From Clostridiales bacterium (GTDB lineage Bacteria > Bacillota > Clostridia > Lachnospirales > Lachnospiraceae): 39,778 bases of DNA. The stretch's first letter is position 1; the number at the start of each line of letters is the position of its first letter. The notes beneath the pieces were generated by a model. That model was not told where the DNA came from. It did not search any database and was given only the letters and a program-made list of their open reading frames with translations. The stretch lies in assembly GCA_012519695.1 (NCBI GenBank), contig JAAYPT010000064.1, forward strand, positions 1-39,778. Reading direction: 5' to 3'. Of the stretch, positions 1 to 39,778 are shown piece after piece. Made by a program: the position numbers and the translations under genes.

Positions 1-162
1 ATTAGACACCTTAATTTTACCATAACAAAAGAGTAAGTTCCTTATATTTTGGGCATTTTCTTAAAGTTGTTTACTACTAGCCCAGAAAAAATAGGGGTTG
101 TGGATAAAAGTACGGAAACTCAAGTTCCAATGCTTTCATACTTGATTTTACATTCATTAGCT

Positions 163-990
163 TTAATAATTGGTAAGCCTGCCTATAATAATATTTGCAG
201 GCTTCTTTTTTTCTGTTTTTCTTTCTTTTATATATGTCTTTTGCATAATATGTTTTCCTAATACATTTCCTCTTTCGCACCTTAATTCAAATAGTATTCC
301 TTTTTCACAAAATTCCAATGCTTTTTCAAATTGATTATTTTCTTCATATTGTAATGATAGATTTTCGTATAGAAGACCTACGCTAGCATAGTGGTATTTT
401 ACATCAACTTTACTATTTTCAAATCCTTTTAATACTTGTTCTAATAAACAGACTGCCTGCTCTTTTTTATTTAATTTATTATACATTCTTGCAATATAAT
501 TAATAATTGTTGTTTCATATTTATTTAGTACTATTTTTTCCAAATCCTCTATTTTACAATTTTTTCTAGTTATCCAAAAAGCTTCCTGACATCTTTTTAT
601 TGTCTCTGCCTCAGTAATTTTTCCTTTTTTTTCATCAAAAATAGCATCCATATATACTATATACTGTTTATTCTCATTATATTTGATAGGCAACCTTTCT
701 TTTAATTTGTTATATAATTGTTCCGCTTTTACATATCTTTTATAATGCATTTCCCTTGAAATATCCCGTTCCAACTCCAATAATTCAAACTCTTCTGCTA
801 CTAATCTTGTACCACATATCTCTCTATCTATATTCATATACTCCTTCAGTTTTTGAAAAGTTCCTTTCTTTGGGCTATACTTTCCTGTTTCAATTCTGGA
901 TATTGTTTTTTGATCCATATTTAGTTCATCTGCAACTTTTTCTTGAGACTTTTTCAATAACTTACGTTCTTGACTTATCACCTCTGCCAT
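163..990 (-). CDS. Rear fragment of the double-HTH regulator (second XRE domain plus TPR-like helices)
   Basis: This open segment encodes 275 residues. Residues 1-55 are an XRE helix-turn-helix (QEKVADELNMDQKTISRIETG), followed by TPR-like helices such as NQFEKALEFCEKGILFELRC. The frame is open upstream of the ATG to the A8 tract and reads YHQNEIYL, which looks like an interdomain linker. There is no ribosome binding site before the ATG, so an independent start is doubtful. The last residues (about KKPANIIIGRLTNY) are out of family style. The alternative frame gives a natural TPR ending after the A7 tract, so this C-terminus is probably a frameshift product. Confidence 0.55.
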   Translation of the reverse strand: MAEVISQERKLLKKSQEKVADELNMDQKTISRIETGKYSPKKGTFQKLKEYMNIDREICGTRLVAEEFELLELERDISREMHYKRYVKAEQLYNKLKERLPIKYNENKQYIVYMDAIFDEKKGKITEAETIKRCQEAFWITRKNCKIEDLEKIVLNKYETTIINYIARMYNKLNKKEQAVCLLEQVLKGFENSKVDVKYHYASVGLLYENLSLQYEENNQFEKALEFCEKGILFELRCERGNVLGKHIMQKTYIKERKTEKKKPANIIIGRLTNY

Positions 991-1028
991 CAGATATATC
1001 TCATTCTGATGATAGTTTTTCCAGATAT

Positions 1029-1901
1029 TTACTTTTTTTTCTCATATTTCTTTCCATATTTTTCATATACCCATTTCAAAGCATCCCTTTGTTTTTTCCA
1101 TTCCTGATATTTTTCTTCGTTTATATCTTTATAACATAACAGTAATAATTCCAAAAATTGTGGTAAATTTAGCAATAAACCATTTTCTGTAAGAATATCT
1201 ATCGTATGGATTCCTATACTTGCTGCTTCTATCTTTCTTCCTCTTTTCATAAATTCCTTCATAAACATCCACGCAGCTTTTCCATATATATTTGCAAGTA
1301 CTTCCTCATCACTAAAATTATATCGAATATAATTCAATATTTTTTCCCGGTAATTGAGAATTTCTATCTTTCCCTGCTTATTTTTTTCATTCATCCACAT
1401 TAGAAGTAATATCATTTCTTCTTCACCTAATAAAAATTCATCTAGGTTTTCTATCTTAAACTCTGGAACAGTAAAGTTAATTGCATTTTCTAAATAACCA
1501 ATACTTTTTAAAGTATTATGATAACATTCTTCCTCTAATACAGATTTTATTTTATAAATGTACTGTTTATGTAATGGCTGATCTGCTACTTTTATTTTTT
1601 CATAATATATAATTCCTCTCTCGGCTTTTACATACTCTCCCTCTTCTAAATATTTTTCTATTACTTCTCTTAGATAATAAATTTTATAAGCCTGTTCATC
1701 TGGTAATAATTCCATTTTATTTACAGATTTTCCTAATCTCTGTAAAATTCTTTCCATTACAAAAAAATCTGGAAATCTTTCTCCACGTTCTAATCTCTTT
1801 ATACAGGTACCTGAACAAACTCCAAGACATAATTTTTCTAAATCAATATTTTTCTTTCTTCTTAAATAGTTTAATAATTTTCCAACTTCCTCTTTTGTCA
1901 T
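1029..1901 (-). CDS. Front fragment of the double-HTH regulator (XRE domain plus TPR-like helices)
   Basis: This open segment encodes about 290 residues starting at ATG 1901; a TTG six bases upstream is possible but less likely. Residues 1-60 form an XRE-type DNA-binding domain with the signature GTCIKRLERGERFPDFF. The rest is alpha-helical and fits TPR repeats of peptide- or partner-sensing regulators. It ends abruptly in lysines at the A8 tract, and the next frame continues directly with the second helix-turn-helix, so it is best read as the first half of one protein. If translated alone it would still be a plausible DNA-binding protein. No strong ribosome binding site is visible. Confidence 0.6.
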   Translation of the reverse strand: MTKEEVGKLLNYLRRKKNIDLEKLCLGVCSGTCIKRLERGERFPDFFVMERILQRLGKSVNKMELLPDEQAYKIYYLREVIEKYLEEGEYVKAERGIIYYEKIKVADQPLHKQYIYKIKSVLEEECYHNTLKSIGYLENAINFTVPEFKIENLDEFLLGEEEMILLLMWMNEKNKQGKIEILNYREKILNYIRYNFSDEEVLANIYGKAAWMFMKEFMKRGRKIEAASIGIHTIDILTENGLLLNLPQFLELLLLCYKDINEEKYQEWKKQRDALKWVYEKYGKKYEKKK

Positions 1902-2002
1902 ACACAACCAGCTCTTTTCGCATATTCTAATTTTTAATATATCATACTTTTTATTATATTAACATGACATTTATGGAACATTTTTGATTGCTTTTTCACA
2001 CA

Positions 2003-2046
2003 AAAACAAACCGCACTGTGCTTTATCCACAATGCGGTTTGTTTTT
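2003..2046. terminator. Bidirectional terminator downstream of gyrA
   Basis: Inverted repeat ACAAACCGCA...TGCGGTTTGT with T-rich tails on both strands, lying between the gyrA stop and the regulator gene. It would end the dnaA-gyrA transcript. The loop contains a perfect DnaA-box sequence TTATCCACA at 2023-2031, which may be chance. Confidence 0.85.
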
Positions 2047-2068
2047 CCACTTTATTTTATTTGTAACT

Positions 2069-4687
2069 CTATTCTTCTTCCTCAGAATCCCCTTCTGCCC
2101 TTTCTAATAATTCCTGCATCAGTTCATCATCTGTTTCTGTTACCTGACCGGAAGCTCTTTTTGCTGCCTCGGCTGCAGCCGCTGCACTCATTTTTTCTTC
2201 TTCCTCAGTAACTAATTCTGACTCATCTGTTTCTTCCATAAGAGATTTGTCTTCTCGTACTTTTGCAATACTTGCAACCGTAACGTCATCAGAAAGGTTC
2301 ATCAGTTTAACTCCAGAGGTTACACGTCCCAGAACGGAAATTCCCTCTACCTTCATACGGATAATGATTCCTTCTGTGGTAATCATCATAATTTCATTAT
2401 CCATATTCACTGCCTTTACTCCGATGATATTTCCAGTCTTTTCGGTAATCTTATAACACTTCACACCCTTACCGCCACGGTTTTGTGGGCTGAATTCTTC
2501 CATCTTTGTAAGTTTTCCAAGACCTTTTTCAGAAGCAATCAACAAATATTCGCCCTGAGTATTCAACTGCATTCCAACTACTTCATCTTCATCTGCAAGA
2601 TTCATACCTATAACACCCATAGAGGTTCTTCCGGTACTTCTTACATCTGTTTCGTGGAAACGGATACACTGACCATACTTGGTAACCAATACAATATCCT
2701 TGGTATTATCGGTAAACTTAACTTCAATAAGTTCATCATCCTCACGAAGGTTAATAGCAGCAAGACCTTTCTTTCTTACATTTGCATAATCCGTTACCGG
2801 TGTTTTCTTTACAATACCGTTCTTTGTTGCCATAAACAGGTAGTGGTCTTCTTTATATTCTTTTAACGGAATTACTGCCGTAATTTTTTCTCCCGGCTGA
2901 AGCTGAATTAAGTTAATAATTGCAGTACCTCTTGCGGTTCTGCTTGCTTCCGGTATTTCATATGCTTTCATACGATATACTTTTCCGGTATTGGTAAAGA
3001 ACATCAGATAATGATGTGTGGTTGTCATCAAAAGTTCTTCAATGTAATCATCATCAATGGTTTCCATTCCCTTGATTCCCTTACCACCACGGTTCTGGCT
3101 GTGGAAGTTATCAATACTCATACGTTTGATATATCCAAGCTTTGTCATAGCAATAACCGTATTGCTTCTTGGAATTAAATCTTCCATGGAAATATCATAT
3201 TCGTCAAATCCAATGGAAGTTCTTCTATCATCTCCGTATTTTTCTGCAATTATCATAATCTCTTCTTTGATTACGCCAAGAAGTTTCTTTTCATCTGCAA
3301 GAATTGCCTTTAATTCTTCGATTCTTGCCATTAACTCTTTGTACTCTGCCTCTAACTTACCACGTTCCAAACCGGTAAGTGTTCTAAGACGCATATCTAC
3401 AATTGCCTGCGCCTGCGCATCAGATAATGCAAATCGCTCCATCAAACGTGATTTTGCTAACTGCACATTTTCACTGCTGCGGATAATGCTGATAACTTCG
3501 TCGATATTATCAAGAGCAATTAATAATCCCTGCAAAATATGAGCACGTTCTTCTGCTTTGTTCAACTCATATTTTGTTCTTCTGGTAACAACTTCTTCCT
3601 GATGTTTCAGGTAATATCCAAGCATTTCATTTAAGTTCATGACTCTTGGTTGATTGTCTACCAGTGCCAACATAATAACACCAAAGGTATCCTGTAATTG
3701 TGTATGCTTGTAAAGCTGATTCAATACAACATTTGGATTTACATCACGACGCAATTCAATACAAATACGCATACCTTCACGGCTGGATTCATCCCGAAGA
3801 TCTGTAATTCCATCGTTTTTTTTATCTCTTACCATTTCAGCAATTTTTTCAATTAATCTTGCCTTATTTACCATGTACGGAAGTTCTGTAACTACAATAC
3901 GATTCTTTCCGTTTTGCATTGGTTCAATATCGGTAATTGCACGAACCTTTACCTTACCTCTACCGGTACGATATGCCTGATCAATTCCGGCAGTTCCTAA
4001 AATCATACCTCCGGTTGGGAAATCTGGTCCTTTTACAATTTTTAGGATTTCTTCAATATCAGTTTCTCTATCTTCTTCAATTCGATTGTCAATAATTTTT
4101 ACTACTGCACCGATAACTTCGCGTAAGTTATGCGGTGGAATATTGGTTGCCATACCTACGGCAATACCGGTAGTTCCGTTTACCAAAAGGTTTGGGTAAC
4201 GGGATGGAAGTACCACTGGCTCTTTTTCTGTTTCATCAAAGTTTGGTGTAAAGTCAACGGTATCTTTATTGATATCAGCTAACATTTCCATGGAAATCTT
4301 ACTTAAACGAGCTTCTGTATAACGCATCGCAGCAGCTCCGTCACCATCTACGGAACCAAAATTTCCATGACCGTCTACTAACATATATCTGGTAGACCAT
4401 TCCTGTGCCATATTTACTAAGGCACCATAAATAGAACTATCACCATGAGGGTGATATTTACCCATGGTATCACCAACGATACGGGCACACTTACGATGTG
4501 GCTTGTCCGGTCCGTTGTTCAACTCTATCATTGCATAGAGAATTCTACGCTGTACTGGTTTTAAACCATCTCTTACATCTGGTAATGCACGAGATGCAAT
4601 AACACTCATGGCATAATCTATATAAGATTTTTCCATTGTTTTTTTCAAATCAACGTCATCAATCTTATCGAATATTCTGTCATCCAT
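2069..4687 (-). CDS. gyrA: DNA gyrase subunit A
   Basis: This is the breakage-reunion subunit of DNA gyrase, which with GyrB introduces negative supercoils using ATP. It has 872 residues, normal for the family. The catalytic tyrosine is Tyr123 ([10 protein letters not shown]). The quinolone-determining loop reads [17 protein letters not shown]: Ser84 is the usual serine (E. coli 83), but the acidic residue at E. coli position 87 is Gly88. The C-terminal beta-pinwheel carries QNRGGKG at two places, matching the GyrA-box consensus in all but one residue. The tail is acidic with an alanine run. It is the last gene of the dnaA-gyrA series, 40 bp after gyrB, and is followed by a strong terminator. 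Confidence 0.98.
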
Positions 4688-4727
4688 TTATTATATCCTC
4701 CTGTGACTGATGTCTAGTAATTCAATC

Positions 4728-7764
<3,037 letters not shown>

Positions 7765-7768
<4 letters not shown>

Positions 7769-7974
7769 TTTATAATTTTAATTGTTTCACCATCAAAGGA
7801 AACAATATCTCCGTCTACTAATTTTTTACCTCGTTGGTATTCTACTTCACCGTTAACAGTTACCTGTCCGTCTTGAATTACCAATTTAGCCATAACACCA
7901 GAGTCTACCAAATTGGCAGCCTTTAAGGCTTGTCCCAATTTGATATAATCTTCTCTTAATTTTATTTCTTCCAT
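7765..7974 (-). CDS. yaaA: Small S4-domain RNA-binding protein (YaaA/RlbA family)
   Basis: This 69-residue protein is almost entirely an S4 RNA-binding domain: LGQALKAANLVDSGVMAKL followed by the basic turn VTVNGEVEYQRGKKLVDGD. The family lies between dnaN and recF in most Firmicutes and is linked to ribosomal RNA or ribosome assembly; its exact role is not settled. It overlaps recF by four bases and follows dnaN by 18 bp. A GAGGT lies upstream of the ATG. Confidence 0.92.
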
Positions 7975-7992
7975 GATTGATTTTACCTCGAA

Positions 7993-9105
7993 TTAGTTTG
8001 TAGCTGCGTTAAAGTTGACAGGAAGAATTAAGTATATAAACTTCTCTTCATCATCTTTGATAAAACATGGAGCTTTTGGGTTTACCATGTAAAGAGTAAC
8101 CTCTTCTTCATCAATAACACGAAGTGCATCAATAAAGAACTTTGGATTAAATCCAATTAAAATGTCTTTTCCCTCTTTCTGGATATCAATGTCTTCATTC
8201 ATAGAACCAATAAAGGAATTAATTTTTAATTCCATATTTCCATCTGTAACATTCATGATGATAGGCTTTTTGTCACCTTCTTTTACCAAAAGTGTTGCAC
8301 GGTCAATACAGTTTAATAATTCACGCTTGTTAATTTTAATCTTTGTTTCATAGTCAGAAGAAAGCATCTGTTCAATCTTGAAATATTCACCTTCAATCAA
8401 ACGAGAAACAACCGTAGTATCATCAAATTCAAATACGATGTGATTATCTGTGAAGAACATATTTACATTTTCATTTGCATCACCAGGTAAAATTTTACTT
8501 ACTTCCTGTAAGGTTTTTCCTGGAACAACAACTTTGTGGTTTTCATAATTTTCTTTTAATTCAATATTACGAATAGAAATACGATGTCCATCCAAAGAAA
8601 CAACTTTTAACTGGTTTTCTTTAATTTCAAACAATTCACCTGTCATTAATTTATTATTGTCAGTGTCTGCAATAGAAAAAATTGTTTGACGAATAACTTC
8701 TTTCAAAGTGAATTGAGAAAGTACAACAGGTTCGTTTCTTTCAATGTATGGTAGATAGGAAAAATCATCTCCTGATTTTCCAATAATATTGAATTTTGCT
8801 TTTTCACAGGTAATGATAGTTTTAAAAGATGCATCTGTTTCTATGGTGACTTCATTATCAGGAAGTTTTCTTACAATCTCGGAAAAGATTTTTGCATCCA
8901 ATGCAATCACTCCACGTTCAGCAATTTCTCCTTCGATTTTTGTTTCTATTCCCAATTCCATATCATTAGCAGTTAATTTTATTTCATTGGTAGAAGCGTC
9001 AATTAAAATACATTCTAAAATAGCCATAGTGGTTCTAGAAGGTACTGCCTTAGAGACAATATTTACGCCGTGTAATAAATTAGATTTGGAACATATGATT
9101 TTCAT
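7993..9105 (-). CDS. dnaN: DNA polymerase III sliding clamp (beta subunit)
   Basis: This is the ring-shaped processivity clamp of the replicative polymerase, 370 residues built from three repeated clamp domains. It begins with MKIICSKSNLLHGVNIVSKA and ends with the typical FIYLILPVNF region, where the family has its hydrophobic partner-binding pocket. The start ATG at 9105 follows AAGGAG about eleven bases upstream. A DnaA-box-like TGTGTATAA (9109-9117) lies between the two, which may couple dnaN expression to DnaA. Confidence 0.98.
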   Translation of the reverse strand: MKIICSKSNLLHGVNIVSKAVPSRTTMAILECILIDASTNEIKLTANDMELGIETKIEGEIAERGVIALDAKIFSEIVRKLPDNEVTIETDASFKTIITCEKAKFNIIGKSGDDFSYLPYIERNEPVVLSQFTLKEVIRQTIFSIADTDNNKLMTGELFEIKENQLKVVSLDGHRISIRNIELKENYENHKVVVPGKTLQEVSKILPGDANENVNMFFTDNHIVFEFDDTTVVSRLIEGEYFKIEQMLSSDYETKIKINKRELLNCIDRATLLVKEGDKKPIIMNVTDGNMELKINSFIGSMNEDIDIQKEGKDILIGFNPKFFIDALRVIDEEEVTLYMVNPKAPCFIKDDEEKFIYLILPVNFNAATN

Positions 9106-9403
9106 GCTTGTGTATAACTCCTTCCTGGGCTTAAAGATATATTTATAATTAAAGATTCGTATTCTTCATCTTAAGGGATGTTAATAAGTGTATAAGTGTT
9201 TCAAACCCTTATGTTTAGGGACTTGAGCTTAAGGTACAACTCTGTGAATTCCTCCTTGAAATCGACTGGATAAGCTGTGAATAATTAAAATCGCTTTTAT
9301 TTCAAAAAAATCTCAAAAATGGATTCTAGGGTATAAATAAGAGCTTATCAAGGCATTTCAACATAGGGTGTGAATAACTTGTCCACAATTGTTGAAGTAA
9401 GAA
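9106..9403. promoter_or_regulatory. dnaA-dnaN intergenic region with DnaA boxes (candidate half of oriC)
   Basis: This 298-bp gap holds no gene. DnaA-box-like nonamers occur at 9109-9117 (TGTGTATAA), 9276-9284 (TGTGAATAA), 9369-9377 (TGTGAATAA) and 9379-9387 (TTGTCCACA); each differs from the consensus by one base. AT-rich DNA separates them. In Bacillus subtilis the unwinding element lies in this same gap, so it is a good candidate for the unwinding half of a bipartite origin. I did not see a clear DnaA-trio run. Confidence 0.65.
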
Positions 9404-10753
9404 TTAATTCGGGTTAATCTTCTTCTTAATAGTTTCAATTAGGTTATGAGAAGTTTCATTTGTCTCATATTCGCCGGTAATTTTCTTAATACCATAAATA
9501 ATAGTAGAATGATCACGTCCTCCAAGCAATGCACCAATGGTTTCTAGTGGAGTATCGGTCATATTTTTACATAAATACATGGCAATCTGTCTAGGTCGTG
9601 CAATTTCATTACTACGATTCTTAGAAATCATCTGATCAGTAGAAATGTTAAAATGTTCAGCAACAATCTCAATTACAAGTTGTGGCGTAATCTCTCTAGG
9701 CTTGTCCGGAGAAATAATGTTTTGTAATTCCCGCACAGCTATTTCCATTGTAATGTCAGTATGCTCTAAGTTAGAAAAAGCCAGAAGTTTATTTAAAGCT
9801 CCTTCCAGTTCACGGATATTGGACTTAATGTTTGTTGCAATGTAATCCAATATTTGATCATCCAAATGAAAGCCATCAACTTCTTCTTTTCTACGAAGAA
9901 TGGCCATTCGTGTTTCATAATCAGGATAACCAACATCCGCTAAAAGTCCCCATTCGAAACGGGAACGAATACGTTCTTCTAAGGTTTCCATTTCTTTTGG
10001 TGGTTTATCGGAAGAAAGAATAATCTGTTTTCCTGCAGAATGAAGTACGTTAAACGTGTGGAAAAATTCTTCCTGTGTACTTTCTTTTCCTATAATAAAC
10101 TGAACATCGTCAATCATTAATACATCTACGGTACGATATTTATCACGAAGTTTCGTCATTGCAGATGCATTACCATTACGAATAGAATCAATTACTTCAT
10201 TTGTAAATTCTTCAGAAGTAACATAAAGAACCTTTTTTTCAGGTTGCTGTTTCAAAATGAAATGTCCAATGGATTGCATCAAGTGAGTTTTTCCTAATCC
10301 CGGTCCACCATAAATATAGAGGGGGTTGTATACCTGACCCGGACACTCAGCAACTGCAAGGGATGCCGCATGGGCAAACTTGTTATTTTCACCTACCACA
10401 AAAGTATCAAAGGTATAGTTTGGATTCAGGTTGGTTTTATCTGTATTTGGAATGAATTCAGGACTCTTACTCCGAAAAGACTTCATAGATTTGGTCTGTT
10501 CAGGAAGAATAAATTCAATCTCATATTCAATTCCAGTAATCTCAGCTACTGCTACCTTAATAGGAAGGGTATATCTCTTTGAAATATAATTCACACCAAT
10601 TTGTTCTGAAGGTACCAGTATGTAGAGTTTCATATCTTCAATACTGTAAACGCTTAATGGTTTTAAGAAAGTATCGAAAGCAATATCGGAAATTTCATAT
10701 TCTTCTTTGACAGTTCGTAAAATCTCATCCCATTTTTCTAAAATAAGTTCCAT
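9404..10753 (-). CDS. dnaA: Chromosomal replication initiator DnaA
   Basis: AAA+ initiator that binds DnaA boxes and opens the origin. From ATG 10753 it has 449 residues; a TTG at 10765 would add four, but GGAG lies six bases before the ATG, which decides the start. Domain I covers about the first 80 residues. Walker A is GGPGLGKT at 149-156, with Walker B following in VLMIDDVQFI. The DNA-binding domain IV has the signature GGRDHSTIIYG. It is the first gene of the minus-strand series and has DnaA boxes on both sides, as expected for autoregulation. Confidence 0.98.
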   Translation of the reverse strand: MELILEKWDEILRTVKEEYEISDIAFDTFLKPLSVYSIEDMKLYILVPSEQIGVNYISKRYTLPIKVAVAEITGIEYEIEFILPEQTKSMKSFRSKSPEFIPNTDKTNLNPNYTFDTFVVGENNKFAHAASLAVAECPGQVYNPLYIYGGPGLGKTHLMQSIGHFILKQQPEKKVLYVTSEEFTNEVIDSIRNGNASAMTKLRDKYRTVDVLMIDDVQFIIGKESTQEEFFHTFNVLHSAGKQIILSSDKPPKEMETLEERIRSRFEWGLLADVGYPDYETRMAILRRKEEVDGFHLDDQILDYIATNIKSNIRELEGALNKLLAFSNLEHTDITMEIAVRELQNIISPDKPREITPQLVIEIVAEHFNISTDQMISKNRSNEIARPRQIAMYLCKNMTDTPLETIGALLGGRDHSTIIYGIKKITGEYETNETSHNLIETIKKKINPN

Positions 10754-10804
10754 ATAATTCTCCAAGCTTCTTTCTATTTATATATTCATAGTCTTCCACA
10801 CTCT

Positions 10805-10833
10805 ATAATACCGCAAATCGCTTAAATAATCAA
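10805..10833 (-). promoter_or_regulatory. Promoter of dnaA
   Basis: On the minus strand the -35 is TTGATT (10833-10828) and the -10 is TATTAT (10810-10805), separated by 17 bases. A degenerate DnaA box TCTTCCACA (10792-10800) lies just downstream. This would drive dnaA and possibly the genes after it. Confidence 0.6.
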
Positions 10834-11210
10834 TTACAAAATTAGAAGGGTATAGGGGATTGATAAAAAAATGAAAATATGCTTATTTTATCAAGAAATG
10901 TATTATAAACATATCTACAGTTGAAAAAACATTGATTTTATAATAAAAAAATCAACAGTTGGTTTCTATATAAACAGAATATCAAAAAGTTTTCCACAAG
11001 TTATCCACAAAATATGGATAACTTTATGTAAACGCTAAAAATGTGCATAAATTGTGGATGGGATGAGTTTCTTCCTTATTAATAATAAAGCATGTTAATT
11101 CTGTGGAAAAGTATAAAAATCAGAAAAATGCGGAAAAACTAGATGTTGATAAAAAGAATTTCCTATTAATATATATAGTGGCGGATTCTTAAAAAAAGAA
11201 AAAAGTTGCG
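10834..11210. other. Origin of replication region upstream of dnaA (oriC)
   Basis: Non-coding AT-rich stretch between divergent dnaA and rpmH. The core is a cluster at 10990-11021: TTTTCCACA, then a perfect TTATCCACA (11001-11009), then TATGGATAA in the opposite direction. Further copies are TGTGGATGG (11053-11061, 7/9) and TGTGGAAAA (11102-11110, 8/9). Long A/T runs at 10866-10990 could melt easily. Gene order and the boxes together make this the chromosomal origin, probably acting with the dnaA-dnaN gap. The minimal functional segment cannot be told from sequence alone. Confidence 0.85.
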
Positions 11211-11217
11211 AAATAGC

Positions 11218-11245
11218 TTGACTTAAGGGGATTTTTTGTTATAAT
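11218..11245 (+). promoter_or_regulatory. Promoter of rpmH-rnpA
   Basis: TTGACT (11218-11223), 16-base spacer, TATAAT (11240-11245). This is a near-consensus sigma-A promoter about 40 bases before the rpmH start, facing away from the origin. Confidence 0.85.
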
Positions 11246-11284
11246 CAAAAGTGATGTTTTTTAACGTAGAGGAGGTGGATACCC

Positions 11285-11419
11285 GTGAAAATGACATTTC
11301 AACCAAAAAAGAGATCAAGATCCAAGGTTCATGGATTTAGAGCTAGAATGAGTACAGCAGGCGGAAGAAAAGTATTGGCTGCAAGAAGATTAAAAGGAAG
11401 AAAAAAATTATCAGCTTAG
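11285..11419 (+). CDS. rpmH: 50S ribosomal protein L34
   Basis: This 44-residue, very basic protein of the large ribosomal subunit is too short for ordinary ORF cut-offs. It starts [18 protein letters not shown], continues through [18 protein letters not shown] and ends in KKLSA, the full L34 pattern. The GTG start at 11285 lies eight bases after a strong GAGGAGGTGG; the internal ATG at 11291 is less well placed and would shorten the protein. It is the first gene of the plus-strand series next to the origin. Confidence 0.96.
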
Positions 11420-11445
11420 GCCACAACTTTGTGGTCTTTCTTCTT
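11419..11445 (+). terminator. Hairpin after rpmH
   Basis: GGCCACA-ACTT-TGTGGTC followed by a T-rich tract. It sits between rpmH and rnpA and is likely a partial terminator that lowers rnpA relative to rpmH. Confidence 0.65.
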
Positions 11446-11489
11446 ACTGGTATAAATTTTTTATATCAGAGGAATGAGGAAAGTTTTGT

Positions 11490-11831
11490 ATGAAATTCTC
11501 AGAATCGTTGAAGAAAAATAGTTATTTCCAGAATGTTTATAAAAACGGAAAATCGTATGCAAACCGTTTTTTGGTTATGTATGTTATGGAAAATCATCTG
11601 GAAAGAAATAGGCTAGGAATATCGGTTAGTAAAAAAGTAGGAAATAGTGTTATAAGACATCATATTACAAGATTAGTAAGAGAAGCATATCGACTACAGG
11701 AAGAGAGGTTCAATAGTGGTTTGGACATCGTAGTCATCGCAAGGGTTTCAGCAAAGAATATAACTTATCATGAAACAGAGAGTGCTTTGTTGCACCTTGG
11801 AAATCTTCACCATATCTTAAGAAAACAATAG
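11490..11831 (+). CDS. rnpA: Ribonuclease P protein component
   Basis: Protein cofactor of RNase P, which trims the 5' leader of tRNA precursors. It has 113 residues. The family signature is RNRLGISVSKKVGNSVIRHHITRLVREAYR, containing the RNR-type basic helix that contacts RNase P RNA and the tRNA leader. It follows rpmH by 70 bp and is followed by yidD, the standard order. A GAGGAATGAGGAAAG stretch provides the ribosome binding site. Confidence 0.97.
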   Translation: MKFSESLKKNSYFQNVYKNGKSYANRFLVMYVMENHLERNRLGISVSKKVGNSVIRHHITRLVREAYRLQEERFNSGLDIVVIARVSAKNITYHETESALLHLGNLHHILRKQ

Positions 11832-11871
11832 CAAATTTATTTTAGAAAATTAGAAAAGAAGATGGAATATT

Positions 11872-12081
11872 TTGAAAAGAATATTAATCGCAATTATAAA
11901 GTTTTATAGAAAATATTTGTCACCTTTAAAAACGACAAAATGCCCGTACTATCCAACCTGTTCCACTTATGGATTACAGGCAATAGAAAAGTATGGTGCA
12001 GTAAAAGGTTCTATGTTAGCCGGGTGGAGAATATTAAGATGTAATCCTTTTTCAAAAGGCGGATATGATCCAGTTCCATAA
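11872..12081 (+). CDS. yidD: Membrane protein insertion efficiency factor YidD
   Basis: Small 69-residue membrane-associated protein that assists insertion of inner-membrane proteins together with YidC. The conserved pattern is IKFYRKYLSPLK...CPYYPTCSTYGLQAIEKYG...RILRCNPFSKGGYDPVP, including the paired cysteines. The start is TTG at 11872; the nearby ATG at 11862 is in another frame. It lies between rnpA and yidC as in most bacteria. Confidence 0.95.
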   Translation: MKRILIAIIKFYRKYLSPLKTTKCPYYPTCSTYGLQAIEKYGAVKGSMLAGWRILRCNPFSKGGYDPVP

Positions 12082-12098
12082 TGTAGGAGGTTTTTAAT

Positions 12099-13364
12099 TT
12101 GACACAGATTATTTTGACCCAATATTCTGGTAAGATTATCGGGCCCATTGCAAAATTAATTGGTTACATTATGAATTATCTATATATGTTTCTGGACAAG
12201 GTGTTTGGAATTCAGAATATAGGTATTTGTATTATTTTATTTACATTTATTATTTATATGTGTATGATTCCGCTGACTTATAAGCAGCAGAAGTTCTCAA
12301 AATTGTCTCAAAAGATGCAACCAGAGATAAAAGAGATTCAGAAAAAATATCAGGGCAAGAAGGATCAGTCTTCTATGATGAAGATGAATGAAGAAACCCA
12401 GGCAGTTTACGAAAAATACGGTGTTTCTCCAACAGGTAGCTGTGTTCAGATGTTAATTCAGATGCCTATTCTTTTGGCAATGTACCGTGTAGTATATAAT
12501 GTTCCAGCTTATGTAAGCAGTGTAAAAGAAGTATATACTCCATTAGTAGATAAAATTACAAGTGTATCCGGATTCCAGGATATCATTACAAAGTTTGTAT
12601 CAGATGTTAAAGTTCGTCCGATGTATGGTTTGAATTTTGATACAGCAACATCTACAAGTAATTCTATCATTGATATGTTGTATGCGCTTCCAAGTCATGG
12701 CTGGGAAGTATTAAAAGACAGTTTTTCAGGATTATCAGATATTATTAGTAGTACTGCAACACAGGTTTCTCATTTAAATAACTTTTTAGGAATCAATATT
12801 GCAAACACACCAATATCTATGTTGAAAAATGGTTGGAGTGAAAAAGATTTTATCTTAATTATCTCAGCATTAGCAGTTCCGCTTATTTCTTATTTAACAC
12901 AGGTAATTAACATTAAGTTAATGCCAACAGCAGCCAATGCAAACGGCGATAATGATGCAATGGCAAGACAGATGAAAACGATGAATATGATGATGCCATT
13001 GTTCTCATTGTTTATGTGTTTCAGTGTTCCGGTTGGTCTTGGTATTTACTGGATAGCTGGTTCAGTAATTCGTTGTATCCAGCAGTTAATTATCAATAAG
13101 CGTATGGAAAACCTTGATCTTGATGATATTATTGAAAAAAACAAGGAAAAAGCTAGAAAGAAAAAAGAAAAAAGAGGTGTTTATCAGAATCAGATTGCTA
13201 ATGCAGCTAAGATGAACACTAGAAATATTAAAGAGCCAATGAGTGAAAGAGAAAAAGACGAAAAGATTCGCCAGACCGAAGAATATGCAAAGAAGGCGAA
13301 AACAGGAAGTCTTTTGGAAAAAGCAAACATGGTAAAAGAATTCAATGAACGTAACAATAAGTAG
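12099..13364 (+). CDS. yidC: Membrane protein insertase YidC/OxaA
   Basis: Inserts and folds membrane proteins with or without SecYEG. It has 421 residues and begins with a TTG codon that is well spaced after TAGGAGG. The first membrane segment (IGICIILFTFIIYMCMIPLTY) is followed by the cytosolic helical hairpin with basic residues (MQPEIKEIQKKYQGKK), then PTGSCVQMLIQMPILLAMYRVVY. An insert of roughly 120 residues rich in Ser/Thr (about 150-260) precedes the last membrane helices, longer than in Bacillus. The C-terminus is a charged coiled tail. It is cotranscribed with yidD and jag. Confidence 0.95.
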   Translation: MTQIILTQYSGKIIGPIAKLIGYIMNYLYMFLDKVFGIQNIGICIILFTFIIYMCMIPLTYKQQKFSKLSQKMQPEIKEIQKKYQGKKDQSSMMKMNEETQAVYEKYGVSPTGSCVQMLIQMPILLAMYRVVYNVPAYVSSVKEVYTPLVDKITSVSGFQDIITKFVSDVKVRPMYGLNFDTATSTSNSIIDMLYALPSHGWEVLKDSFSGLSDIISSTATQVSHLNNFLGINIANTPISMLKNGWSEKDFILIISALAVPLISYLTQVINIKLMPTAANANGDNDAMARQMKTMNMMMPLFSLFMCFSVPVGLGIYWIAGSVIRCIQQLIINKRMENLDLDDIIEKNKEKARKKKEKRGVYQNQIANAAKMNTRNIKEPMSEREKDEKIRQTEEYAKKAKTGSLLEKANMVKEFNERNNK

Positions 13365-13375
13365 GGGGAATGGTC

Positions 13376-13999
13376 ATGGAATTTATAGAAGTAACAGCTA
13401 AGACTGTTGACGATGCAATTACAGAAAGTTTAGTACAGCTTGGAACAACAAGCGATAAAATTGAATATGAAGTAATTGAAAAGGGAAGCAATGGTTTCCT
13501 TGGAATTGGAAGTAAAATGGCAAAAATCAGAGTTCGTAAGAAATCTGATGTAGAAGATTATGTACGCGATTTCTTAGAAGATGTATTTCATGCAATGGAC
13601 ATGAAGGTAGAAATCATGATTACAAAAAGCGAAGATGGAAAAAATGTAGATGTAGAATTAAAAGGTGATGAAATGGGCGTTTTAATTGGAAAACGCGGTC
13701 AAACCTTGGATTCTCTTCAATATTTAACCAATCTTGCAGTTGGAAAACAAGTAAATGAATATGTTAAAGTAAAATTGGATACAGAGGATTATCGTAAGAG
13801 AAGAAAAGAGACATTGGAAAATCTTGCAAGAAATATTGCTTACAAGGTAAAAAGAACAAAACGTCCGGTTTCTTTAGAGCCAATGAATCCATTTGAAAGA
13901 AGAGTAATTCATTCTGCTTTACAAAATGATCGTTATGTAAGTACACACAGTGAGGGAGACGAACCTTACAGACATGTGGTAGTTACCTTGAAAAGATAA
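13376..13999 (+). CDS. jag: RNA-binding protein Jag/KhpB
   Basis: This 207-residue protein has a Jag N-terminal domain (MEFIEVTAKTVDDAITESL to LGIGSKMAKIRV), a KH domain with GVLIGKRGQTLDSLQYL and a C-terminal R3H domain (NPFERRVIHSALQNDRYVSTHSEGDEPYRHVVV). The family binds RNA, and in other Firmicutes it influences cell division and sporulation. The start at 13376 is preferred to the ATG at 13370 because AGGGGG then has normal spacing. It follows yidC by eleven bases. Confidence 0.95.
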   Translation: MEFIEVTAKTVDDAITESLVQLGTTSDKIEYEVIEKGSNGFLGIGSKMAKIRVRKKSDVEDYVRDFLEDVFHAMDMKVEIMITKSEDGKNVDVELKGDEMGVLIGKRGQTLDSLQYLTNLAVGKQVNEYVKVKLDTEDYRKRRKETLENLARNIAYKVKRTKRPVSLEPMNPFERRVIHSALQNDRYVSTHSEGDEPYRHVVVTLKR

Positions 14000-14015
14000 T
14001 TATATTAATTTATGA

Positions 14016-14061
14016 AAGGCTTTCTCAAACTATGACACTTATGTTATAATGGGAAAGCCTT
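14016..14061 (+). terminator. Possible long-loop hairpin with an embedded promoter before mnmE
   Basis: AAGGCTTTC (14016-14024) pairs with GAAAGCCTT (14053-14061) around a 28-base loop. The T-tract after it is poor. Inside the loop lies TGTTATAAT, an extended -10 (TATAAT at 14045-14050), so the site may end the jag transcript and start the mnmE one. Confidence 0.4.
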
Positions 14062-14109
14062 ATTATGTGCGCAAGGAAAATATAGGCTTAGATATAGAAG
14101 GGAGCTCTT

Positions 14110-15501
14110 ATGAAGACAGATACCATTGCAGCGATTGCAACTGCTATGACAAATTCAGGAATAGGAATTGTACGAATTAGTGGTGAAGAAGCATTTTCAG
14201 TTATAGATAAAATATATCGTTCTAAAAATGGAAAAAAGAAGTTATCACAAGAAGAAAGCCATACAGTACATTATGGCTATATTTGTGATGGAGAAAAGAT
14301 TATTGATGAAGTAATGGTTGTGATTATGAGAGCACCTAGAAGTTATACTACGGAAGATACGATTGAGATTGATTGTCATGGCGGAACCTTGGTAATGAAA
14401 CGTATATTGGAGACGGTAATCAAGTATGGCGCACGTCCGGCAGAACCGGGAGAATTTACAAAGAGAGCATTTTTAAATGGAAGAATTGATTTGTCACAGG
14501 CAGAATCAGTGATAGATGTGATTAATGCAAAAAATGATTTTGCATTGGAATCTTCTATCAGTCAGTTACAGGGAAAGGTAAAGGAAAAGATAAAGGAGAT
14601 TCGAGGAAAAGTAATTCATGAAATTGCTTTTATAGAATCCGCATTGGATGATCCGGAACATTTTTCTATTGATGGGTATGGAGAAAAGTTATCTAAAATT
14701 ATAGAGGGCATTTCTAAGGAGATAGAAATATTGTTAGCGTCATCTGAAAATGGAGAGCTGTTAAAAGAAGGAATTAACACTGTAATTATCGGAAAACCAA
14801 ACGCCGGAAAGTCTTCTTTAATGAATGTTTTATTAGGAAGGGAACGGGCAATTGTAACAGATATTGCAGGTACCACCCGAGATGCACTGGAAGAACAAAT
14901 CAATTTAAATGGAATTACATTAAATATTGTTGATACTGCAGGAATCCGAGATACTGAGGATATTGTGGAAAAAATCGGTGTAGATAAGGCAAAGGAATAT
15001 TTGAAGAGTGCAAATTTAATTATTTATGTAGTAGATTCTTCAACGGAATTAGATCAAAATGATGAAGAGATTATTTCCATGCTTTCTGATAAAAAAGCAA
15101 TTATTCTTCTAAATAAATCAGATTTATCACAAGTTACTTCACAAGAAGTTGTAGAAAAGGTATTAGAAGAAAACAATATGGAAAAGCCTGTAATTTTAAT
15201 TTCAGCCAAAGAACAAACCGGAATTGATAAGTTAGAAAATACCATAAAGGAAATGTTTTTCCAAGGAGAACTTTCCTTTAATGATGAAATATATATTACA
15301 AACGTAAGACAAAAAGCTGCATTGCAATCTGCAATGAAAAGTTTTCAACTGGTACAGCAAAGTATTGAAAATGAAATGCCGGAGGATTTTTATTCCATTG
15401 ATTTAATGAGTGCTTATGAAGAATTAGGTAGCATTATAGGAGAAGCAGTGGGAGAGGACTTAGTAAACGAAATCTTCAGTAAGTTTTGTATGGGAAAATA
15501 A
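14110..15501 (+). CDS. mnmE: tRNA modification GTPase MnmE
   Basis: With MnmG it makes the cmnm5/nm5 group on U34 of certain tRNAs. It has 463 residues. The N-terminal tetrahydrofolate-binding domain is followed by helices and an inserted G domain: P-loop GKPNAGKS at 228-235, DIAGTTRD (G2), DTAG (G3) and NKSD (G4). The C-terminal motif is FCMGK, matching the family's catalytic-cysteine C-x-G-K ending. It starts at ATG 14110 after GAAGGGAG and lies 74 bp before mnmG. Confidence 0.98.
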   Translation: MKTDTIAAIATAMTNSGIGIVRISGEEAFSVIDKIYRSKNGKKKLSQEESHTVHYGYICDGEKIIDEVMVVIMRAPRSYTTEDTIEIDCHGGTLVMKRILETVIKYGARPAEPGEFTKRAFLNGRIDLSQAESVIDVINAKNDFALESSISQLQGKVKEKIKEIRGKVIHEIAFIESALDDPEHFSIDGYGEKLSKIIEGISKEIEILLASSENGELLKEGINTVIIGKPNAGKSSLMNVLLGRERAIVTDIAGTTRDALEEQINLNGITLNIVDTAGIRDTEDIVEKIGVDKAKEYLKSANLIIYVVDSSTELDQNDEEIISMLSDKKAIILLNKSDLSQVTSQEVVEKVLEENNMEKPVILISAKEQTGIDKLENTIKEMFFQGELSFNDEIYITNVRQKAALQSAMKSFQLVQQSIENEMPEDFYSIDLMSAYEELGSIIGEAVGEDLVNEIFSKFCMGK

Positions 15502-15575
15502 TATTTACCTATTTATAAAAATAGAAGCGGTAATTTAATGCAAATAGAAACTTGAAATAGAAAGAAGGATAAAAA

Positions 15576-17468
15576 ATGCCTTGCATAGAGGAAAATTATG
15601 ATGTAGTTGTAGTAGGAGCAGGACATGCTGGATGTGAAGCAGCACTTGCTTGTGCAAGACTTGGATTGGAAACCATTGTATTTACAGTAAGCGTAGAGAG
15701 TATCGCATTGATGCCATGTAATCCAAATATTGGAGGAAGTTCTAAGGGACATTTGGTAAGAGAAATTGATGCACTTGGCGGAGAAATGGGAAAGAATATT
15801 GATAAAACATTTATTCAGTCAAAGATGTTGAATGTTTCTAAAGGACCAGCAGTACATTCGCTTCGTGCGCAAGCAGATAAGGCAGAGTATAGTAGAGCTA
15901 TGCGTATGACAATGGAGAATACAGAACATTTAACGATTCGCCAAGCCGAGGTCTGTAAGTTAATTGTAGAAGATGGTGTTATAAAAGGAGTAAAAACTTT
16001 TTCAGGCGCTACTTATTATAGTAAAGCAGTGGTATTATGTACCGGTACATATCTGAAAGCAAGATGTTTATACGGTGAAGTTATTAATTATACGGGACCA
16101 AATGGTTTGCAGCCGGCAAATCATCTTACAGATTCTTTAAAAGAAAATGGTGTAGAAATGTTCCGCTTCAAGACTGGAACTCCGGCAAGAATAGATAAAC
16201 GTTCCATTGATTTTTCAAAAATGCAGGAACAAAAGGGAGACGAAAGAGTTGTTCCGTTTTCCTTTACTACTAATCCTGAAGATGTTCAAATCGAACAGGA
16301 ATCTTGTTGGTTAACTTATACTAATTTAAAGACACATGAGATTATTAAAAATAATCTAGATCGTTCCCCTATTTATGCCGGCATTATTGAAGGAACAGGT
16401 CCGAGATATTGTCCTTCTATCGAAGATAAAGTTGTAAAATTTGCAGATAAGGAAAGACATCAGGTATTTATTGAACCAGAAGGAAAGTATACCAATGAAA
16501 TGTATATTGGAGGAATGTCCAGTTCACTTCCGGAAGATGTTCAGTATGAAATGTATCGTACTGTGCCAGGACTGGAACATGCAAAAATTGTAAAAAATGC
16601 ATATGCCATTGAATATGACTGTATCAATCCAAGACAATTAAATCCTACACTGGAGTTTAAGAAAATCAAAGGGTTATTTTCCGGAGGACAGTTTAATGGT
16701 AGCTCGGGTTATGAAGAGGCTGCCAGTCAGGGGTTAGTGGCAGGAATTAATGCAGCAATGTCAGTATTGGGAAAAGAACCATTGGTATTGGATCGTTCAG
16801 AATCCTATATTGGTGTATTGATAGACGACTTAGTTACAAAAGAAAATAAAGAACCTTACCGCATGATGACTTCAAGAGCGGAATATCGCTTACTTTTGCG
16901 TCAGGATAATGCAGATTTACGTCTTTCAAAAAAAGGATATGCAATTGGTTTGATAAGTCAGGAACGTTATGACTGGGTTGTGGAAAAAGAAAGATTAATT
17001 CAAGAAGAAGTGGAAAGAGTAGAGCATGTAAATATTGGTGCGAATGCGAAAACGCAAAAAGTACTAGAAGAACATGGAAGCACACCGTTAAAAAATGGTA
17101 CTACTTTAGCAGAATTAATTCGAAGACCGGAATTGAATTATGAGGATTTGGCAGAAATCGATCCGCAGCGTCCGCAACTTGCTTATGATGTAGTGGAGCA
17201 GGTAAATATTCATATTAAATATGATGGATACATCAAACGACAGATGAAGCAGGTAAAGGAATTTAAGAAGTTGGAAAATAAGAAGCTTCCAGAACACTTT
17301 GATTATGAACAGGTAAAGAGTCTTCGTATTGAGGCAAAACAGAAATTGAATTTGTATCAACCGGTAAGTGTAGGTCAGGCTTCCAGAATTTCCGGAGTGT
17401 CACCGGCGGATATATCTGTACTGTTAGTATATTTAGAACAAATGCATCATCAAAAGAAAGACAAATAA
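15576..17468 (+). CDS. mnmG: tRNA uridine-5-carboxymethylaminomethyl modification enzyme MnmG
   Basis: FAD-dependent partner of MnmE. It has 630 residues, the usual length. The FAD-binding Rossmann motif is [14 protein letters not shown] near residues 12-25, followed by [24 protein letters not shown]. The family pattern [22 protein letters not shown] is present, as is the C-terminal MnmE-binding helical domain ([21 protein letters not shown]). It follows mnmE and precedes rsmG by about 20 bp, the common conserved trio. Confidence 0.98.
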
Positions 17469-17492
17469 TACAGGATTTGTGGAGTTAAAGTG

Positions 17493-18215
17493 ATGGAATA
17501 TAATTTAGAAAAATTTAAATCAGGATTAAATAAACTAAAAATAGACTTGTCTGAACAACAGATACAGCAGTTTTTGAAATATTATGAAATGCTGATAGAA
17601 AAAAATAAAGTAATGAATTTAACTGCTATCACAGAGTTTGAAGATGTGGTGGAAAAACATTTCTTAGATTCTTTAAGTTTGATTCAGCAGATAGAATTAT
17701 ACCAGGAATTAAAAGTGTTAGATTTAGGAACGGGGGCTGGTTTTCCGGGAATCCCATTAAAAATAGCATTTCCAAATTTGAATATTGTGTTGATGGATTC
17801 CTTGAATAAACGAATAAATTTTTTAAATGAAGTAATTGAAGACTTACAGTTAAAGAATATTGTTGCTGTTCATGGAAGAGCAGAAGAGATGGCAAGAAAG
17901 ACAGAGTATAGAGAAAACTTTGATTTGTGTGTTTCCAGAGCAGTAGCTAATCTTGCATCTCTGAGTGAGTACTGTTTGCCTTTTGTAACTCAAGGAGGAT
18001 CCTTTATTTCGTATAAGTCTGGAGAAATTGAAGCGGAATTATCACAGTCAAAAAAGGCAATTTTTGTATTAGGTGGGAAAATTGAAAGTGTAAAAAAATT
18101 CCGCTTGGTGGAAACAGATGCGGAACGTTCCTTTGTCCAGATAAAAAAAGTAAAGAAAACACCAAAAACCTATCCAAGAAAGGCAGGAACGCCATCGAAA
18201 AATCCGATTCAATAA
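17493..18215 (+). CDS. rsmG: 16S rRNA (guanine527-N7)-methyltransferase RsmG
   Basis: SAM-dependent enzyme that methylates G527 (E. coli numbering) of 16S rRNA. It has 240 residues from ATG 17493; a GTG at 17490 would add one residue, but the ATG has better spacing after GGAG. The SAM-binding motif is VLDLGTGAGFPGIPLKIAFP, followed by LMDSLNKRINFL and CVSRAVANL. Loss-of-function mutations in this family give low-level streptomycin resistance in other bacteria. It is the last gene of this plus-strand series, followed by a bidirectional terminator. Confidence 0.97.
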   Translation: MEYNLEKFKSGLNKLKIDLSEQQIQQFLKYYEMLIEKNKVMNLTAITEFEDVVEKHFLDSLSLIQQIELYQELKVLDLGTGAGFPGIPLKIAFPNLNIVLMDSLNKRINFLNEVIEDLQLKNIVAVHGRAEEMARKTEYRENFDLCVSRAVANLASLSEYCLPFVTQGGSFISYKSGEIEAELSQSKKAIFVLGGKIESVKKFRLVETDAERSFVQIKKVKKTPKTYPRKAGTPSKNPIQ

Positions 18216-18228
18216 AAAATTTGAATAT

Positions 18229-18260
18229 AAAAAGAGATTGGAAGTTTCCAATCTCTTTTT
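18229..18260. terminator. Bidirectional terminator between rsmG and the hydrolase gene
   Basis: AAAGAGATTGGAA paired with TTCCAATCTCTTT with a very tight loop and A/T tracts on both sides. It serves the convergent rsmG and hydrolase genes. Confidence 0.9.
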
Positions 18261-18261
18261 G

Positions 18262-19215
18262 TTATTTCGATTCTAAGTAAAGGTTTAATACTTTTAATAA
18301 TCTTTCTGGACATTCTAGCTGAGGAAGATATTTTGAATTATCAACGTAAGAAGCTTCAATGGAAGGATTGTAAGCTACATAGGAATTCATAATTTCGGTG
18401 ATACCATTTTGCTCCCGGCTACCAACTAAGTAAATGCTATTGTTAATTTTTTTCAGGGCATGGACAATATTAATGTTGGTATAATTTGCCTTGATGCTGG
18501 ATAATAAATATTTACCCTTACTATTCTGTAAGTGAGCGGATTCGTAATAGGTATCTAAGGTTTTGGTAGATACCATGTGTCCTTTATAGTAATACTTCTC
18601 TTCAAAAAGATTTTTGATATTTTTACCACAAAATGCAATGTTATAAATCAATGTTCCGATTACAGGTAAATCAATTAAAAACTTTAATGCATTCTTTTCT
18701 TTGTTTGGTGATGCACATAATTCTACCAGATTTGTAGGGTTTAAAACAATAATTTTATTAAAGTGCTCTGGATTCATATTACATGCCATAAGAGTGAAGG
18801 AAGCGGAATTTCCAGTGGTAATAATATCAGCTTTTTCACCAATCACATTTTTGATAAAATCAGTAATCAATTGAACAAATAAATAGTTACTATAAGTCAT
18901 GTTTGGCTTGTCACTTTGTCCGCAACCTAAAAGATCTATGGCGTAAACAGTATGATTTTTTGCCAAATGCTTTATACATTTTTCCCATTCATAAGAAGAG
19001 GAAGCTGGATTCAAGTCATGAATTAAAAGAACAGGACTGCCTTTTCCTTGCTTTGTATAAAAAATCTCACCGTATCTCCAGGTAAAGAATTTTCCGTTAT
19101 TCGATTTTAGTAGATTCTTCCGAATGGAAGAAACACTAATTGCTTTATTAATACCATAAATACTTATGGTGGTCATCGTTGTAAGAAGTAAAAAATTGCG
19201 AATTTGTTTTTTCAT
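18262..19215 (-). CDS. Membrane-anchored alpha/beta hydrolase-fold protein
   Basis: This 317-residue protein has a hydrophobic N-terminal segment (residues 8-28) that is probably a membrane anchor or signal, followed by an alpha/beta hydrolase fold. The oxyanion region is VLLIHDLNPASSSYEW, the strand before helix A reads YAIDLLGCGQSDKP, and the nucleophile elbow is GNSAS with Ser137. The final motif, where the catalytic histidine normally sits (H-L-P-Q-L-E), reads K-Y-L-P-Q-L-E, so Tyr296 replaces the histidine by one base (TAT for CAT). It could be a non-catalytic or altered member. The substrate is unknown. It is convergent with rsmG and divergent from the kinase gene. Confidence 0.85.
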   Translation of the reverse strand: MKKQIRNFLLLTTMTTISIYGINKAISVSSIRKNLLKSNNGKFFTWRYGEIFYTKQGKGSPVLLIHDLNPASSSYEWEKCIKHLAKNHTVYAIDLLGCGQSDKPNMTYSNYLFVQLITDFIKNVIGEKADIITTGNSASFTLMACNMNPEHFNKIIVLNPTNLVELCASPNKEKNALKFLIDLPVIGTLIYNIAFCGKNIKNLFEEKYYYKGHMVSTKTLDTYYESAHLQNSKGKYLLSSIKANYTNINIVHALKKINNSIYLVGSREQNGITEIMNSYVAYNPSIEASYVDNSKYLPQLECPERLLKVLNLYLESK

Positions 19216-19362
19216 TTAGAGTGTCCTCCCTCAACATATATTCTCTTTCTATTATTATAGACGAAATAATGAAGATATACAAATAAAAAATTGAAATTAA
19301 TCTTTAAATATTATATAAAATGATATAAAATTAGGTTATATGTGAATCTGTATGATTTAAAT

Positions 19363-19376
19363 AGAACATATGTTCT
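19363..19376. promoter_or_regulatory. LexA-box-like palindrome before the sensor kinase
   Basis: AGAACATATGTTCT is a perfect 14-base palindrome containing the Gram-positive SOS-box core GAAC-N4-GTTC. It ends two bases before the AAGGAGG of the kinase gene, so a bound repressor could block transcription. A near-copy lies at 23184-23196. LexA itself is not in the window. Confidence 0.45.
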
Positions 19377-19388
19377 GTAAGGAGGAAT

Positions 19389-20414
19389 ATGGTAGCAGAA
19401 TATTTAGAAAAAATACGTCAGGAAATGTATGAGTATAAACTATGCATAGAAAGGGAGTATAAGAATAAAGTATTACTGTTAAAAGAAAACGAACAATTTA
19501 CAGCAATGTTAGAAGACTCGCTGGATAAAAATTACGAATCATTTTCACCAAGAGATGTAAACCATGAGAGTTATGAAAAAATTGATAAATTAAAAAAAGA
19601 AAGAGCTGAGATAAAACAAGAAAAAGAAGAATTAGAAGAAAAAATCTTAAATATAAATAATCATTTAGAAGAACTAGATTCTGTATTACAGTATACCAAC
19701 AAGAATGAAAAAGTTATGTTAAGTGTAGATGAAATTTCAAATGCAGAAGAAATTTTTCGAAAAAAAATTCTGGAAACTCAGGAAATGGAACGACAAAGAA
19801 TTGCAAGGGAATTACATGATTCTATCGTTCAAAGTCTTACCAGTATTATTCATAAAGTAGAACTTTGTACTAAACTTATGGATATGGATACAGTGAGATG
19901 TAAGCTAGAACTTCAGACAATGTCAAAGACAGTGAAGAAAATTATTGAAGATATGCGTCAGGTAATTTATAATTTGCACCCAATGTCATTAGATGATATT
20001 GGATTAGAGGTTACCTTAGAGCGGGAAGCCGCAAAATGGAAGAATACAGGAAAAGTTCTGGTGGATTATCAAATAGAAGGTGAAAAGAAAAAAATACCAC
20101 CATTAGTATCATTAACAATTCTTAGAATTGTACAGGAAGCATGTAATAATATTTTAAAACATGCACAGGCAGAGCATATTGATATTATTCTAACATACAA
20201 AGAAAATAGTATAAAAGTTCAGATTGTAGATGATGGATGTGGATTTGATGTGGAAAGCATGAATCAATTACATCGGGAAGATGGATCTGGATTTGGCTTA
20301 TCAATGATGAGGGAAAGAGTATACTTATTATCGGGAAATTTAAGTATAGAATCAGTCATAGGAAAGGGTACTACGATTTCAGTAGAAATTCCTATTGATA
20401 AGGAGGAAAAGTAA
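19389..20414 (+). CDS. Cytoplasmic sensor histidine kinase, DegS-like (HisKA_3)
   Basis: This 341-residue kinase has no membrane segment. Residues 1-130 are a charged coiled coil (KLKKERAEIKQEKEELEEKI). The HisKA_3 dimerization domain has RIARELHDSIVQSL, with His143 as the likely phosphorylated residue, then the HATPase_c domain with DDGCGFD and GSGFGLSMMRERV. This architecture matches DegS of Bacillus. The AAGGAGG lies only three bases from the ATG, unusually close. The response-regulator gene starts in the base after the stop codon, so they form a pair. A LexA-like palindrome overlaps the leader. Confidence 0.9.
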   Translation: MVAEYLEKIRQEMYEYKLCIEREYKNKVLLLKENEQFTAMLEDSLDKNYESFSPRDVNHESYEKIDKLKKERAEIKQEKEELEEKILNINNHLEELDSVLQYTNKNEKVMLSVDEISNAEEIFRKKILETQEMERQRIARELHDSIVQSLTSIIHKVELCTKLMDMDTVRCKLELQTMSKTVKKIIEDMRQVIYNLHPMSLDDIGLEVTLEREAAKWKNTGKVLVDYQIEGEKKKIPPLVSLTILRIVQEACNNILKHAQAEHIDIILTYKENSIKVQIVDDGCGFDVESMNQLHREDGSGFGLSMMRERVYLLSGNLSIESVIGKGTTISVEIPIDKEEK

Positions 20415-21059
20415 ATGGCAGTAGAAGTAATAATAGCCGATGATCATTCTATGGTAAGAGAAGGATTAAAACAATTACTGGAATTGGATGGAGATATAGT
20501 AGTTATTGGGGAAGCAAGTGATGGTGTGGAATGCTTGGATTTATTAGAAAAAAAATTACCGCAAGCTCTATTATTGGATATCAATATGCCAAATATGAAT
20601 GGATTGGAAGTACTGGAAAAAATCAAAGAAAAAAATTTAGATACAAAGGTAATCATATTAACTGTTCATAATGAAGTAGAGTATTTATTAAAAGCGGTAG
20701 AAATTGGAATAGATGGATATATGCTAAAGGATTCCAATTCGGATGAATTGAAAAAAGCAATTTATAGTGTAATTGACGGAGAAAGCTATATTCAACCTAA
20801 CTTAATTCCAATTCTTAATTCCAAGATGATTGAAAGAGATGTGGAAAAGGAAAAGCTTGCATTACTTACTAAGAGAGAATTAGAAGTGTTAAAACTAATG
20901 GCTGTAGGTTCTTATAATAAGGAGATTGGCGAAAAACTGAACATTAGTGAGAGAACAGTTAAAAACCACATTTCAAGTATATTCAAAAAGATAGATGTTT
21001 CAGATAGAACTCAGGCAGCAATATTTGCAATTAGAAACGATTTGATTAGTATATTTTAA
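20415..21059 (+). CDS. NarL/DegU-family response regulator
   Basis: This 214-residue partner of the kinase just upstream has a receiver domain with the acidic pocket DD at 9-10, phosphoacceptor Asp55 (ALLLDINMPN) and conserved Lys in GYMLKDS. The C-terminal LuxR-type helix-turn-helix reads LTKRELEVLKLMAVGSYNKEIGEKLNISERTVKNH. It resembles DegU and LiaR in size and layout. The controlled genes are not evident, though the neighbouring hydrolase and parS region may be chance neighbours. Transcription ends in a hairpin that contains a parS site. Confidence 0.93.
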   Translation: MAVEVIIADDHSMVREGLKQLLELDGDIVVIGEASDGVECLDLLEKKLPQALLLDINMPNMNGLEVLEKIKEKNLDTKVIILTVHNEVEYLLKAVEIGIDGYMLKDSNSDELKKAIYSVIDGESYIQPNLIPILNSKMIERDVEKEKLALLTKRELEVLKLMAVGSYNKEIGEKLNISERTVKNHISSIFKKIDVSDRTQAAIFAIRNDLISIF

Positions 21060-21092
21060 AAACTAATGATTTGAGGATTGGTTAACAAAAAG

Positions 21093-21123
21093 AGGAATGT
21101 TTCACGTGAAACATTCCTTTTTT
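21093..21123. terminator. Intrinsic terminator whose stem is a parS site
   Basis: The hairpin GGAATGTTTCAC/GTGAAACATTCC is followed by a run of seven T. Its centre (21098-21113) is TGTTTCACGTGAAACA, the canonical chromosomal parS bound by ParB/Spo0J. It ends the kinase/regulator transcript and probably nucleates ParB as well. Confidence 0.88.
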
Positions 21124-21180
21124 ATATCATAGGTAATACCGTGTTGTATTAAAGTGTAAAAATTATGATTTTTCTATGAT

Positions 21181-21357
21181 ATAAAACCGTTCCACCAAGG
21201 ATGTGTACCTCGCAGAAATGAAAATAATTAGTCGTGAGCAACACCGCTCGGGCGCAAAATAGTCCGGCAAGCAGACTATTTGTTCTATAATTGAAAATTA
21301 GGTTCTATTACATAAAAACCGTTCCGCTAAGAAGGTACACTTCGTATAGATAAAGTG
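21181..21357. repeat. Pair of imperfect direct repeats with a hairpin between them
   Basis: Two copies of about 45 bases, at 21181-21225 and 21312-21357, share ATAAAA(A)CCGTTCC followed by AAG and GTAC elements. Between them AATAGTC (21258-21264) pairs with GACTATT (21274-21280). The block lies wholly between the two parS sites and contains no open reading frame of note. It could be a degenerate intergenic repeat family or a small RNA. Confidence 0.5.
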
Positions 21358-21373
21358 CAAATAAATCTTAAAA

Positions 21374-21389
21374 TGTTTCACGTGAAACA
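21374..21389. promoter_or_regulatory. Second parS site
   Basis: TGTTTCACGTGAAACA, identical to the first copy 276 bp upstream, is set in a longer palindrome (AAAATG...CATTTT). It lies about 100 bp before parA. ParB (encoded just downstream) would bind here and spread. Confidence 0.92.
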
Positions 21390-21447
21390 TTTTCTGATAA
21401 ATTAATAAATGAATAATAAAATAATTATAGAATTACATATTCAAAAG

Positions 21448-21456
21448 TGATATAAT
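21448..21456 (+). promoter_or_regulatory. Extended -10 promoter of parA
   Basis: TGATATAAT gives a TG-extended -10 about 30 bases before the parA start. No good -35 is seen. Its closeness to parS suggests ParB feedback. Confidence 0.5.
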
Positions 21457-21487
21457 AGAAAAAGCATGAGAGAGAAAGGAAAATAAT

Positions 21488-22255
21488 ATGGGAAGAATTA
21501 TTGCTATTGCAAATCAGAAAGGTGGAGTCGGTAAGACAACAACTGCCATAAATTTATCAGCATGTCTTGCCGAAAATGGGAAAAAAGTATTGACCATTGA
21601 TTTAGATCCACAGGGAAATACAACCAGCGGTCTTGGAATTGAAAAAGAAGAATTGGAAAACACAGTATATGAACTTATGCTAGGAGAATGTACTGTGAGA
21701 GAAAGTATGATAAAAACAGAAATCGAAGGGTTACAGTTAATACCATCCAATGTGAATCTTGCTGGAGCAGAAATTGAATTGCTTGGTATCAATGAAAAGG
21801 AGTACATATTAAAAAATGAAGTAGATTACATACAGGATGATTTTGACTTTATTATTATTGATTGTCCTCCATCATTGAATATGTTAACTATTAATGCTAT
21901 GACTACAGCCAATACAGTATTAGTTCCAATTCAATGTGAATATTACGCATTGGAAGGATTAAGCCAGTTAATACATACGATTAATCTGGTACAGCAGAGA
22001 TTAAATCCAAGTTTACATATGGAAGGTGTAGTATTTACAATGTACGATGCCAGAACAAATTTGTCATTGCAGGTGGTTGAAAACGTAAAAAATAATTTGA
22101 ATACTACCATATACAAAACAATAATTCCAAGAAATATTAGGTTAGCAGAAGCACCAAGTCACGGACTTCCCATTAATTTATATGATTCGAAATCTGCCGG
22201 AGCAGAAAGCTATCGTCTGTTGGCAAAAGAAGTAATAGAAAGAGAGGATATATAA
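21488..22255 (+). CDS. parA: Chromosome partitioning ATPase ParA/Soj
   Basis: Deviant-Walker ATPase of the chromosomal partition system, 255 residues. The P-loop is KGGVGKTT at 11-18, with DLDPQGN and DFIIIDCPPSLNML following. It lacks the N-terminal DNA-binding extension of plasmid type Ia proteins, so it is the chromosomal Soj type, which in Bacillus also regulates DnaA. The stop is directly followed by parB. Together with two parS sites just upstream this makes a complete parABS locus. Confidence 0.96.
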   Translation: MGRIIAIANQKGGVGKTTTAINLSACLAENGKKVLTIDLDPQGNTTSGLGIEKEELENTVYELMLGECTVRESMIKTEIEGLQLIPSNVNLAGAEIELLGINEKEYILKNEVDYIQDDFDFIIIDCPPSLNMLTINAMTTANTVLVPIQCEYYALEGLSQLIHTINLVQQRLNPSLHMEGVVFTMYDARTNLSLQVVENVKNNLNTTIYKTIIPRNIRLAEAPSHGLPINLYDSKSAGAESYRLLAKEVIEREDI

Positions 22256-23164
22256 ATGGCAACCAAAAGAGGCGGATTAGGAAAAGGGCTGGATAGTCTT
22301 ATTACAGATAAAGTAGGAACCGGAAATGCACCGGTAGAACCTGTAAAGAGTAAAAAAGTAGAACCGGATAAAGAAGTTACTTTTGTGAAAATAGGAAAGG
22401 TAGAACCAAATAGAGAACAACCAAGAAAGAATTTTGATGAAGATGCATTGCTAGAGTTGTCTGAGTCAGTAAAACAACATGGTGTATTACAACCGTTATT
22501 GGTACAGGATAAGAAAGATTATTATGAAATTATTGCCGGAGAGCGAAGATGGCGCGCAGCTAAACTTGCAGGATTGAAAGAAGTACCTGTAATTATTAAA
22601 AATCTTACAGATCAGGAAATCGTAGAAATTTCATTAATCGAAAATATTCAAAGAGAAAATCTGAATCCAATTGAAGAAGCATTAGCATACAAAAGACTTT
22701 TAAACGAGTTTAATTTAAAACAGGATGAGGTAGCAGAAAGAGTATCAAAATCCAGAACAGCAGTTACTAATTCTATGCGTCTGTTGAAATTGGACGAGCG
22801 TGTACAGCAAATGGTAATTGATGATTTGATTTCCACAGGTCATGCAAGAGCATTATTGGGTATCGAAGATAAAGAGCAACAGTATGCAGTTGCACAACAG
22901 ATATTTGATGAAAAACTTAGTGTACGAGAGACAGAGAAATTAGTAAAAAAATTACAAAAGCAAAAGACAGAACCAACAAAGAAAATAGTAGATGAAAGTA
23001 TGTCTGTTTTCTTTGAGGATATGGAACAAAGATTAAAGTCAATTATGGGAACTAAGGTAGCAATTCATCAAAAAGATAATCAAAAAGGAAAAATAGAAAT
23101 AGATTATTACTCTACCGATGAATTAGAAAGAATTATGGAATTATTCCAATCAATACACGAATAA
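22256..23164 (+). CDS. parB: Chromosome partitioning protein ParB/Spo0J
   Basis: CTP-dependent clamp that loads at parS. It has 302 residues. The N-terminal CTPase/ParB domain shows EPNREQPRKNFDEDALLELSESV and GERRWRAAKLAG; the central helix-turn-helix that reads parS includes KSRTAVTNSMRLLKL and STGHARALLGI; the C-terminal dimerization domain ends the protein. The N-terminus (MATKRGGLGKGLDSLI) carries the ParA-stimulating basic/GLG motif. It begins right after parA. Only one chromosomal ParB homologue is visible, with no Noc. Confidence 0.96.
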   Translation: MATKRGGLGKGLDSLITDKVGTGNAPVEPVKSKKVEPDKEVTFVKIGKVEPNREQPRKNFDEDALLELSESVKQHGVLQPLLVQDKKDYYEIIAGERRWRAAKLAGLKEVPVIIKNLTDQEIVEISLIENIQRENLNPIEEALAYKRLLNEFNLKQDEVAERVSKSRTAVTNSMRLLKLDERVQQMVIDDLISTGHARALLGIEDKEQQYAVAQQIFDEKLSVRETEKLVKKLQKQKTEPTKKIVDESMSVFFEDMEQRLKSIMGTKVAIHQKDNQKGKIEIDYYSTDELERIMELFQSIHE

Positions 23165-23183
23165 AATACATAAACAAATAAAC

Positions 23184-23196
23184 AAACATATGTTCT
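23184..23196. promoter_or_regulatory. Imperfect second LexA-like palindrome before the DUF4446 gene
   Basis: AAACATATGTTCT matches the palindrome at 19363-19376 except for its outer left bases, and the shared segment AACATATGTTCTRTAA extends beyond the core. It too lies in the leader just before a GGAGG. Confidence 0.35.
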
Positions 23197-23212
23197 ATAA
23201 ATGGAGGCACTT

Positions 23213-23737
23213 ATGATATCGGAATTTTTAAATTTAAAATTTACAGTAGATGATTTTTTACTTACCTTTGCAATTATGGCAGGAGTAATGTTACTATTAC
23301 TGATTCTTTTGATTATAAATATGGTAAAGACCAGTAAACTGAAAAAGAAATATAACTCATTTATGGTTGGAAAGGATGCAAAATCCTTAGAAGATAATTT
23401 GATAAAAAGAATTAATCAGGTAGAGGAAGTATTAGTATCTGAAAAGAAAAACGAAGAAAATATTGAAAAGTTATTCCGCAGTATGAAAGTAACTTTTCAA
23501 AAAGTGGGAATGGTTAAATATGATGCATTTAATGAAATGGGAGGAAAACTTAGCTTTTCATTAGCATTATTAGATCAGAAAAATGATGGATTTATTATAA
23601 ATGCAGTACATAGTAGAGAAGGCTGCTACACTTACATTAAAGAAATTATTGACGGAAATTCAGTACTTGTTTTAGCAGAAGAAGAAAAAGAAGCGTTAAA
23701 TATTGCAATGGGAGTAAGTACGAAAAAACCAGAGTAA
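23213..23737 (+). CDS. DUF4446 family membrane-anchored protein
   Basis: This 174-residue protein of unknown function has one membrane helix near the N-terminus (AIMAGVMLLLLILLIINMV), a charged coiled linker, then a soluble domain containing FRSMKVTFQKVGMVKYDAFNEMGGKLSFSLALLD, the conserved core of DUF4446. The start at 23213 is chosen because GGAGG lies five bases before it; the ATG at 23201 overlaps that site. The gene is commonly found just downstream of parB in Clostridia, suggesting a link to chromosome or envelope biology, but this is inference. Confidence 0.85.
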   Translation: MISEFLNLKFTVDDFLLTFAIMAGVMLLLLILLIINMVKTSKLKKKYNSFMVGKDAKSLEDNLIKRINQVEEVLVSEKKNEENIEKLFRSMKVTFQKVGMVKYDAFNEMGGKLSFSLALLDQKNDGFIINAVHSREGCYTYIKEIIDGNSVLVLAEEEKEALNIAMGVSTKKPE

Positions 23738-23750
23738 TTAGGAGTATAAC

Positions 23751-24458
23751 ATGAGAAAATGCCATGTGTCAGAATTAACAGGAAATGAAATATTAGCCCA
23801 GTCGATATATCTGGAGGATGGTCAAATACTATTAAAAAAGGGAGAAGTCATAGAAAGCTCCTATAAGGAATCACTTCTTGCATTAAATGTAGAGGAGGTT
23901 TTTGTCCAAGACAAATATGAAGTATACGAAAGACCAAACTTATATTTAAAGAGTAATCAGATAAGAGAGTTACAACAGCAGTTGGAAGATGTATTAGTTC
24001 ATCATGTGTATAAGGATAATAATAGGTTGAAAAAGTTGTTGAAACTTGCAACGGAGATGACGGATGCTGTTTATAGTCGGGAGAACCAAAAGAAAATTGA
24101 CGTTAGAGAGCACAGTGGAAATATTTATGAACATATTATCCTGACAACATTGTGGAGCATTATTGTAGGAAAAGAGTGTGGATGCGAAAAAGAAAGACTG
24201 GAGCAAATTGCTTTGGGAGCGTTGTTGCATGATTTGGGATTGTGCTATGTAAATGCAGATTATAAAAATTGTTGCTTTGAAAAAATGCCGCCGGTGGAAA
24301 TTTTTGAATTAAAGAAACATACCATTTTAGCATATACTGCACTGGAAAAAGAAACATGGATACCGGAAATTTCAAAAAAAAATGATTTTATCACATCACG
24401 AAAAAATGGACGGAAGTGGATATCCGTTAAAGCAGAAAAACCAGGAGTTGGAATGTAA
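23751..24458 (+). pseudogene. Front part of an HD-GYP domain protein, ending early after an A9 tract
   Basis: This 235-residue frame starts after TTAGGAG. It has an N-terminal domain (GNEILAQSIYLEDGQILLKKGEVI) typical of HD-GYP proteins and the HD metal site GALLHDLG with His160-Asp161. After residue 210 the sequence becomes out of style (NDFITSRKNGRKW) because the A9 run at 24374-24382 shifts the frame. With eight A the frame would continue into the HHE...GSGYP motif of the next entry, giving one protein of about 335 residues. HD-GYP domains usually degrade cyclic di-GMP. Confidence 0.75.
24374..24382 (+). other. A9 homopolymer that breaks the HD-GYP frame
   Basis: TC followed by nine A and TG. 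Removing one A restores TCA AAA AAA ATG ATT and joins the two halves of the HD-GYP signature exactly. Runs of this length are prone to replication, transcription and sequencing slippage. Confidence 0.85.
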
Positions 24459-24759
24459 GATTATACAGGTGTGTGATACAGCAGACGGTATTTTAAGTGG
24501 AATAGAAAGAGAGCAGGGAACACTGGAGGATGCTTTAAAAGAATTAAGAAATCATAAAAAATATGATAGTAATGTGGTAAAAGTTTTTGAAAGTAAAATA
24601 GCAAAGTATCCGGTAGGGACTAAGATGCAAATAGAAAATGGAAAAGAAGTTATTGTGGTATCCCAGACAGAAGATTCTGCACAGCCTGAAGTTATAGAAG
24701 TGTCAGATGGTGATATCCACGAAAGAAGACTGATAGAAAAAGTAATCCACATATTTTAA
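24382..24759 (+). pseudogene. Rear part of the HD-GYP domain protein
   Basis: This 125-residue frame starts exactly at the A9 tract and opens with MILSHHEKMDGSGYP, the HHExxxGxGYP motif that defines HD-GYP phosphodiesterases, then QVCDTADGILSG with a further metal ligand region. There is no ribosome binding site before its ATG, so it is the second half of the gene upstream rather than a separate gene. Without it the front half lacks part of the metal site and should be inactive. Confidence 0.75.
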
Positions 24760-24840
24760 AAAATATTAAAAATACTGTGGAAAAAGAATATTTTGTATTA
24801 TATAATAAAAAGAGAAATATCCCATGAAGGGAGTGGCAAT

Positions 24841-25716
24841 ATGCACAATTTTTTAAGAAGTATTGGATTTAAGAATTTAATAAAAAAGAAAGATTTAGAT
24901 ATTTTAATAGATGATATTATAAAGAATCCGGATAAAAAAGTAATTACAGAAGATGCAAAGGGAAATGTTTTTGCAGAATTAAGTAAGCAATATGGAGAAT
25001 CTATCGGAATTGCAGTTCGCGGAGAGTATGTAGAGGAAGAATTCCAAATGGATTATTATTACCCATATTTTGTTGGAAGTGGAGTTTCTACCGAGGAAAA
25101 GGTAGAAATTGAAAAGCGTTCTGATAGGGAAGCCTATGCAGGTGTTTGTGATGAAGTACGCCTTGGTGTAACACTTATCTTTTATCTGCAAAATGTCATT
25201 GAATATTTACAGGAAGCTGGTGGCATTGCACGAAGAATTCCTGCAAATACAACATTATCTGCATTGTCTACTGGTGGAAAAATTATTTTTCCAGTATATA
25301 AAAATGAGTCTCAGATAAAAAAAGGAGAAAATTACAGCCAAAAAAGAAGTCATCTGATTGCGGCTGCAAGAGAGGGTGATGAAGAGGCAATTGAAAGTCT
25401 TACGTTAGAAGACATTGATACTTACTCCATGATTTCAAGAAGAGTAATGAAGGAAGATATATTATCTATTGTAGATACTTATTTTATGCCATATGGAATT
25501 GAAAGTGATCAATATAGTATCATGGGAGAGATTCTTAATTATGATACTATTGAAAATAGTGTAACATCAGAAAAATGTTATATTCTTACAGTGGATAGTA
25601 ATAATTTGGTCTTTGATGTGTGTATCAATGAAAGTGATTTACTGGGAGAACCTGCGGTAGGTCGTAGATTCAAAGGAAACATTTGGATGCAAGGCCAGAT
25701 TAATTACCATATATAG
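24841..25716 (+). CDS. DUF3881 family protein
   Basis: This 291-residue soluble protein of unknown function starts MHNFLRSIGFKNLIKKKDLD at ATG 24841, with GAAGGGAG upstream. Other recognisable stretches are YYYPYFVGSG and EVRLGVTLIFYLQN. As far as I recall, DUF3881 is restricted to Lachnospiraceae and relatives, which supports the host assignment. It ends eleven bases before the tRNA-Arg fragment and is the last intact host gene before the integrated element. Confidence 0.85.
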   Translation: MHNFLRSIGFKNLIKKKDLDILIDDIIKNPDKKVITEDAKGNVFAELSKQYGESIGIAVRGEYVEEEFQMDYYYPYFVGSGVSTEEKVEIEKRSDREAYAGVCDEVRLGVTLIFYLQNVIEYLQEAGGIARRIPANTTLSALSTGGKIIFPVYKNESQIKKGENYSQKRSHLIAAAREGDEEAIESLTLEDIDTYSMISRRVMKEDILSIVDTYFMPYGIESDQYSIMGEILNYDTIENSVTSEKCYILTVDSNNLVFDVCINESDLLGEPAVGRRFKGNIWMQGQINYHI

Positions 25717-25727
25717 ATTTGCTTTTT

Positions 25728-25767
25728 GTTTCCGTAGCTCAGCTGGATAGAGCGACCGCCTCCTAAG
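25728..25767 (+). pseudogene. 5' half of host tRNA-Arg(CCU), cut in the anticodon loop
   Basis: The sequence gives acceptor strand GTTTCCG, TA, D-arm GCTC-AGCTGGATA-GAGC, then anticodon stem ACCGC, loop CTCCTAA (anticodon CCT at 25762-25764) and the first G of the 3' stem. After that the expected CGGT and T-arm are missing and unrelated AT-rich DNA begins. This is the usual signature of a tyrosine-recombinase element inserted in a tRNA gene. The 3' half should lie at the far end of the element. Confidence 0.85.
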
Positions 25768-25852
25768 AATATGTTATAACATTCACTATTTAGGAAAAGG
25801 CGATTGTTATTATGTACGTTTACAACTTTATATTGTCATAGATTTTGGAAAT

Positions 25853-25927
25853 GCCCCCTTAGTTAAATGGATATAACAAGCCCCTCCTAAGGGCTAGTTG
25901 TGAGTTCGATTCTCGCAGGGGGTGCCA
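25853..25927 (+). tRNA. tRNA-Arg(CCU) carried inside the element end
   Basis: A complete cloverleaf: acceptor GCCCCCT/AGGGGGT with one G-U pair, D-stem GTTA/TAAC, anticodon stem AGCCC/GGGCT with loop CTCCTAA (anticodon CCT at 25886-25888), T-stem GTGAG/CTCGC with loop TTCGATT, discriminator G and an encoded CCA. The variable loop is four bases, one short of normal. It differs strongly from the disrupted host copy outside the anticodon loop, so it is not a rejoined host gene. It may replace the decoding function lost by insertion. Confidence 0.9.
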
Positions 25928-25935
25928 ACAATAAT

Positions 25936-25976
25936 GCCGAAATTCCTTGATTTTTCAAGGGTTTCGGCTTTTTTTG
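25936..25976 (+). terminator. Terminator of the element tRNA-Arg
   Basis: GCCGAAA-TT-CCTTGA paired with TCAAGG-G-TTTCGGC, followed by seven T. It lies nine bases after the encoded CCA. Confidence 0.9.
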
Positions 25977-26012
25977 TTGTTTGGAGGTAGATGTTAAAGA
26001 GTCAGAAATTCT

Positions 26013-26161
26013 GTTAGCAAGGAATTTTTTTGTTAGCAAATAACTATCCCCTCGTTGTTGAACGGTCTGCTAACAAAAGTTAGCAAGAAATAGGCTGTTT
26101 CGCTAACAAAATCAGGTACTCTGCTAACAAGACAGATTTTAGGGCAAAAATACTTGCTAAC
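26013..26161. repeat. Array of seven GTTAGC motifs in both orientations
   Basis: GTTAGC occurs at 26013, 26032 and 26079 on the plus strand, and as GCTAAC at 26069, 26102, 26123 and 26156. Most copies extend to TTGTTAGC or GTTAGCAA. The rest of 25977-26281 holds no gene. The position near the element end fits integrase arm-type sites, a partition site for the element ParB, or a replication/transfer control region; none is proven. Confidence 0.7.
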
Positions 26162-26305
26162 GAGAAAGGCGATTGCTATAAAAAACAGACCTTATAAAGT
26201 ATAAATTTATTCAGTTGTTTTTCCTTAGATAAAGTACGTTAATTAGTCGCACATTTTATTATTCTTCACGAATCTCATATAATGGAATTGCAAGGAGGTG
26301 TTACA

Positions 26306-26485
26306 ATGAAGAACAGAGATTATCACTTATATCTTACCGATACAGAATACAGCAGAATTGTTGCTGCACTAATCAATCTGAAGAATGACCTAATTACACA
26401 AGGCAGATATACAGACGGAGTTGATGATGTCCTCTGTAAAGTAACATCTGCTAAGAAACAGAAAATGAAAATCTTCTATATATAA
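26306..26485 (+). CDS. Small conserved protein of conjugative elements
   Basis: This 59-residue protein starts at ATG 26306, eight or so bases after AAGGAGGTG; an earlier ATG at 26282 overlaps no ribosome binding site. It begins MKNRDYHLYLTDTEYSRIV and contains KNDLITQGRYTDGVDDVLCK. Near-identical short proteins recur in Clostridia elements of this type, but no function is known. It ends just before a convergent terminator. Confidence 0.75.
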   Translation: MKNRDYHLYLTDTEYSRIVAALINLKNDLITQGRYTDGVDDVLCKVTSAKKQKMKIFYI

Positions 26486-26489
26486 TATG

Positions 26490-26527
26490 AAAGACCACCT
26501 ACCATCAATTTGGTAAGTGGTCTCTTA
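26490..26527. terminator. Terminator after the small conserved gene
   Basis: AGACCAC-C-TACC paired with GGTA-A-GTGGTCT around a short loop, ending in TCTCTTAAATT. It lies between convergent genes. Confidence 0.75.
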
Positions 26528-26565
26528 AATTATATAAAGCTAAATTATTCGTCACAGCTTTTATT

Positions 26566-26790
26566 TCACTTTTTTTTTATAATCCATTTAATTATCAATA
26601 CAATTCCAGCTATAACAGAAATCTTGAGTAAAGATACCATAATGGTCGTTATAATAAGCGGTATTACTTGTTCTTTAGGCATTGTAGTATAAAGTGCCAC
26701 AATGTCATTTTTGACCCACATAAATATGATAAACACAATTGAGATAATTCCAACAATGATTCTCCACGTTTCTTTCTTCTGGTTTTTCAC
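26566..26790 (-). CDS. Small two-helix membrane protein
   Basis: This 74-residue protein starts with GTG at 26790 after GGAGG. Two hydrophobic segments (IIVGIISIVFIIFMW and a second near residues 44-68, ending LIIKWIIKKK) make it a membrane protein. It follows the XRE regulator gene by 17 bp and is likely cotranscribed. Small membrane proteins next to XRE repressors often are immunity- or signal-type partners; here the role is unknown. Confidence 0.65.
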   Translation of the reverse strand: MKNQKKETWRIIVGIISIVFIIFMWVKNDIVALYTTMPKEQVIPLIITTIMVSLLKISVIAGIVLIIKWIIKKK

Positions 26791-26807
26791 AAGGCAACCT
26801 CCAAAAA

Positions 26808-27278
26808 CTAATTAACATCAAACAACTTAATGTAGAAATCATACGCATTGGAGCATTCTTCAAACGGACAACCAGTTTCTTTCATTAAATAATCAACAGC
26901 TTCTTCTTTATCTTTAAACGCCTTTAATTCGGTTGTTACGTTCGCCATTTGAGTCAGTGCATTATCAAATTCATCAAAAGATATGCTTTTATCACTTAAA
27001 AGATATAGCTTGTGTTTTAACATTTGCATTAAGTTATCATCTGCAATTTTCTTGTAATCTTCGTCTTTAATCTTTTGTCCTGCAAACAATTCATTTATTG
27101 TTATGTCTAAAATATTGCATAAAGGTTCATAGAGAGAGGCATCTGGCAAACAGATTCCATTTTCCCACTTTGAAACGGATTTATATGTTACACCTAACAT
27201 TTCAGAAAGTTGTTCTTGTGTTATCTGCTTATCTTTCCGGCATTTTGATATAAATTTTCCGATTTGTATCTTATCCAT
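26808..27278 (-). CDS. XRE-family transcriptional regulator of the element
   Basis: This 156-residue protein has an N-terminal helix-turn-helix (ISKCRKDKQITQEQLSEMLGVTYKSVSKWENGICLPD) at about residues 8-45 and a helical C-terminal part with acidic stretches. It faces away from the parA leader, so it is placed to repress both itself and the plus-strand transfer module. Candidate -10 TATAAT lies about 30 bases upstream on the minus strand. It forms a pair with the downstream membrane protein gene. Confidence 0.9.
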   Translation of the reverse strand: MDKIQIGKFISKCRKDKQITQEQLSEMLGVTYKSVSKWENGICLPDASLYEPLCNILDITINELFAGQKIKDEDYKKIADDNLMQMLKHKLYLLSDKSISFDEFDNALTQMANVTTELKAFKDKEEAVDYLMKETGCPFEECSNAYDFYIKLFDVN

Positions 27279-27376
27279 AGTATCACTCCATTTGAAATAA
27301 GTTGTATTTATTATACATTAAAGCAAAGAACTATTACACCCATTAAAAGTAGAGTATATATATTTAGTTGTCACAC

Positions 27377-27412
27377 GCCACCTGATCCTATCGGAATAGG
27401 TGGCTTTTTTTT
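27377..27412 (+). terminator. Terminator upstream of the element parA leader
   Basis: GCCACCT (27377-27383) pairs with AGGTGGC (27398-27404), followed by eight T. No plus-strand gene precedes it, so it either ends a short leader RNA started near 27300 or insulates the parA operon. Confidence 0.8.
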
Positions 27413-27896
27413 GTTAAAAAACATTTCTAAAAAATTTTCAAAAAATACCCTGATAAATCTTCTTCTCAGTTCAAACAAGTGAAGGGGTTGATTTCCTCAT
27501 AAGAAAATCTATCCCACTTCACGAACTTTGAAAACTGAATAGTCATTCACTAAGACTTTATTTCCGATGATTTTAGCTATTGTAGTGGGTACGCCACGAC
27601 TTTCTTTATGAAAAGAGCGAGAACTCCCACTACTAATATTAGGTTGCTCCTGATATGGCGATGACAGTCGGAATGATAATGATACTCCCATACGTGGCTC
27701 GGAGAGATACTCGGAGGGGTGAGATTCCCGTGAAGCAGACCAGCAATCTGCTACTTAGTGACTTCCCAATACAAGGGGTGTTAAGAACAAATATTGTAAA
27801 CAATGAACATTTCCAACCGGAAACAGTTTTGTTTTCGGTTGTTACATAGTCATCTTTTCAGATGGCTATAAATCTCAAAGAAAGGAGGAAGCAGAA
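27413..27896 (+). promoter_or_regulatory. Long structured non-coding leader before the element parA
   Basis: About 480 bp without a convincing gene but with many hairpins: GTTC/GTGAAGGGG with CCC-A-CTTCAC/GAAC (27469-27526), GTAGTGGG with CCCACTAC (27582-27633), AGCAGA with TCTGCT (around 27734-27752), CAACCG-AAAC with GTTTT-CGGTTG (27814-27841) and ATAGTCATC with GATGGCTAT (27846-27869). The last two stand just before the AAAGGAGG of parA. It may be a structured RNA, a transfer or replication origin, or both. Confidence 0.55.
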
Positions 27897-28724
27897 ATGC
27901 CAAACTGCAAGACGATTGCTATATGTAATCAGAAAGGCGGAGTTGGTAAAACCACAAGTACGGTAAACTTAGGTGTTGGATTGGCAATGCAAGGAAAGAA
28001 AGTATTACTTATAGATGCTGACCCGCAGGGCGACCTTACGACTTGTCTTGGGTGGAATGATGCAGATAATCTTCAGAATACCTTATCAGACAAGATGATG
28101 GAAGTTGTGCAAGGAAAAGAAAACAATCCGTTCAATGGTATTCTTCATCATAAAGAAGGTGTTGATTTAATGCCATCAAGTAGTGATTTGTTTGATTTTG
28201 AAATAAGTCTTGTTACTGCTATGAACAGAGAGGTTATTTTGAAATCTTATTTAAGTGAAGTAAAGGACAAATACGATTATATTCTTATTGATTGTTCTCC
28301 TTCGCTTGGTATGATGACACTTAACTCTTTATCAGCAGCAGACAGCGTGATTATTCCGGTTCAAGCACATTATCTTCCGGCTAAGTGTATGACTCAGCTT
28401 TTAAGAACCGTAAATAAGGTTAAGCGACACATCAATCCAAACTTAAAGATTGACGGTATTCTCTTAACTATCGTGGATAACAGAACCAACCTTGCCAAAA
28501 GTACCGTAGACGCACTTAGAGAGAATTTTGGTTCGCACATAAGAATTTTCAAATCACAAATTCCTATGGCAGTAAAGGCAGCCGAAGTTGCGTCAAAGGG
28601 CAAAAGCATTTATGCCTACGAGCCAAATAGTACGGTGTCAAAAGCCTATACCGAATTTACAAAGGAGGTGTTAGCTGATGGCGACAGGAAGAAAGAGCGA
28701 CTTCACTCTGCCCACATTCGATAG
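27897..28724 (+). CDS. Element-borne ParA partition ATPase
   Basis: This 275-residue deviant-Walker ATPase has P-loop KGGVGKTT at 13-20, DADPQGDLT and DYILIDCSPSLGMM. It is clearly different from the host ParA 6 kb upstream. In conjugative elements such ATPases help keep the excised circular form and may localise it. The start follows AAAGGAGG. The last 47 bp overlap the start of the parB gene. Confidence 0.93.
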   Translation: MPNCKTIAICNQKGGVGKTTSTVNLGVGLAMQGKKVLLIDADPQGDLTTCLGWNDADNLQNTLSDKMMEVVQGKENNPFNGILHHKEGVDLMPSSSDLFDFEISLVTAMNREVILKSYLSEVKDKYDYILIDCSPSLGMMTLNSLSAADSVIIPVQAHYLPAKCMTQLLRTVNKVKRHINPNLKIDGILLTIVDNRTNLAKSTVDALRENFGSHIRIFKSQIPMAVKAAEVASKGKSIYAYEPNSTVSKAYTEFTKEVLADGDRKKERLHSAHIR

Positions 28725-29610
28725 TATCTTTTCGACTCAGGAAGAAAGAGATGAAGCAAAGTTAGCCAAAATTAGAGATATTCCTATAAGTGAGATTGAC
28801 GATTTTCCAGACCACCCTTTCAAAGTAAGGGACGATGAAGATATGTTACAACTTGTTGAGAGTATCAAAGAACGTGGTGTTATCACTCCGGCTACGGTAA
28901 GGCAAAAGGAAGATGGCAGATACGAACTTATTTCAGGTCACAGAAGAAAACGAGCAAGTGAAATTGCCGGAATTGAAACTTTACGATGTGAAGTGGTAGA
29001 CCTGACAAGAGAAGAAGCCACAATCCTTATGGTAGAGAGTAACTTTCAAAGGTCACAGATATTACCAAGCGAAAAAGCATTTGCCTACAAAATGAGATTG
29101 GAAGCAATGAAAAGACAAGGTTATCGTTCCGATTTAACTTCTACCCCAGTGGGTCAGAAGTATTCAGTAGAAGTTCTTGCTGATAATTCCAACGATAGCA
29201 AAACACAAATTCAGAGATATATTCGTTTAACAGAACTTGTCCCTGAATTGCTTGAATATGTCGATGAGGGTCGTATCAAAATGCGACCAGCAGTTGAGCT
29301 TTCCTATCTTGATGAAGATTGTCAGCGTGATGTTGTTGAGGAAATCGACTTAAATGATGCCACACCGTCACACGCACAAACAATCAAAATGCGTAAGTTC
29401 TTCGATGAGGGGAAACTTACAACAGAGGTCATATCCTCGATTATGGCTGAGGAAAAGCCGAACCAAAGGGAGAAAATTGTTTTGAGGGGCGATAGAGTGC
29501 GACAACTTATTCCCAAAAGCGTTCCGTTGAATCAAACTGAGGACTTTGTTTGCAAGGCGTTAGAGCATTACAACCGATTTCTGAAGAACCGTGAACGTGA
29601 CAGCAGATAG
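28678..29610 (+). CDS. Element-borne ParB-like protein
   Basis: This 310-residue ParB family protein shows ISEIDDFPDHPFKVRDDEDMLQLVESIKERG and SGHRRKRASEIAG, the CTPase/ParB core, then a helix-turn-helix region (SNDSKTQIQRYIRL) and a helical tail. The ribosome binding site AAAGGAGGTG lies inside the parA gene, and the start overlaps it by 47 bp, so the two are coupled. Its DNA target on the element is not known; the GTTAGC array is a possible one. Confidence 0.92.
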   Translation: MATGRKSDFTLPTFDSIFSTQEERDEAKLAKIRDIPISEIDDFPDHPFKVRDDEDMLQLVESIKERGVITPATVRQKEDGRYELISGHRRKRASEIAGIETLRCEVVDLTREEATILMVESNFQRSQILPSEKAFAYKMRLEAMKRQGYRSDLTSTPVGQKYSVEVLADNSNDSKTQIQRYIRLTELVPELLEYVDEGRIKMRPAVELSYLDEDCQRDVVEEIDLNDATPSHAQTIKMRKFFDEGKLTTEVISSIMAEEKPNQREKIVLRGDRVRQLIPKSVPLNQTEDFVCKALEHYNRFLKNRERDSR

Positions 29611-29824
29611 TCTGCTCCCCTTTCTCACACTCTAACCCCTAAATTACAAGCTAACTTACCGAAAAAGATATATTATCTCCCTGAATATATCTATCTCATA
29701 AGAGATATATCGCAAAGTTGGTCTGACAAGGAGGTGTTTGCTAAGATTAAAAGTTAGCCAAAAATCGCACCTTTGTTTTTCGGATGTTTTTACACTACTA
29801 TGAGGGCAAAGGAGAGTGATTGTT
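29611..29824. other. Gap between element parB and the lipoprotein gene
   Basis: This 214-bp stretch has repeated GATATAT elements (29665-29710) with an inverted repeat ATATCT...AGATAT. A GGAGGTG precedes only a seven-codon open frame at about 29733. No gene is convincing. Confidence 0.4.
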
Positions 29825-30526
29825 ATGACAAAGAAAATGTTGCTGATAGGTTTACTACTCACGCTGATTATCACTTTGAACGGTTGTTATAGTGACGACC
29901 CGAAGCCAAATGAGAAGGCTTCTGAAGTCCCCATTTCTTCTTTTTCGGAGAGTATAGAAACGACTTCCGACTCTGAACCGACTAAGGAAACTGAATCGGA
30001 GCAGCCGGAGGTAAATACTCAGGAAGAAACAGAGTATTCTAAGGTCATCGCTGAAACGGATACAACGACAGTATCGGTTACAAAGGAAACTCCGAAATCC
30101 AACGATACCGAAAAGGATAATAAGCCTGAAAAAGTGGAAAAACCTATTGAAACAACAAAGCCGAAGGAAGATACTCCTTCAAAAAGCGAACCAAAGGTAG
30201 AAAAAGAACCTGACCCAGAAATTAAACCTGACCCACCAAAGGAAACGGCAACACAAGAGCCGGAAACTCCAGCAGAAGAATTTGATATTGATTATTGGAT
30301 TGCTTATGCAAAGAATTATGCCACGAGCATAGGATTGGAACTTGATGTAACTGCTGTTGATTGTTGGGATAATCCGATTGCTGCTAATCCGAAATGTACG
30401 ACCATTGAGGAAAATATCATTAGTAGACTTAACCGATACAAAAATGTTGAGGAGTTTACAGCAGTATGGATATGGGCAGAAAAAGTATCAGATAATGGTT
30501 ACGAACTCTATATCGGTTATGCTTAA
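29825..30526 (+). CDS. Element lipoprotein with a Pro/Glu/Thr-rich spacer
   Basis: From ATG 29825 it has 233 residues. A lipoprotein signal ends in LNGC with Cys21 as the lipidated residue. Residues 25-150 are a low-complexity spacer rich in Glu, Thr, Pro, Lys and Ser (KPKEDTPSKSEPKVEKEPDP). The C-terminal 75 residues form a compact domain (FDIDYWIAYAKNYATSIGLE ... CWDNPIAANP). The GTG at 29816 lies too close to the GGAG to be the start. It is probably exposed on the cell surface next to the adhesin encoded downstream. Function unknown. Confidence 0.8.
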   Translation: MTKKMLLIGLLLTLIITLNGCYSDDPKPNEKASEVPISSFSESIETTSDSEPTKETESEQPEVNTQEETEYSKVIAETDTTTVSVTKETPKSNDTEKDNKPEKVEKPIETTKPKEDTPSKSEPKVEKEPDPEIKPDPPKETATQEPETPAEEFDIDYWIAYAKNYATSIGLELDVTAVDCWDNPIAANPKCTTIEENIISRLNRYKNVEEFTAVWIWAEKVSDNGYELYIGYA

Positions 30527-30546
30527 AAAAGAATAAAATAAACGGA

Positions 30547-30577
30547 ACGCATCGTAGAAAATACGGTGCGTTTTTTA
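30547..30577 (+). terminator. Terminator after the lipoprotein gene
   Basis: ACGCATCGT paired with ACGGTGCGT around a seven-base loop, followed by six T. Confidence 0.88.
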
Positions 30578-30599
30578 TGTCAAAGGAGGCATTCAAACT

Positions 30600-33500
30600 A
30601 TGAAAAAGAATAATTTCAGGAAAGGTATGTCAGCTGTTCTTGCCCTTGTGATGTGCCTTACAACTTTCGTAGGTTTTGGCTCGACCACAGCTTTTGCTGC
30701 CGGAGAATCTGCCGAAGCCTATCTTGTTTCTTTTCCTCGTGAGGGTGATGTGAACTATGACGGTCAATGGGGACACGGAAGCCTGAACTTTATGAATGGC
30801 TGGAAAGGATTAGAAACAAAGCGTACCAATGCGTATGCAATCAATTCGTACACCGGAAAGGTTTGTTATTGTATCGAACCGGGTACACCTCTTGCACCGG
30901 GCGATAACTTCGTATCAAGAGATGAAACGTATTGGGATAATTACCCTACCACTTACAACAAGACAATTTCCGGCGATGAAATCAAACTTTTCATTGGTAG
31001 AATTATGCAGTATGGCTATCAGGGAAATATCTCTACTACTTGGAAAAGTCAGAATGAAAACGAAGCCAATAATATCGCTCATATTGCTGCCACTCAGCTT
31101 TTAATATGGGAAACGATTGTAGGCGAACGTGACGAAAACTTCAATAAGGTTGATACCGGAAGTTATGATGCTGTAATTGATACGATTAGTGCAAGCCATC
31201 CACTTCGCAATAAGATTATGAGCTATTACAACAGTATGGAAAGTAGCGTAAAGAACCATACAAAGACGCCGAGCTTCTTTGCAAAATCTACGGGTAAGGC
31301 TCAGACAGTTGAACTTGAATGGGATGGTAGTCAGTACACAGCAACATTGACAGACACAAATAAAGTGCTTGGCAATTACAAATTCAGTTCCAACCATTCT
31401 GATATGAAGTTCACAGTAAATGGCAATAAACTTGTGATTACAACTGCAACTGCTCCGAGTAGCACAGTAACAATCACAGCCGAAAAACAGAACTCTCAAA
31501 GAAAAGGCGTTATCGTATGGGATGACGGAACTTATGCACCGGGAGTTGGAAGGCAGAATCTTACAACCTACGCACAATCCGTAAATGACCCAGTAAAAGG
31601 CTTTTTGAAAGTAAAAGTAAGCTATGGTTCTTGTGAAATCGTAAAGTCGAGTGAAGATGGTGTCGTTGATGGAATTAAGTTTACTGTATCCGGAAACGGT
31701 GTGAATAAGACAGTAACGACAGCAAATGGTGGCAAAATTCAGGTTGATAACCTTATGCCGGGCGTTTATACCGTCACAGAACAGAACTACGATAGATACG
31801 AGCCACAGGAAGTCAGACGAGTAACCGTAGTTGCTGGTCAGGTGGCAAAAGTAACTTTTAGCAATGTTCTCAAACGTGGCGACCTTCAGGTAATCAAATC
31901 TTCTGAGGATAACTTGGTTGAGGGTGTAACATTCCATCTTTACGGAACTTCCTTGTCCGGTATTGCAGTTGATGAGTACGCAGTAACAGATAAGAACGGT
32001 GTGGCAACTTTTGATGATGTGCTTATTAGTGGTTCTACTCCTTATACCATTGAAGAAGTTGATACAGCAATCCGTTATGTAGTTCCTGAAAATCAGACAG
32101 CACCGATTAGCTGGAAAGAAGTCACAACTCGTAACTTTACTAACATTCTCAAAAAGTTCGCAGTAACCGTAACAAAGAGCGATGTTGAGGAAGGAACAGC
32201 TCAGGGCAATGCAACTCTTGGTGGTGCAGTTTATGGCATTTTTAAGGGCGATACTCTTATTGATAAGTATGTAACTGATGAAAACGGTCAGTTTACCACA
32301 GATGAATATATCTGTGATGACGATTGGACTATCCGAGAAATCACTCCGTCTGAGGGATACTTGCTCGATTCTACCATTCATAAGGTAGGTGCTGAACCTG
32401 AACTTTATACGGTGGAACATAATCTCACAGCGAATGATGTTGTGGAGCAGGTCATCAAAGGAAATATCGCTATCATCAAACATACTGACGATGGCGAAAC
32501 ACAGATTGAAACTCCTGAGAACGGGGCAACTTTTGAAATCTATCTCAAATCTTCTGGAAGTTATGAAGCAGCCGAAGAAGATGAAAGAGATGTAATCGTG
32601 TGTGATGAAAACGGATTTGGTCAGACAAAGAATATGCCTTATGGTATTTACACAGTACACCAGACTTCCGGTTGGGAAGGTCGTGAACTAATGGATGACT
32701 TTGATGTGTTTATTGCACAGAACGGACAGACTTATCGCTATATTATCAACAATAGAAACTTTGAAAGTTTCGTAAATGTGGTAAAAGTCGATGCTGAAAG
32801 TGGAAAGACAATTCCTTATGCCGGAGCTGGGTTCAAGATTTTTGACCCTAATGGTAATCAGGTAACAATGACATTCACTTACCCTACTCCGACTACGATT
32901 GACACATTCTTTACTGATGCCAATGGTTCTTTGGTAACTCCTGAGAAACTTGATTACGGTAAGGGATATTCGATTGTCGAGGTACAAGCACCTTACGGAT
33001 ATGTGCTTGATGAAACTCCGGTTTACTTTGATATTACAGAGGAAAACTCTACGGAAGAAAGTGGTGTGACGGTTATTAAAGTGAATAAGTCTAATATGGC
33101 ACAGAAAGGAACTATCACAGTTGAGAAAACTGGCGAAGTATTTTACGGTGTCAATGTAAGTGGTACTGAAGATACAGACGTTATCTATCAGCCAATTTAT
33201 GAGATTGCCGGACTTGAAGGTGCAGTTTATGAAATCCGTGCAGCCGAAGATATTTATACTCCTGACGGAACACTCCGTTATTCAAAGGGCGAAGTAGTTG
33301 ATACAATCACTACAACTTTTGATGGGTTTGTTACAAGTAAGGAACTCTATCTTGGTAAGTACGAGGTTCAGGAAATCGAAGCACCTTACGGAATGGTTCT
33401 AAATGATGAAATCCATTCTGTGGAACTTGTTTATGCCGGACAGAATGTTGCCGTAACTGAAACGTCTACTTCTTTCTATAACGAAAGACAGAAAGTAGAA

Positions 33501-34853
33501 ATCAGCCTTGAAAAATCTCTCGAAGTAAATGAGATTTTCAGCATTGGCAATAACGGAGAAATCAAAAATATCAGCTTTGGACTTTATGCTGCTGAAGATA
33601 TTACTTCTATAAGTGGCACAGTAATTCCGGCTGACGGTCTTATTGAGATTGTGACTCTTGATGAAAACGGAAAAGCAGTTCTTAAAACAGACCTTCCTTT
33701 TGGCAACTACTATGTAAAGGAAATTGCCACAGACGAACACTATAAGTTAAACGATACAAAGTATCCGGTTGAATTTGCTTATGGTGGTCAGGACACAGCA
33801 GTAATCAAAATCGCAGTTAATAATGGCGAGAAAATTGAAAACGAACTTATCTACGGTTCTGTATCAGGTATGAAGAAAGATGAAAACGGAGAAGCACTTG
33901 GTGGTGCTGTTATCGGTTTATTTGCTTCCTCTGATGTAGAGTTCACTGAGGATAATGCAATTTTAACTACTACTTCAGCAGAAGATGGTAGTTTTTCTTT
34001 TGCCAATATCCCTTATGGAACTTGGTATGTGAGAGAAATTAAGCAGCCTACCGGATTTGTTCTTGATGAAACTGTGTTTGAAATCATCATTTCCAAAGAC
34101 GAGGAAGTTGTTGAGGTAGAGATTATCAATGAATATGTGCGTGGCAACATTACACTTACAAAAGTTGATGAAGAATATCCTGATAACAAGTTGACCGGAG
34201 CAGAGTTTGAAGTCTACAAAGACATCAACGAAAATGGAGAGATTGACGAAGCCGATGAGTTTATGGGCAATCTCGTAGAAGTGGAAATTGGTATCTATGA
34301 GATGAATGACTTGTTTTATGGCAAGTATCTCGTTTGCGAAGTGAAAGCACCGGAAGGTTTCTTGATTGATGAGGGTGTCTATGCAGTATTCATTGAAACG
34401 GATGAAACAACCTATGCTGTTGAAAACAAAGCGGGAGTTGGATTTATCAATGCTGCTATGAGAGGTAATCTCAAAATCGTAAAAACATCTTCTGACGGAA
34501 AAGTGGAAGGTTTTGCTTTCAGAGTAACCGGAGAAAACGGTTATGATATGACATTTGAAACTGACAAGAATGGAGAAATCTTCATTGAAGGACTCCGTAT
34601 TGGCGAATACAAAGTGTCAGAAGTAGCAAATCAGGCATCGGCTGTTTATATTATGCCAGCAGATAAGAACGCTACTATCAAACTTGATTCTACAACGATT
34701 GTAGAAATGCACAACGAGTATAGAGATACACCGAAAACGGGCGATGACAGTAACCTTGTGTTGTGGTTCGCTCTTGCCGGAATTTCTGTTCTTGGCATTG
34801 CAGTAACTTCCGTTGTTGCATACAAGAAGAACAAAAAGGAGGGCGATGAATAA
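30600..34853 (+). CDS. Thioester-domain surface adhesin with CnaB repeats and sortase signal
   Basis: This 1417-residue cell-wall protein has a signal peptide (cleavage near AFA-AG, residue 34). A TQXA thioester domain follows: VCYCIEPG with Cys91 as the likely thioester cysteine and ATQLLIWE with Gln166 as its partner. Such domains bind host proteins covalently. Residues about 335-1370 hold roughly ten CnaB-type domains, each beginning like RGNLKIVKT or YGSVSGMKK and carrying the Lys and Glu needed for internal isopeptide bonds. The sorting signal is TPKTG at 1377-1381, a variant of LPXTG, followed by a membrane helix and basic tail. It is a typical cargo of Tn1549-like elements. Confidence 0.93.
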   Translation: MKKNNFRKGMSAVLALVMCLTTFVGFGSTTAFAAGESAEAYLVSFPREGDVNYDGQWGHGSLNFMNGWKGLETKRTNAYAINSYTGKVCYCIEPGTPLAPGDNFVSRDETYWDNYPTTYNKTISGDEIKLFIGRIMQYGYQGNISTTWKSQNENEANNIAHIAATQLLIWETIVGERDENFNKVDTGSYDAVIDTISASHPLRNKIMSYYNSMESSVKNHTKTPSFFAKSTGKAQTVELEWDGSQYTATLTDTNKVLGNYKFSSNHSDMKFTVNGNKLVITTATAPSSTVTITAEKQNSQRKGVIVWDDGTYAPGVGRQNLTTYAQSVNDPVKGFLKVKVSYGSCEIVKSSEDGVVDGIKFTVSGNGVNKTVTTANGGKIQVDNLMPGVYTVTEQNYDRYEPQEVRRVTVVAGQVAKVTFSNVLKRGDLQVIKSSEDNLVEGVTFHLYGTSLSGIAVDEYAVTDKNGVATFDDVLISGSTPYTIEEVDTAIRYVVPENQTAPISWKEVTTRNFTNILKKFAVTVTKSDVEEGTAQGNATLGGAVYGIFKGDTLIDKYVTDENGQFTTDEYICDDDWTIREITPSEGYLLDSTIHKVGAEPELYTVEHNLTANDVVEQVIKGNIAIIKHTDDGETQIETPENGATFEIYLKSSGSYEAAEEDERDVIVCDENGFGQTKNMPYGIYTVHQTSGWEGRELMDDFDVFIAQNGQTYRYIINNRNFESFVNVVKVDAESGKTIPYAGAGFKIFDPNGNQVTMTFTYPTPTTIDTFFTDANGSLVTPEKLDYGKGYSIVEVQAPYGYVLDETPVYFDITEENSTEESGVTVIKVNKSNMAQKGTITVEKTGEVFYGVNVSGTEDTDVIYQPIYEIAGLEGAVYEIRAAEDIYTPDGTLRYSKGEVVDTITTTFDGFVTSKELYLGKYEVQEIEAPYGMVLNDEIHSVELVYAGQNVAVTETSTSFYNERQKVEISLEKSLEVNEIFSIGNNGEIKNISFGLYAAEDITSISGTVIPADGLIEIVTLDENGKAVLKTDLPFGNYYVKEIATDEHYKLNDTKYPVEFAYGGQDTAVIKIAVNNGEKIENELIYGSVSGMKKDENGEALGGAVIGLFASSDVEFTEDNAILTTTSAEDGSFSFANIPYGTWYVREIKQPTGFVLDETVFEIIISKDEEVVEVEIINEYVRGNITLTKVDEEYPDNKLTGAEFEVYKDINENGEIDEADEFMGNLVEVEIGIYEMNDLFYGKYLVCEVKAPEGFLIDEGVYAVFIETDETTYAVENKAGVGFINAAMRGNLKIVKTSSDGKVEGFAFRVTGENGYDMTFETDKNGEIFIEGLRIGEYKVSEVANQASAVYIMPADKNATIKLDSTTIVEMHNEYRDTPKTGDDSNLVLWFALAGISVLGIAVTSVVAYKKNKKEGDE

Positions 34854-34936
34854 TGAAAGAGATTATCGGAATTGTTTTGGTGGCTTTCATTATCGGTGGT
34901 TTTATCTTTTTGCAGATTAGAAACCGTAAAAAATAA
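34853..34936 (+). CDS. 27-residue single-span membrane peptide coupled to the adhesin
   Basis: The ATG overlaps the adhesin stop codon (TAATG). The peptide begins MKEIIGIVLVAFIIGG, forms one membrane helix, and ends in basic residues RNRKK. It lies within the adhesin transcript and before its terminator. It could assist adhesin anchoring or sortase handling, but this is only inference from position. Confidence 0.6.
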   Translation: MKEIIGIVLVAFIIGGFIFLQIRNRKK

Positions 34937-34951
34937 ATAGTGATGAGAACG

Positions 34952-34986
34952 AGGGGCGGCCATTGTAATGATGATCGCCCCTTTAT
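34952..34986 (+). terminator. Hairpin after the adhesin unit
   Basis: AGGGGCG (34952-34958) pairs with CGCCCCT (34976-34982), followed by a weak TTTAT tail. Confidence 0.65.
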
Positions 34987-35004
34987 CACTTGATTGGAGG
35001 AAAA

Positions 35005-35322
35005 ATGAACAATCCAAATACCGTTGAAAACAGAGTGCTTCGTATCCTTCAAGAAAATACCGAAGCACGAAATGATGATATGAAACTATATCTAATGGTC
35101 TGCAACGACTGTTACAGACAGACCGAAAACAGAGATGTGGGGTCACTTCCATTTGCGGTTATTATGAACTGTTATAAGGAGCTGAAACTCCCACATTTTG
35201 AAAGTGTTCGTAGGTCAAGAGCGAAGCTGCAATCGAAACACCCTGAACTCGCAAGTAGTCCCGAAGTGAAAAAGGCTCGTAAGCGATGTGAGGGTATGTA
35301 TCGAGAGTATGCACGAAAATAA
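35005..35322 (+). CDS. Small basic conserved element protein
   Basis: This 105-residue protein starts at ATG 35005 after TTGGAGG. It reads NTVENRVLRILQENTEARND at the front and FESVRRSRAKLQSKHPEL near the middle, followed by a basic helix. Similar short proteins are found in phages and conjugative elements of Firmicutes, where they are thought to act on DNA. No function is known to me. Confidence 0.65.
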   Translation: MNNPNTVENRVLRILQENTEARNDDMKLYLMVCNDCYRQTENRDVGSLPFAVIMNCYKELKLPHFESVRRSRAKLQSKHPELASSPEVKKARKRCEGMYREYARK

Positions 35323-35346
35323 TTACTGAAAGCGAGATGAAAAGAT

Positions 35347-35940
35347 ATGCAGAAAGAAGTAATTGGAGATTATGAGGTGCTTGCTTCTGTTCACGTTGGC
35401 GAAAAGGAAGTTGTTATCGGAGAAAAAGAACCCAATAATGACGGGTTAAGATTTATGTGTGGCTATATGGAGCGAACCGATATATTTAATCTTTGTAATG
35501 AATGTGTATATAGTGATGATTATATCGAAATTGCACATCTTTTCGGTAGCCGAATAAAAGAAGCAGCAGAACTTTTTAAGAACAAAGACAAGGAGCTTGG
35601 TATTCCGGTCACAGTTATTACTGAAAAAGATTGTATTCCCGACCATTATTCTCACGACATCAACGGAAAGGTTATTGCAATAGACCCCAAAGTATTAAAG
35701 CCTGAGTTTCAACGAGCCGACAAGCAACTCTATTTAGTTACGGGTGGCTTTGGTGCTTCTGCCAATAGTCGAGGTAGTGCTGTATTTTGCACAAATCTTC
35801 TGACGGGTAAAAGCACACGTTATGAACGAATGGATGTTATGGGCGAAGTCAAACCCGAATGTATGCCTGAATGGGCAAAAAGAAAGTTGGAATCAATGAA
35901 CCAGACTCGTGCAAAGAAAAATAAGGACAGAGAACGATAA
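35347..35940 (+). CDS. Conserved element protein of unknown function
   Basis: This 197-residue protein begins MQKEVIGDYEVLASVHVGEK. Its middle (IDPKVLKPEFQRADKQLYLV) and the following GGFGASANSRGSAVFCTNLLTG stretch, with glycines, serine and a cysteine, look like a conserved core. It has no signal peptide. It precedes the methyltransferase unit by two genes and is probably cotranscribed. I recognise it only as a recurring neighbour in Tn1549-like elements. Confidence 0.65.
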   Translation: MQKEVIGDYEVLASVHVGEKEVVIGEKEPNNDGLRFMCGYMERTDIFNLCNECVYSDDYIEIAHLFGSRIKEAAELFKNKDKELGIPVTVITEKDCIPDHYSHDINGKVIAIDPKVLKPEFQRADKQLYLVTGGFGASANSRGSAVFCTNLLTGKSTRYERMDVMGEVKPECMPEWAKRKLESMNQTRAKKNKDRER

Positions 35941-35952
35941 GGAGGTATTACC

Positions 35953-36210
35953 GTGAAAGATAAAGCAAACTTTCAGCAGAAAGTAAAAGTAATGAATAAG
36001 TTGTTTGAAGCCGGCTGTGATACGGAAAAGAAATTACAGCAGCTTGATATGGAAGGAATCTTAAAAATCCCAAACATTACTATCCCTGATATGAATATCA
36101 TTATGGACCTTCAAAAACAGACGAAAGCAAATAAACTGTTTGCTTATTTGGGAGGAGGTTCTGATATTCATTTGAATATTAAATCAAATCAAAATACAAA
36201 TAACGAATAG
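35953..36210 (+). CDS. Short helical conserved element protein
   Basis: This 85-residue protein starts with GTG 35953 after GGAGGT. It is helical and charged, with KVMNKLFEAGCDTEKKLQQL and IPNITIPDMNIIMDLQKQTK as the conserved parts. It lies 14 bp before the giant methyltransferase gene and is likely translated with it. Function unknown. Confidence 0.65.
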   Translation: MKDKANFQQKVKVMNKLFEAGCDTEKKLQQLDMEGILKIPNITIPDMNIIMDLQKQTKANKLFAYLGGGSDIHLNIKSNQNTNNE

Positions 36211-36224
36211 GAGGTGCTTGAAAT

Positions 36225-39200
36225 ATGGCACGAAAATATGACCTAATTTCGGAGCTGTATAACCGAACCTGCAAAACTGTGGTAGCCAATCCGCAGAACT
36301 GGCAAGCATTTCTTAGGTCTGCTTGTCGTAATTATAAATTACGATATGACGAGCAGCTTTTAGTGTATGCACAGCGACCTGATGCAACAGCAGTTCTTGA
36401 AATTGAACGTTGGAATACCCGATTTGGAAGATGGGTTAATCGTGGTGCAAAAGGTATTGCAGTATTTGAAGATGCAAACCGAGAAAGACAGCGATTGACC
36501 CATTATTTTGATATTTCCGATACGCACGGTAGCAGATATTCTCGCCCCGTTCCCCTTTGGGAAATGAAAGAAGAATATGAGTCAGATATTATCGAAACTC
36601 TTGAAAGCACCTTTGGAACACTTGATAACAAAATCAATCTTGCAGAAGCAATTATGAGTGCTTCACGCAATGCTACGGAAGATAATATCCCTGATTATAT
36701 CAGCGACCTGCTCTACTCAGCCGAAAATAGTTTCCTTGAAGGACTTGACGATGATATGATTACTTCTCTGTATAAGTCCGTTGTGACAAACAGCGTGGCA
36801 TATATGATGATGTCCCGACTTGGTTTGGATACAGAGTATTATTTTGAAAACTCCGACTTTTCAGATGTGACCAACTTTAATACTCAGGATACGCTTAATG
36901 CACTTGGTTTTGCTTCCAGCGATATAGCTGAAATGGGACTTACAGAGATTGCTAAAACAATCGCAGCATTGGATAGAGAAAATCGCATAATTGCAGATAA
37001 AAGCAATAATGAGTACAATGAGGTCGAAAAAGAAACCGAAAGGAGTTTTGAAGATGGACAAACTGACCTACACGATGGTGGGCGATTACAACCTACCGAA
37101 TTTGGAATTGCCGGAACAACCGGAAGTGAGTCTGGGCAGATACGCACAGATGAGGAGGAAATATCTGAAGGAACACCACAAGGTTCTGTACTTCAATTTC
37201 CTGACGAAAGGCACGTTGACGACACACTTAGCAGAAGTGGAACAGAGAGCAATCGAGATGGAGGAAACTCTCGTGAAACAGATGGCTCAGAAAGAGGGTC
37301 TAACCGAGCAGATGAAAGCGACAGATATGATGTCGTGGGTTCAGATGATGAACAATCTGAGGAACGCAGCTCAGGAAATCGTGAAGACGGAAGTGGTATT
37401 CGCCTAAGTGATGATGTAAAACCACTCCCTTCCGTAAATCAGCAATTATCATTTTTAGATACGAAAGCAGAGGAAAAAGAAACCTCTGCTTTTGTCATTC
37501 CACAAGAAGTTATTGATGATACTTTGAGTGGTGGAAGTGGTTTTGAAAATGGGAAAATGCGTATCTATGAGCAGTTCCAAAAGAGCCTTTCCACAAAAGA
37601 AAATGCAGAGTTTCTTAAAAAAGAATATGGTATTGGCGGTGCTTCCCATTCAGGAGGACACGATGAATACCAAAACTGGCACGATGCGAAAGGTATTCGC
37701 ATTACGAAAGGATATGCCGAAAACAGACCACAAGTTTTGCTGAATTGGAATAAGGTTGCAACACGTATTTCAGAACTTATCCGTATGGATAGATACCTTA
37801 ACGCAAAGCAAAAAGAGGAATATCCGAAATGGCTTGAAGAACAAGAAATCAAGCGAGCTGAAGCAGAAGAACGAAGAAAGAACAGAGAACTTTTGTCTAT
37901 TGCTCCTGACGAAAAAGTTACCGATTCTGATGGGGATTTGGTTGGTAAGGAAGTTACTATTGATGACCACCTTTTCGTAATTGAAAGTGTTGGAAAAATT
38001 AGTGGAGATGTATCACTTCGAGATGTGACTTTCCAAAATGCCAATGGTTTTCCGATTAACAGAGTTGAGAAAATAGGATTTATCCGTAACTTATTGGAAC
38101 AACAGAACTTATCTGAAGAAAAGGTTGCAGAACAGCCGAGTGAAGCAAAATATGAATATCATCTTGGAGATATGGTTTATATTGGTGCAAGCCAGTATGA
38201 GATACTTTCCTTTGATGAAAACCGTGTAATGCTTTATGATTTCGATATTCCTCTATTCAATAAGGAAATGACTCGTGAAGAATTTGACCGTAAGGTTAGA
38301 GAGAATCCGATGAATGACCACTTGATTGCAAAAGAACAAATTCAGGAGGATAAATCAGCAGAAAGTGTGGATAACTTTTCTGATTTTTCTCCAAATGTGA
38401 ATTACGAGGATGCTTTCTTCACACACCCTGACGGTTCGAGCATTGTATGGATGTATTATAATCCCGACAGCGAAGCCGGAGGTCAATATGTAACAAATTT
38501 TGTATCGGTTGATGATGTAAAAGAAGCAGCACGTAGCCATAACGAACCTGAAAAGTTCTTTGATTATCTTGGTAGTATTGCAAGACAAGAACTTGCAGAT
38601 ATTGGTACAGAATGGTTCAAAGGAGCAGAAATTCAATTTGCCAAGGAGCCGACTTTTACGGATTGTACCAAAGAAACAATGGACAATCTAATTGGTTACG
38701 CTATGATGGAACAGAAAAAATCTATTGCTTCAAGACTTGTCGATTTTGTAAAAGATGTTGATTTCTATGAGTATCAGGACAATATCGAGTTTGGCGAAAC
38801 GGATGAAGAAACCATAGAAAACATACTGTCCCATCTTTCTGATAAATCGTATGTAGAAGGTGTAATTGAATACCTCAAACAGATGAAAGAAAACATTGAA
38901 GATGAGCCAGTATATCGTTCAAAGGTGGACAGACTTCTGAATGATGTTAAGGAGTTGCTGCCGGAAGAACCAATTCCCGTCTATGACCGAGAGAGTGAAA
39001 TTCTTTATGCTGTGTTACACGCATTAAAGATAGACGATATTGAGCTTGATTACGATGCAGACGGACTTGTTGCAAGAGATGATGACTATGAGTGGCACGG
39101 TGCAGACTTCTATCACTTCTTGATTGATGAAGCTTTTGTATTTGAAGATGACGGTTCTGTTCTTGGAATCAGACCGGAACTTCTTACAGATTTTAGGGCG

Positions 39201-39778
39201 TTGAGTGAACACAATGGTGTTGAGTGCAAAGTCAAAAACGGTTATGTTGCGACCAACATTGGCAATGTTCCGGTTGAAGATTATAGAGAAATCGTAGCAA
39301 TGCAAAATGGCTTTGACAGTTACGATGAAATGTATCAGCAAGGAATTCGTATAGGAAACGGATACGACAAAGAGCCTGAACCAATCGTACCAGCGTGGGA
39401 GCAACAGAAGAAATCAAAAGTCAGAAGTTTTGATTTACACCCTGAAATACCAATGGCTGACCGTCACACATTCGATTTGAAGGCAAACGAAGTTGAATCT
39501 GTTGGTAAGAAAGAACGCTTCCGAAGAAATATGGAGGCAATCAGAGTCTTGAAAGAGTGCGAATTTGAAAACAGATTTGCTACTCCTGAAGAACAGATTG
39601 TCTTGTCAAAATATGTTGGTTGGGGTGGCATTCCCGAAGCGTTTGATGAAAATAATGGTGCTTGGGCAAATGAGTTTACGGAGCTTTACGCTGCCCTCTC
39701 TCCTGAAGAATATGCTTCTGCAAGAGAAAGTACCCTTACTGCATTTTACACGCCACCGGAAGTCATCACAGCCATTTA
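36225..39778 (+). CDS. Giant element methyltransferase(-helicase) protein, 5' part
   Basis: The frame is open from ATG 36225 (after GGAGGTGC) to the window end, about 1184 codons, and continues beyond. Residues about 10-90 resemble the ArdC-type N-terminal DNA-binding domain (QRPDATAVLEIERW ... GRWVNRGAKGIAVFE). Residues about 275-395 are a low-complexity linker rich in Ser, Gly, Asp, Glu and Arg that coincides with the overlapping TnpV gene. Later segments include HLGDMVYIGASQYEIL and other accessory domains. The C-terminal part in view (YVGWGGIPEAFDE, STLTAFYTPPEVI) starts the N6-adenine methyltransferase domain. In this family a helicase domain usually follows. Such proteins are thought to protect element DNA from host restriction. 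Confidence 0.88.
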   Translation, partial: MARKYDLISELYNRTCKTVVANPQNWQAFLRSACRNYKLRYDEQLLVYAQRPDATAVLEIERWNTRFGRWVNRGAKGIAVFEDANRERQRLTHYFDISDTHGSRYSRPVPLWEMKEEYESDIIETLESTFGTLDNKINLAEAIMSASRNATEDNIPDYISDLLYSAENSFLEGLDDDMITSLYKSVVTNSVAYMMMSRLGLDTEYYFENSDFSDVTNFNTQDTLNALGFASSDIAEMGLTEIAKTIAALDRENRIIADKSNNEYNEVEKETERSFEDGQTDLHDGGRLQPTEFGIAGTTGSESGQIRTDEEEISEGTPQGSVLQFPDERHVDDTLSRSGTESNRDGGNSRETDGSERGSNRADESDRYDVVGSDDEQSEERSSGNREDGSGIRLSDDVKPLPSVNQQLSFLDTKAEEKETSAFVIPQEVIDDTLSGGSGFENGKMRIYEQFQKSLSTKENAEFLKKEYGIGGASHSGGHDEYQNWHDAKGIRITKGYAENRPQVLLNWNKVATRISELIRMDRYLNAKQKEEYPKWLEEQEIKRAEAEERRKNRELLSIAPDEKVTDSDGDLVGKEVTIDDHLFVIESVGKISGDVSLRDVTFQNANGFPINRVEKIGFIRNLLEQQNLSEEKVAEQPSEAKYEYHLGDMVYIGASQYEILSFDENRVMLYDFDIPLFNKEMTREEFDRKVRENPMNDHLIAKEQIQEDKSAESVDNFSDFSPNVNYEDAFFTHPDGSSIVWMYYNPDSEAGGQYVTNFVSVDDVKEAARSHNEPEKFFDYLGSIARQELADIGTEWFKGAEIQFAKEPTFTDCTKETMDNLIGYAMMEQKKSIASRLVDFVKDVDFYEYQDNIEFGETDEETIENILSHLSDKSYVEGVIEYLKQMKENIEDEPVYRSKVDRLLNDVKELLPEEPIPVYDRESEILYAVLHALKIDDIELDYDADGLVARDDDYEWHGADFYHFLIDEAFVFEDDGSVLGIRPELLTDFRALSEHNGVECKVKNGYVATNIGNVPVEDYREIVAMQNGFDSYDEMYQQGIRIGNGYDKEPEPIVPAWEQQKKSKVRSFDLHPEIPMADRHTFDLKANEVESVGKKERFRRNMEAIRVLKECEFENRFATPEEQIVLSKYVGWGGIPEAFDENNGAWANEFTELYAALSPEEYASARESTLTAFYTPPEVITAI
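37054..37407 (+). CDS. TnpV-family protein encoded inside the methyltransferase gene in another frame
   Basis: This 117-residue protein starts at ATG 37054, eight bases after a clear AAGGAG (37040-37045). It reads MDKLTYTMVGDYNLPNLELP and then PEQPEVSLGRYAQMRRKYLKE and MMSWVQMMNNLRNAAQEIV, which I recognise as the TnpV family named from Tn4451-type transposons, usually of similar length. It lies in frame +1 relative to the large gene, wholly inside it. The TnpV role is not well known; a link to excision has been suggested. Its family-like sequence makes a chance frame unlikely. Confidence 0.8.
   Translation: MDKLTYTMVGDYNLPNLELPEQPEVSLGRYAQMRRKYLKEHHKVLYFNFLTKGTLTTHLAEVEQRAIEMEETLVKQMAQKEGLTEQMKATDMMSWVQMMNNLRNAAQEIVKTEVVFA

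Follow-up and report, generated by a model that had tools for sequence, protein, structure and literature searches.

Can a single stretch of bacterial DNA be maintained for two unrelated proteins, each read from its own frame? Few long genes are known that lie within a second frame of a bacterial gene, and such cases are often met with doubt. An earlier note on a 39,778-nucleotide stretch of Clostridiales DNA (the window) had proposed such a nested pair, in which the linker of a giant host protein is constrained by the frame of a TnpV-family gene; shuffling, substitution patterns and a survey driven by the host gene support this proposal, and the shared stretch appears, from its sequence, to be kept by selection for both proteins.

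The outer ORF (positions 36225-39776, + strand) codes for 1184 residues, the N-terminal part of a giant methylase-helicase protein; it stays open across the whole overlap and then runs off the contig, whose end cuts it. Its N-terminal domain, delimited by alignment of host N-terminal domains, occupies 36225-37037 (+). The inner ORF is open in the ORF listing from 36991 to 37407 (+) with an ATG at 37054, giving a tnpV gene of 117 codons plus TAA (37054-37407, +) in frame +1 with respect to the host. Eight bases 5' of this ATG is a Shine-Dalgarno sequence, AAAGGAG (37039-37045, +), which in the host frame is part of Glu-Arg-Ser. TnpV matches Pfam family PF14198 over its full length (model positions 1-111 of 111) at 145.9 bits against a cut-off of 27 (E 5.5e-43), and the presence at this site of a TnpV-family reading frame with a ribosome binding site is thus confirmed. 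The second reading of tnpV, host residues 277-395 (37053-37409, +), is a low-complexity linker rich in S/G/D/E/R/Q/T; the open host frame and its linker, previously placed at about residues 275-395, are likewise as described.

The identity of the host has to be taken from its relatives, because the 1184 residues in the window match no Pfam family above cut-off. A 2289-aa homologue (L033), with which the window protein shares 66% identity over residues 1-573, has SNF2, ResIII, Helicase_C and Eco57I domains above the Pfam cut-off; a 2559-aa relative (L041) has methylase (N6_Mtase included), SNF2, ResIII and Helicase_C; and in L042 the methylase match lies just under the cut-off (24.5 v 25.3 bits). 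Methylase and SNF2 helicase are therefore joined in one chain in L033 and L041, and the window copy ends before such domains. Support for calling the host a methyltransferase, as was done at the outset, comes through these two homologues and not from Pfam matches in the window's own 1184 residues. Adenine-methylase plus SWI2/SNF2 in one very long mobile-element protein, as in L033 and L041, is also the make-up of the DarB-like dyad of polyvalent proteins, according to the accessible part of PMC5512222, and on our own reading of this domain content the host is DarB-like. The label 'ArdC-like' for the N-terminal domain has as its sole source the annotation of a remote Listeria relative, 29.5% identical over residues 3-162; Pfam finds no ArdC-like domain in L033, L041 or L042. 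The assignment of the pair to a conjugative element stands in part: the window encodes ParA/ParB and a SpaA-repeat protein, but no relaxase or T4SS gene was identified among the proteins scanned.

Overlapping frames share conservation, and the TnpV frame could in principle be a shadow of a conserved host linker, only the host protein being made. To score the inner frame we used an HMM built from 38 free-standing TnpVs only, so that the host frame is without influence on the scores. The window TnpV scores 150.0 bits. Across the matched stretch, 1000 shuffles that left the host's amino acids and codon set unchanged gave at most 66.1 bits, and none reached half of the observed score; the average, 34 bits, means that the frames are strongly coupled and that such a control is needed. 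The TnpV frame remained open over the 114 matched codons in 32 of the 1000. Extended to the other nested copies (100 shuffles each), the same procedure left 115 of 116 unique copies above all their own shuffles, the score of the remaining one (L096) being equalled by 1 in 100. That shuffles average 34 bits and climb to 66 is what a shadow would predict; the 145.9-bit match to a curated family, and the match to free-standing TnpVs that have no host frame, are not.

Substitution patterns point the same way. Among the 80 nested copies above 100 bits there are 3160 pairs, 2949 of them in the identity bins considered here and 211 outside; these pairs, like our other counts, include related sequences many times over. 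At 75-90% host-domain identity (64 pairs), differences before the overlap fall at host codon positions 1, 2 and 3 with frequencies of.152,.108 and.400, whereas inside the overlap, for the same 64 pairs, the values are.279,.159 and.111. The fastest-changing base in the overlap is the TnpV third position; since host position 1 is TnpV position 3, the pattern there is that of a TnpV gene. Comparison of codon-position changes in both frames across homologues, a check suggested in the earlier note, thus shows the overlap following TnpV. TnpV identity exceeds linker identity in 2948 of the 2949 binned pairs, which makes the linker the less conserved frame. By shuffles and substitution pattern alike, the TnpV frame is conserved beyond what the host frame imposes, and with the recurrence of an internal Shine-Dalgarno sequence and ATG (below) we give a TnpV frame that merely shadows the linker hardly any credence.

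How widespread is the arrangement? Starting from TnpV, many relatives are nested and others free-standing: 193 loci reduce to 158 unique TnpV stretches, 116 of them nested, 40 of them free-standing and a further 2 free-standing but at contig edges, and the relative frame is identical in all 116 unique nested copies. Because hosts should not be picked via TnpV, we also searched with 18 host N-terminal domains from nested loci, each ending at the TnpV start. Within the class 78 of 291 genomes had a match and within the phylum 30 of 398, to which 13 viral-contig loci are added; many of the matches are short stretches in other, smaller proteins, and the survey covers the fetched part of the listed matches (L047-L118, L120-L122, L124-L156 and L199-L211; identical N-domains taken as one, some elements being already known via TnpV). 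Hosts were counted if the N-domain scored at least 100 bits and the frame continued for at least 450 nt, a TnpV match being accepted at E<=1. On this basis 89 of the 90 host-driven loci with a continuing frame have a TnpV match in the +1 frame at the same place: 57/57 at N-domain scores of at least 250 bits, 11/12 at 150-250 and 21/21 at 100-150. The sole exception is L124.

Eight hosts without a continuing frame were left out of this count. Four (L202, L070, L082, L208) lie at contig edges, where the frame does not continue; in three (L060, L105, L116) TnpV is present and the host frame stops in or near the overlap, L116 being a damaged locus with both frames cut short; and L206 is a short frame without TnpV. 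TnpV was also missing beside weaker N-domain matches in other proteins (L089, L091, the second proteins of L161 and L205) and in short frames (L090, L092-L095, L210, L211), and none is reported near the N-domain of a more distant methylase, L102. Among the host-driven loci no continuing host keeps the linker without a TnpV match, the situation that the earlier note had named as telling against the pair, and L124 itself has no linker. Its N-domain match ends only 31 residues before the motif ISLF, compared with 106-174 residues from N-domain match to a like motif in twelve chosen TnpV-bearing hosts; among 24 hosts, a like motif directly follows TnpV in L065, L073, L106, L111, L112, L115 and L125. 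The short spacing in L124 means that the linker is missing where TnpV is missing.

Nested TnpV-like frames are also present in S. suis (L042, 85 bits) and Selenomonas (L045, 96 bits) and, scoring 17-57 bits, on plasmids recorded from Virgibacillus, Streptococcus agalactiae, Anaerococcus, Ruminococcus albus, Enterococcus faecalis and Listeria; weaker matches reach plasmids of Bacilli, Tissierellia and Negativicutes. The weakest, L126-L132 (18-24 bits, E 0.001 to 2e-5), rest mainly on place and frame, as do L225, L227 and L229, for which there is no shuffle control.

Is the host frame in turn constrained, or is only TnpV made, the supposed host being two genes, one for an N-terminal-domain protein and one for a downstream SNF2 protein, with tnpV between them? 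Public annotation is divided on the matter. Both genes are listed in none of the ten public records that have a nested pair and an annotation table: TnpV is listed and the full host is not in L041, L045 and L197, the host is listed and TnpV is not in L042, L224, L226, L227, L228 and L229, and neither is listed in L225 (PLSDB tables being incomplete, with pseudogenes omitted). The tables for Monoglobus (L041) and Selenomonas (L045) give TnpV and a shortened SNF2 protein with no N-terminal gene, and that for Cohnella (L197) gives TnpV with the host frame missing, as a divided host would have it; the three host-driven loci whose host frame ends in or near the overlap fit this too. In five of the records, on the other hand, the family is annotated as a single long protein, and in a sixth, from Listeria, a single 501-aa protein spans the overlap. 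An annotation fault is exposed in either case, one gene, the other or both being missing in all ten, and annotation rules do exclude long nested genes, as stated in the part of PMC8665328 available to us.

The frame itself argues against a divided host. That nested copies have no stops (80/80) is so by construction, because 'nested' required an open host frame; the fair count is of TnpV-carrying, non-edge, host-driven loci, in which the frame is open in 89 of 92. In shuffles that preserve TnpV residues and codons, the probability of an open host frame averages 0.085 per copy (8.5%; median 0.03). The equivalent frame of free-standing TnpVs contains 1-12 stops in 36 of 36 genes (the 40 without L060 and L105, which are host-associated, and without two that score below 100 bits). 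Third positions are slowed in nested relative to free-standing TnpVs at matched identity (.295 v.341,.383 v.533 in the 60-75% identity bin,.509 v.595 and.542 v.646). S/G/D/E/R/Q/T/P make up 72% of the linker and 53% of the corresponding frame in free-standing genes; the G+C contents of the nested and free-standing sets, 0.517 v 0.439, affect both the stop counts and this composition. With these caveats of definition and G+C, the host frame is also constrained within the overlap, and we judge a host split into two genes improbable. Mean hydropathy and charge place the linker on the disordered side (0.352, the boundary being at 0.446) and TnpV and the host N-domain on the ordered side; the linker is probably flexible.

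If both proteins are made, TnpV needs a start of its own. The best Shine-Dalgarno core near the start is of 7 bases in 42 of the 80 nested copies, 6 in 1, 5 in 30 and 4 in 7, and the start is ATG in 77 of 80. The search takes the best among several starts and has no shuffled control, and free-standing genes score about equally (cores of 5-7 bases in 33/36), so that it demonstrates presence rather than excess. The inner ribosome binding site and start, whose lack of conservation had been proposed as an argument against the pair, are hence present (80/80 and 77/80), in a search that does not separate nested from free-standing genes. With stricter spacing the Shine-Dalgarno sequence is absent from 4 of the 88 nested copies above 80 bits. 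In the host frame this site reads Glu/Asp-Arg; AGG encodes the Arg of the final Glu/Asp-Arg pair ahead of TnpV in 49 of 73 copies, and that of such pairs elsewhere upstream in 37 of 162. These sites were chosen by position, since choice by Shine-Dalgarno motif would be circular, and 7 of the 80 copies have no such pair; a binomial P for the bias is too small because the copies are related. In several of the weak, distant copies there are AGGAGG-like sites together with an ATG roughly 45 codons ahead of the matched core. Frameshifting that would fuse the N-terminal domain to TnpV seems unlikely because of the internal start.

Computation thus gives homology, recurrence in one frame and one place, constraint on both frames and an internal start signal. 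We infer that both products are translated, and consider it very probable that this is an old nested gene pair, TnpV being produced by internal initiation and the host linker being a by-product kept open. One mRNA would yield two proteins over the same 354 bases: ribosomes starting at 36225 would read straight through to make the giant methylase/SNF2 protein, and others would start internally at the Shine-Dalgarno sequence (37039-37045) and ATG 37054 to make TnpV, a predicted compact helical protein. Selection would act mainly on TnpV, at the cost to the host of a 119-residue, probably flexible linker with an open frame and suitable composition. The overlap would have arisen once, long ago, and have persisted while its copies diverged strongly and, probably, spread horizontally.

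The single origin is our inference from the same place and frame everywhere; the overlap is probably old, an age that rests on sequence divergence because horizontal transfer may explain much of the taxonomic spread. Which came first, nested or free tnpV, is a narrower question within the nested-pair reading. A free tnpV may have inserted into a host gene, its second frame becoming the linker. L124, which lacks both TnpV and linker, would look like an uninvaded host, but may be a loss, because hosts L073, L111 and L114 of the same genome keep TnpV. TnpV is better conserved and confidently folded where the linker is of low complexity, in line with insertion, and in 55 of 80 copies TnpV lies closer to the host gene in codon usage; yet nested copies are more diverse in sequence than the free-standing ones sampled. 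We rate insertion at just under an even chance.

Conversely, tnpV may have been born or fixed as an overprint inside a methylase-helicase ancestor and have later escaped, perhaps several times, into small transposons. The window TnpV shares 49% and 47% identity with the free-standing L021 and L013, more than with the second nested copy in the window's genome (L003, 26%), so that free-standing copies look like part of nested diversity, which favours escape. In a corrected tree of 71 nested and 31 free-standing TnpVs (thinning at 80% identity; three long rows kept, four very long ones and some that were broken or short removed), the best topology has 7 nested/free-standing changes, 2 being required by well-supported branches, and the AU test does not reject a single free-standing clade (p=0.081). 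Unequal rates could mimic the escape pattern, and escape of an overprinted gene is a tentative reading, held at rather less than even. If true, it would make the TnpV family an export of an overlapping gene, and such genes a source of mobile genes. A claim of several escapes was dropped: the AU test gave p=0.041 with Cohnella L197 taken as free-standing, and p=0.081 with L197 as nested and five nested rows added.

Three loci may be recorded here. L003/L119 (G000:C63:121511-122621) is a second, very diverged nested pair in the window's genome, which also has a free-standing TnpV (L002/L123, G000:C36) near an ORF for a group II intron reverse transcriptase. At L105 (G219:C216) two tandem TnpV copies lie about 7 and 487 nt past the N-domain, the host frame ending right after the first; this may be a snapshot of duplication and escape.

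What TnpV does, and why the overlap is kept up, can be approached only speculatively. An AlphaFold2 model from 16 sequences (mean pLDDT 90.5, pTM 0.73) has two short strands and five helices. Foldseek, which can miss relatives, found no match to it at E<=0.001 in the PDB (best E 5.2) or in BFVD (best viral entry Q8W6J4_2, E 0.48), and the best hit in a sequence search of solved structures was a designed protein (E 0.021). A tentative assignment of Q8W6J4_2 to phage PBC5 was dropped when the PBC5 record's annotation gave no confirmation. A single-sequence model of the host was uninformative (mean pLDDT 38.4). A role for TnpV in excision has been postulated via homology with lambda Xis, according to the accessible part of PMC3158075; the missing PDB match at E<=0.001 neither supports nor excludes such a role. 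Ten picked ORFs near free-standing TnpVs comprise three large serine recombinases, two Mob_Pre proteins and five of varied kinds, and on a Campylobacter coli plasmid TnpV and a recombinase gene overlap by four bases. No recombinase was found among the window proteins scanned, the element itself running past the end of the contig. For TnpV we consider an accessory part in recombination or transfer the most likely, a view that we hold with low confidence. The DarB methylase-helicase protects injected phage DNA, according to the part of PMC5512222 available, and by analogy co-expression of TnpV with a DarB-like entry protein would fit. The overlap perhaps ties an accessory transfer or recombination protein to methylase-helicase expression and inheritance; it is not required for TnpV, because free-standing TnpV exists. 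The role becomes testable through mutations silent in the other frame. At L194, L213 and L216 a free-standing TnpV immediately precedes a 639-aa ORF; in L194 this ORF is annotated as a predicted tet(O/W/32/O) mosaic resistance gene.

The TnpV family PF14198, whose name comes from a Tn4451 gene, is matched at full length by the window tnpV and has free-standing relatives in mobile elements, some of them beside large serine recombinases or Mob_Pre proteins; unlike these relatives, the window gene sits in another frame of a giant host gene and has no DNA of its own. The accessible main text of PMC5512222 has no occurrence of 'TnpV' or 'overlapping'. Long overlapping genes of bacteria described in the available parts of PMC4683798 and PMC8665328 are similarly embedded in a longer gene's other frame, but the pair of PMC4683798 is of recent origin in E. 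coli (again from the part available), whereas the tnpV/host pair is widespread, with strongly diverged copies, and its named family also occurs free-standing. A literature search on TnpV, overlapping genes and the element type yielded no description of the TnpV overlap; most subscription papers being outside its reach, this is no proof of absence. The pair scores against a curated family, is met again in many diverged mobile-element genes and has opposite substitution patterns inside and outside the overlap, and so provides a large natural data set on how two proteins share one DNA.

Upstream of the pair, positions 9404-25713 of the window resemble a chromosomal origin region, with DnaA, RNase P protein, YidC, Jag, MnmE, MnmG, RsmG and ParA/ParB families. 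Nearer to it, 29816-36210 is similar, by annotation and lengths, to a run ahead of the pair in Monoglobus pectinilyticus (L041) of SpaA-repeat protein, small hypotheticals and methylase-helicase, which has two small genes more than that of the window. TnpV of L041 is 76% identical to the window TnpV and its host N-domain only 58% identical, a difference that hints at recombination inside the host gene.
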